From: Clostridiales bacterium
GTDB taxonomy: Bacteria; Bacillota; Clostridia; Christensenellales; Borkfalkiaceae
Length of the DNA stretch: 64,000 nucleotides
Assembly (NCBI GenBank): GCA_015055615.1
Contig: SVHT01000003.1
Location: forward strand, 185,669 to 249,668
Reading direction: 5' to 3'
Shown: positions 1-64,000 of the stretch, in pieces
Layout of the letters: every line of letters begins with the position of its first letter
Position numbering within the stretch: the first letter of the stretch is position 1
Made by a program: the position numbers and the translations under genes
Notes under the pieces: generated by a model
What the model saw: the letters and a program-made list of their open reading frames with translations, nothing else
Database searches by the model: none
Told to the model about the DNA's origin: nothing

Positions 1-1
1 T

Positions 2-235
2 GTGGTAAAGCGTGTTCCCGACGCAGTTGACCGCAAAATTGCCTACGTTGTGATGACGGAAGAAACGATGCAAGCGTATGCTGCGGAGCTTAAAGTACTT
101 AAAACGTTTATCGGGAAAACCGTCAAAGAATACGGCGTGGAAAAATTTTACACTCTTTGCGAAATGATGAACGAGTTTTTGACGGTTGTCGAAAAGGAAA
201 AGGAGCAATCCTCCTGTAAATCGTGCAAAAAGTAA
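2..235 (+). CDS. MarR-family transcriptional regulator, C-terminal part
   Basis: This is the end of a gene cut by the window edge; 77 codons remain. The residues VKRVPDAVDRKIAYVVMTEE resemble the wing of the MarR winged helix (R-x-P-D-x-x-D-R followed by a strand and the start of the dimerisation helix). The rest is a helical tail that finishes with a Cys/Lys-rich end containing CKSC. The ABC exporter gene starts 60 bp downstream on the same strand, the usual partnership of a MarR repressor with the efflux system it controls. The true start and the DNA-recognition helix lie outside the window, so the family call rests on the wing region alone. Confidence 0.65.
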   Translation: MVKRVPDAVDRKIAYVVMTEETMQAYAAELKVLKTFIGKTVKEYGVEKFYTLCEMMNEFLTVVEKEKEQSSCKSCKK

Positions 236-295
236 GCAATAAAAAATAGTTCGCCGCGAAAAAAGAGAGAAAATAAACGGTGAAAGAGGTTATAC

Positions 296-3055
296 ATGTT
301 ACAATTAAAAGGAATTAAAAAGGACTACAAGACCGCGGGCTCGGTGGTGCACGCCCTGCAAGGTGTCGATTTAAACTTCCGCAAAAACGAATTCGTGTCC
401 GTTTTGGGCGCGTCGGGTTGCGGTAAGACGACCTTGCTGAATATCATCGGCGGGTTAGACCATTACACGGAAGGCGATTTGGTTATCAACGGCAAGTCCA
501 CCAAAGCGTATAAGGACCGCGATTGGGACGTATACAGAAATCATCGTATCGGTTTCGTGTTCCAATCCTACAACTTAATTCCCCACCAAAGGGTTTTGGG
601 GAACGTCGAAATTGCGCTGACGATTGCAGGTCTTTCTAAGTCCGAGCGCCGTCGTCGCGCGGAAGAGGCGCTTAGAAGAGTAGGCTTGGAAAACGAAATG
701 CACAAAAAGCCCAATCAGCTTTCGGGTGGTCAAATGCAGCGTGTCGCTATTGCGCGTGCGCTCGTCAACAATCCCGAAATCTTGCTCGCGGACGAACCCA
801 CGGGTGCGCTCGACACGGTGACCAGCGTTCAAATCATGGATTTGATTAAGGAAATCGCAGGCGAACGCCTCGTTATCATGGTTACGCACAACCCTGAACT
901 CGCCGAGGAATATTCCTCGCGTATCGTTCGCTTGCAGGACGGCTTGGTGATTAGCGACAGCAATCCTTATTCTGCCGAAGAGGAAGAAAAAGAACGCCTT
1001 GCGGAAACGGCGGAGGAAACGGCGGAAGCCGTAGAAAAAGCAGACGAAACACAGGAACAAGCAACGGCGGTAGAGGTAAAACCCGTCAAGGCGAAAAAAC
1101 CGAAAAAGGAACGCTCTGCGATGTCCTTCTTCACGTCGCTGGGATTGAGCGCGAAAAACCTTTTGATGAAAAAGGGGAGAACTGTCATTACCTCCATTGC
1201 GGGCAGTATCGGTATTATCAGCGTGTGCTTGGTTTTGGCGTTGTCCAACGGTTTTAGTAACTTTATTGCCAAAACGGAAGAGGATATGCTCTCGTCGTCG
1301 CCCGTAACGGTATCGAAAAAGGCGATGGATTTCGAGGCGGTTATGGCAGGGCTTAGCAATGCAGGCACAATGCCCGACCTTTCCCAGCTTCACGACGAAG
1401 TGTACATCAACTCCTTCTTGACGAATTTGGCAAACGGTATGATGATTGAAAACGACATCAGCGACGCCTATCTCGATTACGTAAAGAAAATGCCCCAGGC
1501 ATATTATGAAGAGATTAAATATTCCACGGGCGCGCAGATAAAACCCAATTTGTTCATAAAATCGCCCTTCAACCTTTCGATTGGCGGTTCGACGGGAGGA
1601 ACGGAACAGTCGGAAATGTATATGTCCGTTTCCCAAATTAAGGATGCCTATATCACGGCGTTGAGTAATCCGGACCTTGGCGAGGGAGAGGTTGGAAATT
1701 CCTCGGTCGTAGAATTGGCAGAGTACTTACCCTTGCTCGGTGAAATTATCACCACGATGCCAGGGACGGGCGACCTTGAAAGTAGCGATTACGCGCAGTA
1801 CGTTTTGTCGCAGTACGACGTCATAGCGGTCAATCCAAAGGATAAGGTATTTGGCAATGCAACGGGTATTCCCCAAAAAGCAAACGAGGCGGTACTTGTC
1901 ATTGGTGGAAACAACGAGTTGACGGACATCTTGCTTGCGCAGTTGGGTATCCTGGATTCGGAGAAATTCTTGGAACTGTCTAACTTAGGAAAGGGAAACG
2001 AAGAAAACAACGAAAGGGACGAGCTTCCTACCATATCCTTCAACGAGATATTTGAGACAGAATATTATTTCTTCAACAACGACGACGTATACGTGGAACC
2101 GCCTTTCGCGATTCCCAATATGCCGTTCATGTACAAAGGCATGAGAACGATTGATAAGGAAAACGACGAGTTCAAGACGGTACGTATCACGGGTATTTTG
2201 CGATTGAAGGACGGTCTTTCGTTCGGCTGTCTGTCGGAAGGCTTGAATTTGACGGAAAAATTCGTCAACGATTTCGTGGCTGGGGAAATGGAAAATCCCT
2301 CTAAATTGGCAAAATATCTCCAAGAAAACGGGAACTGTGAATTGCCGGGGCTTGCGCCCTTGAAGGAATACCGCGTAGGCGATACGGACACGATTGACGC
2401 AGAGGCTGCGCTCGCTGCAATCGGCGCGTCGGACGAAATCACCAACATTTCCTTCTACACCCAATCCTTTGACACCAAAAAGGGTATGCTCGCATACCTC
2501 GACGGTTGGAATACGCTGTGCAAACAAGGCGCTGAATATAAATGGACGGATGCCGACGGCGAGCATGTTATCAAACTCGGCAATGGTAAAGATGTAAAAT
2601 ATATCGATACAGTCGGCGCGTTGATGGGCATGGTAGAAATGATGCTCAATGCGGTCACGATTGTCTTGGTGGCATTTACGTCCATATCCTTGGTCGTATC
2701 CTCGGTCATGATTGGTATCATTACCTACGTATCCGTTGTAGAAAGAACGCGCGAAATCGGTGTGCTTCGTTCGCTCGGTGCAAGAAAGAGGGATATCAAG
2801 AACTTGTTCAATGCCGAAACGTTTATTATCGGCGCGGCGTCAGGTATATTCGGCGTAGGCGTTACTTACCTGCTGTCGTTTGGCGTCAATGCCGTCCTCG
2901 GCAAGCTGACGGGTATTAGCACACTCGCGTCGTTGCCTTTCGGCTCGGCGGTAATCATGATTTGTATCAGCATTGGCTTGACCTTAATCAGCGGTCTGAT
3001 TCCTGCGCGCGCGGCGGCGAAGAAAGACCCCGTAGTTGCCCTTCGCAGCGAATAA
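296..3055 (+). CDS. ABC transporter, fused ATP-binding and FtsX/MacB-like permease
   Basis: This is a 919-residue fusion of an ATPase and a permease. The N-terminal ATPase shows Walker A GASGCGKTT (38-46), signature LSGGQ (142-146) and Walker B ILLADEP (162-168), as in the MacB/LolD/BceA group. A charged Glu/Lys linker (about 230-275) leads to the first membrane segment near residue 300. A large extracytoplasmic region follows, then three C-terminal membrane segments carrying the FtsX-type sequence VVERTREIGVLRSLGA. Such proteins export peptides or lipophilic compounds or act in envelope stress. The substrate is unknown. It is probably co-transcribed with the preceding MarR gene and ends at a strong terminator. 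Confidence 0.88.
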   Translation: MLQLKGIKKDYKTAGSVVHALQGVDLNFRKNEFVSVLGASGCGKTTLLNIIGGLDHYTEGDLVINGKSTKAYKDRDWDVYRNHRIGFVFQSYNLIPHQRVLGNVEIALTIAGLSKSERRRRAEEALRRVGLENEMHKKPNQLSGGQMQRVAIARALVNNPEILLADEPTGALDTVTSVQIMDLIKEIAGERLVIMVTHNPELAEEYSSRIVRLQDGLVISDSNPYSAEEEEKERLAETAEETAEAVEKADETQEQATAVEVKPVKAKKPKKERSAMSFFTSLGLSAKNLLMKKGRTVITSIAGSIGIISVCLVLALSNGFSNFIAKTEEDMLSSSPVTVSKKAMDFEAVMAGLSNAGTMPDLSQLHDEVYINSFLTNLANGMMIENDISDAYLDYVKKMPQAYYEEIKYSTGAQIKPNLFIKSPFNLSIGGSTGGTEQSEMYMSVSQIKDAYITALSNPDLGEGEVGNSSVVELAEYLPLLGEIITTMPGTGDLESSDYAQYVLSQYDVIAVNPKDKVFGNATGIPQKANEAVLVIGGNNELTDILLAQLGILDSEKFLELSNLGKGNEENNERDELPTISFNEIFETEYYFFNNDDVYVEPPFAIPNMPFMYKGMRTIDKENDEFKTVRITGILRLKDGLSFGCLSEGLNLTEKFVNDFVAGEMENPSKLAKYLQENGNCELPGLAPLKEYRVGDTDTIDAEAALAAIGASDEITNISFYTQSFDTKKGMLAYLDGWNTLCKQGAEYKWTDADGEHVIKLGNGKDVKYIDTVGALMGMVEMMLNAVTIVLVAFTSISLVVSSVMIGIITYVSVVERTREIGVLRSLGARKRDIKNLFNAETFIIGAASGIFGVGVTYLLSFGVNAVLGKLTGISTLASLPFGSAVIMICISIGLTLISGLIPARAAAKKDPVVALRSE

Positions 3056-3072
3056 GAAACGAATCCAAACCA

Positions 3073-3113
3073 AAAAACGCCTTGCGGACATCATACCGCA
3101 GGGCGTTTTTTTT
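3073..3113 (+). terminator. Rho-independent terminator of the ABC exporter gene
   Basis: AACGCCTTGCGG (3076-3087) pairs with CCGCAGGGCGTT (3096-3107), and eight T residues follow (3106-3113). It closes the MarR/ABC transcription unit. Confidence 0.9.
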
Positions 3114-3131
3114 GTTAGGCTCGCATAAAAA
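3108..3131. repeat. Left direct repeat of the XRE/membrane-protein islet
   Basis: This 24-bp stretch (six T, G, TTAGGCTCGCATAAAAA) recurs at 4787-4810 with two mismatches. The two copies bracket the XRE regulator and two membrane protein genes. The left copy sits directly on the T-run of the upstream terminator. Confidence 0.65.
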
Positions 3132-3184
3132 GTGTCAACGCCAAAATCGGCGCAAGACGAAAAAACAAGAGCGTTTGCGCCTTG

Positions 3185-3397
3185 TTAATAGTCTTTCAAA
3201 CACAGAATGTAATCGACGGAAACCTCAAAATTCTTTGCAATAGCAATCAAAAATTCCGTCGTCGGGGCACTCTTTCCCATCTCCCAAAGGGAAACCGTGT
3301 CTTGTGAAACTGATAATATCGCCCCAAATCTTTGTTGAGATAAACCGTGTTCTAAGCGAATTTCTTTTATTCTTTGTCCAATACACTCTAATTCCAT
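3185..3397 (-). CDS. Small XRE-family (Cro/CI-type) repressor
   Basis: A 70-residue protein that is essentially one helix-turn-helix domain: IGQRIKEIRLEHGLSQQRFG, then recognition-helix residues VSQDTVSLWEMG, and a short C-terminal helix ending VDYILCLKDY. There is no separate sensor domain. It is transcribed divergently from the two membrane protein genes at 3490 and 4195. Two 17-bp inverted repeats lie in the shared intergenic region, one 11 bp upstream of its start codon and one inside the divergent promoter. I infer that it represses the membrane genes and itself. What relieves repression is not visible. Confidence 0.88.
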   Translation of the reverse strand: MELECIGQRIKEIRLEHGLSQQRFGAILSVSQDTVSLWEMGKSAPTTEFLIAIAKNFEVSVDYILCLKDY

Positions 3398-3407
3398 ACT
3401 TCTATCT

Positions 3408-3424
3408 TACGAAAAATTCTCGTA
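3408..3424. promoter_or_regulatory. Candidate operator O1 of the XRE repressor
   Basis: An imperfect 17-bp inverted repeat with outer arms TACGA and TCGTA, matching the second site at 3437-3453. It begins 11 bp upstream of the repressor start codon, where binding would block the repressor's own expression. The two site centres are 29 bp apart. Confidence 0.6.
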
Positions 3425-3430
3425 AAATAC

Positions 3431-3459
3431 TTGACATACGAGAAAATCTCGTATATAAT
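3431..3459 (+). promoter_or_regulatory. Consensus sigma-A promoter with operator O2 as its spacer
   Basis: Perfect TTGACA (3431-3436) and TATAAT (3454-3459) are separated by exactly 17 bp. The spacer itself is the inverted repeat TACGAGA-AAA-TCTCGTA. A bound repressor would therefore occupy the promoter core. It drives the genes at 3490 and 4195. Confidence 0.9.
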
Positions 3460-3489
3460 TAACATACAAATTTACTAGGGAGGATTCTT

Positions 3490-4191
3490 ATGTTTAAAGA
3501 ATTTTGGAAAAAACGAGGTTTTAGGAAAGTTGTTCTTAATTGGGGTGGGATAGCGTTCGTCTTTTTGCTCTCGGCTATTTTATCGATCGTATTGGCGCCT
3601 ATGCTCGAAAGTAAAATTATTTATATTCTGACGGCTGGTTGTTTTTTGCTGATTTGTTGGCCGATAAGACAAATTGCTGATACCTATAATCTTTATATGG
3701 AAATGTACAGGAATACCCTGTTAGCGCAGAAGAGAATGCAAGAAATTGCGTTAGAATTAAGCGCAAATGATTTTAAGGCGTCTAAGCATTTCTCAGCTTT
3801 CGCCTATAATTATATTGAATATCGCAACGATTTTAAGGCTACGGATAATATCCACATTTGGTTGGATGAAGAAAACAAGCGCATTGCGTATGCAAAGTTA
3901 TTACCAAACCTTAATGACGTGTCTGAGCCCAAGCATTTTAAGATTTATAAATACTCGGATTTGCGGAGCACCAAAATTGTTACCAAGTATGAAGAAACGA
4001 GCGTGCGTAAGATATTGACGGAGTTGTATGTTCGACTTGAATTTGCGGGGGACGATTATGGCTCCATAATGCCCGTGAACGACAATCAACGCTATAATTG
4101 CGATACACCCGAATACGATGAAGTTATGCAACAGGCGGAAGATTTCAAAAAACTCCTCGATGAGATAATAGAAAGTAGTCAGGAGGGGTAA
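3490..4191 (+). CDS. Hypothetical membrane protein, two N-terminal membrane segments
   Basis: I do not recognise this 233-residue protein. Two hydrophobic segments (about 14-36 and 43-64) are followed by a soluble, charged region of about 165 residues rich in Lys, Glu and Tyr, probably cytoplasmic by the positive-inside rule. Start choice is supported by GGGAGGATT seven bases before the ATG. The next membrane protein gene starts 3 bp after this stop, so the two are co-translated. It is controlled by the operator-bearing promoter at 3431. The sequence is more A+T rich than the flanking housekeeping genes, consistent with the islet being acquired. Confidence 0.75.
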   Translation: MFKEFWKKRGFRKVVLNWGGIAFVFLLSAILSIVLAPMLESKIIYILTAGCFLLICWPIRQIADTYNLYMEMYRNTLLAQKRMQEIALELSANDFKASKHFSAFAYNYIEYRNDFKATDNIHIWLDEENKRIAYAKLLPNLNDVSEPKHFKIYKYSDLRSTKIVTKYEETSVRKILTELYVRLEFAGDDYGSIMPVNDNQRYNCDTPEYDEVMQQAEDFKKLLDEIIESSQEG

Positions 4192-4194
4192 TTT

Positions 4195-4779
4195 ATGAAT
4201 TGGTATACAAACGACGGAGATAAAAAGGATGATAACGAACAAACGTTATCAGTTGTAAAGAAGACATCTTCCAAAAGCAAAAAATTGAACGTCCAATCTT
4301 CTAAACCCTTACTAATTATATTGCCGATTGTTTTGGTAATCTTAATATTATTGTATAGCGGTGCGCCCCTTGTTAAGTGTGTAGAACGAATGAGTATTTG
4401 GGTAGATGGACATCCTTGGGACCCTTTATCGCACAAAATAGAATCGAAACAGGATATTTATAATTCAATAAAATGGCTTGCGTTCGGGGTTGCTATAAGC
4501 GTTTTGGTCTTAACTTCCTATTTAATGTTAGTAATCCGTTATAAGCGCCGTGCCAATTTCGTGGATTATGTCGGAGGGGCGTTTTCTATACTGTCTGTTT
4601 CCGTATGGTTGGCGGCTTGGATTTTAAAAGAGGGTGGCAACGATGAAACAGCACGCGAGGGTATATTTTTAGGAAATATGAGTGTGAACTATTACATGTG
4701 CATTTCCTATTGGATTATCATGGCTCTATTGGTCGGCTATGCGGGGTATTATTGGTTTATAGTAAGACAACGGAGATAA
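4195..4779 (+). CDS. Hypothetical membrane protein, four membrane segments
   Basis: A 194-residue protein of unknown function. A charged N-terminus with many Lys and Ser (1-36) is followed by predicted membrane helices at about 38-56, 94-114, 125-144 and 167-190. The loop between the first two (GAPLVKCVERMSIWVDGHPW) is probably extracytoplasmic. The SD GGAGGGG lies inside the end of the preceding gene, and the start is 3 bp after its stop, so the pair forms one operon. No enzyme or transporter motif is seen. The partner and the XRE repressor suggest an accessory two-protein membrane system. Confidence 0.72.
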   Translation: MNWYTNDGDKKDDNEQTLSVVKKTSSKSKKLNVQSSKPLLIILPIVLVILILLYSGAPLVKCVERMSIWVDGHPWDPLSHKIESKQDIYNSIKWLAFGVAISVLVLTSYLMLVIRYKRRANFVDYVGGAFSILSVSVWLAAWILKEGGNDETAREGIFLGNMSVNYYMCISYWIIMALLVGYAGYYWFIVRQRR

Positions 4780-4786
4780 TCAAGTC

Positions 4787-4810
4787 TTTTTTATTAGGTT
4801 CGCATAAAAA
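4787..4810. repeat. Right direct repeat of the XRE/membrane-protein islet
   Basis: This is the second copy of the repeat at 3108-3131 (22 of 24 identical). It lies 8 bp after the stop of the second membrane gene and ahead of the DUF378 gene. Between the repeats lies about 1.66 kb. Confidence 0.65.
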
Positions 4811-4850
4811 TTATCCGTCGGCGCATACTGCTTACAGGAGGGAAGAAAGT

Positions 4851-5078
4851 ATGCGTATCGTTAACATTATCGCTTATATTTTGGTAATTGTCGGCGCGAT
4901 CAACTGGGGTTTATTCGGTTTGTTTAACTTAAACCTCGTGTCCACGGTATTCGCGGGCGCGCGTACGGCAGGCTCTATCATCGTGTATTCGTTGATTGCG
5001 CTTGCGGCGTTGTGGTTGATCCTTTCGCCAATCATCACCAACGGCGTGCTTTGGTTAAGGGGCAGACGCGCGGAATAA
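4851..5078 (+). CDS. DUF378 family small membrane protein
   Basis: A 75-residue integral membrane protein beginning MRIVNIIAYILVIVGAINWG. The early VGAINWGLFGLFNLNLV sequence is the hallmark of DUF378 proteins, whose function is unknown. Two membrane segments are visible (about 4-25 and 38-62). A longer reading frame extends upstream, but AGGAGGGA directly precedes the ATG at 4851 and fixes this start. It ends 50 bp before a bidirectional terminator. Confidence 0.85.
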   Translation: MRIVNIIAYILVIVGAINWGLFGLFNLNLVSTVFAGARTAGSIIVYSLIALAALWLILSPIITNGVLWLRGRRAE

Positions 5079-5127
5079 CGCCCGTTTGCGCGTATAGCAA
5101 CAAGCTATACGCCAAAGTATCTATCAA

Positions 5128-5160
5128 AAAAACGCGAGTCGTTAAAACTCGCGTTTTTTT
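5128..5160. terminator. Bidirectional terminator between convergent genes
   Basis: AAAAACGCGAGT (5128-5139) pairs with ACTCGCGTTTTT (5147-5158), with T residues to 5160 and A residues before the stem. It can serve both the DUF378 gene and the DUF1508 gene that converges on it. Confidence 0.88.
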
Positions 5161-5182
5161 ATTTTACTTTCTTATACAAGAA

Positions 5183-6559
5183 TTAGTCCTCGTCATTGAC
5201 GATAGGGGAGCTCAGCGCAAATCTCTTTACAGAATCTACTGCGCTTTGACATTGACGGCGGGTTTTATAATGCTCCCCAAGGCAAAGGAGCTGATTGTTG
5301 CCGTTGAGCAACTTAAAGATATAATCGCCACGCTTGGTCGGAAGAATACGGAAATTACCCTTTTCGATATTCTTCTTATGCGTCTCCAAACCGCTGAGCG
5401 CACCGCTTTGCGAGGTGTAATCTTCGGAAGAGAGCAGTTTTTCGCCGTTGTTTGCAAACAATTCAAAGAAGTAGGATTCGTTGCCCATATCATCCGTTTG
5501 CTTGGAAACTACCCATTTCCCAACGGCGCTATCCGTTGCGGGAGCAACCGTAGCAACCTCATCGTCCGCAGACGCCTTCACGATAACTTCTTGTACGTCG
5601 TTATCCACGACCGCCGTTTCCGCAAAACGCTTGGTGGAGTCAATCGCGCTCTCGCATCTTGCGCGACCCGTATAATTTTCCCCGGTGCAAAGGAGCATAT
5701 TTTTTGCGTTCAAAAGCTTAAAGATATACGTGCCTTTCTTGGTCAGCGACACCTTGAAATTGCCTTCTTTGATATTGCTGACGTACGTTTCCACGCCCTT
5801 CTTTGCGCCCGATAACGTCGTGTATTCTTGGCTTTCCAATAACTTTTCGCCGTTGGAGGCGCGCAATTCAAACGAATAGGTCACGTCCTTGACGTCGCCG
5901 TTTTCCAGCTGAGCGCTTACCTTGTAAAACACCCATTTGCCACGGTATTTCGTTTGCTTTTTCTCTTCCGCGTTTTCCTTTTTCACTACGGGAGCGGGAA
6001 CGGGCGTTTTCTTTGCGGGGGACTTTTTAGCGGGCTTAGGCTCTTTTTCAACCTTTTCAACCTTTTCCACCTTTTCCACCTTTTCCGTGCTTTCCACAAC
6101 CGCAGGCGCAGCCTCTTCTACAACCTCTTGCGCAGGAGCAGGTTCTTCCGCGGGTTCTTCCGTAGGCTGTTCTACAACCTCTTGCGCAACCTCTTGCGCG
6201 GGAGCGGGTTCTTCTGCGGGTTCTTCCGCGGGTTGTTCTACAACCTCTTCTGCGACTTCACTTACAGGAGCAACCTCTTCCACGGTTTCTTCTTTCTGCG
6301 CCTCGGGTTGCGGTGTTGCTTGTTCGGGCGCGGGCTTCATTGCCTTGCGGAGAGCTTTCTTGCGTTTGTGCGATTTTATCGCCAAAACGATAATCAAAAT
6401 AAAAGCAACGAACAACAAAATCGCGAAAGCAAAGGTTACCCAAAACATAAACGGATTGTTCAATAAATACCGATATACGGTACTCGCGACGCCACGCAAA
6501 TGCAACGCGTCGACGATAGGACTAAGAACTTTTTTCACAGCCGATAATAAAGCGTCCAT
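5183..6559 (-). CDS. Membrane-anchored protein with two DUF1508 (YegP-like) domains
   Basis: A 458-residue protein. One membrane segment lies near residues 37-62 and a basic stretch follows. A long low-complexity Pro/Glu/Ala region carries repeated EEPAEEPAPAQE units and four KVE repeats. Two DUF1508 domains end the protein. Each domain has the pattern W-V-x-x-K ... YxFELxAxNGEKLLxSxxYT, then G-x-F-x-x-x-x-x-K-G-x-YIFKLL. DUF1508 proteins are usually small and cytosolic; a membrane anchor with a long charged stalk is unusual. The start is set at 6559, not the earlier in-frame ATG at 6592, because AAAAGGAG stands just before it. Function is unknown. Confidence 0.8.
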   Translation of the reverse strand: MDALLSAVKKVLSPIVDALHLRGVASTVYRYLLNNPFMFWVTFAFAILLFVAFILIIVLAIKSHKRKKALRKAMKPAPEQATPQPEAQKEETVEEVAPVSEVAEEVVEQPAEEPAEEPAPAQEVAQEVVEQPTEEPAEEPAPAQEVVEEAAPAVVESTEKVEKVEKVEKVEKEPKPAKKSPAKKTPVPAPVVKKENAEEKKQTKYRGKWVFYKVSAQLENGDVKDVTYSFELRASNGEKLLESQEYTTLSGAKKGVETYVSNIKEGNFKVSLTKKGTYIFKLLNAKNMLLCTGENYTGRARCESAIDSTKRFAETAVVDNDVQEVIVKASADDEVATVAPATDSAVGKWVVSKQTDDMGNESYFFELFANNGEKLLSSEDYTSQSGALSGLETHKKNIEKGNFRILPTKRGDYIFKLLNGNNQLLCLGEHYKTRRQCQSAVDSVKRFALSSPIVNDED

Positions 6560-6689
6560 AAAATCTCCTTTTTTGTCGAAAAAAACCGACAAATAAAATT
6601 TTGTTATAATATTGTAATATAAAAAAGGTAAAAAGTCAATACCGACTTTAAAAAATTTTCGCTATATTCACAAAAAAAACACGAAAAAA

Positions 6690-6718
6690 TTGACATTTAT
6701 ACGGAAATACTGTACAAT
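6690..6718 (+). promoter_or_regulatory. Promoter placed for a leaderless transcript
   Basis: TTGACA (6690-6695), a 17-bp spacer, and TACAAT (6713-6718). Only six bases separate the -10 box from the ATG at 6725, and there is no SD sequence. Transcription should start at or next to the start codon. Confidence 0.82.
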
Positions 6719-6724
6719 AAAACT

Positions 6725-7969
6725 ATGGAAAAGATACGTCTTGCCGTAATCGGCGGCGGCGCGTCGGGGTTAATCCTTGTCAACGCGCTGGCAGAACACA
6801 ACTTAAAAAATGGTACGCCCCCTTTCAAAACGGTGGTTTTCGAGCGTGGAGAGCGTGTCGGAAAAAAGCTCTCGTCCACGGGCAACGGACAGGGTAACGT
6901 TACCAATTCGGCGGCAACCTCGTCCGAATATTTTTCGTCCGACGCGTCCTCGCAGAAAAAAATCTCGGCGATTTTGCGCGCTTACGACGATAAGGATTTT
7001 GGCGCTTTTTGGGCGCGCAGAGGGGTACTTTTGATTCACGACGAGCGTGGCAGAGCCTATCCCGCAGGCAGACAAGCCTCCGCCCTTACCGACGCCTTGC
7101 GTTTTTATGCGACGGAAAAGGGGGTAGAATTGCGCACGTCCGCCCACGTAACGGATATACGAAAGGGAGCGGACGGGTTTGTGCTTACCTATCAAAGGGA
7201 AGGGCAAACGCATACCTGCCAAGCGGAAACCGTGGTGCTTTGCGTCGGCGGTAAAGCGGCGAAAAACTTCGGTACGGACGGTACGTCCTATGCCTTAGCG
7301 CAAAATTTCGGGCATACCGTAACGCCGTTGTCCCCTTCGCTCGTGCAGTTAAAAACGGACGTCACGTATATTAAAACGCTCAAAGGTATTCGTGTAAACA
7401 ACGGCGGGTTAAGGGCAAAAACGCCGTCGGGAGAGTATGCTGTTCGCGGGGATATTATCTTCACCGACTACGGTGTATCGGGGGACGCGGTGTTCCGCAT
7501 TTCAGCCTTTATTGCTAGACAAGGGCTTGCTGATGGCAAAACCCAACTCTTTATCGATTTCTTGCCCGAATATACAGAGGCGGACCTGCTTTCGGCGATG
7601 CAAGAAAAGCGCAAAACCTACACGTCCATTGACAATAACGAACTTCTTTTTGGGGTAGTCAATAACCAAATCGGCAGGGCGGTTTTACGCCGTGCGGAAG
7701 GGGATATCAAAAAGGCGGCGCATCTCGTCAAAAACTTCCCTTTGACGGTAACGGGCAGTTTGGGCTTTGACTACGCGCAAGTAACCAAGGGCGGTATTCC
7801 GCTCTCGGAAACGGACGAAAGCTTGCAAAGCGCTCTTGTTGAGGGGTTGTATTTCACGGGCGAAGTTCTTGACGTGGACGGTCAATGCGGCGGTTTTAAC
7901 CTGCAATGGGCGTATTCCTCGGCTTGTACGGTGGCGGCGGCGCTTGCAAAAGTCGACGAAAAAATATAA
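6725..7969 (+). CDS. HI0933/BaiN-like FAD-dependent oxidoreductase
   Basis: A 414-residue flavoprotein. The N-terminal dinucleotide-binding motif GGGASG (10-15) is followed by the family-typical RVGKKLSSTGNGQGNVTN. The C-terminal FAD contact resembles GEVLDVDGQCGGFNLQWAYSS. These features match the HI0933/YhiN family, which includes the bile-acid reductase BaiN; the substrate here cannot be told. The gene lacks an SD and sits six bases after a strong -10 box, so it is probably translated from a leaderless mRNA. A second, unrelated FAD enzyme gene follows after 16 bp, suggesting shared redox work. Confidence 0.88.
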   Translation: MEKIRLAVIGGGASGLILVNALAEHNLKNGTPPFKTVVFERGERVGKKLSSTGNGQGNVTNSAATSSEYFSSDASSQKKISAILRAYDDKDFGAFWARRGVLLIHDERGRAYPAGRQASALTDALRFYATEKGVELRTSAHVTDIRKGADGFVLTYQREGQTHTCQAETVVLCVGGKAAKNFGTDGTSYALAQNFGHTVTPLSPSLVQLKTDVTYIKTLKGIRVNNGGLRAKTPSGEYAVRGDIIFTDYGVSGDAVFRISAFIARQGLADGKTQLFIDFLPEYTEADLLSAMQEKRKTYTSIDNNELLFGVVNNQIGRAVLRRAEGDIKKAAHLVKNFPLTVTGSLGFDYAQVTKGGIPLSETDESLQSALVEGLYFTGEVLDVDGQCGGFNLQWAYSSACTVAAALAKVDEKI

Positions 7970-7985
7970 AAGGTGGGGGGACGGT

Positions 7986-9581
7986 ATGGCTTTACGCACC
8001 TTTTCAGACATAAAATTGCCGATTGGGCACAGCGAGGAAAGCTTGCGTTCTATCGCGCAAAAAAAGCTCGGCGGGAAACTCGGCTATTTTGCGATTAGGA
8101 AAAAATCACTCGACGCGCGAGATAAAAACAACATCCGTTATATTTATACGATTGAGTGTTCTAAGGAAGAACAAAAAAAGCAATCGCCCGTTTTCGAACG
8201 CTTGCCGAGCTATAAACAGCCGACCAACCCCGTTTTGGTGGTCGGTAGCGGTCCTGCGGGGCTGTTTTGCGCCTTGCGTTTGCTCGACCACGGCATAAAA
8301 CCCGTCTTAATTGAACGTGGCGCGCCCGTTGAAGAGCGTGAAAAGATTATTAAAAACTTCTTTGAAACAAAATTTTTAGACACGCAGACGAATATCCAAT
8401 TCGGCGAGGGTGGCGCAGGTACGTTTTCGGACGGAAAGCTCAATACCCAAACGCACAGCGCTCTCAATCGCGAGGTTTTGGAAACGTTTGTGCGTTTTGG
8501 CGCGCCCGAGGAAATTTTGTATCTTTCCAAACCCCACGTAGGAAGCGATAAGCTTAAACAAGTCGTGAAAAATATTCGCGCGTATATCCTTTCGCAAGGC
8601 GGAGAGGTGCATTTTCACACGCGGTTGGAAGATATCTCGGTGGAAAACGGACGTATCGTATCGGTCACGCTTTGTCGCAAAAATGCAAAAGGTATGGGGA
8701 CGGTACGCAACGAAACGCCAATCGACAACGATTTTACTCGTGAAAAGGTGAACGTATCGGCGGTTGCGCTCTGTATAGGGCACAGCGCAAGGGACACCTT
8801 TGAAAGTTTGCTAAAACGGGGCGTTTCCATGCGTCAAAAGGATTTTGCGGTGGGCGTGCGCATCGAACATTTGCAATCGGAAATCGGTAAAGCGCAATAC
8901 GGTAAGGCGTATACGCAACTCCCCGCCGCCGATTATAAACTCGTTTCCCACGCGTCCGAACGCGCGGCGTTTACCTTTTGTATGTGCCCGGGCGGTTACG
9001 TAATGCCGTCGGCGAGTGAGGAGGGGGGTGTGGTCACCAACGGCATGAGCAATTATGCCCGTGACGGCGAAAACGCCAATGCGGCGCTCATAGCCCAAGT
9101 AACGCGCGCGGATTTCGCGAACGATTCGCCCTTAGCGGGGGTGGAATTTCAGCGCAAAATCGAACGGGTCGCTTATCTTACAGGCGGTAAAAACTACGCC
9201 GCGCCCACACAGCTCGTCGGTGATTTTTTGCAAGACAGAGTCAGCGATCGTTTTGGCGAGGTGCATCCCACGTACGCAGCGGGAACGGCGTTTGCCGACC
9301 TTCGCGCCGTCTTGCCTTCGCCCGTTATCGACACGTTAAAGGCGGCGATTGTGGATATGGATAGGCGTTTGCGCGGGTTTGCCAATCCGCACGCCCTTTT
9401 GACGGGCGTGGAAAGCCGAACCAGCTCCCCCGTCCGTATCGAACGCGACGAAAGTTTGCAATCGGTTTCAGTTTTAGGGCTGTATCCTTGTGGCGAAGGG
9501 GCAGGGTATGCAGGCGGAATCACTTCGTCTGCGGCAGACGGACTGCGCGTTGCCACCGCAATCTATGCGTCTTTGTTGTAA
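7986..9581 (+). CDS. FAD-dependent dehydrogenase, COG2509 type
   Basis: A 531-residue protein. About 80 N-terminal residues precede the Rossmann motif VVGSGPAG (85-92). The conserved segment TNIQFGEGGAGTFSDGKLNT follows, and a C-terminal GEGAGYAGGITSSAADG binds the FAD. This order is typical of the COG2509 'uncharacterised FAD-dependent dehydrogenase' family. An in-frame upstream start exists at 7836 but overlaps the previous gene; AAAGGTGGGGGG directly before the ATG at 7986 decides the start. It is cotranscribed with the HI0933-like gene. The natural electron acceptor is unknown. Confidence 0.88.
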   Translation: MALRTFSDIKLPIGHSEESLRSIAQKKLGGKLGYFAIRKKSLDARDKNNIRYIYTIECSKEEQKKQSPVFERLPSYKQPTNPVLVVGSGPAGLFCALRLLDHGIKPVLIERGAPVEEREKIIKNFFETKFLDTQTNIQFGEGGAGTFSDGKLNTQTHSALNREVLETFVRFGAPEEILYLSKPHVGSDKLKQVVKNIRAYILSQGGEVHFHTRLEDISVENGRIVSVTLCRKNAKGMGTVRNETPIDNDFTREKVNVSAVALCIGHSARDTFESLLKRGVSMRQKDFAVGVRIEHLQSEIGKAQYGKAYTQLPAADYKLVSHASERAAFTFCMCPGGYVMPSASEEGGVVTNGMSNYARDGENANAALIAQVTRADFANDSPLAGVEFQRKIERVAYLTGGKNYAAPTQLVGDFLQDRVSDRFGEVHPTYAAGTAFADLRAVLPSPVIDTLKAAIVDMDRRLRGFANPHALLTGVESRTSSPVRIERDESLQSVSVLGLYPCGEGAGYAGGITSSAADGLRVATAIYASLL

Positions 9582-9607
9582 ATAATATCGTTAAAAACAA
9601 ACATTTT

Positions 9608-9666
9608 TTGTGAAAATTATAATAATTTCACAATATTATCACAATTTAAACATACAGATTTCACAA
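9608..9666. promoter_or_regulatory. Cluster of TTTCACAA / TTGTGAAA boxes
   Basis: TTGTGAAA (9608-9615) and TTTCACAA (9626-9633) form an inverted repeat with a 10-bp gap. A further ATCACAA (9638-9644) and another TTTCACAA (9659-9666) follow. The half-site TTCACA is the same as in the palindrome before the tetR gene at 9984-9998, so this may be a second binding region for that regulator. The rest of the 442-bp gap holds the structured element and terminator described next. Confidence 0.4.
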
Positions 9667-9689
9667 ACCAAGAATAAAATGAAAGATAC

Positions 9690-9887
9690 GAAAGGTGGGA
9701 ACGCCTTGATAGGAGCGACACGCTCCCGCGGAAGGTCGGATAGAAAATCGGAAAAGGTTTTCACCGCGCGCAAAAAAAGAGAATTATACGGAGAAGTGAT
9801 TCAACCGACTATACTAAACTTTTTTCATATTCTCTCACTAAAAGGTATGCGGTTCGCGCGTAAGGCGCGGATCGTATATCTTTTTTT
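9690..9887 (+). ncRNA. Candidate structured noncoding RNA ending in a terminator
   Basis: The gap between the COG2509 gene and tetR contains several stems: GGAGCG-aca-CGCTCC near 9712-9726, a long-range helix AGAGAAT (9778-9784) with ATTCTCT (9829-9835), and the terminator at 9844-9887. I know no RNA family that it matches. It could also be a long 3' untranslated region of the preceding gene. No clear promoter was found for it, and the 5' end given here is a guess. Confidence 0.3.
9844..9887 (+). terminator. Strong Rho-independent terminator
   Basis: A stem of up to 16 pairs, with several G-T wobbles, has arms 9844-9859 and 9865-9880 around a 5-nt loop. Seven T residues (9881-9887) follow. 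It lies about 260 bp after the nearest upstream stop codon. Confidence 0.82.
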
Positions 9888-9939
9888 GCGCTTTTTCGGT
9901 ATTTTTCGTGCCATTTATACGGTACGGTTGCAAAAACGC

Positions 9940-9998
9940 TTGCCTATTACGAAAAAAAGTATTATAATAATCGTGTAGAATATTTCACACGGTGTGAA
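9940..9998 (+). promoter_or_regulatory. tetR promoter with downstream operator
   Basis: TTGCCT (9940-9945), a 17-bp spacer and TATAAT (9963-9968) form the promoter. A 15-bp palindrome TTCACAC-G-GTGTGAA (9984-9998) lies just beyond the expected transcription start. Its position and symmetry fit an autoregulatory TetR operator. Confidence 0.68.
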
Positions 9999-10023
9999 TT
10001 ATTTCTAAGTATGGATAAAAACG

Positions 10024-10620
10024 GTGAATCAACAAATGAAGAGTGAAACAAGAAAGACAGACAGACGCGTCATACGAACCCAGCGTTCGATTCGCAACGC
10101 CCTTGCGGCGCTGTTGGTGGAAAAGGACGTAGAAAAAATTACGATCAAGGAAATTGCAGAACGCGCCGACGTGGATAGAAAGACGGTATACAATTATTAT
10201 ACGAGCGTTTACGAGATTTTGGCGGAATTGGAAAACGATTGGATAGAGGACTTCGACGCCTTTACCAAGCGCCTTGAAAATGTTCGCGGTATGGAATACG
10301 TGCAGAACTTTTTCCCTGCGCTGACCGAGTTGATTGCCGAGGATATCGAGTTATATACGCAATTAATGCGTATGGGCTCACAATCGCGCGTAATTAGCAA
10401 GCTCCTTTCGTTCCTGCGTGACAAGATAAAAAATGCTTTCGTGCGCAACTACGAGTTTGACAGCGAGCGCGTGAACGTTGCCGCCGAGTTTACTTTGGCG
10501 GGCTTGTTTTGGTCCTATCGCGCGTGGTTTAATTCCGAAAACAAAAAACCCCTCAAAGAGTTTTCCAGTGAGCTTGGCGAATTGGTTATGGGCGGTTTGA
10601 CGGCATACTTTGCAGAATAA
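10024..10620 (+). CDS. TetR/AcrR-family transcriptional regulator
   Basis: A 198-residue regulator. The helix-turn-helix covers residues about 40-59 (TIKEIAERADVDRKTVYNYY), preceded by the usual helix 1 (RSIRNALAALLVEKDVEKI). The C-terminal ligand domain is all-helical and not recognisable by eye. The start is the GTG at 10024, with GGA about eight bases ahead; an ATG at 10036 is the alternative. The palindrome at 9984-9998 between promoter and gene suggests autoregulation. No efflux gene is adjacent, so its regulon is not evident, unless the boxes at 9608-9666 are also its targets. Confidence 0.87.
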   Translation: MNQQMKSETRKTDRRVIRTQRSIRNALAALLVEKDVEKITIKEIAERADVDRKTVYNYYTSVYEILAELENDWIEDFDAFTKRLENVRGMEYVQNFFPALTELIAEDIELYTQLMRMGSQSRVISKLLSFLRDKIKNAFVRNYEFDSERVNVAAEFTLAGLFWSYRAWFNSENKKPLKEFSSELGELVMGGLTAYFAE

Positions 10621-10635
10621 AAGCGGATAAAAAAA

Positions 10636-10666
10636 GAAAAGCAGACCGAAAAGGTCTGCTTTTTTG
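10636..10666. terminator. Bidirectional terminator between tetR and pepV
   Basis: AAAGCAGACC and GGTCTGCTTT form the stem around a GAAAA loop, with A residues before and T residues after. It fits termination of both converging genes. Confidence 0.87.
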
Positions 10667-10681
10667 CGCTATTCGATTGTC

Positions 10682-12028
10682 TTAGAGGGCAATTTCCTTG
10701 ATAGCCTGATAATAAACGTCGCTCATAAAACGCAACGTGTCAAAGGTTACGTATTCGTTGGCTTGGTGAATGGTATTTTCTTCGCCCGGCATTTCAGGAC
10801 CAAACGCGCAACCGCATTTCAAAGCGCGCGCATACGTACCGCCACCAATGGCAATCGGCTTTTCCTTTTTCCCCGTTGCGGCGTTGTATACGCCCATTAG
10901 GGTTGTCAACAATTTTCCGTTGGGGTCGTTGTATAAGGGCGCTTGGTAATTGACGATTTGATACGCCTCGCCACTCTGGTCCAGCTTATCCGTCACAGCG
11001 GAAAGGGGGAGCGTTGCGGGGAAACGGATATCCGTCGTCACCGTCAAAACCTTGCCGTCAAAAACCGCTACGTCGGGGGACATGGTCAAACGACCGGTTT
11101 CGTCTTCCAATTTTTTCAAGCCCATACAATCAGCGAAGAGCAAATCGTACGCGCGCTTGCAATCGGCGTTGATACCGCTCAAAAAGGCGAGTGCCGCCTC
11201 CAAAGCGTTCGCTCCCTTTTCGGGGGTAGAGCCGTGCGCAGACTTACCGAAAACGGAAAGGACGTTCGTCGTGTTGTCATAGGAAAGCGAAGTCCCGTCT
11301 ACGGGGTTTTGATATCCGATTAGAGCGGTTGCCGCTTTTTTTGTCAAGGTAACCGCCGCGCGGTCGCAAACCATATTTACCCGTTCGCCCGCGTTCAACG
11401 CAGACATGGGTGGGGTGTTTATCGCAAAAGAGGAGGTAAAATGCAAAATTCCCTTCTCTGCGTAGATGGCGGGGAAATCGGCGTCGGGGGTAAACCCTTC
11501 TTCGGGCATCACCGCAACCTTGTTGTAATAATCGATACATTTCCAACCGCTTTCTTCGTTGCACCCGACGATGAGCTTAAAGGTGCGCTTGGGGGTAATG
11601 CCCGCGTCCTTCAACGCTTTCAAGGCATACAGACAAACGATAGCGGGGGCTTTGTCGTCCATAGCGCCCCGTCCCCAAATTTTTGTTCCCAACACACCGC
11701 CGTCAGAGGGATCGTCGTTGATTACACCGCCAAAGGGGGGATATTTCCAACCGCTCCCGGCAGGCACGACGTCCAAATGCGCCAAAATTGCAAACGCTTT
11801 GCCCTCGCCAAAGATGACCTCGCCGACGTAATTGTCGTAATTGCGGGTTTCAAAACCCATACTTTTTGCCAAATCCAAAAAATACGCCAAACAATCGGCG
11901 GTTTCCTTGCCGAACGGACAACCGTCCATGGCAGGCTTTAAAGAGGAATCAAACCGCAAAATTTCCACGGTCGATTGCACGATTTGGTCGAAATATTTGT
12001 CCATAGGACGTACTTTGCTATTTTCCAT
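10682..12028 (-). CDS. pepV: M20 family dipeptidase PepV
   Basis: A 448-residue cytosolic zinc dipeptidase. The metal and catalytic residues are in place: H84 and D86 in AILAHLDVVPAG, D124 in GRGAMDDK, the catalytic pair E158-E159 in GCNEES, and a C-terminal histidine in ENTIHQANE. The motif GWKYPPFGG after the first His-x-Asp is typical of PepV. It cleaves dipeptides with an unblocked N-terminus and supplies amino acids. GGGAG precedes the ATG at 12028; an in-frame ATG eight codons later is possible but less well placed. The gene is monocistronic and converges on tetR. Confidence 0.92.
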   Translation of the reverse strand: MENSKVRPMDKYFDQIVQSTVEILRFDSSLKPAMDGCPFGKETADCLAYFLDLAKSMGFETRNYDNYVGEVIFGEGKAFAILAHLDVVPAGSGWKYPPFGGVINDDPSDGGVLGTKIWGRGAMDDKAPAIVCLYALKALKDAGITPKRTFKLIVGCNEESGWKCIDYYNKVAVMPEEGFTPDADFPAIYAEKGILHFTSSFAINTPPMSALNAGERVNMVCDRAAVTLTKKAATALIGYQNPVDGTSLSYDNTTNVLSVFGKSAHGSTPEKGANALEAALAFLSGINADCKRAYDLLFADCMGLKKLEDETGRLTMSPDVAVFDGKVLTVTTDIRFPATLPLSAVTDKLDQSGEAYQIVNYQAPLYNDPNGKLLTTLMGVYNAATGKKEKPIAIGGGTYARALKCGCAFGPEMPGEENTIHQANEYVTFDTLRFMSDVYYQAIKEIAL

Positions 12029-12146
12029 AAAACACTCCCAACCGCTTTTTAGGTGCGGTTTACCCTTTTATTATACACCAAAAAGAGGGTTTGGTAAAGA
12101 AAATAAAGGGGTTTGCTTAAAAAAATATATTTTTTTAAGACAGGCT

Positions 12147-12175
12147 TTGACAAACTGCGAAAAGTATGCTACAAT
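12147..12175 (+). promoter_or_regulatory. Promoter of radC and probably the sensor kinase operon
   Basis: TTGACA (12147-12152), a 17-bp spacer and TACAAT (12170-12175), 33 bp ahead of the radC start. Confidence 0.82.
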
Positions 12176-12208
12176 AAATGTGATAGATAACACAATGGAG
12201 TAAAGGAT

Positions 12209-12916
12209 ATGCACGAACACGACGGGCACCGTACCCGCCTGCGCGAAAAATTGGATAAGGGCGCTTTGCAGGACCACGAATATTTAGAATTGCTCTTATG
12301 TACGGCAATGCCACGCAGAAATACCAACGATATTGCCCACCGCTTGCTCTCGCAATTCGGTTCGGTGACGGGGGTGTTTTCGGCGGATTATGCCGATTTG
12401 ATAAAGGTAAAAGGGGTTGGCGAGGGCGTAGCGGGTTTTCTTGTCAGCTTGGGTAAGTTGGTGGAAAAATATTATCGCCGACAAACGGCTGCATATCGCG
12501 GCATATTTGAAACGAATCGTTTTATCAGCTATTTAAAGGAAAACTACAAAGACGAACGGCGCGAAGTGCTGGACGTGTACTTTTTAGACGAAAACAAGTT
12601 TGTGTTTGCCATCAAGAGCGTGACCAACGGCGGCGTGGATAGGGCGGAATTCGACCCGATGATTTTGACGCAGTTGCTCGTAGAATTAAAACCGGCGGGG
12701 CTTGTTTTGGTACACAATCACCCCAATGGCTCGTACTTGCCGTCGGCTGCGGACGATGAAACGACGGGCAAGTGTCAGATTTTATGTAGCTATCATAACG
12801 TGGTACTCTGCGACCATTTGATTTGCGCCAAAGAGGGCGTATACAGTTATTTAAACGACAAAAAATTAGAAAAAATCAGCAAAAAATATTCCGTGCAAAA
12901 CTTGATAAAGGAATAG
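12209..12916 (+). CDS. radC: RadC-like JAB/MPN domain protein
   Basis: A 235-residue protein of the RadC family. An N-terminal helix-hairpin-helix region (about 20-85, with VKGVGEGVAGFL) precedes the metalloprotease-like domain. The JAMM zinc signature is complete: H169-x-H171, seven residues, S179-x-x-D182, within HNHPNGSYLPSAAD. Despite the name, a role in DNA repair is not established for the family. The gene is followed after 32 bp by the sensor kinase gene and may share its transcript. Confidence 0.9.
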   Translation: MHEHDGHRTRLREKLDKGALQDHEYLELLLCTAMPRRNTNDIAHRLLSQFGSVTGVFSADYADLIKVKGVGEGVAGFLVSLGKLVEKYYRRQTAAYRGIFETNRFISYLKENYKDERREVLDVYFLDENKFVFAIKSVTNGGVDRAEFDPMILTQLLVELKPAGLVLVHNHPNGSYLPSAADDETTGKCQILCSYHNVVLCDHLICAKEGVYSYLNDKKLEKISKKYSVQNLIKE

Positions 12917-12948
12917 TGAAACAGGCAAGAGCGGAAAAGGGGGCAAAC

Positions 12949-14244
12949 GTGTCGAAAAAAAATAGAAACAGACGTGAGGAACGGGGCGAAGACGGTGCGA
13001 TTCGCGCCTATTTCGAGCGCTTGCTTGCCAAATACGATTTCCGCAACGAACAGCAATTTTCGCTATTTTTCAGATGGCTGATTTTCATTTTGCTTATTGT
13101 TGTGCAATCCCTTTTGCTGTTACAGCATTTTGAAATATTCTTCTCGATAAAAGCGTGGTGGCAAGCGTTTCCTTTGCAAATCAACGTGGCAACGTTTACG
13201 CTGTTTGAGTTTGCCAAGCTGTTCGTGGTCAAAAACAAAAGGGTGTCTACTTTGTTTTACGTGCTAAGCGCATTATCGGCGTGCGGATTTTTGTTTTTGG
13301 CGAGCGGAAGATATGCGCTCATCATTTACGTTTTGGTTTTGACGGAAGTCTATATGACGTCGAAACGGGGCAAATCGCTGCTGTGGATATACGTGCTTTG
13401 CGTGCCCTTATACGCTTTGATATATACGGCGCGTATTACCTACAACGGCGTGCGTATAGACCTTTGGCAGTTGTTGCAAGACTCAATCGGCGCGTTTGTG
13501 CTGTTGACGGCGCACTTTGTTATCGTGCAGGTTGCCTTTGCTTTTTACCGACAGTTTTTGCGCCTAGATAAAACGCTGAAAGAACTGAACGAGAGTAAAA
13601 AGGAACTGGAAAAGGCGTACGAGGCTGCGCGCGAGGTTTCCGCTTTGGAAGAACGGCAGCGTATCGCTAAGGAAATACACGACACGGCGGGGCATTCGCT
13701 GACGACGGTGATTATGCAGACGGAATCGGCAAAGCTGATTGTCGAGGAGAATCCCGAAGAGGCGAAAAATAAGATTATCGCGGCGAATTTGCAGGCGCGA
13801 CACGCCTTGGAAGAATTGCGCGACAGCGTGCATTTGCTTTCGGGCAGAACGGTACAAAACAGCTTGAAGGACGAACTACTCTCTATCGTACACGAATCTA
13901 CGGACGGTACGGACATTAAAATTCGTTCGGACGTGGACGATATGTCCGTCAATCAAGCCCTGCACCGTTTCCTTTGCAATACCTTAAAGGAAGGGATTTC
14001 CAACGGACTTCGCCACGGCGGCGCGACGGCTTTTTGGTTTGAATGCAAGCGGGAAGAGGATAAAATCACGTTTGTGCTGTCGGACAACGGCAAGGGCGCG
14101 GGAGATAACGGTGTCCATAAGGGCTTTGGCTTGACGACAATGGAAGAACGGGTGCGCGCTTTGGGCGGTGAAGTAGCCTTTTCGTCAGAAGAGGACGAAG
14201 GGTTTGAAATTCGTATACAGCTGCCTATGGCAACGGAGGAATAG
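12949..14244 (+). CDS. NarL-type sensor histidine kinase
   Basis: A 431-residue membrane kinase. About five membrane helices lie between residues 42 and 205, with no large extracellular domain. A coiled linker (205-235) leads to the HisKA_3 dimerisation domain with phosphoacceptor H244 in EIHDTAGHSLTTV. The ATPase domain has an N-box NGLRHGG and DNGKG. The architecture is close to DesK/LiaS kinases that sense membrane state. The start GTG at 12949 has GGGGG six bases before it; the reading frame is open further upstream but overlaps radC. The response regulator gene starts 3 bp after the stop. Confidence 0.87.
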   Translation: MSKKNRNRREERGEDGAIRAYFERLLAKYDFRNEQQFSLFFRWLIFILLIVVQSLLLLQHFEIFFSIKAWWQAFPLQINVATFTLFEFAKLFVVKNKRVSTLFYVLSALSACGFLFLASGRYALIIYVLVLTEVYMTSKRGKSLLWIYVLCVPLYALIYTARITYNGVRIDLWQLLQDSIGAFVLLTAHFVIVQVAFAFYRQFLRLDKTLKELNESKKELEKAYEAAREVSALEERQRIAKEIHDTAGHSLTTVIMQTESAKLIVEENPEEAKNKIIAANLQARHALEELRDSVHLLSGRTVQNSLKDELLSIVHESTDGTDIKIRSDVDDMSVNQALHRFLCNTLKEGISNGLRHGGATAFWFECKREEDKITFVLSDNGKGAGDNGVHKGFGLTTMEERVRALGGEVAFSSEEDEGFEIRIQLPMATEE

Positions 14245-14247
14245 GAT

Positions 14248-14901
14248 ATGGAGAACAAGAAAATCAGGGTTTTGGTTGTGGACGACCAGTTGACGCTCGC
14301 CGACGAAATCGGGGATATTTTACGCACGGACGAGGGGTTGGAATTCGTGGGGACGGCGCAGGACGGTTTTGACGCTCTGCAAAAAATGCCTACGCTTTTA
14401 CCCGACGTCGTGCTGATGGATATCCGTATGCCGAATATGAACGGCGTGGTGGCAACGCAACGTATCAAGACGGAATATCCCGACGTAAAAGTGGTGATTT
14501 TGACGACCTTCGACGACAGCGATTATATCCTCAACGCTATCAACAACGGGGCTAGCGGTTATCTTTTAAAGGGGCTGGGCAGTAACGCCCTCATTAGCGC
14601 CGTCAAGGACGCGTATAACGGAGATACGATTTTGCCGGCAAAAATTGCGCGCAGAATCACCGACGCAGCGAAAAACGTGGCGGCGGATCGGGAAATCCGT
14701 TTGCAACGCGCCTTTGGTATGTCGGATAGAGAAATCGAAATTGCGCTGATGATGTACGAGGGTTTTACCAACCGTCAAATTTCCTCGGCGTTAAAGCTGT
14801 CGGAAGGCACGACGAGAAATTACGTGTCGGGTATCTATATTAAGACAAATGCGGAAAACCGCGCGGACGCGGTGGCGGCAATCAAAAAGGTGTTGTATTA
14901 A
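14248..14901 (+). CDS. NarL/FixJ-family response regulator
   Basis: A 217-residue regulator paired with the kinase before it. The receiver domain has the acidic pair D12-D13, the phosphoacceptor D58 in VVLMDIRMPNMNG, and the conserved Thr/Lys region (VVILTTFDD ... LLKG). The LuxR-type helix-turn-helix occupies about 155-215 (MSDREIEIALMMYEGFTNRQ). A start 3 bp after the kinase stop implies translational coupling. No obvious target promoter is visible next to it. Confidence 0.92.
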   Translation: MENKKIRVLVVDDQLTLADEIGDILRTDEGLEFVGTAQDGFDALQKMPTLLPDVVLMDIRMPNMNGVVATQRIKTEYPDVKVVILTTFDDSDYILNAINNGASGYLLKGLGSNALISAVKDAYNGDTILPAKIARRITDAAKNVAADREIRLQRAFGMSDREIEIALMMYEGFTNRQISSALKLSEGTTRNYVSGIYIKTNAENRADAVAAIKKVLY

Positions 14902-14923
14902 GCGAAAAAAGGGATAGGCGACG

Positions 14924-15571
14924 ATGTACGAAACGGTTATTTTCGATTTGGACGGAACCCTTTTGGATACCTTGGACGATTTGCATAGCGCGGTGAACGC
15001 GGCGCTTGGTGAGTATAACTTGCCTTTGCGTAGCAAAGAAGAGGTCCGCGCGTTTATCGGCAATGGTATTGCTAAGTTGATAGAACGCGCAATCGGGGTA
15101 AAGGATTACGCCGATTTTGACGGTGTTTTGTGGGCGTTTAAAGGGTATTATAAAGAGCATTGCAAGGATAAAACTGCTCCGTATGCAGGGATACGCAACC
15201 TGCTTAGCGCATTAAAGGCGCGCGGGATAAAGACGGCGGTGGTGTCCAACAAAGCCGATTTTGCGGTAAAGCTGTTGGCGGAAGAGTATTTTGACGGTCT
15301 GTTGCTTGCGGCGGTGGGGGAAAACGAAGAGGCGGGGATACGCAAAAAGCCCGCGCCCGATTCCCTGCTTGCCGTTATGGAAAAATTGCAGGCGGATAAA
15401 CGGACGACGGTATACGTCGGGGATTCTGAGGTGGATATACAGACGGCGCAAAATGCGCTGGTGGATTGTCTTTCGGTGACTTGGGGCTTTAAAGACAGAG
15501 CCTTTTTGCGAGAAAACGGCGCGCAAATTTTGATTGACGAGCCGTCGCAAATTTTGGCGTATTGCAAGTAA
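14924..15571 (+). CDS. HAD-family hydrolase, phosphoglycolate phosphatase-like
   Basis: A 215-residue enzyme of HAD subfamily I. Motif I is FDLDGTLLDT with nucleophile D8 and acid D10. The helical cap follows, then motif II (VVSNK), motif III Lys (RKKPAPDSL) and motif IV (VYVGDSEVD). These match Gph/PpaX-type phosphatases that remove phosphate from small metabolites such as phosphoglycolate or pyrophosphate. The gene lies 22 bp after the response regulator and 21 bp before the cysteine synthase-like gene, so all may be on one transcript. Confidence 0.87.
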   Translation: MYETVIFDLDGTLLDTLDDLHSAVNAALGEYNLPLRSKEEVRAFIGNGIAKLIERAIGVKDYADFDGVLWAFKGYYKEHCKDKTAPYAGIRNLLSALKARGIKTAVVSNKADFAVKLLAEEYFDGLLLAAVGENEEAGIRKKPAPDSLLAVMEKLQADKRTTVYVGDSEVDIQTAQNALVDCLSVTWGFKDRAFLRENGAQILIDEPSQILAYCK

Positions 15572-15592
15572 GTTTTATAAAAGGGGTATACC

Positions 15593-16492
15593 ATGTCCGT
15601 AATGAAAGGGATAGGAAACACAAAATTGCAGGAATTGACCGCGCTTACGGGTGCGGAACATTGCGTTGCGCGGGTGTTTGCTAAGGTGGAAAAAGATAAC
15701 CTTGGCGGTTCCATTAAGGACAGAGTTGCCTTTGCGATTTTGGACGACGCGGAAAAGAGAGGTCGTTTGCAAAAGGGTGGCACGGTTATCGAGGCAACCT
15801 CGGGGAATACGGGTATCGGCTTGGCGTTGGCGGCAAAGCTCCGCGGGTATAAGGCGATAATCGTTATGCCCGACACGATGAGCGTGGAACGCCGCGCAAT
15901 GATTAAAGAATACGGCGGGGAGGTTGTGCTCACCGACGGTAAAAGGGGTATGCAGGCGGCGGTGGAAAAGGCGAACGAATTGCTTTGCGTGACGCCGAAC
16001 GCTATTCTTGCCGACCAATTTAACAATCCCGTTTGCGCTACGGCGCATTACGAAACGACCGCGCCTGAAATTTGGGCGCAGACGGACGGAAAAGTGGATA
16101 TTTTCGTGGCTTGCGTGGGTACGGGCGGTACGCTGACGGGGGTAGGTAAATTTCTCAAAGAGAAAAACCCCGCTTGCAAGGTGGTGGCGGTGGAGCCTGC
16201 CTATTCTCCACTTCTTTCGCAAGGTAAGGCTGGGGCGCACGGCATACAGGGTATCGGCGCAAACTTTGTGCCGAGCGTGTTGGATAGAACGCTCTACGAC
16301 GAAGTGCTTACCGTGACGGACGAAGAGGCGTTTGCTATGAAAGACCGTTTGTACGCGGAAGAGAATCTGTTTGTCGGTATCTCGTCGGGGGCGGCGGTGG
16401 CGGCGACTCTGCGCCTTGCAAAACGCCCCGAAAATGCGGGAAAAACGATTGTTACGGTATTGCCCGACCACGGGAATAGATACGGAAAATAG
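15593..16492 (+). CDS. cysK: Cysteine synthase-like PLP enzyme (O-acetylserine sulfhydrylase)
   Basis: A 299-residue fold-type II PLP enzyme. The Schiff-base lysine is K42 in NLGGSIKDRVA, the phosphate and substrate loop is EATSGNTGIG (67-76), and the glycine loop GTGGTLTGVG and the C-terminal SSGAAVA are present. This is the CysK/CysM core that makes cysteine from O-acetylserine and sulfide. No serine acetyltransferase gene is next to it, and CysM or cystathionine synthase-like activity cannot be excluded. A tandem 93-bp repeat begins at its stop codon. Confidence 0.88.
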   Translation: MSVMKGIGNTKLQELTALTGAEHCVARVFAKVEKDNLGGSIKDRVAFAILDDAEKRGRLQKGGTVIEATSGNTGIGLALAAKLRGYKAIIVMPDTMSVERRAMIKEYGGEVVLTDGKRGMQAAVEKANELLCVTPNAILADQFNNPVCATAHYETTAPEIWAQTDGKVDIFVACVGTGGTLTGVGKFLKEKNPACKVVAVEPAYSPLLSQGKAGAHGIQGIGANFVPSVLDRTLYDEVLTVTDEEAFAMKDRLYAEENLFVGISSGAAVAATLRLAKRPENAGKTIVTVLPDHGNRYGK

Positions 16493-16700
16493 TAAAAATA
16501 GCGGCAAGATTATCAACAAAAATATTCGGTCGATGAGGTTCTCAAACAAATGTGGGAATTTCTATACACACGGATTGAAAGATGGTAAAACTAGCTGCAA
16601 GATTATCAACAAAAATATTCGGTCGATGAGGTTCTCAAACAAATGTGGGAATTTCTATACACACGGATTGAAAGATAGTAAAACTAGCTGCAAGATTATC
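16489..16700 (+). repeat. 93-bp tandem duplication with a partial third copy
   Basis: Copies at 16504-16596 and 16597-16689 are identical except for one base (G versus A near the end), and an 11-bp start of a third copy follows from 16690. A degenerate unit end (ATAGTAAAAATAGC) overlaps the cysK stop codon. The period is a multiple of three and one reading frame stays open through it, but no convincing start codon or SD exists. It does not have CRISPR spacing, and I match it to no known element. Confidence 0.9.
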
Positions 16701-16706
16701 TTGCAA

Positions 16707-16741
16707 AAAAGGCTTTGGAGAAAAAACTCCAAAGCCTTTTT
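16707..16741. terminator. Bidirectional terminator between cysK and mgtE
   Basis: AAAAGGCTTTGGAG (16707-16720) pairs with CTCCAAAGCCTTTT (16727-16740) around six A residues. T and A runs on either side let it serve both converging genes. Confidence 0.9.
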
Positions 16742-16754
16742 GTTTGTCTAAAAT

Positions 16755-18431
16755 TTAAGCCAAGATATGCAAGGAAAGGGCACAGAACAAAATCAGCGAA
16801 ACGACGTCTACAATCGTGGTGATAAAGGGATTTGCCACGACGGCGGGGTCGAGTCGACAGACTTTTGCCAAAATCGGCAAAATGGCGCCGACGAGCTTTG
16901 CCAAGATGACTGTGCCAAACAACGCCAACGATACGACCAAGCTGACGTCCCACGTGTACCCGTCGATATTCAAAATCATTCCGTCCAAAACCATCAGCTT
17001 TACAAAGCAGACGACGGCAAGGGTAAGCCCGAGCAATATCGCCGTGCGCAGTTCTTTCCAAATGACTTTGCCTACGTCCCGCGTTTCAATTTCACCGATG
17101 GAAAGGGCGCGGATGACGGTTACCGAGGCTTGCGAGCCGGAGTTACCGCCCGTACCCATAATCATGGGCACGCACGCCACAAGGCAAGGGAAAAGTTTCG
17201 CTTCGTAACTGTTCAAAATCAGCGCGGTAAAGGAAGAAGTGATAAGCAATATCATCAGCCAAATCACGCGGTTGCGCCAAAGACTGAACACGCCCGTTTT
17301 CAGATAGGGTTTGTCCGTCGGCGCGATAGCCGCCATCCTTGCGATATCTTCGGTGTTTTCTTCTTGCAAGACGTCCATTGCGTCGTCGACGGTAACGATA
17401 CCGACAAGGCGCATTTCCCTATCGACAATGGGCAGAGCCAAAAAGCCGTAATCGGAAATTTTCCGCGCAACCGCCTCTTTGTCGTCTTCGGTGTAGGCAT
17501 AGATGACGTTTTCTTCCATGATATCGCTGATAAACGCGTTTTTGGGAGCTAACATCAAATGCTTTGCCGTTACCAAACCGATTAGCGTGTTGGTCGGGTC
17601 GATGACGTAGCAGGTGTAAATCGTTTCCTTGTCGATTGCCGTACGGCGAATCCGCTCGAAAGCGTCGTCCACCGTCATGGTGGGGCGCAGGGAAACGAAC
17701 TCAATCGTCATAATACTGCCCGCGCTGTCTTTCGGGTATTTTAAAAGCTCGTTGATATAGGCGCGCGTTTCGCTGTCGCTCTGCGCCAAAACACGTTTGA
17801 CAACGGACGCGGGCATTTCTTCAATCAGGTCGACGGCGTCGTCCAAGAACAGCTCGTCCATGACCGCTTTGAGTTCTCTATCGTTGAGCTTGTGAATCAG
17901 CTTTTCCTTGACGTCGCTGTCCATTTCGACGAACGTTTCCGCCGCAAGGTCCTTGGGCAGAATACGGAATAAAATCAAAAGGTCGGCGTCGCGCTCCGTC
18001 TCTTCAAAAACTTCCGCAAGGTCGATGGCGTTCATCGACGAGAGCAGAGGCTTTAAGACGGCGTAATTGCGCTCTTCGAGGAGTTTTAAGATTTCGTCCA
18101 GCTCGGCGATACGGCGGACGATTTCTTGGGGCATATCCTCGATGATGTCAACGGTATCGTCAACGGACATTTCGTCCATGACCGCTTCCAATTCGTCGTC
18201 GCGCAGACCGCTGAGAATGCTCTCTTGCAAGGGCGCGTCCAAAAGGAGCAACGAATCCGCCATTTTTTCGCTGTCCAATTCCCGACAGAGGGGAATCAGC
18301 GTTGCCTCGTCTAAGGTCTTTAAAAATTCTGCGATTTCTTCCGTCGAGCACTCTTGTAAGTGCTGCGCGGCGGTGGGGAAATCTTCTTTTTCTAAAAATA
18401 CTTTGATAAACTCAAAGAGTTCTTTTTCCAT
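16755..18431 (-). CDS. mgtE: MgtE-type magnesium transporter
   Basis: A 558-residue protein with the MgtE plan: a cytosolic N domain of superhelical repeats, two CBS domains (about 245-370) and a five-helix pore domain (about 390-558) with the conserved pore sequence MGTGGNSGSQASV. Typical MgtE proteins are about 450 residues. The extra length here lies in the N domain, where two similar blocks (DELEAVMDEMSVDDTVDIIE and RELKAVMDELFLDDAVDLIE) indicate a duplication. The N and CBS domains close the pore at high internal Mg2+. AGGAGG lies nine bases before the ATG but can be masked by a hairpin, and a short leader ORF lies upstream. Confidence 0.93.
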   Translation of the reverse strand: MEKELFEFIKVFLEKEDFPTAAQHLQECSTEEIAEFLKTLDEATLIPLCRELDSEKMADSLLLLDAPLQESILSGLRDDELEAVMDEMSVDDTVDIIEDMPQEIVRRIAELDEILKLLEERNYAVLKPLLSSMNAIDLAEVFEETERDADLLILFRILPKDLAAETFVEMDSDVKEKLIHKLNDRELKAVMDELFLDDAVDLIEEMPASVVKRVLAQSDSETRAYINELLKYPKDSAGSIMTIEFVSLRPTMTVDDAFERIRRTAIDKETIYTCYVIDPTNTLIGLVTAKHLMLAPKNAFISDIMEENVIYAYTEDDKEAVARKISDYGFLALPIVDREMRLVGIVTVDDAMDVLQEENTEDIARMAAIAPTDKPYLKTGVFSLWRNRVIWLMILLITSSFTALILNSYEAKLFPCLVACVPMIMGTGGNSGSQASVTVIRALSIGEIETRDVGKVIWKELRTAILLGLTLAVVCFVKLMVLDGMILNIDGYTWDVSLVVSLALFGTVILAKLVGAILPILAKVCRLDPAVVANPFITTIVDVVSLILFCALSLHILA

Positions 18432-18433
18432 GA

Positions 18434-18473
18434 TACTCTACCTCCTAATCGTTGTTTTTTGTAAGGTAGCGTA
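18434..18473 (-). promoter_or_regulatory. Hairpin masking the mgtE ribosome-binding site
   Basis: In the mgtE transcript, TACGCTACCT (from 18473 to 18464) can pair with AGGTAGAGTA (from 18443 to 18434), nine of ten positions. The 3' arm includes part of the mgtE SD. The same AGCGTA complement occurs earlier in the leader ORF (18551-18546), so an alternative six-pair helix could free the SD. Confidence 0.5.
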
Positions 18474-18488
18474 TTCTCGAAAAGTAGG

Positions 18489-18575
18489 TTATCCGCGCGG
18501 ATGCGTGAGGAAACAATCCGCGGCTGCAATCGTACTTAGCGGGTCTACGCTGGGACTTGGATAACTGTCAGTCAT
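18489..18575 (-). CDS. Candidate Mg2+-responsive leader peptide upstream of mgtE
   Basis: A 28-codon ORF with a full AGGAGG nine bases before its ATG, ending 57 bp before the mgtE start. The peptide begins MTDSYPSPSVDPLS and ends CFLTHPRG. The Asp- and Pro-containing N-terminus recalls MgtL of enterobacteria (begins MEPDPTPLP), where such nascent chains destabilise the ribosome at low Mg2+ and switch on the downstream transporter gene. The ORF end overlaps a stem (CGCGGAT with ATCCGCG), and downstream RNA can mask the mgtE SD. I see the ORF, SD and complementary segments directly; the Mg2+ mechanism is inferred. Confidence 0.6.
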   Translation of the reverse strand: MTDSYPSPSVDPLSTIAAADCFLTHPRG

Positions 18576-18610
18576 AGAATTGTTCCTCCTTTTTTTATTA
18601 CTTTTCGACG

Positions 18611-21037
18611 TTAGTCGTCCTTTTTCTTTTTGATAAAGCGGAAAATCAAAACGTCTGTCAAAATCAAAATTGCCGCTCCGCCAAGGAGCAAAATCACGAG
18701 CGTCCGAATACCGTCTTTGTCCGTTTTTACGTAGCCGTAAACGTTTTCGTCGGGCGTGGACGGCGTGGCGCTAAACGCAATCGCGTAGCGTTGGGGTACG
18801 TAGCCCGTGCGCGTTACGTTTTCGCTGTCAACGTATTGCACGAGATAGTACGAGTGGTCCAAATCGTTAATTTCGCCAAGGACGGAGATTTGCTCGCCTC
18901 TGGGCAAGGTTACAACCGTCGGTAAATTCGACAGATGGGGGAATTTATAGACGGGGACTTCGTTGCTCGTATACATGGTTGACGGGGTGGAATAGGTTTT
19001 AAAATATTCCTGCTTTTCTTCGTCCGTCAACGCCAAGCAATCGCTGTTTAAAGCAAGGACGGCGCGGTACGCCTTTTTCTCGGTGTCGTAAAAAGCGAGA
19101 ATTGCGTGTTTACCGCTCGGTGTTTCCCCGATTTTGAGCGCCGTCAACGGTGTTTCGCGTCGGCTGTAATCAAGGTAGGGGAAAACCTCTGCGTCCGCAA
19201 GGGAAGAAAGGTCAAAATCTATCAGCATTGCAAAGCCACGGAGCTTGACGATTTCCACGTTTGCGATATTGTCGCCGAGAATTTCTTTGTCTACGCCCTC
19301 GACGGGGAGATTTTTTACCGTGGGTAGGTCGAGTATATCCGTTTTGATTAGATAATTTTCTTTATACAGTACGTACGTGACGTTTTCTTCCACGCCAAAG
19401 GCGAAGGACTGCACCGTTGCGCTTTCGCTGTATACGGGCGGTTCGTTCAAGGCGTATGGGTTGGGCTCGGTTGTCTTTTGCAAGACGCCGTTTGCCAAAG
19501 CGTACACGTCGCCGTTGTAGTCCACAAGGAGTTTTGCCGTAGCGGTGGGCAAGCTAATTGGTAATAATTCGCCTACGTTTGCGCCGTCTAAAAAGCTCTC
19601 TTCGCTGAAACGGTACACGCTGTTACCGCTGGCTACGTACAGATATCCGTACACGTCCGACGTCAACAGCTTTGCGTAGTGCGTGGAAGTTTTTTGGCTC
19701 TCGCTAACCGTCCATGCGGTTTCGGTTACGCCGTCCGTTTCGGTTGTGGTTTCCGTCGCTGCGTAATAATAATTGCTGTCGGTTGCGAAGTAGTATTTGC
19801 CGTAGACGTTCGCTATGCCGACGAGGTTGCCGTGAAAATTGCCAAAGCTCGTGATCTCTTCGCCGTCTTCCGTTAAATCGTACAAAACCGCCTGCGCGTC
19901 GTCTGCCGCAAGCAAGGTGTTTTCGTCGCAAGCGAGATATTTCGGGGCGAAGTCCGTGATAATCGGGGTATCGAAACGGTCGTTTATGACGTCGTATACC
20001 GAGATGCGGTTGTTGCCGTTGTCCGCGATATACAGTCGGTTGTCAAACAGCAGGGTTTCTAAGGCGCTATTCAAGCGGTGTATGCTGCTGGACGCGTTGC
20101 AGATTTCAAAATCGGTAAATTCGGAATTTTCCAAGGAATATTGGCGCACGGAAGAGCCTTTGACGGCGTATACGTAATTGCCAAAAAGGGCAAGGGTGGA
20201 ATACCCGCCTTTATAATGCGCCAACGGAACGACTTCTCTTGCGCTGTGCGCCGTGGCGAATTCCGATAAATTATAGGCGTAGAAATCGCCCGAAAGGGTG
20301 GTGCAAATGAACACGTTTTCGTGGATTTGCATGGACACGAGGTCGTCGGCAAAATCCGCCGCTACTAAGGCGTCCTCTTTGGTGGAGGGGTTTACCTTAT
20401 AAAGGTGCTTGCCAGCGTCCGTGTAATACAGTTCCCCGTTCCAAAAGCAGATGCTCGGTTTGCCCGTTACGGCGTCAAGGGTGTCCGCTTTTGTTCCGTC
20501 CAACGTGATATAGGATATGGACGCTTGCGTTTTTACGTCCGTATAATAGAGCACGTCGTCTACGATTAGGAAGGACGAGCAGGGAAATTTCGGGTCGTTT
20601 TCCGTCAACGATACGTTGCTGACCTGCAAGGTTTCAGGGTGCAGACTGTATAGATAGGTGCCGTCCAAAAAATAGAGCTCGTCGTTGTAAAATTGCAACT
20701 GCATAACGTTGTTTTTGCTGGGATCGGCTTGGTTGAGCGTATGCACGTACTTGCGGTAGTTATCTTTTTGCGCGTCGTAGACGTAGATGAAATTGCCGTC
20801 CGCAATCGCCGTGTAGCCGTCGCTAATCGCAAGGTCCATTGGATTGTTTAGCGAGAGATATTCTTGATAGCTGTCGGGGGCAATCAGCGCGGTTTGTCCG
20901 CTTGCCGTTTGTGCCGTCAGCGTTTGGGCGTTTGCCGTTTGCAGGTTTGCTTTTTGGACAGCGCCAAGCGCCGCCGTCGTTGCAACGAGGGCGGTGAGAG
21001 AAAGTAATAATGCAGTTTTCTTCGCAATTTTTCTCAT
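18611..21037 (-). CDS. Secreted, C-terminally membrane-anchored protein, propeller-like
   Basis: An 808-residue protein of unknown function. It has a cleavable-looking signal peptide (basic MRKIAKK, then a hydrophobic stretch to about 27). Many strand-rich blocks of 40-60 residues follow (patterns such as 'NELYFLDGTYLYSLH' and 'GNFIYVYDAQ'), suggesting a beta-propeller. Near the C-terminus is an SH3-like stretch (LPRGEQISVLGEI ... RTGYVPQRYA), then one membrane segment (about 784-802) and a basic tail. This would be an extracellular binding protein anchored from its C-terminus. It starts eight bases after a -10 box and has no SD. The 249-residue protein at 22018 shares the SH3-plus-anchor plan. 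Confidence 0.75.
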   Translation of the reverse strand: MRKIAKKTALLLSLTALVATTAALGAVQKANLQTANAQTLTAQTASGQTALIAPDSYQEYLSLNNPMDLAISDGYTAIADGNFIYVYDAQKDNYRKYVHTLNQADPSKNNVMQLQFYNDELYFLDGTYLYSLHPETLQVSNVSLTENDPKFPCSSFLIVDDVLYYTDVKTQASISYITLDGTKADTLDAVTGKPSICFWNGELYYTDAGKHLYKVNPSTKEDALVAADFADDLVSMQIHENVFICTTLSGDFYAYNLSEFATAHSAREVVPLAHYKGGYSTLALFGNYVYAVKGSSVRQYSLENSEFTDFEICNASSSIHRLNSALETLLFDNRLYIADNGNNRISVYDVINDRFDTPIITDFAPKYLACDENTLLAADDAQAVLYDLTEDGEEITSFGNFHGNLVGIANVYGKYYFATDSNYYYAATETTTETDGVTETAWTVSESQKTSTHYAKLLTSDVYGYLYVASGNSVYRFSEESFLDGANVGELLPISLPTATAKLLVDYNGDVYALANGVLQKTTEPNPYALNEPPVYSESATVQSFAFGVEENVTYVLYKENYLIKTDILDLPTVKNLPVEGVDKEILGDNIANVEIVKLRGFAMLIDFDLSSLADAEVFPYLDYSRRETPLTALKIGETPSGKHAILAFYDTEKKAYRAVLALNSDCLALTDEEKQEYFKTYSTPSTMYTSNEVPVYKFPHLSNLPTVVTLPRGEQISVLGEINDLDHSYYLVQYVDSENVTRTGYVPQRYAIAFSATPSTPDENVYGYVKTDKDGIRTLVILLLGGAAILILTDVLIFRFIKKKKDD

Positions 21038-21045
21038 ACAGAATT

Positions 21046-21074
21046 ATTATACCATTATTTTTTGAAAAAAGCAA
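21046..21074 (-). promoter_or_regulatory. Promoter of the 808-residue protein, leaderless spacing
   Basis: On the minus strand TTGCTT (21074-21069), a 17-bp spacer and TATAAT (21051-21046). The ATG begins eight bases after the -10 box and no SD is present. Confidence 0.8.
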
Positions 21075-21274
21075 GGGTTATTACAAAGTTTTTTCCTTAT
21101 AGGAAAAAGTATGCGTGGCGGTCTTGCGGACAGGCTTTTTTCTATTGTCTATGGAAGCAAAGCGCAAGGGAAAAACAGTGAAAAAATAAAATGCGAACAA
21201 AAATAAGGCGTTCGGTCTTTTTTAGCGGAATTTTTTGCCAAAAATACCTATTTTTTTATTTAATAGGCGTATAT

Positions 21275-21304
21275 TTGTCATATTTTACATGATAGAATTA
21301 TTAA
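21275..21304 (+). promoter_or_regulatory. Weak promoter of the phage-like cassette
   Basis: TTGTCA (21275-21280), an 18-bp spacer and TATTAA (21299-21304). The expected transcription start falls within the LexA box, so LexA would block initiation. Both elements are only moderately close to consensus. The remainder of the gap 21075-21274 holds nothing I can identify. Confidence 0.45.
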
Positions 21305-21310
21305 AAAATA

Positions 21311-21324
21311 CGAACAAATGTTCG
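21311..21324. promoter_or_regulatory. Perfect Gram-positive LexA (SOS) box
   Basis: CGAACAAATGTTCG matches every fixed and degenerate position of the Bacillus-type LexA/DinR box CGAACRNRYGTTYG. It lies about 150 bp ahead of the regulator that begins the phage-like cassette. I noticed no second full match in the window. Confidence 0.85.
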
Positions 21325-21438
21325 GGTTTTGATTAAAAACATGGCAGTCCCCCCTTGCAAAAAACGAGGTCGGTGGGATAATATGCGCGTCGGTTGCCTC
21401 GGCTGTTTTTTAGGCGCCGATTGATTAAAAAAATAATG

Positions 21439-21464
21439 GACGGCTGCGCCGTCGTGGAGGTGAT
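21439..21464 (+). promoter_or_regulatory. Stem-loop and SD that fix a TTG start
   Basis: A GACGGC-TGC-GCCGTC hairpin (21439-21453) stands just before the full SD GGAGGTGA (21457-21464). The SD is spaced six bases from TTG at 21471. An ATG at 21463 is in another frame and lies inside the SD, so TTG is the start. Confidence 0.65.
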
Positions 21465-21470
21465 GAAATT

Positions 21471-22001
21471 TTGGAAAATTACGCAAAGGTAATTTTGTAT
21501 GCCTATCCGCTCTTGAAAACGGTCGGCGAAGATTATGCGACGCATATCCGCAACAAAGCGATGCTTTCGTATAACAGTCGGTTGTCGACGGAAAGCTTGG
21601 CGGAATATCTCGCGGGGGAAATTATCGAAAAGAACCGCTTGGAGTGGCTGAAAAATACGATGGAGAGGATTCTTGCCAAATTGACGAACGAGGAGCGGAC
21701 GTTGCTGGATATTCGATATTTTGGAAAGACAAAAAAACTTCGTGATTTTCTGAAAGGACAAGCCGAAAATCGCGAAGGTGGGGGAACGGGTTGTAGTGAA
21801 CGTATGTATTTTCGTCGTCAAAGCCGTTTAGCCGAGAAGATTGGGGCGATGCTCTTCTATGCGGGTATCACCCAAAAAACCTATGACGAGCAGTTTAAAA
21901 ACTTGGCGATTTTTCGCAAGATACATACCTTTGTAGAGGCGGGAAAGGATAAAAAAATTTCGGCGGACGAACGCAGAGTTTTAGGGGATAGCGAGGTGTA
22001 G
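21471..22001 (+). CDS. ArpU/RinA-like phage late-gene regulator
   Basis: A 176-residue protein, TTG start. The middle part has the sigma-region-4-like pattern of phage transcription activators: LTNEERTLLDIRYFGKTK, a loop, then SERMYFRRQSRLAEKIGAML. ArpU, RinA and similar proteins switch on phage packaging and structural genes in Gram-positive bacteria. Here it is the first gene after the LexA box and is followed by the head and packaging genes, interrupted by one reversed gene. I infer that DNA damage relieves LexA, the regulator is made, and it activates the promoter before the terminase gene. The family assignment is by motif and position only. Confidence 0.62.
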   Translation: MENYAKVILYAYPLLKTVGEDYATHIRNKAMLSYNSRLSTESLAEYLAGEIIEKNRLEWLKNTMERILAKLTNEERTLLDIRYFGKTKKLRDFLKGQAENREGGGTGCSERMYFRRQSRLAEKIGAMLFYAGITQKTYDEQFKNLAIFRKIHTFVEAGKDKKISADERRVLGDSEV

Positions 22002-22017
22002 AAAAAGGGTAAACCGT

Positions 22018-22767
22018 TTACTCATCCTTTTCGTAGGGCGGTTTGCGGGGAGATTTTAAGATGAGCGCGGCGAGCAGGGGAACGAGCAGACAAAGGGTGA
22101 TTAAAATGGCGATTTGGGCGGGAGAAGAGCTCTTTTGTTTGGCGGTTGGGGTGGTGGGTTGGACAAGCGTAGCGAGGTAATCGGCGTATTCGGTGTTTTC
22201 TTCAAATTCGATATGGTCGGGTTTAGGGACGTGCCCGAATTCGCCATCTCTAAGGACGTAGCACCACGTTTTTTCGCCGATGGGGTAGTCGCCGTAATAG
22301 GCGCAGGTAAAGGTCAGCTCGGTAAAGCCGTTGCTTTGATTGGTGTTTTCGAGGCGGTAGGTTAGCTCGAAAACGTAGTTAAGGTAGGGGCGTTTGGGCT
22401 GATAATCGACGAAGGCGAGGTGTTGCGTGCGGACGTAGCCCGTCACCTTTTGCGTGTAGGCGTCCGTTTCTAAATATTCTACCTTACAATAATTTTCGCC
22501 GTAGGAAAGCAGTCGGACGTAGTAGGTTTTGGGGAGAAGAAAAACGCCGTCCTGTCCGCCTGGCGACAGATAAAAATAGGCGTCGTCGGACAAAACGCAG
22601 GCATACGTACCCGATTTAGGAGGCTCGGCGGTCGATTGCGTAGAAGATTGCGTGGCAGATTGCGCCGACACGACATAGGGCGGCGCGTAAAACGGCGAGC
22701 AGATGGCAAGCAACGTATATAGGATAAGCAGTAGGGGCAGAAACGCCCGTAAAATGATTTTTTTCAT
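22018..22767 (-). CDS. Secreted SH3-like protein with C-terminal membrane anchor
   Basis: A 249-residue protein on the opposite strand, inside the phage-like cassette. A signal peptide or N-terminal membrane segment (about 5-33) is followed by a Ser/Thr/Gln-rich stretch. An SH3-like region comes next (SDDAYFYLSPGGQDGVFLLP ... VTGYVRTQHLAFV), then a C-terminal membrane helix (about 214-236) and a charged tail. The plan repeats the C-terminal part of the 808-residue protein at 18611. A host-derived or cargo gene carried by the element is possible, and so is a later insertion. Function is unknown. Confidence 0.72.
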   Translation of the reverse strand: MKKIILRAFLPLLLILYTLLAICSPFYAPPYVVSAQSATQSSTQSTAEPPKSGTYACVLSDDAYFYLSPGGQDGVFLLPKTYYVRLLSYGENYCKVEYLETDAYTQKVTGYVRTQHLAFVDYQPKRPYLNYVFELTYRLENTNQSNGFTELTFTCAYYGDYPIGEKTWCYVLRDGEFGHVPKPDHIEFEENTEYADYLATLVQPTTPTAKQKSSSPAQIAILITLCLLVPLLAALILKSPRKPPYEKDE

Positions 22768-22850
22768 AATGGTGTGAAGGCAATTAAAAAAATTCGTTCT
22801 ATCATTATAAAGAGGATACGGGCGCGTTTTTTGGGGGATTTGGAGAGAGT

Positions 22851-24284
22851 ATGAGAGATATTGTAGAAAGGATTTGCAAAATCGAGGCGGAGATAAAAAA
22901 ACGGCGGGAAACGGATTTTTTAGCCGTCTATAACACAGGGGAAAAGAAACACGAAAAACAGCTCGCCTTTCACAAATGCCAAAAGCGCAACCGTTGGGTA
23001 TTCGGCGGAAACCGTTCGGGCAAGACGGAGTGCGGGGCGGTGGAGTGCGTGTATATGGCGCGCGGGATTCACCCCTATCGGCAAAACCGCAAGGACGTGT
23101 GCGGTTGGGTGGTTTCGCTGTCTACGCAGGTGCAAAGGGACGTCGCGCAAAAGAAAATTCTTCGGTATCTTCGCAAGGATAAAATTGTCGATATCGTGAT
23201 GCTCAGCGGTAGAAAGGACGCGCCCGAGCATGGCGTAATCGATTTTATCCGCGTAAAAAACGAGTTGGGTGGAACTTCGGTGATTGGCTTTAAAAGTTGC
23301 GACCAAGGCAGGGAAAAGTTTCAAGGTACGTCGCTTGATTTCGTGTGGTTTGACGAGGAACCGCCCGAGGATATCTATATCGAGTGTCGTATGCGCGTCA
23401 TGGATAAAAAGGGGGATATTTTCGGGACGATGACGCCTTTGAAGGGCTTGACCTTTGTCTATAACGAAATTTATCTCAACCGTCACGCAGACCCCGAGGT
23501 TTGGTATGAGTTTGTCGAGTGGTGTGATAACCCCTATTTGGACGAGGGAGAAATTAGGGCGCTTGAAATGACTTTGGACGAGCCGTCGTTGCAATCTCGG
23601 CGGTATGGGAAATTTGCCGCTGCGGGCGCGGGGCTGGTGTATCCGGAATTTGACGAGAGCGTGCACGTTATCGAGCCGTTTGCTCTGCCTGCCGAGTGGC
23701 AGGATATGATTTCGATAGACCCCGGGTTTAATAATCCTCTTTCCGCGCATTGGTATGCGGTCGATTACGACGACAACGTGTACGTGGTGGCGGAGCATTA
23801 CGAGGCGGGGAGGGACGTTGATTATCATGCGGAAAAAATCAAGCAAATCAGCGAGAAAATCGGTTGGCATACCGACGGGCAAGGCAGGCTCTGCGCGCTG
23901 ATTGACAGCGCGGCAAAGCAAAGGACGCTGGGGAGCGTCAAGAGTGTGGTGGAGCTGTTTTACGAGCGGGGAATCTTGGTAAACCCAAACGTAGAAAAGG
24001 ACCTTTTTTCGGGAATTGCGCGGGTGAAGAGTTATCTAAATCGGCAAAACGGGTTGCCCAATCTGTATATTTTTAAAAGCTGTGCGCATTTGATTAGCGA
24101 GCTGAAAGGGTATCGTTGGGGGAGCGGGGATTTGCCGAGAAAGGTGGACGACCATAGCTTGGACGAGATGCGCTATTATTTGATGACAAAGCCCAAAAAG
24201 GTGCGTGTGGAAGAAAAAACGGTTATCCAAAAGGATAAGGAGCGCAGAATTCGTAGGCTTAGGCGAGGGAATTTTAGTATGTGA
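22851..24284 (+). CDS. terL: Phage large terminase subunit
   Basis: A 477-residue DNA-packaging motor. The ATPase half has Walker A GGNRSGKTE (52-60), Walker B LDFVWFDEEP (162-171) with the catalytic Glu, and the coupling motif FGTMTPLKG. The RNase H-like nuclease half shows acidic residues in ISIDPGFNN (D290), ALIDSAAK (D352) and DDHSLDEMRYYL (434-444). All motor and nuclease residues appear present, so it is not obviously decayed. GGAGAG precedes the ATG. It starts the uninterrupted series of head genes and translocates DNA into the capsid through the portal encoded two genes later. Confidence 0.92.
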   Translation: MRDIVERICKIEAEIKKRRETDFLAVYNTGEKKHEKQLAFHKCQKRNRWVFGGNRSGKTECGAVECVYMARGIHPYRQNRKDVCGWVVSLSTQVQRDVAQKKILRYLRKDKIVDIVMLSGRKDAPEHGVIDFIRVKNELGGTSVIGFKSCDQGREKFQGTSLDFVWFDEEPPEDIYIECRMRVMDKKGDIFGTMTPLKGLTFVYNEIYLNRHADPEVWYEFVEWCDNPYLDEGEIRALEMTLDEPSLQSRRYGKFAAAGAGLVYPEFDESVHVIEPFALPAEWQDMISIDPGFNNPLSAHWYAVDYDDNVYVVAEHYEAGRDVDYHAEKIKQISEKIGWHTDGQGRLCALIDSAAKQRTLGSVKSVVELFYERGILVNPNVEKDLFSGIARVKSYLNRQNGLPNLYIFKSCAHLISELKGYRWGSGDLPRKVDDHSLDEMRYYLMTKPKKVRVEEKTVIQKDKERRIRRLRRGNFSM

Positions 24285-24298
24285 GGGAGTGAGAGAAT

Positions 24299-24742
24299 AT
24301 GAAAGGCGGTAAGGAAGAGAAGATTGGAGAGGCTCTGTTAAAGGTTGCCCTCGGGTATCAAATTGCGGAGGTGACCGAGGAGTATGCCGAGGTGGACGGG
24401 GCTTTGAAATTGACCAAACGAAAGAAGACGAAAAAGGACGTGCCACCCGATTTGAAAGCCGTCCAAATGCTCTTGGAAGGGAACGGGGGCGAGGAGTATT
24501 CGGGGTGGTCGGACGAGGAATTGGAAAGGGAAAAAGCGAGGTTGTTGCAGGCGTTAGGGATGGGCTTGCAAACGGGCTTACAAACGGGCGAGCAAACGCA
24601 AACGGCGGGGGACGTGATCGCGGTGAAGACAAAAACGCCGAAAAAAGTGGGAACTGCCACGGCGAAAAAGTCCGTCCAAAAGAAAACTGTATCGAAAAAA
24701 TCCGTCGCGAAAAAGACGGTAAAAAAGAAAACGGAAAAATAA
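24299..24742 (+). CDS. Basic small protein, possible small terminase or packaging partner
   Basis: A 147-residue protein between terminase and portal genes. The N-terminal part (ALLKVALGYQIAEVTEEYAE ... KKDVPPDLKAVQMLLEG) recalls small proteins next to clostridial phage terminases that may act as small subunits. This likeness is from memory and not tested. The last 40 residues are Lys/Thr/Ala/Val repeats (KKTVSKKSVAKKTVKKKTEK), a histone-H1-like tail that should bind DNA. A short glycine/threonine/glutamine repeat (TGLQTGLQTGEQTQT) precedes it. Spacing to both neighbours is under 20 bp. Confidence 0.55.
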   Translation: MKGGKEEKIGEALLKVALGYQIAEVTEEYAEVDGALKLTKRKKTKKDVPPDLKAVQMLLEGNGGEEYSGWSDEELEREKARLLQALGMGLQTGLQTGEQTQTAGDVIAVKTKTPKKVGTATAKKSVQKKTVSKKSVAKKTVKKKTEK

Positions 24743-24760
24743 GCAAAAGGAGCAAAAAGT

Positions 24761-26629
24761 ATGAAAGGAACAACGTTTTCCGAAGAGGAACTTCGGGCGA
24801 AAGAGAAAAGGGAGCAGGAGCTTGCGCGGGAGGTAACGGAAGATTTTTTACGGCGCAGAGAAGAGCGCAGGGCGGTGGAAAACGGCTGGGCGCTGAATAT
24901 CAATTTTTTCAGCGGGAATCAGTACTGCGACGTGGCGCCGTCGGGGGAAATCGTGGAAGAGGACAAGCGGTTTTATTGGCAATCGCGCAGGGTGTTTAAC
25001 CATATCGCGCCCACCGTCGATTCCCGTATTGCAAAGCTCGAAAAGCAAAAGACGGAACTGCGTGTACGCGCTTTTTCGGACGAAGAGGGGGATTTGCAGG
25101 CGGCAAAGCTGGCGACCGGGGTGCTGAAATACGTGCAGGAACGGGTAGGTTTGCAGGAGGCAACGTCGAGAGCTTTGGTCTGGGCGGAAACGTGCGGCAG
25201 CGTCTTTTACAAGGTGCTTTGGAACGAAAAGGGTGGTAGACAGGTTGCGGTGGACGAGCAGGGCGCGCCCGTGTACGAGGGGGAAGTGCAGGTGTCCGTC
25301 GTGCCCCCGTTTGAGGTCTTTCCCGATCGATTGGACGCGGAGGATTTTGACGGGCTGCGCAGCGTGATTCACGCGCAAGCGGTTTCCGTGGAATATATCC
25401 GCGAACGGTTCGGCGTGGCGGTGCAGGGTAGGGACGTGTCCGCGATTATGGGGTACAGCGAGCCGTCTGCGGGCAAGAATTCGGCGGGCTTTGCAAAGAA
25501 AAATACCGCAACGCTTAAAGACGGCGAGGTGTTGATTGAGCGTTACACGCGACCGAGCGAAGATTTTCCCGACGGGCGATTGGAGATTGTTGCGGGCGGA
25601 AAGCTCCTTTACGAGGGGGATTTGCCCTATATCAACGGCGAGCGCGGGGAGAGGACCTTTCCGTTTGTCAAGCAGGATTGCTTGCGTTTGCCTGGGGCGT
25701 TCTTTTCCAGCAGCGTCATTGACCGCTTGATTCCCGTGCAACGGGCGTATAACGCGGTGCGAAACCGCAAGCACGAGTTTTTGAACCGCGCCTCGATGGG
25801 TGTGCTGACTGTCGAGGACGGCTCGGTGGATACGGACGAGCTGAGCGAAGAGGGGCTGTTGCCCGGGAAGGTGTTGGTGTACCGTCAAGGGGGGAAAGCG
25901 CCCGAGATGCTCGATTGCGGGAACGTGCCGAGTGAGTTTAAGAGTGAAGAGGAGTGGCTGGAAAAGGAATTTTCGCTCATTAGCGGTGTGAGTGAGTTGA
26001 CGACGAATTCGACGCCTGTGCGCGTGACGAGCGCGACGGGGCTACAACTGCTTTTAAACCAAGACGACAACCGTTTGTCGGCAACGACGGCGTGTATTCG
26101 GCGCGCGATGAAGGGGATTGCCCGACAGATTTTGCGATTGTATAGACAGTTTGCGGGGACGGCGAGATTGATGACGCTGACGGGGGAAAATAAGAAAACG
26201 CAGATTTATTATTTCAATGCGTCCCGTTTGGACGTGTCCGATATTCAGTTTGAGGCGCAAGAAAGTTCGTCGCCCGATGAGAAAAAGAGGGTTTTGTTGC
26301 AGTTGTACGAGGCGGGCTTGCTGACCGATGAGAACGGCAAGCTCTCGCAAGAAAACAAAAACCGTGTTTTGGAGGCTTTTGGGTTTGGAAGCTATGAAAA
26401 CGCAAAGGATATTTCGGCTCTGCACACGGCAAAGGCAAGCGAGGAAAATTTGGCGCTGAAAGCGGAGGACGTGGCGGTGGACGAATATGACGACCATGCG
26501 TTGCATTTGAACGAGCACGTACGCTTTTTGCTGTCGGCGGAATTTAAGCGCGCGAAGGACCAAGAGGGTATTAAGGCAAGGTTCCTTGCGCACATGGAAA
26601 AACATAAAAAAGCGCAAAACGCGCAGTAA
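24761..26629 (+). CDS. Phage portal protein
   Basis: A 622-residue protein of the P22 gp1-like portal size class. It has the portal-type N-terminus (ALNINFFSGNQY, WQSRRVFNHIAPTVDSRIAKLEKQ). The wing/stem region includes VIDRLIPVQRAYNAVRNRKHEFLNR, and the crown-side segment includes SATGLQLLLNQDDNRLS. The portal forms the twelve-fold ring at one capsid vertex through which DNA enters. Its length (P22 gp1 is about 725) and order next to terminase, scaffold and coat genes fit a podovirus-like head. The frame is intact and the scaffold-like gene starts 13 bp later. Confidence 0.88.
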   Translation: MKGTTFSEEELRAKEKREQELAREVTEDFLRRREERRAVENGWALNINFFSGNQYCDVAPSGEIVEEDKRFYWQSRRVFNHIAPTVDSRIAKLEKQKTELRVRAFSDEEGDLQAAKLATGVLKYVQERVGLQEATSRALVWAETCGSVFYKVLWNEKGGRQVAVDEQGAPVYEGEVQVSVVPPFEVFPDRLDAEDFDGLRSVIHAQAVSVEYIRERFGVAVQGRDVSAIMGYSEPSAGKNSAGFAKKNTATLKDGEVLIERYTRPSEDFPDGRLEIVAGGKLLYEGDLPYINGERGERTFPFVKQDCLRLPGAFFSSSVIDRLIPVQRAYNAVRNRKHEFLNRASMGVLTVEDGSVDTDELSEEGLLPGKVLVYRQGGKAPEMLDCGNVPSEFKSEEEWLEKEFSLISGVSELTTNSTPVRVTSATGLQLLLNQDDNRLSATTACIRRAMKGIARQILRLYRQFAGTARLMTLTGENKKTQIYYFNASRLDVSDIQFEAQESSSPDEKKRVLLQLYEAGLLTDENGKLSQENKNRVLEAFGFGSYENAKDISALHTAKASEENLALKAEDVAVDEYDDHALHLNEHVRFLLSAEFKRAKDQEGIKARFLAHMEKHKKAQNAQ

Positions 26630-26642
26630 ATAAGGAGGAATT

Positions 26643-27386
26643 ATGGAAAAAAAGGAGAACGTTTACGGGGAACAAAACGCTACGGAGAAGGATATGAAGG
26701 AAAAGGCGGAGACGGGGGAGCAAAACGGTCTGCCGCAGGAAGTCTCGACGGTGGCGGGGAAGTTTAAGGACGTAAGCGCCCTTGTTAGGGCGTACGAGTC
26801 GTTGCAAGCGGAGTTTACGAGAAGAAGTCAGCGACTCAAAGAGTTGGAAAAGCTCGCGGAGAATCTCAACGAGGAGAAGGGCGCGGAGGGTTCGGATAAG
26901 TTGGGGGCGGAAAAGCTCCGTAAAACTGCCGAAAGCAGACGGGAAAAAGCGAAGGCGTTCGACGAGTTCGTTTTGGACGTGAACAAAGCGCGCGACGAGG
27001 TGAGACCCGACGGGAAAATTAGCCCTACGGCAACGGCGGAAAAATCCGACGAAAACGCCGAAAATACGGCAAACGAGCAGGGACGTGTCGAAACCACGGA
27101 AAAGGAAGAGGATTTGAAGGCGGAAAAGGAAGGCGTCGTGGACGCGGAAAAAACGCTCGGTCCGTCCGTTGCAGGAAACGTTCCGTCGGCGGAAGAGTTG
27201 TATTTGCAAGTTTGTCGTGACGAGGGGGTGCGTCTTCGTATCATCGGGGAATATTTGTCCTCGGTGGGAAGAAGCGCGCCGCCTATAACCGCCGCGGGGG
27301 TGGGGACGTTCGTTTCGCCACCGCGCAAAGCAAAGAGCATCGGCGACGCGGCTACGATGGCTTTGCAATATTTTAAAAAGCCGTGA
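26643..27386 (+). CDS. Scaffold-like protein of the phage head module
   Basis: A 247-residue, highly charged protein rich in Glu, Lys and Ala. Long helical, coiled-coil-prone stretches are visible (KFKDVSALVRAYESLQAEFT, RRSQRLKELEKLAENLNEEK), and the C-terminus is GDAATMALQYFKKP. Sequence alone does not prove the role. Its place between portal and major capsid genes, its composition and its size fit an internal scaffolding protein, as gp8 does in P22. GGAGG precedes the ATG. Confidence 0.72.
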   Translation: MEKKENVYGEQNATEKDMKEKAETGEQNGLPQEVSTVAGKFKDVSALVRAYESLQAEFTRRSQRLKELEKLAENLNEEKGAEGSDKLGAEKLRKTAESRREKAKAFDEFVLDVNKARDEVRPDGKISPTATAEKSDENAENTANEQGRVETTEKEEDLKAEKEGVVDAEKTLGPSVAGNVPSAEELYLQVCRDEGVRLRIIGEYLSSVGRSAPPITAAGVGTFVSPPRKAKSIGDAATMALQYFKKP

Positions 27387-27423
27387 CAAACGGTAAAATT
27401 ATCAAAAAAATAAGGAGAATAAA

Positions 27424-28581
27424 ATGGTAACACTTAACAGCGCAGACAGCGTATTGAAATCTTATTACTTGGACGCGATTAGCGAATCGCTCAACTACAA
27501 ATCCAACCCTTTCTTCGCAAAAATCGAACGCACGGCAAACGACGTCGTGGGTAAGGACGTGAGAAAGGTGATTAGAAACGGCTTTAACGCAGGCATTGGC
27601 GTGGGGACGGAAACGGGCAATCTACCTACGGCGCGCGCAAGCGAATACAAAACCTTTATCGCGCCTTTGAAAAACCTTTACGGCACGATTGAAATTTCCG
27701 ACAAGGCGCTCCGCGTGTCCGCAAACAACGAGGGCGCGTTCGTCAATATTCTCAACGAGGAAATGAAGGCGTTGGAAAAGAGCGCGGCGTTTAATTTTAG
27801 CCGTATGCTCTTTGGCGACGGCACGGGCGTGCTTTCGACGGTAAGCGGTGTCACGAACGGCCGTATTGCCGTGGATAGACCTGAAAATTTTGTGGAAGGT
27901 ATGTTGATTGCTTTCGAGGGGTTGGCCGACGGGTTTACTTGTTGTAAGGTTAAAATCGTCGACAGAGCGAGCAACGCGATTCAAATTGAAACGACGGCGA
28001 CGGTAGATGAAAGCGCGGTGCCTGCTGGGACGAAAATCTATCTTTACGGCTCGAACGGCGATGAAATTACGGGCTTGGAGGCGATTTTTTCGACGACTGC
28101 GCCCCTTTACGGAGTGGAAAGAAGTAAGCCCGGTATGATTCCGTACATGAATACCGTTGCGGCGATTAGCGAATCGGGCATTCAGAAAGCCATTGATACC
28201 GTGGACGAGAAGAGCGGTTGTAAGGTGGACTTTATTATCTGTTCGTGGGGGGTACGTCGCGCGTTAATCGAATACTACAAGGGCGCGGGCGTGGCTGTGC
28301 CTACGATGCAGCTAGAAAACGGCGACACCGTAATCAGCTTTAACGGTATCCCCGTTTTGGCGGACCGTTTCTGCCCGAAGGGTACGATGTATTTGCTTAC
28401 GAGCGAGAATTTCAAACTTCACCAGCTTTGCGATTGGCAATGGTTGGAGTCGGAAGACGGTAAGATTTTGAAACAGGTGAGCGGTAAACCCGTATATCAA
28501 GCAACCTTGGTCAAATATGCGGAGCTTATCTGCGAAAATCCTGCGGCGCAGGCGAAAATTTCGGGGATTCCCGAAAGATAA
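27424..28581 (+). CDS. Phage major capsid protein, HK97-fold type
   Basis: A 385-residue protein. The N-terminus (SADSVLKSYYLDAISESLNY), the central NLYGTIEISDKALRVSANNEGA and the C-terminal half with a coat-like SFNGIPVLADRFCPKGTMY suit an HK97-fold coat protein, here without a prohead protease gene nearby. This is the usual arrangement in P22-like heads. Codon use is regular, the SD (AAGGAG) is strong, and the frame is complete, so it looks expressible in large amounts. It is followed by a hairpin that could limit read-through to the neck genes. Confidence 0.85.
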   Translation: MVTLNSADSVLKSYYLDAISESLNYKSNPFFAKIERTANDVVGKDVRKVIRNGFNAGIGVGTETGNLPTARASEYKTFIAPLKNLYGTIEISDKALRVSANNEGAFVNILNEEMKALEKSAAFNFSRMLFGDGTGVLSTVSGVTNGRIAVDRPENFVEGMLIAFEGLADGFTCCKVKIVDRASNAIQIETTATVDESAVPAGTKIYLYGSNGDEITGLEAIFSTTAPLYGVERSKPGMIPYMNTVAAISESGIQKAIDTVDEKSGCKVDFIICSWGVRRALIEYYKGAGVAVPTMQLENGDTVISFNGIPVLADRFCPKGTMYLLTSENFKLHQLCDWQWLESEDGKILKQVSGKPVYQATLVKYAELICENPAAQAKISGIPER

Positions 28582-28651
28582 TTTTTTCGGCGTTTTGCGT
28601 GCTTGCGTCGTGTGAAAGCGACGGCGTGAAACTTTGAAAAATTCGGAAAGG

Positions 28652-28694
28652 CGGCACCCGTGTACGCGTTGAATCGCGGAAAGGGTGCCGTTTT
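28652..28694 (+). terminator. Hairpin between capsid and neck genes
   Basis: CGGCACCC (28652-28659) pairs with GGGTGCCG (28683-28690). An inner CGCG/CGCG stem sits in the loop, and four T residues follow. It looks like a leaky terminator or processing site that would keep the coat transcript more abundant than the neck genes. Confidence 0.6.
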
Positions 28695-28750
28695 GACGAA
28701 TAGGGATAGAGAAAAAGTGAAAGAATAAATATGAGGAGGTAACGAGAAAA

Positions 28751-29305
28751 ATGACGGTGAAAGAGTGTATGGAGCTCGCCGCGGTGCATTTGGGAATATC
28801 GGATTCGATACAAGCATGTTTTGCGGGTGGAGCTACGAGTGAGGACTCGAAAAAGGGGGCGTTGCTGTTGACCTGTTTTAATATCGTAGAAAATGAACTC
28901 GCGCTCGATTATTTTCCGCTCCTTGCGGAGGATACGTTGAACACGGATGGGGGCATTGTGGCGTTTTCCGCGCTGAAAAACCCTGCGGTACGTATCACGA
29001 AGGTGACGGACGAGTGGGGCAATTCGACTGCCTTTCAACTGTTTCCGAGCTATTTAAAAACGCAACCCGGCGAGGTGAAGGTTACGTATACGTATACCCC
29101 CGTCGGCAAGGAAAAGGAGGACGTAAGCGATTTTAACTCGGCTGTGTCCGCGCGGTTGATTTCGTACGGTATGGCGGCGGAGTACGCTATGGCGATGGGA
29201 CTTTTTGAGGACGCCGCCGTGTGGGATAAAAAATATAAGGACGGTATTCGCGCGGCGTATCGCGTGCAAAAGTGCGAGCGTATCCGTTCGAGAAGGTGGG
29301 TGTGA
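28751..29305 (+). CDS. gp4-like head-to-tail adaptor protein
   Basis: A 184-residue protein directly after the capsid gene. It is helical at the start (TVKECMELAAVHLGISD) and at the end (SARLISYGMAAEYAMAMGLF, WDKKYKDGIRAAYRVQK) around a short strand region (FQLFPSYLKTQPGEVKVTYT). Adaptors such as P22 gp4 (166 residues) or HK97 gp6 bind under the portal and close the filled head. The call rests on size, helical plan and order. Its stop overlaps the next start as TGATG, so the two products are made in a fixed ratio. Confidence 0.62.
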   Translation: MTVKECMELAAVHLGISDSIQACFAGGATSEDSKKGALLLTCFNIVENELALDYFPLLAEDTLNTDGGIVAFSALKNPAVRITKVTDEWGNSTAFQLFPSYLKTQPGEVKVTYTYTPVGKEKEDVSDFNSAVSARLISYGMAAEYAMAMGLFEDAAVWDKKYKDGIRAAYRVQKCERIRSRRWV

Positions 29306-30711
29306 TGATTGGATTGGAAAAGAGCGCAATCGAGAGAAAAAGTAAGAGGAAAACGGTGGTTTTCGATCGCTTTGCCGCGCCGTACGGGTCGCTTGGTGAA
29401 TCGGCGTTTGGGATTACGGGCGGCGAAGGGGGCGGTCTGCGTTCGAGTGAAACGCTCTACGCGAAAACGATGGTAAATTGCGACCTCTCGCAAGGGGCTT
29501 TAAGGTCGGGCGTGGGGGCAAGCGTGGTAACGGACGGCGCAGGAAAGAATGTAAGAGTCAGTGAGAGCAATATAACCAAGATTTTTTGCGTGCGGTTTCA
29601 AGGCGGTGCGCAAGAGGGCGGAAAGGACTTCTTTGCTTTTTTGCGGGGGGACGGGTATCTTCTTTATTATGACGAGGAAACGGCAGAACTTTCCGCAAAG
29701 GGGATAATGGGCAACGATACGAGTTGTGTGTTTTTGCGTTCGATAAAGGGGGAAGAGCGGTACTTGTTCGTTGGGTCGAATAATGCGCGTTTTTTGAGTC
29801 CGACGGGCGTGTTTGGTTCGGCTCCTTTCGGTGAGTATATCGGCGTGGTATGCGCGTGCAAAAACCGTTTGTTTGCAGTGAAGAAAGAGGGTAAGTTAGC
29901 GTATTCTAGCCCGACGGAGCCGTGGACTTTTAGAGATGACATTGACGACAGCGGGTACATCTTGTTGCCGTCGGCGCTGGGCACCCCCATTACGTTGCTT
30001 GCCGTCGGCGAATACGTGTACGTCTTTTTTAAGCATGCGATAAAGCGTTTGCGCGTGGCGGGTAACGCAAGAGATTTCGTTTTGGAAGATATCGTATACA
30101 GCGGTGGGCAAATTATAAAGGGCTCGGTTTGCGCGGTGGAAAACGGCGTGATATTTTTGGCGAAAGACGGGCTGTGGAAGGCGCAGGGTACGGACTTACA
30201 GCCCATTGGCAGGACGTTGGATATTATCTTGGACGAGGGCGTGGAGGAGTGCCAAGCCGCTGTTTGCGAGGGAAAATATTTCTTCCGTTATCGTACTATT
30301 GGGGGTTTGTATCAATCGTTTGTGGCGGAGTTGGACGGAAAAAGTTGGTGTTTTTCTTACGACTTGATAGGTTTGAGCCAAGGAAACGGTACGGCGTTTT
30401 TTGTCAGAGGCGGTAGGCTGTATCGCCTAGGCGGAAGTAAGTTTCTCGTTGGCGGTACCCCTATGTTTGAGAGTGTGAAAACGGAGTTTGGCGTGCGCGG
30501 ACAAAAGACGTTGCGCAGATTGGAGTTTTCCGGTGTGGGAACGCTACAAATAACGGTGGATTGTGACGGAAAGAAGTTTACGCGCGAGGCAAGTTTTGCA
30601 GGCGGTAGGGCGATTATTCCGATAACGATGCGCGGTAATGCGTTTTCTTTTGCGATGCGGTTGGCGGACCAAGCGATTGTGACCGGTGTGCGCGCGGACG
30701 TGGAGTACTGA
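29305..30711 (+). CDS. gp10-like neck / DNA-stabilisation protein, propeller-like
   Basis: A 468-residue, strand-rich protein, close in length to P22 gp10 (472), which follows gp4 in P22 and holds the packaged DNA. Repeated blades are visible (KFFCVRF-like blocks, ICVVCACKNRLFAVKKEGK-like turns, 'GVIFLAKDGLWKAQGTDLQP'). The segment FAVKKEGKLAYSSPTEPWTF is typical of these phage propeller proteins. The start is taken as the ATG overlapping the previous stop, not the earlier in-frame ATG at 29272. Function is inferred from order, size and fold impression. Confidence 0.62.
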   Translation: MIGLEKSAIERKSKRKTVVFDRFAAPYGSLGESAFGITGGEGGGLRSSETLYAKTMVNCDLSQGALRSGVGASVVTDGAGKNVRVSESNITKIFCVRFQGGAQEGGKDFFAFLRGDGYLLYYDEETAELSAKGIMGNDTSCVFLRSIKGEERYLFVGSNNARFLSPTGVFGSAPFGEYIGVVCACKNRLFAVKKEGKLAYSSPTEPWTFRDDIDDSGYILLPSALGTPITLLAVGEYVYVFFKHAIKRLRVAGNARDFVLEDIVYSGGQIIKGSVCAVENGVIFLAKDGLWKAQGTDLQPIGRTLDIILDEGVEECQAAVCEGKYFFRYRTIGGLYQSFVAELDGKSWCFSYDLIGLSQGNGTAFFVRGGRLYRLGGSKFLVGGTPMFESVKTEFGVRGQKTLRRLEFSGVGTLQITVDCDGKKFTREASFAGGRAIIPITMRGNAFSFAMRLADQAIVTGVRADVEY

Positions 30712-30724
30712 AAAGGAGAACAAT

Positions 30725-31198
30725 ATGGAAATTGATATTATTTCTTATACGCCGTCGCAATATACGGCGCTGACGAACGAACAGCTTACGCAAGTAAAAG
30801 AGGCGCAGATTAAGAAAAACGAATTGTTGCAGGAGTATGCGACGCGTTTGCAAAAAGAAAAAGGGCGGTTGATTGAAAACGGCATAATCGCATCGGGGAT
30901 ATGGCCGAAGTTGGAGGAAAAGCTCCGCAATGAATGTAACAATGCGGTGGCTTGGGTGCGTGATACCTTGCTCTTTTATCTGCAATATTCGGGCGCGGAG
31001 GCAATGCTGAACGCGCCGTATAAGGTGGATTTGACTTTGCCGATTGAGGAGCGTTTGGCGATTGTAAAGGATTACTACTACACGACGTACAGCAATGCTT
31101 TGGAGCGATTAAACGCCTATGAAAAGGACGAGGTCGCGATGAAATATTTGGGCGAGGTTTACGCGATGCTGTACGATTATCTCGAAGACGATTTGTAA
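30725..31198 (+). CDS. Unknown last gene of the head cassette
   Basis: A 157-residue, mainly helical acidic protein that I do not recognise. It begins MEIDIISYTPSQYTALTNEQ, with a coiled-coil-prone stretch (VKEAQIKKNELLQEYATRLQ), a Trp-containing middle part (IWPKLEEKLRNECNNAVAWV) and an acidic end (YDYLEDDL). AAAGGAGAA precedes the ATG at 30725, which fixes the start over an upstream in-frame ATG. In P22 the gene after gp10 encodes the tail needle gp26, but the sequence gives no support for that here. It ends 32 bp before the cassette terminator. Confidence 0.6.
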   Translation: MEIDIISYTPSQYTALTNEQLTQVKEAQIKKNELLQEYATRLQKEKGRLIENGIIASGIWPKLEEKLRNECNNAVAWVRDTLLFYLQYSGAEAMLNAPYKVDLTLPIEERLAIVKDYYYTTYSNALERLNAYEKDEVAMKYLGEVYAMLYDYLEDDL

Positions 31199-31230
31199 AA
31201 AAAAGCTGTATAGAGCGAAAAGAAGGCAAA

Positions 31231-31263
31231 GAGCTGACGGCGTGAAAACCGTCGGCTCGTTTT
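31231..31263 (+). terminator. Terminator closing the phage-like cassette
   Basis: GAGCTGACGG (31231-31240) pairs with CCGTCGGCTC (31249-31258) along ten positions including one G-T pair, followed by GTTTT. Confidence 0.85.
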
Positions 31264-31279
31264 ATATATGCAGAAACGC

Positions 31280-31308
31280 TTGCTTTTTTCGATAAAGTTT
31301 GTTATAAT
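31280..31308 (+). promoter_or_regulatory. dut promoter
   Basis: TTGCTT (31280-31285), a 17-bp spacer and TATAAT (31303-31308). The spacer shares TCGATAAA with the rex promoter at 35700. Confidence 0.8.
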
Positions 31309-31360
31309 ATAACAAAATATGCGTTCTGCGCGGTATGCGCGGGGCGGTTGGAGAAAAGGT

Positions 31361-31801
31361 ATGCCTGTTATTAACGTGAAAAAATTGGACGAAAATGCCG
31401 TTTTGCCTACTTACGGGTCGGAGTTTTCCGCGGGGGCGGATTTGTACGCGCTCTGCGACGAAGAAATCGTGTTTGCGCCGAACGAAACGAAGTTTGTGCG
31501 CACCGGTTTGGCGATGGAAATCCCCGAGGGGTACGCAGGGTTGATTTACGCGCGCAGCGGTTTGGCGTGTAAGCGTGGGTTGGCTCCTGCCAACAAGGTG
31601 GGCGTGGTGGACGCTGATTATCGTGGCGAAGTGATGGTGGCTCTGCACAACCATTCCGCTGTTGAACAGAAAATTGCGCCTAAGGAACGCATTGCGCAGT
31701 TGGTCGTTGCGCCCTTTTTGAAAGCGAGCTTTTTAGAGGCGGACGAGCTGAGCGATACCGTACGTGGCGAGGGCGGTTTTGGCAGTACGGGCAGAAAATA
31801 A
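31361..31801 (+). CDS. dut: Deoxyuridine 5'-triphosphate nucleotidohydrolase
   Basis: A 146-residue trimeric dUTPase. The motifs are in order: SAGADLYA (motif 1), YARSGLA (motif 2), GVVDADYRGEV (motif 3), a PKERIAQLV segment (motif 4) and the C-terminal P-loop-like GEGGFGSTG (motif 5). It converts dUTP to dUMP, keeping uracil out of DNA and feeding dTMP synthesis. The reading frame begins earlier at 31319, but GGAGAAAAGG before the ATG at 31361 fixes the start and gives the normal length. It has its own promoter and is not part of the phage-like cassette, although many phages carry dut genes. Confidence 0.93.
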   Translation: MPVINVKKLDENAVLPTYGSEFSAGADLYALCDEEIVFAPNETKFVRTGLAMEIPEGYAGLIYARSGLACKRGLAPANKVGVVDADYRGEVMVALHNHSAVEQKIAPKERIAQLVVAPFLKASFLEADELSDTVRGEGGFGSTGRK

Positions 31802-31829
31802 GAGAGAATAGGCGGTCGAGGATTGTACT

Positions 31830-32522
31830 ATGTCGATGCGGATGCGGAAGAAGAGGAATTTCGAGGCGCGTATGGTCTCTTGCGGCGATTTGCTGTTGGC
31901 GCACGGCGCAAACGGGATTTTGAATATGAAAGAGGCGGCGGAGAATTACCGCGCGTTGATAGATTATAAGGCGGTGTTCGGCGCGGAACGCGCAGAGTTG
32001 CCCGTTGCCTTGGAAATCGGTTGCGGTAAGGGCGGTTTTGTGATTGCGCTGGCGCAAAGGGAAGCGGACGTCAATTATTTGGCTTTGGAAAAAATGAGCA
32101 ACGTGATTTTGACGCCGATGGAAGAAGTGAAGCGCTTGGGCGTGGAAAACGTGCGTTTTTTGAATATTCGCGCGGAGTGTCTGCCTTGCTATATTCCCGA
32201 AAACAGTTTGGACGTCATTTATCTGAACTTCTCTACGCCGTTGCCTAAGCTTGGGTATGCGACGCAACGTTTGACGCATAGGGGCTTTTTGGAAGTGTAT
32301 AAACGGCTATTGAAAAAGGGCGGAAAAATCGTGCAAAAGACGGACGATAGGGACTTTTTTGAGTTTTCGTTGGAAGAGTACAAGGCGTGCGGTTTTGCGC
32401 TTTGCGACGTGACGTACGATTTGCACGAGAACGGAAATTCCGATTGGAATATCGTGACGGAATACGAACAGAAATGGGTGGACCGCGGTTTGCCTATCCA
32501 TAGAGTTGTAGCAAAACTGTAA
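31830..32522 (+). CDS. trmB: tRNA (guanine-N7)-methyltransferase with altered catalytic motif
   Basis: A 230-residue SAM-dependent methyltransferase that should make m7G46 in tRNA. The N-terminal RMRKKRN, SAM loop LEIGCGKGGF (61-70), KTDDRDFFEFSLEE and the C-terminal VTEYEQKW ... RVVAKL are typical of TrmB. The usual NFxDPWPK motif reads NFSTPLPK (133-140), with Thr for Asp and Leu for Trp. The Asp is considered important in catalysis in studied enzymes, so activity or specificity may differ. I recall clostridial variants of this motif but cannot verify that here. It follows dut by 28 bp. Confidence 0.88.
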   Translation: MSMRMRKKRNFEARMVSCGDLLLAHGANGILNMKEAAENYRALIDYKAVFGAERAELPVALEIGCGKGGFVIALAQREADVNYLALEKMSNVILTPMEEVKRLGVENVRFLNIRAECLPCYIPENSLDVIYLNFSTPLPKLGYATQRLTHRGFLEVYKRLLKKGGKIVQKTDDRDFFEFSLEEYKACGFALCDVTYDLHENGNSDWNIVTEYEQKWVDRGLPIHRVVAKL

Positions 32523-32906
32523 TCGGGCGTTATATGCCCTGCGGTGCAACCGTCAAAATGGGACGAATTGTGGAAAAATTCGACGGCGCGAAAGTTGTCG
32601 TATGCGGTTAACCGCACTTGCGGACGTGAGCCACCGCGGGCGAGTCTTGCGCTCTTGCAATTCGTGTTTGTAAATATCCCGTATAGGTATGGGTGATACA
32701 TCGACCGAATAAAAATTAATAAAAGACAAAAACGAAATTTGAGCCGAAAGAAAGTCTGACGGTGAAAAGGGTATACAAAGCGAAACGAAGGGGTGGGCGT
32801 TGCCTGCTCTGACGCGGAGCGTTAAAATGGCGTAACGGCGGGATTGCGGTTGCGCGGTTTTTGGGGATAGTTGTACTCTTTTGCCGTTGGCGAAGGAGTA
32901 TTTTTT
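32523..32906 (+). other. 384-bp intergenic region without a recognised gene
   Basis: I find no coding potential. A perfect 14-bp palindrome TGCGGTTAACCGCA lies at 32603-32616, and several GC-rich segments could form hairpins (for example around 32640-32665). It does not show TPP, cobalamin, SAM or Moco riboswitch signatures that I could recognise, although it precedes an importer operon. Confidence 0.5.
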
Positions 32907-33164
32907 ATGGAAAACAAAAGTGAAAACCGTATTGCGGTGGTGAGTATTTTGGTAACGGATAGGGGCGTGAGCGAGCACGTCAACGCTCTTTTGTCCGAAT
33001 ACGGAGATTGGGTTTTGGGCAGAATGGGAATACCGTACAAGGAAAAGCAGGTGTCCGTTCTGTCGGTGGTTTTGGACGCGCCCGTTGAGGTCACGAACGC
33101 GCTGACGGGGAAACTCGGGCGTATCGGCGGTGTGTCCGTCAAGGCTTTATTCGGTAAAATGTAA
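32907..33164 (+). CDS. TM1266-type hydrogenase-system regulator (ACT-like)
   Basis: An 85-residue protein with one ACT-like fold: ENRIAVVSILVTDRGVSEHV, then LGRMGIPYKEKQVSVLSVVL, and a final GKLGRIGGVSVKALF. This matches the small 'iron-only hydrogenase system regulator' family found beside [FeFe]-hydrogenase genes in clostridia and Thermotoga. Here it lies 15 bp before an ABC importer operon instead, with no hydrogenase gene in the window. GAAGGAG before the ATG at 32907 sets the start. The ligand is not known. Confidence 0.75.
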   Translation: MENKSENRIAVVSILVTDRGVSEHVNALLSEYGDWVLGRMGIPYKEKQVSVLSVVLDAPVEVTNALTGKLGRIGGVSVKALFGKM

Positions 33165-33179
33165 AGGAGAAAGTAGAGT

Positions 33180-34232
33180 ATGAAAAAGACAAAAAGATGG
33201 TTATGTTTGGCGATTGGTTTGAGTATGGTGGCGGGGCTTTCCTTTACCTCGTGTAAAAAGGACGATATTCCCGCAGAGGAAATTACGGTGTATATGCCCG
33301 ACGGCGCGCCTGCGTTGGCGCTTGCGGGGCTGATGAGCCAAGATACGCTTGGGGACGGGGTGACCTACCGCGTGGTAAATGCGGCGCAGATTGCCGCGAC
33401 TACGACGAACGCCGATAGGGAAAAAAATGCCGACCTTTGCGTGATGCCTATCAATGCTGCGGCAAAATTGCACGGGGAGAGCGGGGAGTATACCATGCTC
33501 GGCGCGGTCACGCACGGGAATTTGTATATGATAGAGGTGCTCACTGCGAACGACGTTGTACCGCCCGAACCTATTTTTGAAGGGTACACGGCGGAGAATC
33601 TGTCGACGCTCATCGGGAAAAAGGTGGGCGTATTGCAGATTAACAACGTGCCGGGGTTGACCTTTAAGGCGGTTTTAAACAAGCACGGTATCCCTTGGCA
33701 GGAAATGACGAGCGCGGGGAGCGTAGCGGTAGATAAGGTCAATTTGGTGGCGCTCACGGATGCAAGCGCGGTGACGAGCGTGAGCGCGAAATGTTTCGTG
33801 ATTGCAGAGCCCGCGGCGACGGCGCAAGCGAAAAACAATTTTTCTATCGTGGGGGATTTGCAGTCTCTCTACGGCGGTGAAAACGGGTATCCGCAGGCGG
33901 TTTTGCTGGCAAAAACGGAATTGGTGGAAAGCAAAAGCGCATGGCTGAAGGAGTTTGCGGTAAAGGTGCAAGAATCGGCGGTTTGGCTGGCGAGCGCGAG
34001 TGGAAACGAGGTTGTGGCGGCGGTAAACGCGCACATGGCGGACGCGGACATGACGACGAGCCTGAAAGCTCCCCTTTTGACGGCGGACGTGTTGGGGCGT
34101 TGCGGTGTGCGGTTTGCATACGCGGGGGATATCAAGGACGAGGCGACGGCGTTTTTGGAAGATTTGATTACGGTCAACGCGCAGGCGACAAAGTTGCCGA
34201 CGGAGGCGTTCTTCTGGGCGTATACGCCTTAA
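33180..34232 (+). CDS. ABC importer substrate-binding lipoprotein, NMT1/SsuA-like
   Basis: A 350-residue lipoprotein. The signal peptide ends SFTSC, a lipobox-like site at Cys22 or nearby. The mature part fits a type II periplasmic-binding fold of the NMT1/THI5/SsuA group: YMPDGAPALALAGLM at the start, DLCVMPINAAAKLH, GKKVGVLQINNVPGLTFKAV, and CFVIAEPAATAQ. Known members bind alkanesulfonates, taurine, nitrate or thiamine precursors, and the ligand here is not determinable. The permease and ATPase genes follow in order, making a complete importer. Confidence 0.85.
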   Translation: MKKTKRWLCLAIGLSMVAGLSFTSCKKDDIPAEEITVYMPDGAPALALAGLMSQDTLGDGVTYRVVNAAQIAATTTNADREKNADLCVMPINAAAKLHGESGEYTMLGAVTHGNLYMIEVLTANDVVPPEPIFEGYTAENLSTLIGKKVGVLQINNVPGLTFKAVLNKHGIPWQEMTSAGSVAVDKVNLVALTDASAVTSVSAKCFVIAEPAATAQAKNNFSIVGDLQSLYGGENGYPQAVLLAKTELVESKSAWLKEFAVKVQESAVWLASASGNEVVAAVNAHMADADMTTSLKAPLLTADVLGRCGVRFAYAGDIKDEATAFLEDLITVNAQATKLPTEAFFWAYTP

Positions 34233-34260
34233 AAAATTGTAAAAACGGGAGTGATATTTT

Positions 34261-35016
34261 TTGAAAAAGATTGTGCTGAAAAATTGCATAAGCGCGTTGG
34301 TGGCGGTGGCGTTTTTGTTCGGCGCGTGGGTGCTTGCTTGGGTGGCAATCGGGAACGAATTGCTCGTGCCTGCGCCGTGGAAATGCTTGGGCGTGCTCGG
34401 CTCGCTTTGTAAAACGCGGGAGTTTTGGACGTCCTTTGGAGGGACGTTTGCTAGGACGTTGACGGCGTTTGTGATTTCCTTTATCTTGGCGGCGGTCTTT
34501 GCGCTGATTGCCTATCTTTCGCCTGCTTTTGCGCGCGTGTTTTCGCCTATTGTGACGGCGCTGCGCTCCTTGCCCGTGCTGGCGGTATTGCTGATTTTGT
34601 GGCTGATTTTGGGGGCGGGGGACGCGCCGATTGCGGTGGCGTTTTTGTCCCTGTTTCCGATGCTCTATACCGCGATTTTGACGGCGCTTTCCGCCGTGGA
34701 CGAGGATTTGATTGTGATGAGCCGTGTGTATGACGTGCCCTTGCGCAAGCGGATTTTTTCGCTGTATTTGCCCTCGGCGGCGCCGTACGTGTTAAAGGAA
34801 TCTGGGGCGGCGCTTGCCTTTTCGTTAAAGCTTGTCGTGTCGGCAGAGGTCGTTGCGCGGACGGCGAAGAGCTTGGGCGGGTTGATGGACGACGCGCGGG
34901 CGTGGGGGGAGATTCCTACGCTGTTTGCGTTGGTCGTAGCGACGTTTGTGACGGCGGTGGTTTTGGAGAGCGTTACCGCCTTGCTTGCACGCGCCGTCGA
35001 AAGGAGGGTAAAATGA
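34261..35016 (+). CDS. ABC importer permease, SsuC/TauC-like
   Basis: A 251-residue membrane protein with about six helices. The cytoplasmic coupling loop AAPYVLKESGAALAFSLKLV corresponds to the EAA motif of SsuC/TauC/ThiX permeases. The start is TTG at 34261 with GGGAGTGAT ahead of it; no ATG fits. Its stop overlaps the ATPase start (ATGA), showing translational coupling. Confidence 0.87.
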   Translation: MKKIVLKNCISALVAVAFLFGAWVLAWVAIGNELLVPAPWKCLGVLGSLCKTREFWTSFGGTFARTLTAFVISFILAAVFALIAYLSPAFARVFSPIVTALRSLPVLAVLLILWLILGAGDAPIAVAFLSLFPMLYTAILTALSAVDEDLIVMSRVYDVPLRKRIFSLYLPSAAPYVLKESGAALAFSLKLVVSAEVVARTAKSLGGLMDDARAWGEIPTLFALVVATFVTAVVLESVTALLARAVERRVK

Positions 35017-35678
35017 AACTTTGCATTTCAAAATCGTATGAAAAACAGGTCGTTTTTGAGAATTTGGAACTCGATATCAAGCAAGGGGAAATTTTGTGCG
35101 TCCTGGGGGAATCTGGCGGTGGTAAGACGACGCTTCTCAATATGTTGGCGGGGCTGACGGCGTTTGAGGGAACAATCGACGGCGCGCCGACAAAGGTAGG
35201 GTATATCTTTCAAGAACCGCGACTTTTGCCCAATTTGACGGTGGAAGAAAATCTGCGGTACGTGGGCGGAACGCCCGAAAAAATTGACGAGCTGTTGCAA
35301 AAAACCGAACTGACGGCGTGTCGGAATAAAAAACCGCGCGCTCTTTCGGGGGGTGAAAAACAGCGGGTGGCGATTGCGCGCGCCTTTTTGAGCGATAGTG
35401 AAGTGTTGCTCTTGGACGAGCCTTTTTCATCTTTGGATACCGCTTTAAAAATTCGCCTTGCAGGGGTGTTTGCTACGCTGTGGAAGACGGAAAAAAAGAC
35501 GGCGGTTTTCGTTACGCACGATATTGAAGAGGCGTGTATGCTGGCGCACCGCGTCGTGGTGTTAAAGAGCGGAAAAATTGCCCTTGATTTAGATATGGGT
35601 GGGGGGGATTTGCCTCGAAAGTACGGAGAAAACTCCTTTATCAAAGAAAAAATATTGGCGACGCTTGTCGGCGAATAA
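35013..35678 (+). CDS. ABC importer ATP-binding protein, SsuB/TauB-like
   Basis: A 221-residue ATPase. Walker A GESGGGKTT (about 27-35), a Q-loop in GYIFQEPRLLPN, signature LSGGEKQRVAIARA, Walker B VLLLDEPF and the H-loop VTHDIEEA are all present, and EPFSSLD is the D-loop. It energises the permease before it. GGAGGG inside the permease end precedes the ATG at 35013. Confidence 0.92.
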   Translation: MKLCISKSYEKQVVFENLELDIKQGEILCVLGESGGGKTTLLNMLAGLTAFEGTIDGAPTKVGYIFQEPRLLPNLTVEENLRYVGGTPEKIDELLQKTELTACRNKKPRALSGGEKQRVAIARAFLSDSEVLLLDEPFSSLDTALKIRLAGVFATLWKTEKKTAVFVTHDIEEACMLAHRVVVLKSGKIALDLDMGGGDLPRKYGENSFIKEKILATLVGE

Positions 35679-35699
35679 AAAGTTTTTAGTGAAATTCGC

Positions 35700-35728
35700 T
35701 TGTTTTTATCGATAAAATGCGGTATAAT
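35700..35728 (+). promoter_or_regulatory. rex promoter with palindromic spacer
   Basis: TTGTTT (35700-35705), a 17-bp spacer and TATAAT (35723-35728). A perfect palindrome TTTTATCGATAAAA (35704-35717) fills most of the spacer and could be an operator. It does not match the usual clostridial Rex site TTGTTAANNNNTTAACAA. Confidence 0.78.
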
Positions 35729-35753
35729 GATAAAAAACGATTAGGAGAACCGT

Positions 35754-36392
35754 ATGGAAAACGAAAAGGAAATATCCAAGGCGACGCTTGCGCGAATGCC
35801 GTTGTATTTGCATTTTTTACAGGAAGAGGACTCGAAAGGGGCGCAATATATCTCGTCCACGGTAATTGCGCAGAATATTTCGGTTTCGTCGGTGTTGGTG
35901 CGTAAGGATTTGGCGTTGGTATCCTCCGAGGCGGGACGGCCTCGTTTGGGGTTTGCGATTTCGCGGTTGATTGTGGATATTGAAAAGTTTTTGGGCTATG
36001 ATAATCTGTCGGATGCGGTCATCGTCGGCGCGGGTGGTTTGGGACGCGCGTTTTTGGGGTATGAAGGCTTTAAAAGCAACGGTTTGAATATCGTGGCGGC
36101 GTTTGATATTTCCGAAAAATTGATTGGGACGCAAGTCATGGGCAAGGAAATTTTGCCCTTGTCTGCGTTGAAGGCGTTCGTGGAAGAGCATAAGATACGC
36201 ATTGGTATTATCACCGTGCCGAAAGTGGCGGCGCAGGGGGTTTTAAACCAAATGGTGGATGCGGGGATTCAGGCGATTTGGAATTTTGCGCCCGCGCCTT
36301 TGCGCGTGCCGAAAGATATTATCTTAAAGACGGAAGATTTGGCGGCGTCCTTGGCGATGCTCGCGGGGAAATTGTATAAACGGCACGATTGA
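35754..36392 (+). CDS. rex: Redox-sensing transcriptional repressor Rex
   Basis: A 212-residue repressor that senses the NADH/NAD+ ratio. The N-terminal winged helix contains ISSTVIAQNISVSSVLVRKD and a wing with SEAGRPRLGF. The NAD-binding Rossmann domain has VGAGGLGRAFLGY (91-103), then AAFDISEKLIGT and a C-terminal helix that swaps between subunits. Rex usually represses fermentation and hydrogen-metabolism genes when NADH is low, which fits an anaerobe. It has its own promoter; tilS follows at once. Confidence 0.93.
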   Translation: MENEKEISKATLARMPLYLHFLQEEDSKGAQYISSTVIAQNISVSSVLVRKDLALVSSEAGRPRLGFAISRLIVDIEKFLGYDNLSDAVIVGAGGLGRAFLGYEGFKSNGLNIVAAFDISEKLIGTQVMGKEILPLSALKAFVEEHKIRIGIITVPKVAAQGVLNQMVDAGIQAIWNFAPAPLRVPKDIILKTEDLAASLAMLAGKLYKRHD

Positions 36393-36439
36393 TTTTGGCG
36401 TTCAACGCGATACGCTCGCGGGGTAACGGAGTTTTTGTT

Positions 36440-37759
36440 ATGGATTTGAAGAAGTTTTCGGGCAAAAAAATATGCGTAGCGGTAAGCGGCGGAGCGGACT
36501 CCGTCGCCTTATTGCATTATTTGAAAAGCCATGAAAGCGAGTGCGGTTTTTCGTTGTCGGCGGTGCATTGCGAGCATGGAATTCGAGGGGAGGAAAGCCT
36601 TGCGGATATGGCGTTCGTGCAAGAGCTTTGCAAGAAGTTAGAGGTTGAATTGGCGGTGTTTGCGCAAGACTGCCCTTCGCGCGCGGAAAGGGAAAAGGTT
36701 AGTTTGGAAACGGCGGCGAGGAATTTCCGTCGGGAAGTTTTTGCCCGGATAATTGCCGAGAAGAAAGCCGATTTTATCGCGACGGCGCATCATCAAAACG
36801 ACGAGGCGGAAACGGTGCTTTTCCGTATTGCGCGCGGCGCGGCGTTGACGGGCGCGAGTGGTATGAAGGAAGAGGACGGGTGGATGATTCGTCCGTTGTT
36901 GGCTTGGAAAAAGGCGGAAATTGTGGCGTATATTACGGCGCACGGTTTGGATTTTTGCACGGATAGCACGAACGAGGACGTGGCGTTTACGCGTAACCGT
37001 CTGCGCAAAGAGGTATTGCCTGCGTTGGAAAATGCGGTGGACGGCGCGGTGGAGAATATCGCGCGGTTTGCGGTAAAGGCGGCGGAGGACGACGAATTGC
37101 TGTACGAATACGCGCGGGGGCTGTTGCGTGTGTCCGACGATGAGGACGGACGGGCGTATACCGTGGCGTTTTGCGACAAAAAACCTCTGTTTTATCGTGC
37201 GTGTTTGTTGGCGATAAAGGGGCTGGGTATCGAGCGTGATTATACGACGGCGCATTTAGACGGCGCGTACGCTCTGCAAAGTAGCGAGCGGGGCGCAAAA
37301 TGCGATTTGCCCAAGGGTGTCGAGGCGGTCAAAAACGAGCTTGGTATTGTGTTCCACGTGAAAACATTGACGAAGAAAGTCGAAAAATCTGCGCCGAAAA
37401 GGTTTAGTATGGACGGATTTGACGGGGGACGGTACGAAGTTACGCTCTCGAACGAGCCTGTGGAAGAGGTTGGCGGTTGGCGAGTGCTCCGCGCGGACGC
37501 GGACAAAATTCCGCCCTCTGCCGTGTTCCGTTTTCGACAAGAAGGGGACGTGATTGCGCGTTTTGGTGGTGGCACGAAGACTTTGAAGAAGTTTTTTAAT
37601 GAAGAGAAAACGCCCACACACGAGCGGGAATATCTGCCCTTGATTGCCGAGCCGAGCGGGGACGTTTACGCTGTTTGCGGTGTGGAAATTTCCGAAAAGA
37701 TTAAGGTGGACGATAAAACCAAAAATCGGGTATATATCCAAATTAAAAGAAAGGATTGA
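36440..37759 (+). CDS. tilS: tRNA(Ile)-lysidine synthetase
   Basis: A 439-residue enzyme. The ATP-pyrophosphatase loop is AVSGGADSVALLHYL (14-28), followed by the TilS-typical VHCEHGIRGEESLAD, FIATAHHQNDEAETVL and LTGASGMKEEDGWMIRPLL. The C-terminal tRNA-binding domain includes VIARFGGGTKTLKKFFNEEK. It modifies C34 of tRNA-Ile2 (CAU) to lysidine so that AUA is read as isoleucine; a CAU tRNA lies in this window at 53297. The frame opens at 36389, but GGAG before the ATG at 36440 and overlap with rex favour this start. Confidence 0.93.
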   Translation: MDLKKFSGKKICVAVSGGADSVALLHYLKSHESECGFSLSAVHCEHGIRGEESLADMAFVQELCKKLEVELAVFAQDCPSRAEREKVSLETAARNFRREVFARIIAEKKADFIATAHHQNDEAETVLFRIARGAALTGASGMKEEDGWMIRPLLAWKKAEIVAYITAHGLDFCTDSTNEDVAFTRNRLRKEVLPALENAVDGAVENIARFAVKAAEDDELLYEYARGLLRVSDDEDGRAYTVAFCDKKPLFYRACLLAIKGLGIERDYTTAHLDGAYALQSSERGAKCDLPKGVEAVKNELGIVFHVKTLTKKVEKSAPKRFSMDGFDGGRYEVTLSNEPVEEVGGWRVLRADADKIPPSAVFRFRQEGDVIARFGGGTKTLKKFFNEEKTPTHEREYLPLIAEPSGDVYAVCGVEISEKIKVDDKTKNRVYIQIKRKD

Positions 37760-37795
37760 GTCCAAAAAATTGGAGGGATAGCGATTAAAGACAAT

Positions 37796-37827
37796 AAAAA
37801 ACAGCGGTCGGTGCGGTCGCTGTTTTT
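37796..37827 (+). terminator. Terminator after tilS
   Basis: AAAAACAGCG pairs with CGCTGTTTTT around a short loop that itself contains GGTCGGTGC. A T-run ends at 37827. Confidence 0.85.
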
Positions 37828-37871
37828 CTATGCTATTTTTTCTGTTTCAGGGGTTATTATATGGTAAAAAT

Positions 37872-37907
37872 AAAAAATAAAACGGCGAAACTAGTCCGCC
37901 GTTTTTG
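37872..37907 (-). terminator. Terminator of the lipoprotein gene at 37924
   Basis: Read on the minus strand, ACGGCGG and CGCCGT arms are followed by a T-rich tract. It lies 17 bp after the stop codon of the minus-strand gene. Confidence 0.8.
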
Positions 37908-37923
37908 AAAACTTTTCGTGTTG

Positions 37924-38925
37924 TTATGCGTTGGTCACGCTGCTGAGTGAGTACACGATCGTGCCCATATTATAGGCAAGCGGGGTGTAATAACGGAGCA
38001 TTACGTTGCGGTTTATGTTTAACGTGGTATCCTTCCAATTAAGCGTCGCAATTTCCGCCGTTTGCGGAAGCCCCGACGATTCGCCGTCTACGACAATGGA
38101 CGCCGTGTGATAGTCAATCGTGCGTTCGGTTTCTTCGCCGTTCAGCTTGTATTTATACGAGCCTTTGGTAGGAGCGGCGGAAAGGGCTACGGAATACTTC
38201 TGCGAATAGCCCGCAAAGGGGTTGAAGATCTGTACCGCAGCGTTGGTGCCTGCCGGCATTGCGCGGAAGGCGATGGGGAACTGTTCGTTGTCTAAAACGC
38301 TGCATTTCGAGCTGTACGCGCCGAACACAAACTTCTTTTCTTCCAAAACCTTGTCGTAGTCGGGGAGGTGAGACGTCGTATCAACGTCGTATTCCGTCAT
38401 CGTGCAATACCCAAATCCGTTTTCGTATACCGTTTCGATTTTGTAGCAGAATACCGAATAGCAATCGCTGGCTTTGAACGCGCCGGAATTGGTGATAGGG
38501 GTATGGCTGAGAATAGTCTTCGACGAGGATATGGGGCGCAAATTGTTTACGCCACCCGCCTGGTGGAATTTCACCGTGGTGGTTACGAAATCGTTTCTCG
38601 TTTCCTTATCGCCGTTTACCTCAAAGGTTACCGCTAATTGGAGGCTGGAAGTGCTGGTGTAGGTTTTATCGTCTTTTTCCCAATCGAGCGTCGTTTTGTA
38701 CGTGCCGTCGTAATCGATTTTATAATTGACAAACGAGCTGTAAGAAGGGGTAAAGGATACGTCGTATACAAGGGATTCGTGCGTCGGGTCCTCGTTGGTG
38801 TATTCGGTGTTGAGGTCCCAATAATTGACGAAAGTGATAGGGGCTTCGTTTGCCGAACAAGCGCCCAAAGCGAGCGTGGCGCATGCGAGTGTTGCCGCAA
38901 AAGCGGCGAAAAGTTTCTTCTTCAT
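37924..38925 (-). CDS. Hypothetical lipoprotein
   Basis: A 333-residue lipoprotein with a clear signal peptide and lipobox LALGAC (Cys at about 22). The mature protein is rich in Thr, Ser and Tyr and is strand-rich, with repeated patterns such as YDVSFTPSYSSFVNYKIDYD and TTTVKFHQAGGVNNLRPISS. No enzymatic motif or known family is recognised. GGAG precedes the ATG, and a promoter with good spacing lies upstream. It is transcribed divergently from addB and probably acts on the outer face of the membrane. Confidence 0.78.
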   Translation of the reverse strand: MKKKLFAAFAATLACATLALGACSANEAPITFVNYWDLNTEYTNEDPTHESLVYDVSFTPSYSSFVNYKIDYDGTYKTTLDWEKDDKTYTSTSSLQLAVTFEVNGDKETRNDFVTTTVKFHQAGGVNNLRPISSSKTILSHTPITNSGAFKASDCYSVFCYKIETVYENGFGYCTMTEYDVDTTSHLPDYDKVLEEKKFVFGAYSSKCSVLDNEQFPIAFRAMPAGTNAAVQIFNPFAGYSQKYSVALSAAPTKGSYKYKLNGEETERTIDYHTASIVVDGESSGLPQTAEIATLNWKDTTLNINRNVMLRYYTPLAYNMGTIVYSLSSVTNA

Positions 38926-38960
38926 GGAAAAATCTCCGTTTTTTATTGCTAATTACCCCT

Positions 38961-38989
38961 ATTATAGCACATATTTTTCGATTTGTAAA
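38961..38989 (-). promoter_or_regulatory. Promoter of the lipoprotein gene
   Basis: On the minus strand TTTACA (38989-38984), a 17-bp spacer ending TGC, and TATAAT (38966-38961), an extended -10 form. Confidence 0.78.
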
Positions 38990-39050
38990 AACAAAATTGA
39001 GATTTAATGAAAATTCTTGTGAAAAAAAGATAAAAATTTCCCGTTGGATA

Positions 39051-39059
39051 TGTTATAAT
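39051..39059 (+). promoter_or_regulatory. Extended -10 promoter of addBA
   Basis: TGTTATAAT has the TG extension one base before TATAAT. The -35 region at the matching distance is poor, as is common for extended -10 promoters. It lies 30 bp ahead of addB. Confidence 0.65.
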
Positions 39060-39089
39060 AGTGGTAAAGAAAGTTTTTTGGGGGTTGCC

Positions 39090-42000
39090 ATGAACGCAGT
39101 GTTAAAAGCGTATACCTTGTCCGAGTGTATGGAAGTGATGGCGGAATACGTCCACGCATACGAACAACAGGGGCGGCGGAATTTGATTTTCTGCGAGGAC
39201 CGTTTGACTTTGATTGCCGAACGGGCGTTACTCCGCGCCACGGGAGGGACCTTTCTTTCGTCTGTGTCCACGTTTGCGCGTTTTATGAAGGCGGACGGAC
39301 GGACGATTAGCAAGCAAGGCTCGGTAATGGCGGTGGGCGAAGTGATGACTCGCCTGCAACGGGAGGGGAAATTGCAATGCTTTACCTCGCTTGCGGGGGT
39401 AGGCAATAACGCGCGGTGTATTTACGAGGCGTTGGCGCAGTTTTCCGCGTCGGAAATTACCCCTGAAACCTTGCGAGAGAGCATGGCGCAGCTCCCCGAA
39501 GATATGCTCAAAAGGAAACTGTCCGATTTGGCGCTTATCTACGAGGGGTATGCCTCGTTTTTAAAGGAAAATGCCTTTTTGGACGAGAGTAAATATCTGT
39601 CCTTGCTCCCCAAGCGAATTCGCGAAGAGGGGTTGTTAAAGGGTTGCAACGTATTTTTCTTAGGCTACGGCTCGTTTACGGCGCAGGCGCGGGAAACGGT
39701 GCGCGCGGCGTTGGAGACGGCGGATAACGTCATTGGCGTTTTTTGCGCGGGCGAGGAGGATTTATACGCCAACAAAGGCGCGGACGCGTTCGAGCGTGTG
39801 TGTCGAGAGTACGGCAACGTGCAGGTGCGCTCTTTGGGGACGCCGTTGGAGGGCGACGCGGAGAAGTTGCGTAAGAGTTTGTTTAATCCCGTGCGTCCGA
39901 AAGGAAAAACAAAGACGGATAAAATCCTCGTTTTCGAGGGGGAGGATAAAAACGCCGAGGCGGAGTTCGTCGCGATGAAAATTCGCCGCTTTATGCAGGA
40001 AAACGAGGGGGGACGGTATCGAGATATTGCCGTTTTGCTCCCGAACGTAGAGGGGTATGCTTTGCCCTTGAAAAAGGCGTTTTCCGAATATGGAATCCCC
40101 TATTTTATCGATGAGAAACGCTCGCTGAAAAATCATCCGCTTTCCCGATTTATACTCGATTGTTTTCGAGTGGTGCGGGAGCGGTTTTCGCCGCTTGCCG
40201 TGCAGTCGCTTGCGGGGAATCTGTTTTTTGGCGAGAGCGACGAATACAGAAATTATCTGCTGAAATTCGCCAATTACCGCGGGGGCGCGAAACGGGAAAT
40301 CAAGACGGGCGACGCGGTGCGCGCGTTCGATAATCAAAAATTGGAGTCGGGCAGAGAACGGCTCTTGCTTGCAACCAAAAATATTCCGTCTAAGGGAAAA
40401 GGCAAGGCGTATTGCGCCGCCGTTTGGAAACTGTTGGACGATTTTAATGCGTACGCGCGGTTGGAAGAGTTGGAAACGCAGGTTGACGACGTGGCGCAAA
40501 AGGGGTATTTATCGCAAATTCGGCGCGCTTTGGAGGGCGTATTGATAGAGGCGGAGCTGTTGACGGGCAACAAGGAAATGACGGTGGCGGAGTTTGAGGC
40601 TGTGTTAAAGGACGGCTTGGACGCCACGGAAATCTCGTTGATTCCGTTGAAAGCGGACGCGGTGTTTGTCGGGGGAATTACGGACAGCCGTATCGAAAAG
40701 GTGCGCGCGTTGTTTGCGATGGGTATGACGGACGAAGTGCCCTATTGTGGGAGTGATACCGCGATTATCTCCGATAAAGAAATCAAGCGCTTGGCGGACG
40801 TGCAAGCGGCGTTAGAGCCGACGGTTGCCGAGGTGAATCAAAGGACGAGGGAGTGTGTTTGTTTAAACCTTTGTACTTTTTCGGACAAGCTGTATTTGAG
40901 TTATCCCTTGGCGGCGGACGGGAGCGATCCGTCGCTGAGCGAGGTTTTTCGCTACGTACACGGCGCGTTTTGCGGTGTGAACGGGGAAAAAATACAGCCG
41001 ATAAAAGCGCTTTCGACGGACGATTTTCGTTACCGTTGCAGCGCGTTGGCGCCTGCGTTCCGTCAGTATCTGATAGAGCGGAACGAGTATGAGCTTTGCC
41101 ATGAGGACGTCAGAAAGGAATACGCCTCTTTGCACGAGGCTTTGGATAAGCTTGGCGTGCAGGCGGACGACGATTATTTTAAAAAGCGCGAGGGGCACGT
41201 TGCGGTGCAACGGGGCGAGGAGTTGTTTTTCCGTGACGGAAAGATTTCGCCCACTTCCTTGGAGGGGTATTTTGCCTGTCCGTTTAAGAATTTTGCCGAG
41301 CGCGGTTTGCGCTTGAAGGAGCGGGAAGAGGCGGCGGTTTTGGCGGTCGATACGGGGAATTTTATCCACGAGATTTTGGAAAGAACGACGGTAAAAGCGC
41401 CGGAGATTAATTCTGTGGACGAAATGCGCGCGTATGCAACGGAAGTGGGGCAGGAGCTGTTGAAAGGCTCGTTGTACGCTTTGCAACAGGATACGGAATC
41501 GGGCGTTTACTTCTCGGAAAAGTTGGTAAAAGAGGGCGCGGACGTGGCGGTGGCTGCGTACAGCCAAATTAAAAATTCTGCATATTTGGTGGAGCAAACG
41601 GAGACGAAGGTAGAGGGCGACGGCTTTTTCGGACGCGTGGATCGGGTGGACGGCACCGATAAATACGTGCGTGTTATCGATTATAAAACGGGACATATCG
41701 ACGACAGCGCGAGCGCCTATTACACGGGAAGAAAATTGCAAATGCAGCTATACATGTCCGCGTTAAAGGGGGAACGTATCCCCGCCGGCGTGTTCTATTT
41801 CCCCGCGTCGATGGAGTATGCAAGCGAGGAAGAGGGGCGGTTCCGTATGAAGGGCTTTTTGAACGGAGATAGGGACGCGCTTCTTTGCGGCGACGTGCAT
41901 TTGACCGAGGAAAAAAAGAGTGAATATTTTGCGGCTTCGTTGAAAAAGGACCCGAAGGCGACCAAGGTTATGGACGAGGCGACCTTCCGTGATTTCTTAG

Positions 42001-42215
42001 ATTACGCGGTGCTGGTTTCAAGGCGAGGCGGGGAAGAAATTAAGGACGGGTATATTGCGCCCACACCCTACGAGGACGCGTGCAAGTTCTGTAAATACGG
42101 CGGTATGTGCGGTTTTGATTGCGATACGCATAAGCCGAGAAAGGAAGATGCAATCGAGCCGAAGTCGATTGCGGCAATCGCTAAAAAGGAAAGGGAGGGG
42201 GACGACCGTGCGTAA
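39090..42215 (+). CDS. addB: AddB subunit of the ATP-dependent helicase/nuclease
   Basis: A 1041-residue subunit of AddAB, which resects double-strand breaks for recombination. The C-terminal PD-(D/E)XK nuclease shows GRVDRVDGTDKYVRVIDYKTG split as expected. The iron-sulfur cluster cysteines are visible: one in GYFACPFKNFAERGL and three in CKFCKYGGMCGFDCD near the end. The N-terminal half is a degenerate helicase domain, as usual. ORF space continues upstream, but the ATG at 39090 starts the typical N-terminus. The addA gene overlaps its end by 8 bp. Confidence 0.88.
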   Translation: MNAVLKAYTLSECMEVMAEYVHAYEQQGRRNLIFCEDRLTLIAERALLRATGGTFLSSVSTFARFMKADGRTISKQGSVMAVGEVMTRLQREGKLQCFTSLAGVGNNARCIYEALAQFSASEITPETLRESMAQLPEDMLKRKLSDLALIYEGYASFLKENAFLDESKYLSLLPKRIREEGLLKGCNVFFLGYGSFTAQARETVRAALETADNVIGVFCAGEEDLYANKGADAFERVCREYGNVQVRSLGTPLEGDAEKLRKSLFNPVRPKGKTKTDKILVFEGEDKNAEAEFVAMKIRRFMQENEGGRYRDIAVLLPNVEGYALPLKKAFSEYGIPYFIDEKRSLKNHPLSRFILDCFRVVRERFSPLAVQSLAGNLFFGESDEYRNYLLKFANYRGGAKREIKTGDAVRAFDNQKLESGRERLLLATKNIPSKGKGKAYCAAVWKLLDDFNAYARLEELETQVDDVAQKGYLSQIRRALEGVLIEAELLTGNKEMTVAEFEAVLKDGLDATEISLIPLKADAVFVGGITDSRIEKVRALFAMGMTDEVPYCGSDTAIISDKEIKRLADVQAALEPTVAEVNQRTRECVCLNLCTFSDKLYLSYPLAADGSDPSLSEVFRYVHGAFCGVNGEKIQPIKALSTDDFRYRCSALAPAFRQYLIERNEYELCHEDVRKEYASLHEALDKLGVQADDDYFKKREGHVAVQRGEELFFRDGKISPTSLEGYFACPFKNFAERGLRLKEREEAAVLAVDTGNFIHEILERTTVKAPEINSVDEMRAYATEVGQELLKGSLYALQQDTESGVYFSEKLVKEGADVAVAAYSQIKNSAYLVEQTETKVEGDGFFGRVDRVDGTDKYVRVIDYKTGHIDDSASAYYTGRKLQMQLYMSALKGERIPAGVFYFPASMEYASEEEGRFRMKGFLNGDRDALLCGDVHLTEEKKSEYFAASLKKDPKATKVMDEATFRDFLDYAVLVSRRGGEEIKDGYIAPTPYEDACKFCKYGGMCGFDCDTHKPRKEDAIEPKSIAAIAKKEREGDDRA

Positions 42216-45200
42216 ATTTACCGAAGAACAACGCGCCGCGTTAAACGCAAGCGGTAAAGTAATCGTTTCCGCATCCGCGGGCAGCGGCAAGACGACGGTG
42301 ATGATTGAAAAGATTATCCGTCAAATCAAGAGCGGCGAGTTGGCGGTGAGCGAGCTGTTGGCGGTGACCTTTACCAAAAAGGCGGCGGCGCAGATGAAGG
42401 AAAAGCTGTCGGACGCTTTGATTGCCGCCATTAACGAAGAGGGGGTGGACGAGACTCGGCGTAAGATGCTCAAAGAACAGCTTGCAGAGGTGGCGAGCGC
42501 CGATATTTCGACGATACACTCCTTTTGTACCCGCTTAATCCGTACCCATTTCTTTGCGGCGGGGGTGGAAAACACTTTCCGCGTAATCGGGGGGGACGAC
42601 GCGGAGGGCGTAGCCCTCAAAAACGAGGCGTTGGACGAGTTACTCAGCGAGGGATACGAAAGCAAGGACGAGCAATTTTCGCAGCTTTTGGCGTTGTATT
42701 GGCGCAAAAAGAGTGATAACACCTTGCGAAAAATTATTACGGGAACCTATGAAAAGCTCCGTATCCGCGCCGATTATAGAGAGTATTTAGAAAAGAGCGC
42801 GGAATACGACGAGAAAAAATTTGATGCCGTTTGCGAGGAATTGTTGTGGCGTTTCCAAGAAAAATGCGCCTATTACGAGCGCGTGTTAAGGGAAGAATTG
42901 GATTGTTACACCGACGCTATGTCCGCGCAAAAGAAATTGGCAAACCAGCTGATTGATTGGACGCTTGCAATGCAGGGCGAGAGCGATTATTTTGCCTTGG
43001 CGAAGAGTGAAAAGCCCTCGTTTAGCAACAACACAAAACCCAAAAATGCGCCGAATCTGCTGATATACGTTGAAAGGCTGAAACATTTAAAGGACGGCTT
43101 AATCAAGGCCTTTCAGAGTGAGTTTGGAAAGCTCCGCACGAGAGAGGAAGAGCTGGCGGCGTTTATCCGCGCAGGGGAAACGGCGAAGGCGTTGGCGGTC
43201 TATCTTTTGAAATTCGACGATAAGTACGAGGCGCTCAAAAGAGAACGGGGCGTTTTGGATTATAACGATTTGGAACACAAGGCGTTGGCGCTTTTGAAAG
43301 ACGAGAGCGTGGCGGCGGAGGTTCGGGAAAAATACAAGCGTGTGTTCGTGGACGAATACCAAGACGTCAATCCCGTGCAGGAAGATTTAATCTCGCGTAT
43401 CAGCGGGGAAAATCTGTTTTTGGTGGGGGACGTCAAGCAATCTATTTACGGATTCCGTGGCAGTAAATCTAAATTTTTCTTGGCGAAACAAGAGCTCTTT
43501 AAAGAGGGAGAGGGAACGGCGTTAAAGCTGACGAAAAATTTCCGCAGCAGCGATCAAGTTTTGGATGCGGTGAACGAGCAGTTTTCCCTTGCAATGACGA
43601 CGGATTTGAACGAAATCGATTATAAGGGCGAGGCGCGTATGGAATACGGCGGGAACTATCCCGTGGGTTCCGGGCGCGTACGGGTGCACTTTTTTGCGGC
43701 GGAAAAGGACGAGAAGAAAGCGCAGGAAAGCGAGGGACGGGGGATATATTCCGTCCGTGAGAGCGCGAAAAAGAGTGACGTTGAAAGGACGGACGCCGCC
43801 AAAAAAATCAAGCAGATTATTGATAAAGAGCTTGAATCAAAGATTTACGATTTGAGCAAGGGAGAGTATCGCAAGGTAGAATATTCGGATATTGCCATTT
43901 TGTCTAGAAAGAGAAAGGGGCAGATTGCCAAGACGGTGGCGGCGCTTGCCGCGGAGGAAATTCCCGTGACGACGGTGACGGCGGTCAACGTTTGCGATTA
44001 CGCCGAGGTAAAGACGTTGATAGATATTCTGTCTTTAATAGACAATGCGGAGCAAGACGTGCCCCTTTGCAGCGCGTTGCTTTCCGCTATGGGCGGACTG
44101 AGCGCGGACGAGCTGGCGGAGATTCGTTTGGCGTATAAAGCCGAGCCCTTTTTCCGCGTCGCGTGCGCGAAATACGCGGCGGAAAAGACCAATCGCATTA
44201 CGGGGAAATTGAAAAAATTCTACGCCTATTTCGAGGACGTTCGCACGCGGTCGCGTATCCTTTCGGCGGGGGAGCTTTTGCATGCGATTATCAGCGAAAC
44301 GGGTATGGAACGGGATATTTTAATGCGCAAAAACGGCGCGTCGTGTATGCGCCGAGTGCATCGTTTTATCGAAGAAGCGTCCGTGGAAGAGCCTCTTTGC
44401 GTACACGATTTCCTGGCGCGTTTGCGCGATTTGGATTATGAGATTGAGTTTTGCGAGGGGGGTGGCGAGGATTCGGTGAAGGTGCTGACGATGCACTCTT
44501 CCAAAGGGCTTGAATACCCCGTTGTGATTTTGGATAATCTTAGCGCGCCTTTCCGTGGCAGTGACCATGAAGAAGTGTACGTCGAAGAGGTGTTCGGGTT
44601 GGCGCCGCGTGCCTTTGACGAACAGAAAATGCTAAAAACCGATACCTGTCTGCGCAGGTTATACGAGGCGAAAGAGGCGGAAAGCTCAACGTTGGACGAG
44701 TTGAATTTATATTACGTGGCGTTGACGCGCGCGCAATACGCCCTGCATATGCTCTTTGAAAAGAAAGAGTTGATGCCGAACGTAAAATACGCGCGCTCGT
44801 TTGCGGAAATGACCGATTTTTCCGTGTGGAAAGACTACTTTGCGGAGGAAGAGACGTCGGAGTTGCAAAAGGAAGAACGGCAGGCTTTGGTATATCATCC
44901 CGATCCGCAATTAGTGCGCGCGATTATGGACGCTTATCAATGGAAATATGCGTATACGGGGTGCGAAAACTTGCCTGTCAAGAGCTCGGCAACGCAGTTG
45001 ATTGCGGGGGCGGATTTGAACGAAGGTTTCGGCGCGGAATTTGGAAAACGCGTGGTGACGGACGAGGAGTTTGAAAGGACGGAGGAAGGTTGCTTGCAAG
45101 AGGCGGGAACGGGTTCTGCGCGCGAAAAGGCGAAGGCGGAGGGCGTTGCGTACCATGCCTTTTTAGAGCGGTTTAATTTTGAGATGCTGTGGGACGAAAA

Positions 45201-45693
45201 GGGTGCGCCGATTACAAAAGAGTGCCTGACATGTCTTGTTGAAGAGGAATTGGCGGCGTTTGCGCAAGAAAATGCAGAGGTATGCGCGCTGTTGGATAAG
45301 GAACGTTTGACGGAGATTCTGTCCAATCCCGTGTTTTATAAGCTCCGCGGTATGCGTTTGTATAAAGAACAGCAATTTTTGGCGGCTTTGCCGATTAAGG
45401 ACACGTACGCAAAACGCGCGGGGGCGGACCCGATTTTGTCGGCTTGCGAGGCTTGCGAAGAGATGATTTTTCAAGGGGCAATCGACCTGTTGGCGGTGGA
45501 CGAAGATTGTGGACGGGTATGGATTGTCGATTATAAGTATTCGTCGCATGAGGAAGAGTATTTGCGTTCGCGTTATGCTTTGCAGCTCGAATTGTACCGC
45601 CTTGCAACGGCGAAAGTTTTAAAAATCGAGCCGTCGAAAATTCAATGTTCTATCGTCAATATCCGTCGCGGTTTTCAGGTCGACGTCTTTTGA
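42208..45693 (+). CDS. addA: AddA subunit of the ATP-dependent helicase/nuclease
   Basis: A 1161-residue UvrD-type helicase with nuclease domain. It shows Walker A SASAGSGKTTVMI (21-33), motif Ia VTFTKKAAAQMKEKL, motif II VDEYQDVNPVQ, motif III GDVKQSIYGFRG, motif V TMHSSKGLEYPVV and motif VI YVALTRAQ. The C-terminal nuclease has FQGAIDLLAV and VDYKYS. The start is GTG at 42208 with GGGAGGGGG just before it, overlapping addB by 8 bp, so the two subunits are coupled in translation. Together they process DNA ends for RecA loading and degrade foreign linear DNA. Confidence 0.93.
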   Translation: MRKFTEEQRAALNASGKVIVSASAGSGKTTVMIEKIIRQIKSGELAVSELLAVTFTKKAAAQMKEKLSDALIAAINEEGVDETRRKMLKEQLAEVASADISTIHSFCTRLIRTHFFAAGVENTFRVIGGDDAEGVALKNEALDELLSEGYESKDEQFSQLLALYWRKKSDNTLRKIITGTYEKLRIRADYREYLEKSAEYDEKKFDAVCEELLWRFQEKCAYYERVLREELDCYTDAMSAQKKLANQLIDWTLAMQGESDYFALAKSEKPSFSNNTKPKNAPNLLIYVERLKHLKDGLIKAFQSEFGKLRTREEELAAFIRAGETAKALAVYLLKFDDKYEALKRERGVLDYNDLEHKALALLKDESVAAEVREKYKRVFVDEYQDVNPVQEDLISRISGENLFLVGDVKQSIYGFRGSKSKFFLAKQELFKEGEGTALKLTKNFRSSDQVLDAVNEQFSLAMTTDLNEIDYKGEARMEYGGNYPVGSGRVRVHFFAAEKDEKKAQESEGRGIYSVRESAKKSDVERTDAAKKIKQIIDKELESKIYDLSKGEYRKVEYSDIAILSRKRKGQIAKTVAALAAEEIPVTTVTAVNVCDYAEVKTLIDILSLIDNAEQDVPLCSALLSAMGGLSADELAEIRLAYKAEPFFRVACAKYAAEKTNRITGKLKKFYAYFEDVRTRSRILSAGELLHAIISETGMERDILMRKNGASCMRRVHRFIEEASVEEPLCVHDFLARLRDLDYEIEFCEGGGEDSVKVLTMHSSKGLEYPVVILDNLSAPFRGSDHEEVYVEEVFGLAPRAFDEQKMLKTDTCLRRLYEAKEAESSTLDELNLYYVALTRAQYALHMLFEKKELMPNVKYARSFAEMTDFSVWKDYFAEEETSELQKEERQALVYHPDPQLVRAIMDAYQWKYAYTGCENLPVKSSATQLIAGADLNEGFGAEFGKRVVTDEEFERTEEGCLQEAGTGSAREKAKAEGVAYHAFLERFNFEMLWDEKGAPITKECLTCLVEEELAAFAQENAEVCALLDKERLTEILSNPVFYKLRGMRLYKEQQFLAALPIKDTYAKRAGADPILSACEACEEMIFQGAIDLLAVDEDCGRVWIVDYKYSSHEEEYLRSRYALQLELYRLATAKVLKIEPSKIQCSIVNIRRGFQVDVF

Positions 45694-45762
45694 TTTTTGG
45701 TTGTGATTGCGACACGGTATGGGGGTTTGCGATAAAATACTGCAAAATTCGATAAAATAATT

Positions 45763-45821
45763 AAAAAAGAACACCGCTTGTAAGGGCATAGTTTATATGC
45801 GCTTATAGGAGGTGTTTTTTT
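45763..45821 (+). terminator. Terminator-like hairpin that contains the next gene's SD
   Basis: A long imperfect hairpin: outer arms ACACC (45771-45775) and GGTGT (45811-45815) flanked by A and T runs, a middle stem 45777-45784 with 45802-45809, and GCATA/TATGC at the top. Seven T residues lead directly into the ATG at 45822. The SD AGGAGGTG lies in the 3' arm. It can end the addBA transcript and hide the start of the next gene. Confidence 0.65.
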
Positions 45822-46493
45822 ATGTGGTTTTTGAAATTGGTCGACGTTCTTGATAAGCTGTCGTACGGAAACGGTTTTTTGTGTGTGGCAGGGATATTCG
45901 GCGTGGCGTTGTTGAGTGTGGCGGTTGCAATAGCTTGCCTTTGTAAAAATAGCGGGGTGTACGCGGGTATCGCTCTGCTGATTGTCGGCGGCATGGAAGG
46001 GGTTGCGTTCGCCGTGGGTACGCCAATACGCGCGGCAACCTTTTTTCGGGCAGTTAGTTGGGGGACGGTAGGCGTTTTCGGGTTATTCACTACGCTGATT
46101 ATCGCGTTGATTCGCCGTGGCGAGAGGCGGAAAAGGGCGTTGTATCTTTCTGCCAAAAAGACGGAATGCTTGCCCGAAAGGGACAATACCTACGTGCGCG
46201 CCCGTTTGCATACCGTTTTACGCGCAGAAGAGGAGGGAGCAAGCAGTCATGAACGGAAAAGTGTTCCTTACGAGAATCGTGGGACGGTGCGTCTTGGGTA
46301 TGCTCGGCGGTTGCTCGCAGGGGTGCAGGACGCGCCGTTGTCGCCCGCGGAACGCTTGGAAACGGAAACGTTGGCTCGTTCTTTTGAGGAATATGCCCTT
46401 TGCGAGAAATGGAGCGCCGAGCAACTTCGCGCTGTCAATGCATTGTTTGCAAGGCTGTTAAAGCTTGCCGCTAAATATGCCGTGGAGGGGTGA
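45822..46493 (+). CDS. Hypothetical membrane protein
   Basis: A 223-residue protein that I do not recognise. About three membrane helices lie within the first 105 residues (FLCVAGIFGVALLSVAVAIA, VYAGIALLIVGGMEGVAFAV, GTVGVFGLFTTLIIALI). An Arg/Glu-rich cytoplasmic helical part of about 115 residues follows. The start is fixed by AGGAGGTG, which lies in a terminator-like hairpin, so expression probably needs read-through or refolding of the RNA. Its last 23 bp overlap the convergent gene on the other strand. Confidence 0.68.
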   Translation: MWFLKLVDVLDKLSYGNGFLCVAGIFGVALLSVAVAIACLCKNSGVYAGIALLIVGGMEGVAFAVGTPIRAATFFRAVSWGTVGVFGLFTTLIIALIRRGERRKRALYLSAKKTECLPERDNTYVRARLHTVLRAEEEGASSHERKSVPYENRGTVRLGYARRLLAGVQDAPLSPAERLETETLARSFEEYALCEKWSAEQLRAVNALFARLLKLAAKYAVEG

Positions 46494-47079
46494 TTGGTTG
46501 CTTTTCTGGGTAGGACAGCAAGGAAAAGGGTGGCAGAGATAGGGTGAGTTTTATCAACGCGCCCTGTCGCAGAGCGCGGTCTAAAAGTGGCTTTGTTACC
46601 GACGCTTTTTCGCTCTGTAATTGCGAAAGCATAGAGGACGGTACGCGTTGACCAAGGGGATAGGGTTGTGGTTTGCGTAAAAAGATTGCATCGCGACAGG
46701 CGGTTATGGACGAGGAGGGAAAGGTGTATCCGAGGTCGGTCGTAAGGCGAAGAAGTACGAAATTTTCGATTTCGCCGTCGAAGAGTTTGCCTAAATACGC
46801 GCCGTCGTGGGAATAGACGGGAAGGTTTAAAAAGAGTTTTGTCTGCGTTTTCGGGAGAGCGGGGCGGACGTGCGTCAAGGAAACTTGGTCGGCGACAGCC
46901 GAGATAGCGGTAACGTTCACGGCAAAATCCACGCGTTGCAACGGAGCGTTTTTTTCGTCCAAGGCGCAAAGCAGGTGCTTGACGGAGTTGTTTTTTAAAG
47001 AAAAGCTGATGCCGACGATAAGTCCGCGCGGGGTATTGCCTACGTAAATATTTTTTTGGAGAAGTTGGGAAAGTAGCAC
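46471..47079 (-). CDS. PRC-barrel-like protein
   Basis: A 202-residue protein with two similar small barrel-like units. The first starts LLSQLLQKNIYVGNTPRGLI, and the second starts LFLNLPVYSHDGAYLGKLFD with ENFVLLRLTT following. This is the pattern of PRC-barrel proteins, including sporulation protein YlmC/YmxH. The open frame extends to 47253, but GTG at 47079 with AAAGG ahead starts exactly at the first unit; the upstream part reads through a low-complexity A/T stretch. The C-terminus is proline-rich. The 3' end overlaps the convergent gene by 23 bp. Confidence 0.6.
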   Translation of the reverse strand: MLLSQLLQKNIYVGNTPRGLIVGISFSLKNNSVKHLLCALDEKNAPLQRVDFAVNVTAISAVADQVSLTHVRPALPKTQTKLFLNLPVYSHDGAYLGKLFDGEIENFVLLRLTTDLGYTFPSSSITACRDAIFLRKPQPYPLGQRVPSSMLSQLQSEKASVTKPLLDRALRQGALIKLTLSLPPFSLLSYPEKQPITPPRHI

Positions 47080-47192
47080 GTTGGAACCTTTTTTTATTTT
47101 AGCATAGCACGTAGAGAGGGGGAAGAAAAAAGAAGGAAAGAGGTTTTTTTGACGAAAAAGAGAAAAATCTTTTGAAAAGGGTATGAAAATGC

Positions 47193-47221
47193 TTGCAAAA
47201 TAAAAAAAAGTTTGATAAAAT
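47193..47221 (+). promoter_or_regulatory. tRNA-Gln promoter
   Basis: TTGCAA (47193-47198), a 17-bp spacer and TAAAAT (47216-47221), about 35 bp ahead of the tRNA. Confidence 0.7.
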
Positions 47222-47255
47222 AACGCAAGTAAACGGAACGCAAGTTCTTTCAAAT

Positions 47256-47330
47256 TGGGGCGTCGCCAAGCGGTAAGGCAACGGACTCTGACTCCGTCAT
47301 TCGGGTGTTCGAATCACTTCGCCCCAGCCA
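47256..47330 (+). tRNA. tRNA-Gln (anticodon CUG)
   Basis: A 75-nt tRNA with encoded CCA. The acceptor TGGGGCG pairs with CGCCCCA without mismatch; the discriminator is G. The D-arm is GCC-AAGCGGTAA-GGC, the anticodon stem ACGGA/TCCGT, and the loop CTCTGAC reads CTG. The T-stem GGGTG/CACTT has two G-T pairs, weaker than usual. U1-A72 and the CUG anticodon are typical of glutamine. The last 20 bp of the gene and flank (47315-47334) are duplicated at 47497-47516, as after site-specific integration at a tRNA. Confidence 0.93.
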
Positions 47331-47366
47331 AAAATACAGCACACCAAAACGGTGTGCTGTATTTTT
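47331..47366 (+). terminator. tRNA-Gln terminator
   Basis: AAAATACAGCACACC (47331-47345) pairs with GGTGTGCTGTATTTT (47351-47365), a 15-pair stem beginning at the CCA end. Confidence 0.93.
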
Positions 47367-47372
47367 GTTTGC

Positions 47373-47412
47373 GGCGCGGAGCGCGAGAAAATCCGCGGTA
47401 ATCGGGTGTTCG
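47373..47412. repeat. 40-bp direct repeat, left copy
   Basis: A 40-bp sequence starting GGCGCGGAGCGCGAG and ending ATCGGGTGTTCG that occurs again, without a mismatch, at 48771-48810. Its last 11 bases (TCGGGTGTTCG) equal part of the T-arm of the nearby tRNA-Gln. The two copies bracket the A+T-rich pair of genes. Confidence 0.93.
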
Positions 47413-47496
47413 TGCGAGGAGGCAAGCGCGTGTTATATGGGATAAGTACGGGAGTTGTTTTTGCCGACGACGCTTTGGTGGCTTTGCCACCAAAAA

Positions 47497-47516
47497 CACT
47501 TCGCCCCAGCCAAAAA
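47497..47516. mobile_element. Duplicated tRNA-Gln 3' end, att-site-like
   Basis: CACTTCGCCCCAGCCAAAAA repeats exactly the tRNA-Gln 3' end and flank at 47315-47334. Such copies mark the far end of an element integrated at a tRNA. Only about 160 bp separate the copies and no integrase gene is present, so it looks like a remnant. Confidence 0.65.
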
Positions 47517-47519
47517 GAT

Positions 47520-47557
47520 AGTGAAATTTGTCTAACGACGGTTTCACTTCTTTTTTT
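47520..47557 (+). terminator. Terminator after the tRNA-end duplicate
   Basis: AGTGAAA (47520-47526) pairs with TTTCACT (47542-47548), followed by a T-rich run to 47557. Confidence 0.7.
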
Positions 47558-47710
47558 GCATTTTTAGGGCTTTTTAAGCCCTTTTTGATTATTTTGATAA
47601 AATTTTGATATTGCGAAATCAAAAACGGCGTAATTAGGTTGTCTAAATTCCTAAAAACGCCGTTTGACTTTTTTAATAACTAACATAGATAAAGTACAGC
47701 ATTTTACAAT

Positions 47711-47735
47711 CCCACGACGGGACTTGAACCTACAA
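47711..47735 (-). other. tRNA 3'-end-like fragment
   Basis: On the minus strand GTAGGTTCAAGTCCC and then CGTGGGA resemble a T-arm and acceptor 3' strand. The T-stem has mismatches, no CCA follows, and no 5' half exists. It may be another old integration scar. Confidence 0.35.
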
Positions 47736-47759
47736 CTTTGATTTTAGAATATAAAATTA

Positions 47760-47788
47760 TTGAAAAAAATTAAAAATTATGATATAAT
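47760..47788 (+). promoter_or_regulatory. Promoter of the A+T-rich gene pair
   Basis: TTGAAA (47760-47765), a 17-bp spacer and TATAAT (47783-47788), 29 bp ahead of the first ATG. Confidence 0.75.
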
Positions 47789-47817
47789 AGTAAAAAATTC
47801 TGTAGGAGTATTTGATA

Positions 47818-48336
47818 ATGTGGCTATATATTATACCCTTAATAATTTCTTCAATTGTAGTGAGTGAAGTTTTATCTATTTTAATTCCCCAATTTAAGAA
47901 AAGAGAAGAAGAAAACAATTCGATAGCATCTGCAAGCTGTAAAGTATTTCTTGATAAACGTCTTAAAATGGCTTTTGTGGGAATTTCCATTTTTTGTTTA
48001 ATAATCGGTATGATACTATTATTTGTACCGCAACTTTGCGAGCTAATGGAGTTTGATTGGTTAATTACAAATATTGTTTGGTGGTCAGCTACGCTATTTG
48101 ATGTATTCATTTTATTTTATTTTTATCAAATATTATTAGTTGAGTATAATGATAATTTTATATTAATAACAAGTATATTTAGAAAAACGTACAAAATTAG
48201 ATATAATGAAATTGTAAGTATATCTGCAAATATTAAAATTTTTACAAAAGAGAAGAAGTTTTTTATACCGTGTTCAGCTTTTTATGGCGTTAGTGCGCTT
48301 AAAGTAAAAATTATTGAAAAGGCAAATTTAGGGTAG
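47818..48336 (+). CDS. Membrane protein with bacterial PH-like domain
   Basis: A 172-residue protein. Membrane segments are at about 2-24, 52-72 and 82-108. The C-terminal part (EYNDNFILITSIFRKTYKIR, then YNEIVSISANIKIFTKEKKF) has the strand pattern of the bacterial PH domains found behind membrane helices (YdbT/YokE-like). The ATG at 47818 has AGGAG nine bases before it; a TTG two codons earlier is possible. The gene is much richer in A and T than the housekeeping genes around it and lies between 40-bp direct repeats, so it was probably acquired. Role unknown. Confidence 0.65.
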   Translation: MWLYIIPLIISSIVVSEVLSILIPQFKKREEENNSIASASCKVFLDKRLKMAFVGISIFCLIIGMILLFVPQLCELMEFDWLITNIVWWSATLFDVFILFYFYQILLVEYNDNFILITSIFRKTYKIRYNEIVSISANIKIFTKEKKFFIPCSAFYGVSALKVKIIEKANLG

Positions 48337-48338
48337 GG

Positions 48339-48683
48339 GTGAAGATTAAAAAAATGAAAAAAGATATTTTTAATGGTAAAATTGCGACCGAATATAATGG
48401 GTTTGTAAAATTTACCTTGATATTTCCACCAGTAATTTTAATTTTGTGTGGTGTAATGTTTTTGTTGGTTGCTCTTTTCTATGAAAACGTAGAATATGTA
48501 GCGAGAATATTTTTATTTTACGTTTCATCTTTGGCTATTATTGCAGGGATTAGTTATCCGTTGATTACGTTATACCTAATAAAAATTTATCCTAAACATA
48601 GAAAAATTACAAAACATTTTATAAAAGAATACCATTTTAGGGAGTATGATTTCTCGACAGAAAAAAATTTTTATAAGGATTAA
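48339..48683 (+). CDS. Hypothetical small membrane protein
   Basis: A 114-residue protein with two or three membrane helices (about 25-47 and 55-85) and a Lys/His/Phe-rich C-terminal tail. The start could be GTG at 48339, 2 bp after the previous stop, or ATG at 48354 in the same frame, which gives 109 residues; GGGGTGA lies before the latter. It is co-transcribed with the PH-like membrane gene and shares its A+T-rich composition. No family is recognised. Confidence 0.62.
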   Translation: MKIKKMKKDIFNGKIATEYNGFVKFTLIFPPVILILCGVMFLLVALFYENVEYVARIFLFYVSSLAIIAGISYPLITLYLIKIYPKHRKITKHFIKEYHFREYDFSTEKNFYKD

Positions 48684-48770
48684 TTGTTTCCACCGCAATA
48701 TTTATTTTTAGTCATTTTGTAGTTCTACACTATAAAAATGGGGCGATTTTAGAGATTTTGTGTGCGCTGT

Positions 48771-48810
48771 GGCGCGGAGCGCGAGAAAATCCGCGGTAAT
48801 CGGGTGTTCG
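48771..48810. repeat. 40-bp direct repeat, right copy
   Basis: Identical to 47373-47412 over all 40 bases. It lies between the A+T-rich gene pair and the rdgB promoter. The period from copy to copy is 1398 bp. Confidence 0.93.
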
Positions 48811-48878
48811 CGCTTTGTTTTGAGTTTATAGGTTTGGAAAAAACGTCTTTTAATTATAAAAACTTTTTATATAAAACC

Positions 48879-48908
48879 TTGCTTTTGCGCTTTCCTTTGT
48901 GTTATAAT
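48879..48908 (+). promoter_or_regulatory. rdgB promoter, extended -10
   Basis: TTGCTT (48879-48884), an 18-bp spacer ending TGT, and TATAAT (48903-48908). The 169-bp untranslated leader to rdgB has no feature I can name. Confidence 0.72.
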
Positions 48909-49077
48909 GGGCGTAAGAAATGGAAAAAACGTACCAACGTTAAAGAACAATATGTGTGATTCGACCTATCTCAAGAACTTCTCGTTTTTGCAAAGTGCAA
49001 GGCGATATCTATCGCGAATCGATTCTCCGCGCGCGTGCGCGTTAAACAATATAGAAAAAATAAAAGGTGGGAAAAAT

Positions 49078-49692
49078 ATGCAATCAACCGAAGATAAAAG
49101 AATAAAAAAACGCCTCGTCGTCGCGACGGGCAACGCGCATAAACTCCGTGAAATTTCTGAGATTTTCACCGATTTTGAGGTCGTTTCGCAAAAGCAAATG
49201 GGCTTTGACGCCGAAGTGGAAGAAACGGGGACGACCTTTGCGGAAAACGCTCTCATCAAAGCCCGTGCCGCGGCAAACGCTTTGGGTTGTATTGCCCTTG
49301 CGGACGACAGCGGGCTGTGCGTGGACGCGCTTGACGGCGCGCCGGGGATTTACAGCGCAAGATACGCAGGGGAACACGGCTCGGACAAAGCAAACCGTGA
49401 TTTGCTGTTGAAGAATGTGGAAAAGGTTACTGACCGTACGGCGTACTTTATCAGCGCAATCGCCCTTGTATATCCCGACGGAAGGGAGCTTGTCGCCGAG
49501 GGCAGAACGTACGGCAAGGTGCTCTATGAAGAACAAGGGGAGGGCGGTTTTGGCTACGATTGCATTTTTGAAAGCGACGATTTGAAAAAGTCCTTCGGTT
49601 TGGCGACCGCCGAAGAAAAGAACGCCGTTTCCCACCGTTTCCGTGGTTTGCAAGAGATGTTAAAACTGTGGCAGGAAGAAGAGCGTAAATGA
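49078..49692 (+). CDS. rdgB: XTP/dITP diphosphatase (RdgB/HAM1 family)
   Basis: A 204-residue enzyme that hydrolyses non-canonical purine triphosphates (XTP, dITP) to keep them out of DNA and RNA. Family motifs are LVVATGNAHKLREI, ETGTTFAENALIKARAAA, ALADDSGLCVDALDGAPGIYSARY, FGYDCIF and the C-terminal SHRFRG. The open frame reaches back to 48907, but AAAGGTGGG before the ATG at 49078 fixes the normal length. The following phosphodiesterase gene overlaps the stop by ATGA. Confidence 0.93.
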   Translation: MQSTEDKRIKKRLVVATGNAHKLREISEIFTDFEVVSQKQMGFDAEVEETGTTFAENALIKARAAANALGCIALADDSGLCVDALDGAPGIYSARYAGEHGSDKANRDLLLKNVEKVTDRTAYFISAIALVYPDGRELVAEGRTYGKVLYEEQGEGGFGYDCIFESDDLKKSFGLATAEEKNAVSHRFRGLQEMLKLWQEEERK

Positions 49693-50171
49693 AACGTCTG
49701 ATTATCATTTCCGATACGCACGGCAACGCGAAAGCCGTAGCTGATTTGTTGCCTCGTATCGCGGAAAACGATTACGTTATCCACCTTGGCGATGGGGCGG
49801 GGGATATGCGCGAAACGCGCAGTTTGTATCCTGATAAGGTCTACGTTGTCGGCGGTAATTGTGATTTTCTGTCCATATTGCCCCAAGAGGGCGTTTTAGA
49901 GGTGGAGCAAACCAAGGTTTTTTATTGCCACGGGCATAGATACGGCGTAAAGGACGGTAGGGAACGTCTTGCGTCGGAGGCGAAACGTCGCGGTTGCGAT
50001 ATTGCGCTTTACGGGCATACACATATCGCCATGATTGACGAAATCGACGGCGTGACGTTGATAAACCCCGGCTCTTTACGCTACCCCGCGGGAAAGGGCG
50101 GGAGCTATTGCTATCTCGTCGTCAATAAGGACAAAGCCACCCCCGTCATCGTCGGGGATACTTACTTTTAA
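49689..50171 (+). CDS. YfcE/MJ0936-family phosphodiesterase
   Basis: A 160-residue metallophosphoesterase. Metal ligands are visible in ISDTHGN (D9, H11), HLGDGAGD, GGNCD, CHGHRYG and YGHTHIA. The family hydrolyses small phosphodiesters; the physiological substrate is not settled. Overlap with rdgB (ATGA) is the standard rdgB-yfcE-like pairing in Bacillota. Confidence 0.9.
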   Translation: MKRLIIISDTHGNAKAVADLLPRIAENDYVIHLGDGAGDMRETRSLYPDKVYVVGGNCDFLSILPQEGVLEVEQTKVFYCHGHRYGVKDGRERLASEAKRRGCDIALYGHTHIAMIDEIDGVTLINPGSLRYPAGKGGSYCYLVVNKDKATPVIVGDTYF

Positions 50172-50201
50172 GTTAAATATACCGCGCTAAAAGCGCGCAA
50201 A

Positions 50202-50228
50202 AAAAAGCCCCGCCGATTCGGCGGGGCT
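50202..50228. terminator. Terminator between convergent genes
   Basis: AAAGCCCCGCCG (50202-50213) pairs with CGGCGGGGCTTT (50217-50228) around a 3-nt loop. The longer U-run is on the minus strand, so it mainly serves the epimerase-like gene. Confidence 0.88.
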
Positions 50229-50242
50229 TTCGCTATACAAAA

Positions 50243-51124
50243 TTATTCGTGGAATTCTAAGGTAAAGGACTTGCTTGCGGTTGCGTTGGGGGCAATTTTA
50301 ATCATGTGCGGTTTGCTTTCCAATTCCACAATTTTATCGTCAATGGCGGGCAATGCGCTCCACGGCTCCAAACAGACGTAAGGTGCGTCCGTCTTGCAGG
50401 CGTGCCAAAACCCGATAAAGGGATATTCGTCATATTTCATGGTCACGTAACGGCTTTCCTTGTCGCAACGCACCGAAACTTCGCCCGAGGAGTTTTCCAA
50501 AATAATGGCGTCGTGGTCGAACAAATCGTGTCTAAGGGGCAACTTTACGCCGTCTACCAAATCGTAAGCAACGGCTTTGTCCGCCATAAACAAATCGCCT
50601 TCACCAAGGAGCTGTCTGCGCGCGTCCGTCTTTTTACCGAAATCAAGATAATATTCCTCAAACGCGCCCTTACCAAAGGGGATATTGATGCCGGGATGTC
50701 CGCCGAAAGCGCACAGCATTTCTCGTCCGTCCTTGTTCGTTGCGGTATACTTCGTTGTCAAGGCGTTTCCGTCCAAGACAAAGGTAACGCGGAATTCAAA
50801 GGCAAAGGGGTATTCTTTTTTCGTTTCCTCGTTGTCCGTGAACAAAAACGTCAGCGAGTTTTCCGTTTTTTCTTCCAAAGCAAATTCGTAATATCTCGCC
50901 AAGCCGTGCGCGCGGGAGGGATAAGTTTTGCCGTCGTAGGTAAACACGCCCTCGTACATTCTACCGATAAAGGGGAAGAGGTTGTACGCTCTGCCCGTCC
51001 AATAGGCGGGGTTGCCTTGCCAAATATATTCCGTGTCCGTCTTTTTAGACCAAACGGACATCAACTGCGCGCCCTTGGTGTCAACGGAAATTTTCAAGAG
51101 TTCATTTTCAATAGTATGTATCAT
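50243..51124 (-). CDS. Aldose 1-epimerase-like protein (LacX type)
   Basis: A 293-residue protein of the galactose-mutarotase fold. It has IENELLKISVDTKGAQLMSV at the start, the catalytic-type histidines in RAHGLARYYEF and FGGHPGINIPFG, and a glutamate in YVCLEPWSALP. LacX-like family members bind sugars or sugar phosphates; the exact substrate is unknown. AAGGAG precedes the ATG. It is a single gene with its own terminator. Confidence 0.87.
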   Translation of the reverse strand: MIHTIENELLKISVDTKGAQLMSVWSKKTDTEYIWQGNPAYWTGRAYNLFPFIGRMYEGVFTYDGKTYPSRAHGLARYYEFALEEKTENSLTFLFTDNEETKKEYPFAFEFRVTFVLDGNALTTKYTATNKDGREMLCAFGGHPGINIPFGKGAFEEYYLDFGKKTDARRQLLGEGDLFMADKAVAYDLVDGVKLPLRHDLFDHDAIILENSSGEVSVRCDKESRYVTMKYDEYPFIGFWHACKTDAPYVCLEPWSALPAIDDKIVELESKPHMIKIAPNATASKSFTLEFHE

Positions 51125-51315
51125 ATAAGCTCCTTATAGGCGGTACGTTTTCCACGTTTTCGCTAGAAAATATTATAGCACGAACGTGTGCGCTTGTAAA
51201 GAGATGAGCGCTATTTTTTTGTTTTGTGCCAAAAACTTTTTATGACAGAAAAACCGCCGTTGCGATTTTTTTTGACAAAGTTGTTATTTTTTTGCCAATT
51301 TCGCGCTCCGTTTAG

Positions 51316-51344
51316 ATGACTTTTTGAAAAAAATATTATATAAT
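51316..51344 (+). promoter_or_regulatory. Promoter of the Na/Pi cotransporter gene
   Basis: ATGACT (51316-51321), a 17-bp spacer and TATAAT (51339-51344). A small CATAG-CAAAA-CTATG hairpin lies between promoter and SD. Confidence 0.65.
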
Positions 51345-51395
51345 CAAAGTGTTGGTATTGCGTAAACATAGCAAAACTATGGTAGGAGTGAGATA

Positions 51396-53087
51396 ATGAA
51401 CGAACACGTAGTCAACATAATTATGATGCTTGCTGGTTGTGGCAGTTTGCTTGTCGGCTTTAAGTTTTTGAGCGATAACATGGAAAAGCTGTTCGGCAAC
51501 AGCCTGAAAAAGTTGTTCAATAAGACTTCGGATAAGAAATTGGTCGGTGTCGGTATGGGCGCAGTATCCACGGCGCTGGTGCAAAGCTCGGGCGTTACGA
51601 CGGTTATGGTCGTCGGTTTTGTAAACGCAGGAATTATGTCTTTGTATCAAGCGGCGACAATGATTATGGGCGCGAATATCGGTACGACGATTACGGCGCA
51701 GATTGCGGCGTGGGGCACTTCGTTTGATATTGCTCCTATCTTTATTGCGTTACTCTTTATCGGTATTATGATGGAGATGGTGGCCAAAAAAGACAAAATA
51801 AAATCTATTGGGCTTGCAATCGCTGGCTTGGGGCTCGTATTCTTCGGGCTTGAAATTATGTCCGATGCAATGAGCGTCTATAGCGGAATGCCAGCAGTAA
51901 CGAAACTCCTTGAGGAAATGAGCAATCCTTTTGTGTTGCTTTTGTTTGGTGTTGTGTTTACAGCGTTATTACAATCGTCCAGCGCGGTAACGTCAATTAT
52001 CATTGCCATGATTGGTGAAGGCTTGATGATTGGCGGCGGTGGTAATGCTATATTGTTTGTTATTTTGGGTTCGAATATTGGCTCGTGTGTGACGGCGCTT
52101 ATCTCGTCTATCGGTACGTCTGTCAACGCAAGACGGGCGAGTATGATGCACTTGCTTTTCAATATCACTGGCTCCGTATTATTTGCGATACTGTTGCTCG
52201 TTTGGCAAGATAGCGTGGTCGGCTCGAATTTCTATGACGTTACCTTTGCGAAGTGGTTCAAGTGTAGAGTGAGCGACAAAGAAAACGCACAAATTCAAAT
52301 TGCAATGTTCCATACCTTCTTCAACGTGCTTTGTACGTTATGCTTCTTGCCGTTTACCAAGGTGTTGGTCAAGGTTTCGCAAATTCTTATTCGCGATAAA
52401 AAGCAGACGGAAAAAGAGCCTTGGGAGCTTGTGTATATGGACAAGCGTTTCTTGACGACGCCCTCGGTTGCGCTCGGGCAGTTGAAAAAGGAAACCTTCC
52501 GTATGGCGGATATGTCTATGGAAAGCTTGCAGACGGCGTTTGGCGGTTTTATCGACAGAGATTTGAGCGTAATTGAAAAAGTATACGAAACCAACGAAAA
52601 TATTGCAAAACTCGGCGAACAAATCAGCGACTATCTCGTGCGGACTTCGGCAAGCGGTCTTTCGTTTGCGGACGAAAAGCAGGTCAGCGCATTACATAGC
52701 AATATCGGGGATATCGCGCGTATTTCCGAGCTTGCAGACAACCTTACGAAGTATACCAAGCGCGAGGTAAAGGACAACCTTGTCTTCTCGGAGGGTATCA
52801 ACGAAAAGCTTGGCGAAATGCACCAAAAGCTCCACGAACAGTACGGCTTGGTAAAGCGTATCGTTTTGGATAACGAAAAGGGTTTGGTGGAAACGTCGGA
52901 CGCGTTGGAAGAAGAAATCGACGCGATGCGCCGCGGATTGGTTGCAGAGCATATCGAAAGACTGAGCAAAGGCAAATGCCGTCCCGAAAACAACACGATT
53001 TTCATTAACCTCGTGTGCAATTTGGAACGTATCGGCGACCATTTGAACTTTATCGTACACAGCATGGATACGGAAACGAAAAACTAA
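51396..53087 (+). CDS. Na/Pi-cotransporter II family protein with PhoU-like tail
   Basis: A 563-residue protein. The membrane part has two inverted repeats, each with the family Q-S-S motif (VQSSGVTTVMVVGFVNAG and LQSSSAVTSIIIAMIGEG) and GANIGTTIT / GSNIGSCVTA. These match NptA/YjbB transporters that move phosphate with sodium. From about 350 the protein is helical and PhoU-like (IFINLVCNLERIGDHLNFIV). GTAGGAG before the ATG sets the start. It could import or export phosphate; the direction is not deducible. Confidence 0.9.
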   Translation: MNEHVVNIIMMLAGCGSLLVGFKFLSDNMEKLFGNSLKKLFNKTSDKKLVGVGMGAVSTALVQSSGVTTVMVVGFVNAGIMSLYQAATMIMGANIGTTITAQIAAWGTSFDIAPIFIALLFIGIMMEMVAKKDKIKSIGLAIAGLGLVFFGLEIMSDAMSVYSGMPAVTKLLEEMSNPFVLLLFGVVFTALLQSSSAVTSIIIAMIGEGLMIGGGGNAILFVILGSNIGSCVTALISSIGTSVNARRASMMHLLFNITGSVLFAILLLVWQDSVVGSNFYDVTFAKWFKCRVSDKENAQIQIAMFHTFFNVLCTLCFLPFTKVLVKVSQILIRDKKQTEKEPWELVYMDKRFLTTPSVALGQLKKETFRMADMSMESLQTAFGGFIDRDLSVIEKVYETNENIAKLGEQISDYLVRTSASGLSFADEKQVSALHSNIGDIARISELADNLTKYTKREVKDNLVFSEGINEKLGEMHQKLHEQYGLVKRIVLDNEKGLVETSDALEEEIDAMRRGLVAEHIERLSKGKCRPENNTIFINLVCNLERIGDHLNFIVHSMDTETKN

Positions 53088-53110
53088 AAACTAAAAACAA
53101 CGAAATTATG

Positions 53111-53152
53111 GAAACACCCCGAAACGTCAGTATGCGTTTTGGGGTGTTTTTT
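53111..53152 (+). terminator. Terminator of the Na/Pi cotransporter gene
   Basis: AACACCCC (53113-53120) pairs with GGGGTGTT (53141-53148) and AAACG with CGTTT inside, followed by T residues. Confidence 0.9.
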
Positions 53153-53160
53153 GCATTGCA

Positions 53161-53193
53161 AAAAAAAGAACCCCCTTTCCGAAGAAAGGGGGG
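53161..53193 (-). terminator. Terminator of the tRNA pair
   Basis: On the minus strand CCCCCTTTC and GAAAGGGGG (53192-53171) form a stem with a 4-nt loop, then a run of T opposite 53167-53161. Confidence 0.87.
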
Positions 53194-53199
53194 AATAAA

Positions 53200-53276
53200 T
53201 GGCGACCCAGAACGGGCTCGAACCGTCGACCTCCAGCGTGACAGGCTGGCGCTCTAACCAACTGAGCTACTGGGCC
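53200..53276 (-). tRNA. tRNA-Asp (anticodon GUC)
   Basis: A 77-nt tRNA with encoded CCA. Acceptor GGCCCAG/CTGGGTC with one G-T pair, D-arm AGCTCAGTTGGTTAGAGC, loop CTGTCAC reading GTC, T-arm GACGGTTCGAGCCCGTT, discriminator G. It is co-transcribed as the second gene of a tRNA pair. Confidence 0.95.
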
Positions 53277-53296
53277 ATCATATTATAAAACGTATT

Positions 53297-53372
53297 TGGT
53301 GGGCCTTCACGGATTCGAACCGCGGACCAACCGGTTATGAGCCGGCAGCTCTAACCACTGAGCTAAAGGCCC
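53297..53372 (-). tRNA. tRNA with CAU anticodon, Ile2 or elongator Met
   Basis: A 76-nt tRNA with encoded CCA. Acceptor GGGCCTT/AAGGCCC, loop CTCATAA reading CAT, T-arm GCGGTTCGAATCCGT, discriminator A. The 5' part (CCTTTAGCTCAGTGGTTAGA) and CTCATAA loop resemble tRNA-Ile2, the substrate of TilS at 36440. Elongator methionine tRNA cannot be excluded without a model. It is not an initiator, because the first acceptor pair is G-C. Confidence 0.9.
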
Positions 53373-53411
53373 GTTTTGTTTCGACGTCAAGTCAAGACAC
53401 AACGCTTGATA

Positions 53412-53440
53412 ATAATAAACGATTTATATAGAAATGTCAA
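53412..53440 (-). promoter_or_regulatory. Promoter of the tRNA pair
   Basis: On the minus strand TTGACA (53440-53435), a 17-bp spacer and TATTAT (53417-53412). Confidence 0.85.
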
Positions 53441-53470
53441 GTATTTTTTTAAAGAAAAGCAAAAAAAGTT

Positions 53471-53535
53471 TTCGACAATACCAATTTTTTTTCGTGAAAA
53501 AAGGACAAAAATTTTCTATCTTTCTCTTTTACAAT
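53471..53535 (+). promoter_or_regulatory. spoIIA control region with Spo0A box
   Basis: TTCGACA (53471-53477) is a perfect Spo0A (0A) box, reverse of TGTCGAA. A possible -10 TACAAT (53530-53535) lacks a -35 box, as expected for an activator-dependent promoter. In Bacillus spoIIA needs Spo0A~P and sigma-H; I could not place a convincing sigma-H promoter. Confidence 0.5.
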
Positions 53536-53563
53536 ATTCTTACGCCTTTCAAGGAGAGAAAAT

Positions 53564-53875
53564 ATGCAAGTACGCGCACGGTTAGACGATAAAATTTTAT
53601 ATATGGAACTCAGCGGCGAAATCGACCAACACAACGCCGCGCGGACAAGACAAGCGGTGGACCAATACGCCGACCATTACTGCGCAAACGCCGAAAAGGC
53701 GGTGTTTGATTTGCAAAACGTGTCGTTTATGGATTCGACGGGAATTGGTTTTTTAATCGGCAGATATAAAAAATTTACCCGCTATGGCATACCCGTATAC
53801 ATAGCGAATCCCTCTACGGCAACCAACCGAATCTTGCAAATGAGCGGTATTTATACCCTAATTCCAAAACTGTAA
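53564..53875 (+). CDS. spoIIAA: Anti-sigma F factor antagonist SpoIIAA
   Basis: A 103-residue STAS-domain protein. The phosphorylatable serine is in NVSFMDSTGIGFLIGRY (Ser about 58), the signature of SpoIIAA. When dephosphorylated it binds SpoIIAB and frees sigma F in the forespore. AAGGAGAG precedes the ATG. It is the first gene of spoIIAA-spoIIAB-sigF, the three-gene switch that commits one compartment to sporulation. Confidence 0.95.
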   Translation: MQVRARLDDKILYMELSGEIDQHNAARTRQAVDQYADHYCANAEKAVFDLQNVSFMDSTGIGFLIGRYKKFTRYGIPVYIANPSTATNRILQMSGIYTLIPKL

Positions 53876-53887
53876 GGAGAACGAAAT

Positions 53888-54421
53888 ATGTGTAATTATA
53901 TGAAATTAGAGATTGCGGCGCGTAGCGAAAACGAGCGCTTTGCCCGTAGCGCGGTGGCGGCGTTTGCCCTTTGCTTAAATCCGTCCTTGTCCGAGCTTTC
54001 GGATATCAAAACGGTGGTTTCGGAAGGGGTAACCAACGCCATTGTACACGCCTACGGCAAGTCGGGCAAAGGGGCGATACGCATCGAGTGCACGGCGGAA
54101 AACAACGGCGTCGGCGCGGACGGGCAAGAGTGCACGGGTGGTATTTTACATATTGCAATCACCGATTACGGCTGTGGGATTGAGGACGTAGAACAAGCCC
54201 TGACGCCCTTTTATACGACGCTGGAAAACGAGGAGCGTTCGGGTATGGGGTTTACGGTTATGCAGACCTTTTGCGACGGTTTTGCCGTGGAAAGCACGCG
54301 CGGGCAGGGGACGAGCGTTCGATTGACAAAGCGGATAGGCTTGCCTTTGACGGAAGATACGCAACCGCCTTGCGAGGGAGAATTGGTCGGGTTGGAAAAG
54401 GACGGAGTTCATGCTGGATGA
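53888..54421 (+). CDS. spoIIAB: Anti-sigma F factor / kinase SpoIIAB
   Basis: A 177-residue GHKL kinase, slightly longer than the usual 140-150 because of a C-terminal tail. The N-box is SEGVTNAIVHAYG, the G1 box DYGCGIEDVEQA, and the G2 region ERSGMGFTVMQTF. It holds sigma F inactive with ATP and phosphorylates SpoIIAA. The sigF start codon lies within its last 11 bases, so the two are made in linked amounts. The insertion NGVGADGQECTGG in the middle is not in B. subtilis SpoIIAB. Confidence 0.94.
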   Translation: MCNYMKLEIAARSENERFARSAVAAFALCLNPSLSELSDIKTVVSEGVTNAIVHAYGKSGKGAIRIECTAENNGVGADGQECTGGILHIAITDYGCGIEDVEQALTPFYTTLENEERSGMGFTVMQTFCDGFAVESTRGQGTSVRLTKRIGLPLTEDTQPPCEGELVGLEKDGVHAG

Positions 54422-55136
54422 AAAGAGCACAATCGAATATCTTCGCCTTGCCAAAGCGGGGGACCAATCGGCGAAAGAACATCTGATAGAGCATAACGTT
54501 TCCCTGATTAAATGTATCGTCAAACGGTATTTGGGCAAGGGTGTGGAATACGACGATTTATTTCAAATTGCCTGCATGGGGTTTTTAAAGGCGATAGCGG
54601 GCTTTGACGAGAGCTTTGGAGTGAAATTTTCCACCTATGCCGTGCCTATGATTGCGGGGGAAATCAAACGTTTTATGCGTGACGACGGCGTGGTAAAGGT
54701 TTCGCGTACCATGAAACAAACGGCAAAGGAAATCAACGCCTTTATCGAGGCGTACACGCTGGAAAAAGGAAGACAGCCGTCGGTGTCGGAAATAGCCGAA
54801 AAATTCGGTATGGACGAGGCGGAAACGGTGTTTACAATGGGCTCGTCCAAAATGCCCTTATCGTTGCATAGCGGTTCCGATTATAAGGACGGAAAGGAGC
54901 GGGAATTGATAGAAACCCTGCCCGCCGCCGACAATCAAGAGGATATGCTCGATAAAATGCTCCTCAAAGGCGCTATTCAAAATTTGCCCGAGCGGGATAG
55001 AAAAATTATCATATTGCGCTATTTTCGGGATATGACGCAGAGCGAAGTTGCCGAGCGTATCGGCGTGAGCCAAGTACAGGTATCCCGCATTGAAAACCGC
55101 ATTATCAAAGAATTTCGCGTCAAGCTGAGTGGATAA
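54411..55136 (+). CDS. sigF: RNA polymerase sigma-F factor
   Basis: A 241-residue sigma factor (SpoIIAC). Region 2 includes NVSLIKCIVKRYLGKGVEYD, DLFQIACMGFLKAIAGFDES and KFSTYAVPMIAGEIKRFMRD. Region 3 is VSEIAEKFGMDEAE, and region 4 is RDMTQSEVAERIGVSQVQVS. These are the features of sigma F/G-type sporulation factors, and its place behind spoIIAA and spoIIAB identifies it as sigma F. It directs early forespore transcription. The start ATG at 54411 has GGAG before it and overlaps spoIIAB. Confidence 0.95.
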   Translation: MLDEKSTIEYLRLAKAGDQSAKEHLIEHNVSLIKCIVKRYLGKGVEYDDLFQIACMGFLKAIAGFDESFGVKFSTYAVPMIAGEIKRFMRDDGVVKVSRTMKQTAKEINAFIEAYTLEKGRQPSVSEIAEKFGMDEAETVFTMGSSKMPLSLHSGSDYKDGKERELIETLPAADNQEDMLDKMLLKGAIQNLPERDRKIIILRYFRDMTQSEVAERIGVSQVQVSRIENRIIKEFRVKLSG

Positions 55137-55187
55137 AAACGCGTATTGTGAAAAATTTGTAGGTTTTTCGCAAAGGCGCGTTTTTTG

Positions 55188-55220
55188 TTTGCAAACGTGA
55201 AAAAATCTGCTATAATATAA
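55188..55220 (+). promoter_or_regulatory. Promoter of the CPBP protease gene, leaderless spacing
   Basis: TTTGCA (55188-55193), a 16-bp spacer and TATAAT (55210-55215), overlapped by a second TATAAT (55215-55220). The ATG is at 55224 and there is no SD. Confidence 0.68.
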
Positions 55221-55223
55221 TAT

Positions 55224-56219
55224 ATGAATAATCAAGATAAAAGAAAAAAAACCAAAAATACCAATCAGCCGTTGCCGATGACAGTTCCCACGCAAGCAAA
55301 AGCGTCGGGACTTGCCTATTCGGTAATGATAATGCTCTTCTACGCGCTTATGTTTTTGGTTATTATCGTACTTGGCGTGGCGGGGATATCTCTTGATTTT
55401 AAAGGCAAAGAACCCGATTGGTATCTCTATTTGAATTATCTGCTTCCCCAAATTTCCATATTTTTGGCGATAGCGATATATTTTGCTTGGCTGAAACGCC
55501 CCGTAAAACAAGCGATAAAAGAGCAAAAATGTCACCCGAAATACTTTTTGCTGGCAATACTTTTGCAGATTGGTTTGCTCTCGCTCGGAATGCTTAACGA
55601 CGCGTTTTTACGCTTTTTAGAGCGGTTTGGGTATCAAGGCACGATACCGCAGTTGCCCAACCTCAACGGCTTTGGCTTGGTTGCAACTATTTTTTGTATC
55701 GCAGTTTTGCCGGCGGTTTTTGAGGAGATATTTTTCCGCGGTGTGTTGCTCAAAGGTTTGCGCAGTTTCGGTACGGTAGGGGGGATATTCCTCTGTGGCG
55801 CGCTGTTTGCGCTCTATCATCAGAACCCCGCGCAGACCATTTATCAGTTTGTTTGCGGAATTGCGTTTGCGTTTTTAGCGGTTCGTTCGGGGAGCGTTTT
55901 GCCAACGATAGTTTCACATTTTCTCAATAATACAATCGTGATTGTGTTGACGAGATTTGGGATACAGGATATCCCTTCGGTGGCGTACGTGCCCTACGTT
56001 ATCATCACTTCGCTTTGTTTGATTGGGTCGCTTGCGTATCTGTTTTTCTTTGATTTGCCTCTTGCCGAGGCTAAGGCGGACGAGGATAAGGACGATAGGA
56101 AACGGGCGCACGTTATCCGTCGTCAAAAAGAGGAAACCAAAGCCGAACGCGTGCGCTTTTTTGTGTGCGCGCTTGCCGGTATCGTGGTGTTTGCGGTTAA
56201 TTGGCTCACGGCGCTGTAA
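55224..56219 (+). CDS. CPBP-family intramembrane metalloprotease
   Basis: A 331-residue membrane protein with about eight helices. The CPBP (Abi) motifs are visible: EEIFFRG with E167-E168, then FALYHQNPAQTIYQF with His near 204, and SHFLNNTIVIVL. Members cleave prenylated or membrane proteins (Rce1) or protect against bacteriocins. The basic N-terminus (NNQDKRKKTKNTNQ) is cytoplasmic. It has no SD and follows its -10 box by 3-8 bases, so its mRNA should be leaderless. Confidence 0.87.
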   Translation: MNNQDKRKKTKNTNQPLPMTVPTQAKASGLAYSVMIMLFYALMFLVIIVLGVAGISLDFKGKEPDWYLYLNYLLPQISIFLAIAIYFAWLKRPVKQAIKEQKCHPKYFLLAILLQIGLLSLGMLNDAFLRFLERFGYQGTIPQLPNLNGFGLVATIFCIAVLPAVFEEIFFRGVLLKGLRSFGTVGGIFLCGALFALYHQNPAQTIYQFVCGIAFAFLAVRSGSVLPTIVSHFLNNTIVIVLTRFGIQDIPSVAYVPYVIITSLCLIGSLAYLFFFDLPLAEAKADEDKDDRKRAHVIRRQKEETKAERVRFFVCALAGIVVFAVNWLTAL

Positions 56220-56239
56220 GGTCGGTTACGAGGTAAGAA

Positions 56240-56677
56240 ATGCAGAAAATTTATTTTACGGTCGTAGGCAAAATCAAAGAGAGCTTTTACCGTGAGGCGG
56301 TGGCGGAGTACGTCAAACGCCTTTCCCGTTTTGCAAAAGTTGAGGTAAAGGAACTCCCCGAAGGGACAAATCCCGAGGCGGAGGCGGACGAAATTTTGCG
56401 CGCTTGCAAAGGATACGTGATTGCGCTTGCCGTGGAGGGGGAAAAGCTTTCCAGCGAAAAGCTTGCGGAGAAATTGCAAAAAATTACCGATCAAGGCAAG
56501 GATATCACCTTTGTTATCGGTTCGTCTTGCGGGCTGTCCGAGCGGGTAAAGCGGGTGGCTGATTGCCGTCTTTCCTTTTCGGATATGACCTTTCCGCACC
56601 AGCTTATGCGCGTGATTTTGGCGGAACAGGTCTATCGCGCGTTTATGATAAACGCGGGCTCGACGTACCACAAATAA
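56240..56677 (+). CDS. rlmH: 23S rRNA pseudouridine-1915 N3-methyltransferase
   Basis: A 145-residue SPOUT methyltransferase, slightly shorter than E. coli RlmH (155). It has MQKIYFTVVGKIKESFYREA at the start, the knot-loop FVIGSSCGLSERV (usual form IGGxxG, here Ser for the second Gly), LSFSDMTFPHQLMRVILAEQ and the invariant end YHK. It methylates a pseudouridine in helix 69 of 23S rRNA. It lies 20 bp after the protease gene. Confidence 0.93.
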   Translation: MQKIYFTVVGKIKESFYREAVAEYVKRLSRFAKVEVKELPEGTNPEAEADEILRACKGYVIALAVEGEKLSSEKLAEKLQKITDQGKDITFVIGSSCGLSERVKRVADCRLSFSDMTFPHQLMRVILAEQVYRAFMINAGSTYHK

Positions 56678-56689
56678 CGGCGGTTTGCG

Positions 56690-56695
56690 TATAAT
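56690..56695 (+). promoter_or_regulatory. -10 box of the M14 peptidase gene, leaderless spacing
   Basis: TATAAT (56690-56695) ends six bases before the ATG at 56702. No SD is present and the -35 region is weak. Confidence 0.5.
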
Positions 56696-56701
56696 GGTTG
56701 C

Positions 56702-57538
56702 ATGGATATTTACGAATTTACGCAACGTTTTTACGAAAGCACGGAGTCGGAAAAGGCGATTATAGGCAAAACGCTGTTCGGCAGGGATATATATGCGATA
56801 AAACTCGGTGACGGCTCGCCCGTGGGCATTGCGCAATACGCCATGCACGGCAGAGAGTATATCACGGCGAAATTGGCGGCGGCGCAATACGCATACGGGG
56901 GCGTCGCGGGGAGTGTGTGGCTGTTGCCTCTTATCAATCCCGACGGAGCCTTGCTAAGCCAAGTGGGGATATCCTCCGCGCCATACGATTGGCGGGAAAA
57001 ATTGCTTGCGCTAAACGAAAACGGCGAAGATTTTTCGCTGTGGAAGGCAAACGGACGAGGGGTGGACCTCAACGTTAATTTCCCCGCAAGGTGGGGGACG
57101 GGCGCGAAAAATGTTCGTGTTGCGGGCGCGGAAAATTATATCGGGGAACAACCTTTTTCCGAAACGGAAACGCTGGTTTTAAAACGTTTTACCGAAAAAA
57201 TCCGTCCGCAATATACGCTTAGCTATCACACGAAAGGGGAAGAAATTTATTGGCGGTTTTATCAGCCGAGAGAACGTCTTGTACGGGATTTTACGCTGGC
57301 AACGGCGTTATCGCGCGCGACGGGGTATCCGCTGGCAGAGGCGAAAAATAGCGCGGGCGGCTATAAAGATTGGTGTATACAGCAGTTCCAAATTCCGTCC
57401 TTTACAATCGAAGTCGGTTTGGAACGGCTCGTTCATCCGTTGGGTGAGGACGCTTTGCAAGATATTATCAACAAAAATCGAAATTCGTTGGCGGTCGTGT
57501 CCGCCGAGTATCAAAAATTATACGGAAAAAAAGTATGA
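56702..57538 (+). CDS. M14-family zinc carboxypeptidase
   Basis: A 278-residue enzyme. The zinc ligands are H49 and E52 in MHGREY and a later histidine in LSYHTKGEEIY. The substrate-binding NGRGVDLNVNFP and the catalytic glutamate in SFTIEVG complete the M14 site. There is no signal peptide, so it is probably cytosolic. M14 members of this size in Bacillota often cleave gamma-D-glutamyl-diaminopimelate peptides from cell-wall turnover; this specificity is not proven here. It overlaps tadA by ATGA. Confidence 0.87.
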   Translation: MDIYEFTQRFYESTESEKAIIGKTLFGRDIYAIKLGDGSPVGIAQYAMHGREYITAKLAAAQYAYGGVAGSVWLLPLINPDGALLSQVGISSAPYDWREKLLALNENGEDFSLWKANGRGVDLNVNFPARWGTGAKNVRVAGAENYIGEQPFSETETLVLKRFTEKIRPQYTLSYHTKGEEIYWRFYQPRERLVRDFTLATALSRATGYPLAEAKNSAGGYKDWCIQQFQIPSFTIEVGLERLVHPLGEDALQDIINKNRNSLAVVSAEYQKLYGKKV

Positions 57539-58056
57539 GACGTTTGACGAGAGAAGAAAAATTTATGCGCGTGGCAATCAAGGTGGCGAAGCGTGGGCTT
57601 GCGGAAGGCGAAGTTCCTATCGGCGCGGTCGTGGTGTACGAAGACAAGGTTGTTGCGCGCGGGTATAATCGCAGGGCGAAGTTACAGCTTGCGTCCGCGC
57701 ATGCGGAAATGATGGCAATCGATAAGGCGTGTAAAAAATTCGGTTCTTGGCGGTTGCCCGAGGGGTGCGAGCTGTACGTCACGTTAGAGCCTTGCCCGAT
57801 GTGCATGGGCGCGAGCTTGAACGCGCGCGTGGATAAAATTTATTTTGGCGCGTACGAACAAAAGGGACGTTCTCTGACGGACGCGCTGGCGGAGGCAAAC
57901 CTTCTAAACCATAAGACGGAAGTGGTCGGGGGCGTGTTACAGGACGAATGCTCCGCGCTTTTAAGCGGTTTTTTTATTGCAATGCGCCAAAAGCAAAAAG
58001 AGGAAAAGGAACGCCAAAAAGCGCCCGAAGAAAATTTTGCAAAAAAAGATATCTAA
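57535..58056 (+). CDS. tadA: tRNA-specific adenosine deaminase
   Basis: A 173-residue deaminase that changes A34 to inosine in tRNA-Arg (ACG). Zinc and catalytic residues: H56 and E58 in ASAHAEMMAI, C87 and C90 in LEPCPMCMGA. GEVPIGAVVV and the C-terminal ECSALLSGFF are typical of TadA. The last 20 residues are a charged tail. Its start overlaps the M14 peptidase stop. Confidence 0.94.
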   Translation: MRRLTREEKFMRVAIKVAKRGLAEGEVPIGAVVVYEDKVVARGYNRRAKLQLASAHAEMMAIDKACKKFGSWRLPEGCELYVTLEPCPMCMGASLNARVDKIYFGAYEQKGRSLTDALAEANLLNHKTEVVGGVLQDECSALLSGFFIAMRQKQKEEKERQKAPEENFAKKDI

Positions 58057-58073
58057 AAACGGGGTTTATTTGG

Positions 58074-58102
58074 TTGACTAAACCCTAAAAAAAGGGTATT
58101 AT
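58074..58102 (+). promoter_or_regulatory. prs promoter with inverted repeat in the spacer
   Basis: TTGACT (58074-58079), a 17-bp spacer and TATTAT (58097-58102). ACCCT (58082-58086) and AGGGT (58093-58097) form an inverted repeat inside the spacer, a possible operator. The 168-bp leader from 58103 to 58270 shows no riboswitch that I recognise. Confidence 0.8.
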
Positions 58103-58270
58103 AATTATTGTATTGTGGATAACTTGAAATCGGGAATTAAAAAACGAGAACAAGCAACCGCAGGGGGAAGAGGAGCGGCGAATCGCCGAACTATAATCAA
58201 AAGAAAAAGTTCGCAAAGCTTTCGTAGAAAAGCGTAGGCTACGCGGATAAAAAAATAAGGATGGTTACAC

Positions 58271-59215
58271 ATGATAACGCACGGCAATGAAATCAAGTTG
58301 TTTTCCGGTAACTCTAACTTAGAGTTGGCAAAAGCAATCGCGAAAAAGCTCAATACCGAGCTTGGCGAAATTGAAGTCAACACTTTTTCCGATGGTGAAA
58401 TTAACGTTCATATCGCGGAAACGGTCCGCGGTAGAGACGTGTTCATTATCCAATCGACCTGTTCTCCCGTAAACGATAATTTGATGGAACTTCTCATCAT
58501 GATCGACGCGGCGAAACGCGCGTCGGCAGGTCGTATTACGGCGGTTATACCTTATTTTGGGTATGCGCGTCAGGACAGAAAAGCGCGCTCCCGTGATCCC
58601 ATCACGGCAAAGCTCGTGGCAAACCTTTTGACGAAAGCAGGCGCAGACCGCGTTTTGACAATGGATTTGCACGCTGAACAGATTCAGGGTTTCTTTGATA
58701 TTCCCGTGGATAACCTGCTCGGCGGTCCTACCCTTTACAATCACTTTGCAAAACAGGGCAATATCGACGTAGTCGTAGCGCCCGACCTTGGTAGCGTTAA
58801 GCGTTCCAGAAAGGTCGCTGAAAAATTCGGCGTGCCTCTTGCAATTATCGACAAACGCCGTCCCAAGGCAAACGTTATGGAAGTTATGAGCATTATCGGC
58901 GACGTTGCTGGTAAGAGATGTTTGATGGTCGACGATATGATCGATACGGCTGGTACCCTTTGCCAAGGCGCGCAAGCGATTAAAGACGCAGGCGCTACGG
59001 AAGTATACGCAGGCTGTACGCACGCGGTACTTAGCGGTCCCGCAATCGAAAGATTGCAAAAGTCGGCGATTACCAAACTCGTAATGCTTGACACGATTCA
59101 TCTTCCCGAAGAAAAGAAACTCGACAAATTCGAAGTGCTTACCGTTGCGGATATTTTCGCTGCGGCAATCGAAAACGTATACCTTGACAAACCTATGTCG
59201 AAATTGTACGACTAA
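58271..59215 (+). CDS. prs: Ribose-phosphate pyrophosphokinase
   Basis: A 314-residue PRPP synthetase, normal length. Motifs: the N-terminal [20 protein letters not shown], the catalytic flexible loop [43 protein letters not shown], and the PRPP-binding [14 protein letters not shown]. It makes PRPP from ribose 5-phosphate and ATP for nucleotide, His and Trp synthesis. AAGGATGGT precedes the ATG. Confidence 0.96.
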
Positions 59216-59236
59216 TATAACGAACGAAAGAAATTG

Positions 59237-59256
59237 CCGCCGCGGTTTTGCGGCGG
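59237..59256 (+). terminator. Weak hairpin between prs and pth
   Basis: CCGCCGC (59237-59243) pairs with GCGGCGG (59250-59256). The tract after it (TGATTTTAT) is only moderately T-rich, so termination is probably partial. Confidence 0.5.
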
Positions 59257-59280
59257 TGATTTTATCGAAAAGGAAAAAAT

Positions 59281-59841
59281 ATGTATCTTATCGTAGGACT
59301 CGGCAATCCCGACAAAAAATACGAAAAAACCTTTCATAATATGGGCTATATCGCCGTGGGGGACGCCGCGGAGCTTTTGGGCGCAAAGTTCAAAAAGAAG
59401 GAATGCGAGGCGAGTGTTGCCGAAACGCACGTCAACGGCGAAAAGGTAATTCTTGCCCGTCCCTTGACGTATATGAACAATTCGGGCAGAGCCGTAAAAC
59501 AGCTCATGGCAAAATATAAAATTGAAGAGAGCAATCTCATTGTCATTTACGACGATTACGATTTGCCAAAGGGAAAGGTCCGTATCCGCGCAAACGGTAG
59601 CGCAGGCACGCATAACGGTATGCGCAGTATCATAGGCGAAACGGGACTGAAAAATTTCCCCCGTATCCGTATCGGTATCCGCGACGAGGAAGTGGATATC
59701 CCTATCATCAATTACGTGTTGTCGGACGTTCGCAAGGACGATTATCCGCTCTTTGCCGACGCTTGTCACAAGGCGGGAGAGGCGGCGGCGGAGTTCGCGC
59801 GCGGGTTGGATATCGAAAAGGTAATGTGCAAATTCAACTGA
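59281..59841 (+). CDS. pth: Peptidyl-tRNA hydrolase
   Basis: A 186-residue enzyme that releases tRNA from drop-off peptidyl-tRNA. Motifs: VGLGNPDKKYEKTFHNMGYI with the catalytic histidine at 19, the RPLTYMNNSGRAV loop, VIYDDYDLPKGKVRIR and GSAGTHNGMRSII. The gene order prs-pth-mfd is common in Bacillota. Confidence 0.95.
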   Translation: MYLIVGLGNPDKKYEKTFHNMGYIAVGDAAELLGAKFKKKECEASVAETHVNGEKVILARPLTYMNNSGRAVKQLMAKYKIEESNLIVIYDDYDLPKGKVRIRANGSAGTHNGMRSIIGETGLKNFPRIRIGIRDEEVDIPIINYVLSDVRKDDYPLFADACHKAGEAAAEFARGLDIEKVMCKFN

Positions 59842-59865
59842 TTGCAAGACAAGGTTTTTTAGAAA

Positions 59866-62800
59866 ATGAAACGCAATTTTCTTACGCTTGAACAAATAGG
59901 CGAAGAGTACGCCTTATATGCGGAAGAGCTCCGCCGTGGCACGCCCACGGCGGTTTTCGGCGTTTCGGATTCCTTAAAATACCTTTTGGCGGGGCTTACG
60001 CCTTACCCCGTCGTGTACGTCACGGCAGACGGCGTATCGGCGCAAAAGGCTGCGGAAAATATCGCCGCTCTTTCAGGGAAAAAGACCTCGGTTTTGGCGG
60101 CGAAAGACGAGGTTTTACTCTATCAAAAAGCCCTTTCTAAAGATTCTCTTTTTAGACGTATCGAGGGGCTTTACGCCCTGCAAAACGGCGGGGAAGTCGT
60201 CACGGCGGAAATTACCGCGCTCTTACAGCTTTTCCCTAAAAAATTGCCGTCGATTACCTTTATCGAGGGGGAAGATTACGATTTTACGCAGTTGCCGAAA
60301 AACCTCGTTGCAATGGGCTATGCGCGCACCTTTGAGGTGGAAAGTCGCGGTACGTTTGCCCTTCGCGGGGACATTTTGGATATCTATCCCGTGGGAGCAG
60401 ACAACCCCGTACGTATCGATTTTTTTGGGGATACGGTGGAAAAAATCAAACCCTACGATATCGCTACGGGCGACCGCCTTGCGGGGGTAAAGGAAGTTAC
60501 CGTTCTTTCCGCAAGCGACGTTGTCGTGACGGAAAGCGACAAAGAACGGATAAAAACCGCCCTTGAAAAGGGTCTGAAAAAATACAAAACCTCGGAGTCG
60601 TATACCCGCGCGAGGGAAATTGCGGACGAAATTTTAAGTCAAGAAAACCCCGACAGCTCGTTTTTGATGCCCTTGCTGGAAAACGCTACGGATTTCTTTT
60701 CAGTTTTGCCCGAAAATGCGGTACTGATTTTCGACGAAAGCAAAACGCTTTGGGACAAATTCAACGCGCTTTATAAGGAACACGAGGAGCGTTTCGTCCG
60801 TTTGTTCGACGGTGGCGAGGTCTTTGATTTTTCCAAGGCGCAATTCATAGAAAAACAGGCGTTTTTAGATAAGATAGGTTGCGTCCGTCGCGTAGCGATG
60901 CAGACGTTTACAGGCAATCCGTTTTTCTTTCAGCCGTTGCGTACGTTCAATTTAACCGCTACGCCCACGGCGCGCTATCTCAACGGTATACCCGCCCTTA
61001 TGACGGATATTTCTAATTGGATGAAAGGGGGATATCGCGTATTGCTCTATTGTGGAGACGGAGCGCGCGCGAGCAAGCTTTCCGAAACGCTCGGCGAAGA
61101 ATACCTTTCCACGGTAAAATTGCCCGACGCTTTGCCCGATTTGAAGGGTGTTTGCGTGTTGGAAGACAAGCTGGACAAAGGCTTGGTTTTGCACGGTTGT
61201 AAGTTGGCGATTGTCGGCACGGGGGATTTGTATACCAAGGTCCGCGATACAAGGCGTATCCGCCGTAAACGCGGGGATATGTTCTCCGCGCCCGAAGTGG
61301 GCGATTACGTCGTGCACGAAACGCACGGTATCGGTAAAGCCGTCGGCATGAAAAAAATCGAAACGACGGACGGTACGAAGGAATACGTAGCGGTTGCGTA
61401 TAAAGACGGCGATATGCTGTACGTGCCCGCCGAAAGTATGGACGTGCTCTCCAAATACGTCGGGGATGCGGCGCCTACCCTCAGCAAAATCGGCGGGGCG
61501 GATTTTGAACGCGTCAAAGCGCGCGTCAAAGCCTCTTTAAAAAAATTGGCGTTCGACCTCAAACAGCTGTATGCCGAGCGCGCGGAAAACCGAGGCTATC
61601 CCTTCCCTGAAAACGAAGTGTTTATGCAGGAATTCGAGGACGCTTTCCACCATGAGCTTACGCCCGACCAGGCGAGCTCCGTGCAAGAAATTAAGGCGGA
61701 TATGTGCTCGCCGAAGGTAATGGACAGATTGCTGTGCGGGGACGTTGGTTTTGGCAAGACGGAGGTGGCGTTCCGCGCGATATATCTCTGCGTTTTGGCG
61801 GGGAAACAGGCGGCGTTGATGTGTCCGTCTACGGTGCTTTGCTCTCAACATTTCAATACGGCGTTGGCGCGGTTTTCCGATTTTGGTGTGACCGTGGCTT
61901 GCCTTAACCGTTTCAATACCCCCAAGGAACAAGAACGCATTTTAAAGGGCTTGGAAGAGGGGGTAATCGACCTTGTTATCGGCACCCATCGTTTGCTTTC
62001 CGCAGACGTCAAATTCAAAAATCTCGGATTGCTCGTTTTGGACGAGGAGCAACGTTTTGGCGTGGAACATAAAGAGCGTATCAAAAATATGCGCAAGGAT
62101 ATCGATTGCCTTACGATGACGGCAACGCCGATACCTAGAACGTTGCATATGTCGTTGTCGGGGATTCGCGATATCTCTACCATCCAAACCCCGCCCTCTG
62201 CCCGTTTACCCGTACAGACATACGTGGTGGAAGAGACGGAAACGCTGATTCGCGACGCTTGTATTCGCGAACTTTCCCGTGGCGGTCAGGTCTTTTTGCT
62301 CTATAACCGCGTGGAAAGTATTTTTACCTTTGCGGCGCGTATCAAACAGATTTTGCCCGAGGCAAAAATTTCCGTGGCACACGGCAGAATGGACAAAACG
62401 ACCCTCGAAAACGCCGTCATGGACTTTTACGGCGGAAAATCGGATATTCTCATCACGACGACGATTATCGAAAACGGAATCGATTTGCCCAATGCGAACA
62501 CCCTTATTGTTATCGACAGCGATAAATTGGGTATTTCACAGCTCTATCAGCTTAAAGGCAGAGTGGGTAGAGGTACCCATTTGGCATACGCTTATTTCAC
62601 GTTCAAGGCGGAGCGTATCCTAAGCGACAACGCCTCGTCGCGCTTAAAGGCGATTATGGAATTTACCGAGCTTGGCTCTGGGTACAAACTCGCCATGCGT
62701 GATTTGGAAATTCGCGGTGCGGGCAACGTGCTCGGCGCGGAACAACACGGGCATATGGATAGAGTGGGGTACGAGCTGTATTCCAAACTCTTAAAAGAGG

Positions 62801-63267
62801 AATTGACGGGGGAAACGCAGACGGTGGCGGAGCTCGATATTCGCGTCAACGCCTATATCCCCGAAAAATATATCGAATCGTCGGCGGGCAGGTTGGACAG
62901 TTACAAGCAGATTGCAGAAATTTCGTCCGTTGCCGATTACAAGCGCGTTTATACGTCGCTGACGGATACGTACGGGGAATTGCCTCGCTCGGTGGAAAAT
63001 TTGCTGGTGATAGCGGTGTTGAAAAGTTACGCGGCGAAATTCGGCGTAAGAAAGATATCCCTTGTCAAGGGGGTGGGTTCGCTTGAATTTTCGGGTATAG
63101 AAACGCTCGGGGATAAGCGGGTGCAGGCGGCGATGGACAAATATGCTAAAAACGTGCGTCTGAATATGACGGAAGCACCCGTCGTCGAATTTTTCGGATA
63201 TAAGGAAAACGTGACGGTAATGGCGGAAATGACAAAATTTTTAAAATTTGCGCTAACTTTCGCTTAG
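59866..63267 (+). CDS. mfd: Transcription-repair coupling factor
   Basis: A 1133-residue DNA translocase that removes RNA polymerase stalled at lesions and recruits UvrA. It has a degenerate UvrB-like N-terminal module (about 1-340), an RNA polymerase-binding domain (about 465-540, PEVGDYVVHETHGIG). Helicase motifs I (CGDVGFGKTEVA), II (LDEEQRFG), III (TATPIPRTL) and VI (QLKGRVGRG) follow, with the C-terminal TRCF domain. The ATG at 59866 lies 24 bp after pth. No SD is obvious, so coupling to pth is likely. Confidence 0.95.
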   Translation: MKRNFLTLEQIGEEYALYAEELRRGTPTAVFGVSDSLKYLLAGLTPYPVVYVTADGVSAQKAAENIAALSGKKTSVLAAKDEVLLYQKALSKDSLFRRIEGLYALQNGGEVVTAEITALLQLFPKKLPSITFIEGEDYDFTQLPKNLVAMGYARTFEVESRGTFALRGDILDIYPVGADNPVRIDFFGDTVEKIKPYDIATGDRLAGVKEVTVLSASDVVVTESDKERIKTALEKGLKKYKTSESYTRAREIADEILSQENPDSSFLMPLLENATDFFSVLPENAVLIFDESKTLWDKFNALYKEHEERFVRLFDGGEVFDFSKAQFIEKQAFLDKIGCVRRVAMQTFTGNPFFFQPLRTFNLTATPTARYLNGIPALMTDISNWMKGGYRVLLYCGDGARASKLSETLGEEYLSTVKLPDALPDLKGVCVLEDKLDKGLVLHGCKLAIVGTGDLYTKVRDTRRIRRKRGDMFSAPEVGDYVVHETHGIGKAVGMKKIETTDGTKEYVAVAYKDGDMLYVPAESMDVLSKYVGDAAPTLSKIGGADFERVKARVKASLKKLAFDLKQLYAERAENRGYPFPENEVFMQEFEDAFHHELTPDQASSVQEIKADMCSPKVMDRLLCGDVGFGKTEVAFRAIYLCVLAGKQAALMCPSTVLCSQHFNTALARFSDFGVTVACLNRFNTPKEQERILKGLEEGVIDLVIGTHRLLSADVKFKNLGLLVLDEEQRFGVEHKERIKNMRKDIDCLTMTATPIPRTLHMSLSGIRDISTIQTPPSARLPVQTYVVEETETLIRDACIRELSRGGQVFLLYNRVESIFTFAARIKQILPEAKISVAHGRMDKTTLENAVMDFYGGKSDILITTTIIENGIDLPNANTLIVIDSDKLGISQLYQLKGRVGRGTHLAYAYFTFKAERILSDNASSRLKAIMEFTELGSGYKLAMRDLEIRGAGNVLGAEQHGHMDRVGYELYSKLLKEELTGETQTVAELDIRVNAYIPEKYIESSAGRLDSYKQIAEISSVADYKRVYTSLTDTYGELPRSVENLLVIAVLKSYAAKFGVRKISLVKGVGSLEFSGIETLGDKRVQAAMDKYAKNVRLNMTEAPVVEFFGYKENVTVMAEMTKFLKFALTFA

Positions 63268-63284
63268 ATTTCGCTAAGAAACGT

Positions 63285-63313
63285 TTGCGTTTTTAAAAAA
63301 AATAGGTTATAAT
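63285..63313 (+). promoter_or_regulatory. Promoter of the lipoprotein gene at 63402
   Basis: TTGCGT (63285-63290), a 17-bp spacer and TATAAT (63308-63313). A small AAAGGG/CCCTTT hairpin (63334-63354) lies in the leader. Confidence 0.8.
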
Positions 63314-63401
63314 AAATGCTGACGATATATTATAAAGGGAAAATTACGCCCTTTTTCGTGTATCAAAAACGATAGTTAGGATAAAAAATCGGAGAGATTT
63401 T

Positions 63402-64000
63402 ATGAACAAGAAGAACTTTAAAAAGACAGCGGCGATTTTGCTTGGTTTGGCTTTGACGGTAGGGGCTACGGGTTGTAACTTTATCGAAACGGACACTTCC
63501 CGCGATTTGGGACTTTCGGTTGCAACGGTTAATATTTCGGCGGAACTGAAAGATGACGCAAGATACGGCGAAGAAGTAGCGACGGCAGTCAACGAAATCG
63601 TTGGTACGTCGTCCATTTCCAAACGTGACCTGATTACGTATTTCCTTAACGCAGGCTCGTCTTATGCGGAAACCTACGGTTATGCGGCAACCTTCAATAT
63701 GTTGCTCGACAACTTGATTAATCGTGAAATTATGATTCAGTATGCCGTAGCGTATTATCTTGCGAAAGACGAATTCACCTTGGAAAAGCACGACGCATAC
63801 GTAGAGGCGCAACTCAACGATGCGAGCGTGGAAGAGAAAGAGCTCTTAGAGGCGCATCCCCAAGTTTTGTCCTTTAAATATTTCCTTACGGAAGGCGACA
63901 ATACCAAGATGGAAGATTATAACCGCGCGGTGTACGGCTTGAAAAAGATGTTAAACACCACGCTCGACAACTTGGAAACGCAGTATATTAAGGCGGAAGA
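63402..64000 (+). CDS. PrsA/SurA-like lipoprotein, N-terminal part
   Basis: The gene is cut by the window edge; 199 complete codons are present from an ATG with GGAGAG ahead. The signal peptide is MNKKNFKKTAAILLGLALTV with a lipobox GATGC. The mature part is helical with a SurA N-like look: VATAVNEIVGTSSISKRDLI, LLDNLINREIMIQYAVAYYL, and repeated charged helices. Placement directly after mfd is where many clostridia encode a PrsA-type foldase. The peptidyl-prolyl isomerase domain, if any, is outside the window. Confidence 0.62.
   Translation, partial: MNKKNFKKTAAILLGLALTVGATGCNFIETDTSRDLGLSVATVNISAELKDDARYGEEVATAVNEIVGTSSISKRDLITYFLNAGSSYAETYGYAATFNMLLDNLINREIMIQYAVAYYLAKDEFTLEKHDAYVEAQLNDASVEEKELLEAHPQVLSFKYFLTEGDNTKMEDYNRAVYGLKKMLNTTLDNLETQYIKAE

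Follow-up and report, generated by a model that had tools for sequence, protein, structure and literature searches.

The locus described here raises the question of what a compact set of phage head genes is doing among cellular genes in the chromosome of a Clostridiales bacterium of the family Borkfalkiaceae. In the window, that is, the whole 64,000-nucleotide stretch of contig SVHT01000003.1 that was analyzed, the cassette is intact. It starts with a LexA (SOS)-type box (CGAACAAATGTTCG; 21311..21324), which is followed on the forward strand by the gene for a 176-aa, likely DNA-binding regulator (reg; 21471..22001), recognized by profile matches across loci. The same strand then encodes the large terminase TerL (22851..24284; Pfam Terminase_6N, E-value 4e-10, and 6C, 1e-5), a small terminase-like protein TerS (24299..24742; phrog_309, 4.5e-6), the portal (24761..26629; P22_portal, 2e-19, and phrog_156, 1e-41), a scaffold-like protein (26643..27386), the major capsid protein (27424..28581; phrog_14242, 1e-45), a neck/adaptor-like protein in the position of P22 gp4 (neck1; 28751..29305), a probable tail hub or nozzle with the position and size of P22 gp10 (g10; 29272..30711; phrog_511, 1e-9), and a helical protein, C170 (30686..31198). 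The scaffold-like protein is named for its position between the portal and the capsid: searches of Pfam and PHROG yielded no family match above the cut-off (a weak spectrin-repeat match, at 0.016, falls below it), and its profile matches 79 of the 80 named loci. The cassette closes with a terminator-like hairpin on the forward strand (31231..31258; 10 pairs plus a T-run), by itself weak evidence because the region contains 25 hairpins of this type versus 14.7 in shuffled sequences.

Cellular genes lie on both sides, with HAD, PALP (CysK-like), and MgtE upstream, and dUTPase, Methyltransf_4 (TrmB-like), ABC, Rex-like, and TilS genes downstream; one flanking gene (33180-34229) had no match in the scan. 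No replication or integration genes were found at the locus among the scanned window genes, and the statement of an earlier note on this DNA that an integrase is missing holds for all window genes scanned against Pfam and PHROG. TerL, portal, and capsid were recovered by Pfam and PHROG matches exactly where that note had placed them, and the other parts that it listed stand as well, but it overlooked the TerS-like gene, the gene at 30686-31198, and a gene on the opposite strand at 22018-22767.

The cassette turned out to be widespread. The capsid gene is present in 54 of the 57 genomes of the same genus, in 283 of the 301 genomes of the family, covering all 18 genera, and in 237 of the 396 genomes of the order (NCBI order Christensenellales); a class-level search outside the order produced matches in 12 of 391 genomes. 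All seven core genes are found in 66 of the 80 named loci and are collinear in every one of these 66, whereas the remaining 14 are without genes at one or both cassette ends. In 62 of the 66 seven-gene loci, TerL, portal, capsid, neck1, and g10 each attain at least 85% of the median length, with the profiles built from ORFs within length limits and ORFs outside these limits excluded. Collinearity from TerS to g10 extends to all 20 loci that were hand-picked on long contigs from seven more distant families (hereinafter, far loci), and the cassette is mostly single-copy per genome.

The mode of inheritance of the cassette is, apparently, mostly vertical, by descent. In the tree of capsid and portal, families f1, f3, f6, f28, and f32 are monophyletic, and f19 is not. 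The cassette tree and the flanking host genes have 6 of 20 splits in common (0.2 by chance), with a Mantel r of 0.51; one locus (L073) was excluded from this comparison as a duplicate of another (L072). Nevertheless, some exchange of the cassette occurs, given that the cassette tree disagrees with 4 of the 9 flank splits that are well supported and that f19 is non-monophyletic. The cassette is also dispensable, because two near-complete genomes, G331 (listed as 100% complete) and G082 (95%), are without capsid or TerL. In 5 of the 7 genomes of family f28, the reg-SH3-TerL block (see below for SH3) is separated from the head genes by 23-44 kb or lies on another contig, and both halves are kept. 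Among the relatives checked, decay was limited to cases in which terL had been struck by a foreign insert.

The core genes are under selection. The median dN/dS is 0.19 for TerL, 0.24 for the portal, and 0.30 for the capsid, against 0.13-0.17 for the host flank genes (rough values, obtained by NG86 from pairs with dS <1.2; MgtE yielded no pairs); thus, TerL, portal, and capsid evolve under purifying selection. By the same measure, evolution is fast in g10 (0.94), prop (see below), reg, neck1, C170, and SH3, with medians of 0.5-0.94. Among the phage records searched, the capsid matched 13, with at most 28% identity, and TerL shared at most 31% identity with the best 15 of its 455 matches. The earlier note had called the head genes intact and the cassette domesticated, predicting conserved synteny across related genomes, dN/dS well below 1, and no close free phage. 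Both descriptions are supported, and all three predictions were confirmed, that on dN/dS for TerL, portal, and capsid and that on free phages within the phage records searched. The observation thus holds up, and its extent exceeds what that note described.

The expression of the cassette appears to be tied to the SOS response, as originally proposed. A LexA-type box precedes reg in 51 of 52 loci, where shuffled sequences yield 0.12 of 52 on average (28 of the 80 loci, with no reg match or with fewer than 550 bases before reg, were excluded), and a looser pattern is found in 9 of 12 far loci, as opposed to 0.6 on average after shuffling. Taken together with the capsid gene in hundreds of genomes and the 66 of 80 loci that hold the seven-gene unit, such recurrence exceeds chance. 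The host genome carries a lexA gene, and the motif of the cassette box recurs in this genome at lexA, ruvCAB, and uvrBA. Genome-wide, LexA motifs as such do not exceed their reversed controls in frequency, with 10 relaxed LexA-type sites versus 22, and 26 sites for GAACNNNNGTTC versus 62 on each strand. The neighbors of the relaxed sites, inspected by eye, are what we take to be lexA, ruvCAB, uvrBA, helicase-like and radical-SAM-like genes, the cassette, and an integrase; a single stretch (L211) holds two further sites, and another site (L212) has no clear SOS gene next to it. No second SOS-controlled lysis or tail operon was spotted among the genes beside these 10 sites. SOS control might not be order-wide, because the five split f28 loci have no LexA-type box before reg, and only 2 of the 9 IMG/VR loci with reg have one. 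No promoter motif common to the split f28 loci and no convincing conserved motif in the SH3-TerL gap were found. The reg profile matches 57 of the 80 named and 12 of the 20 far loci; its resemblance to sigma70 region 4 is detected at weak E-values only, a PDB profile search pointed to sigma factors at 0.27, and reg had no match in 50,697 phage records.

TerL motifs that we take to be Walker A and Walker B, along with D290, D352, and D438, are identical in 82 of 82 long sequences. The TerS of the window, which in this species has a lysine-rich tail, aligns with phrog_309 solely over model positions 197-262 of 319, and the 10 relatives tried all show the same C-terminal-side match; all 11 (of the 116 TerS found) match only from about position 191, two of them with E-values of no better than 0.003 and 0.006. 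The missing N-terminal part would correspond to the DNA-binding domain, the absence of which is a feature of TerS in gene transfer agents (GTAs), according to the available portion of PMC6854486.

The earlier note described the cassette as head-only. Indeed, no tail spike is recognized, the locus has no match to sheath, tube, or baseplate in Pfam or PHROG, and no receptor-binding gene is recognized in the window cassette. However, the two post-capsid genes, kept in 20 of 20 far loci, occupy the slots of P22 gp4 and gp10, which in Pelagibacter phage Baldr encode tail tubular proteins A and B. These positions make the reading of the locus as tailless doubtful, and the two connector proteins may form a stub tail. 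Neck1 shows weak matches to phrog_2941 (5 of 29 members) and phrog_2377 (2 of 29), and none better than 0.24 in a PDB profile search; g10, with a likely start near 29305, shows weak beta-propeller matches, and the PDB search returned beta-propeller designs at 3e-5. C170 (likely start, 30728) has no Pfam match of its own but is related to, and shorter than, the c18/DUF7934 protein found in other families (hhalign probability 96%, E-value 1e-9). Equating neck1, g10, and C170 with P22 gp4, gp10, and gp26 by profile comparison was not significant, and neither were comparisons with 6 gp10, 5 gp4, and the Baldr tail proteins (best P, 0.023, for g10 and gp10).

The claim that lysis genes are missing is correct for holins in the genus of the window and fails for some sister families, in which both holins are inside the operon. 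BhlA is present in 9 of the 20 far loci and a Phage_holin_1-like gene in 11 of 20, in the same operon; in the 57 genomes of the genus, neither profile had a match (a positive control matched for BhlA; the Phage_holin_1-like profile was run without one), and no holin or endolysin was recognized in the window cassette.

With the gene content and synteny, a mostly vertical mode of inheritance, selection, the SOS-type motif, TerS truncation, and intact TerL residues established, the cassette is likely (probability of about 0.72) to be the head operon of a GTA-like, podovirus-derived element domesticated by the host lineage before the carrier families diverged. In the best reading of these sequences, it would represent a new lineage of SOS-linked, podovirus-like GTAs that extends across the order and is akin to FpGTA. 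Under this scenario, DNA damage would take LexA off the box at 21311, allowing reg to be made, and reg would switch on TerL and the head genes. Portal, scaffold, and capsid would assemble into a prohead, into which TerL, with a TerS devoid of the N-terminal part, would pack host DNA at random, judging from TerS itself and from RcGTA. The two connector proteins, given their position, could then seal the head as a stub tail, and particles would be released by cell lysis, with holins in some sister families, to take host DNA, perhaps, to kin. The shells probably carry random pieces of their own bacterial DNA and may pass genes between cells.

Several other explanations of the locus have to be weighed against a GTA. 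PBSX-type killing employs a long tail and baseplate, neither of which is recognized in the locus, and yet the SOS-type box and the lack of a recognized receptor-binding gene in the window would fit an SOS-triggered lysis or killing device with a PBSX-like outcome, in which particles pack DNA without delivering it. Packing as a by-product is hard to reconcile with the conservation, across families, of the TerL catalytic residues (82 of 82) and TerS (20 of 20 far loci), and we consider such a device improbable, even though delivery by FpGTA is likewise unproven in the available text of PMC12946183. A non-transfer role of the heads, for example, as a container for DNA or protein in the SOS response or sporulation, is less probable still: the holins of some sister families and the connector genes kept in all 20 far loci would be out of place, although the window cassette has no recognized tail spike or lysis gene, and the surface proteins prop and SH3 have no phage match.

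The earlier note also suggested that the cassette might await the tail of a helper, as a capsid-forming satellite. Head genes in a locus with no recognized tail spike or integrase are compatible with this idea, but the cassette occurs in nearly all genomes of the family, mostly as a single copy, and has been passed on, mostly vertically, across families, with no integrase or replication gene among those scanned. Satellites of the cfPICI type carry integrase and excision genes and are patchily distributed, traits not observed at the locus or across the genus and family, and this possibility appears very remote. A recent defective prophage, to which one might attribute any phage head genes in a chromosome, is practically incompatible with order-wide presence, purifying selection, and, among the relatives checked, decay only where a foreign insert hit terL.

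Returning to the GTA-like element, the locus includes genes for two surface proteins. The conserved neighbor prop (18611..21037, reverse strand), identified by profile matches, encodes an 808-aa secreted protein in which we read a signal peptide, a beta-propeller-like N-terminal part, an SH3-like C-terminal part, and a C-terminal membrane segment; it matches NHL and Ldl_recept_b below the cut-off only, and its profile is found in 47 of the 80 named loci and 1 of the 20 far loci. The 249-aa protein SH3 (22018..22767, reverse strand), identified by profile matches across loci and alignment, combines a signal peptide, an SH3-like domain, and a C-terminal membrane segment; it has no Pfam match, and neither protein matched any of the 50,697 phage records. 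SH3 is detected in 58 of the 80 named and 16 of the 20 far loci and, wherever found along with TerL, is encoded opposite to it (58 of 58 named, 16 of 16 far, and 9 of 9 IMG/VR loci). Of the 78 loci holding reg, SH3, and TerL, 77 have SH3 in the middle. Transcription from reg to TerL would be antisense to SH3, suggesting a possible switch: SH3 would be made in the non-producing state, and antisense transcription would run through it in the producing state. Conceivably, although we regard this elaboration as rather unlikely, an ancient GTA lineage keeps two host-made surface proteins in its locus, with SH3 perhaps serving as the particle receptor or as protection against kin particles. To our knowledge, this would be the first GTA operon with a built-in module for particle reception or self-protection.

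If the GTA reading is correct, a widespread gut group, most of it uncultured, responds to DNA damage by making gene-transfer particles, a trait inherited by whole families, and a second podovirus-like GTA lineage exists in Gram-positive-type bacteria. The loci that have holins or lack them, those in which TerL is split off, and those broken by a foreign insert would then form a natural series for studying what keeps GTAs alive over time. We found no literature on domesticated phages in Christensenellales or virus-like particles in Borkfalkiaceae; a search for GTAs together with Christensenell- returned only PMC12946183, the available portion of which reports GTA-like packaging in Christensenellaceae MAGs from human stool (3 of 25 events, operon unnamed), for which the cassette would be a candidate gene set.

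Among known systems, Salmonella phage P22 shares with the cassette the order TerL-portal-scaffold-capsid-small gene-gp4-gp10 (the small gene is found here only in other families), the protein sizes, and the portal family (Pfam P22_portal), but no needle, tailspike, ejection, integrase, or repressor gene is recognized here. PBSX of Bacillus subtilis has a contractile tail and kills; in the cassette locus, no contractile-tail gene is recognized. RcGTA of Rhodobacter capsulatus resembles a siphovirus, its cluster includes long tail genes, and it is regulated by CtrA/GafA rather than LexA. As far as the available portions of the sources go, PBSX resembles the cassette in being SOS-induced, chromosomally fixed, and packing host DNA (PMC12946183), both the induction and the packing being predicted here, and RcGTA in the TerS without the N-terminal DNA-binding domain, vertical inheritance, and host control (PMC6854486). 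The closest parallel is FpGTA, present in all twelve Faecalibacterium genomes examined by Borodovich et al. (Nat Commun 2026; PMC12946183). According to the available text, it consists of a ~10 kb head operon that encodes TerL, portal, scaffold, capsid, a TerS in which no DNA-binding domain is evident, and hypothetical proteins related to those of phages; further structural and lysis genes are located apart. Both are podovirus-like head operons of gut Clostridia. However, so far as that text goes, FpGTA is confined to one genus, whereas the present cassette spans families of another order; TerS precedes TerL in FpGTA and follows it here; and the conserved LexA-type box and the two surface-protein genes set the present locus apart. 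Particles and packaged DNA have been observed for FpGTA (PMC12946183), whereas the present system is known from its genes; the likeness between the two is one of description.

The host of the window, of a group whose family name we take to be Borkfalkiaceae (NCBI taxonomy places Borkfalkia in Christensenellales), has a genome of 12 contigs and 1.69 Mb that is 94% complete. At the locus, the surface-protein gene prop (18611-21037, opposite strand) is followed by a LexA-type box (21311-21324), the gene of the likely DNA-binding regulator reg (21471-22001), and a second surface-protein gene, SH3 (22018-22767, opposite strand), which lies between reg and TerL. Then come TerL, TerS, portal, scaffold, capsid, the connector-like genes neck1 and g10, the helical-protein gene C170, and a terminator-like hairpin (31231-31258). 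The flanking genes that were scanned are cellular genes of an ordinary kind. At 53564-55136 lie genes that, from their sequences, we take to be lookalikes of spoIIAA, spoIIAB and sigma-F, so the host probably forms spores.

The capsid gene, nearly always present in one copy per genome in the genus, family and order sets, was found in 54 of the 57 genomes of the window's genus, in 283/301 genomes of the family (165/173 good ones; all 18 genera), and in 237/396 genomes of the order (202/330 good ones; 72/142 genera). As read by eye from a listing that shows part of the negatives, 18 of the 33 families drawn in the order set include one or more carriers, and in the remaining 15 no genome has it. 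Class-wide, it is carried by 26/391 genomes; 12 of these fall outside the order, including 5 from a single genus of family f76. The named loci are the 80 best among 418 confirmed relatives; 66 contain all seven core genes, in identical order throughout (66/66), and in 62 of these TerL, portal, capsid, neck1 and g10 are near full-length; the other 14 miss genes at one or both cassette ends. The six genes from TerS to g10 are collinear in all 20 loci picked by hand from seven other families (hereafter, far loci). In the capsid+portal tree, families f1, f3, f6, f28 and f32 are each monophyletic (support 0.998-1), and f19 is non-monophyletic. Within the genus (23 loci), 6 of the 20 splits of the cassette tree are common to the tree of the neighbouring dUTPase and TrmB genes (random, 0.2), and the Mantel correlation between the two is 0.51, a value attained in 0/2000 permutations; single-gene tree comparisons are weaker (r 0.31). 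The cassette is mostly inherited by descent; there is also some exchange, because 4 of the 9 well-supported flank-gene splits conflict with the cassette tree.

Selection keeps the cassette. The median dN/dS values (Nei-Gojobori, pairs with dS <1.2; rough, dS being near saturation) are 0.19 for TerL, 0.24 for portal, 0.30 for capsid, 0.37 for TerS and 0.47 for scaffold; for the other cassette genes, the similarly rough values are 0.52 (SH3), 0.52 (C170), 0.53 (neck1), 0.55 (reg), 0.65 (prop) and 0.94 (g10), and for the host neighbours, 0.17 (dUTPase), 0.13 (TrmB) and 0.13 (Rex). The TerL residues that we take to be the Walker A and B motifs and the three nuclease aspartates are identical in all 82 long sequences.

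SOS control of the cassette is suggested by a LexA-type box that precedes reg in 51 of the 52 named loci with reg and 550 bases upstream, compared with a shuffled mean of 0.12/52. Under a looser pattern, the box is present in 9/12 far loci with reg (shuffled mean, 0.6/12), in just 2/9 IMG/VR loci, and before reg in none of the five split loci of f28; the last two counts speak against such control. The window's genome contains a full-length LexA gene and 10 sites of a relaxed LexA-type motif, including those at genes that, from sequence, we take to be lexA, ruvCAB and uvrBA; this motif is no commoner in the genome than its reversed control. The sequence GAACAAATGTTC has only two genome copies, at the cassette and at a tyrosine integrase gene. 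The integrase-side box belongs to L155/L156 (G000:C7:1-1300), where the integrase gene lies at the contig end.

Of the 116 TerS found, 11 were compared with phrog_309, a phage TerS model of 319 positions; all 11 match it only from about position 191 onward (E range 5e-9 to 0.006), and judging by these alignments, the N-terminal part of phage TerS is gone from the cassette protein. Passages of a report on the RcGTA small terminase describe it as apparently lacking the N-terminal DNA-binding domain, an absence its authors proposed as a mark of GTA-type TerS (PMC6854486). We infer that the part lost from the cassette TerS is this domain, and packaging by the cassette looks non-specific. In the window species, the C-terminal end of TerS is a lysine-rich tail resembling histone H1 (24600-24742); in 37 of the 116 TerS, K+R make up 30% or more of the last 40 residues.

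The earlier note described the cassette as head-only. The head genes stand; the claimed absence of a tail is doubtful, since neck1 and g10 occupy the positions of P22 gp4 and gp10 and of the Baldr tail tubular proteins A and B, so that head plus possible stub tail is the better description. Sequence comparison gives no proof of kinship of neck1 and g10 to any of these proteins. Other families of the order have an operon that continues past g10 with c18 (a DUF7934 protein in the member scanned), of which C170 of the window is a short relative. In some of these families, Pfam matches place a BhlA holin (9/20 far loci) and a Phage_holin_1-like holin (11/20) in the operon; in the window's genus, BhlA was not found (0/57 genomes), and the Phage_holin_1-like holin was found in 0/57 genomes by a search without positive control.

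Variation after the capsid gene was seen in several relatives. Two IMG/VR loci (L131, L134) have the usual genes through capsid, miss the neck1 and g10 matches, and continue with another set that includes a 902-946 aa protein; possibly, the tail module was swapped. Four loci of far families (L170, L179, L187, L189) carry variable genes of 310-593 aa after g10, for which the library used in each scan yielded no family match; their products are candidate receptor-binding proteins. At L177 (G336), next after g10 come a tail-like protein (phrog_4577, 1.6e-4) and an endolysin-resembling protein with LysM and DUF7934, a hint at the origin of c18 and C170.

In five of the seven f28 genomes checked, TerL, reg and SH3 lie apart from the head genes, with TerL at ~44 kb (G354), ~40 kb (G423), ~38 kb (G374), ~23 kb (G613) or on a separate contig (G660); in G621 and G392, it adjoins them. 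Both halves are kept in the split genomes, which fits domestication. Two tandem capsid genes were observed in G392 (G392:C2:8035-10367). TerL was found in 23 of 30 genomes picked mainly for absent or partial capsid or for f28 membership. In five genomes of the window's family, from two genera (G166, G125, G290, G105, G062; L232-L236), terL breaks off at the same point (~residue 279) with a near-identical junction, as though it were the target of a site-specific mobile element; in four of these, the contig ends shortly past the break. In G062, where the break is seen from both sides, the middle of the cassette, from the 3' part of terL almost to the end of the capsid gene, is replaced by a DNA methyltransferase and a Thoeris system (ThsA, two ThsB). 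Two capsid matches on different contigs were observed in each of G821 (L219) and G881 (f76); the more divergent capsid of G821 is accompanied by genes of 482 and 1628 aa after g10, and this locus is possibly a real prophage relative.

The best capsid match in the phage collection has 28% identity (13 records), TerL identities are 27-31% among the matches listed (15 of 455), and reg, SH3 and prop have zero matches in this collection. Nine of the 27 IMG/VR relatives have reg and SH3 as in the chromosomal cassettes, many others being too short to judge, and there may be free phage among these relatives.

A full-text literature search for gene transfer agents in Christensenellaceae and their kin found only PMC12946183, which reports 3 of 25 GTA-like packaging events in Christensenellaceae MAGs and a screen of other MAGs for operons. 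Strict GTA membership rests on packaged DNA and transfer; by its genes, the cassette is GTA-like. FpGTA particles, as described in the same paper, likewise showed no identifiable tail (PMC12946183). Means of self-spread were not recognised in the cassette, and with host control and apparently non-specific packaging, it would work most like FpGTA and RcGTA.
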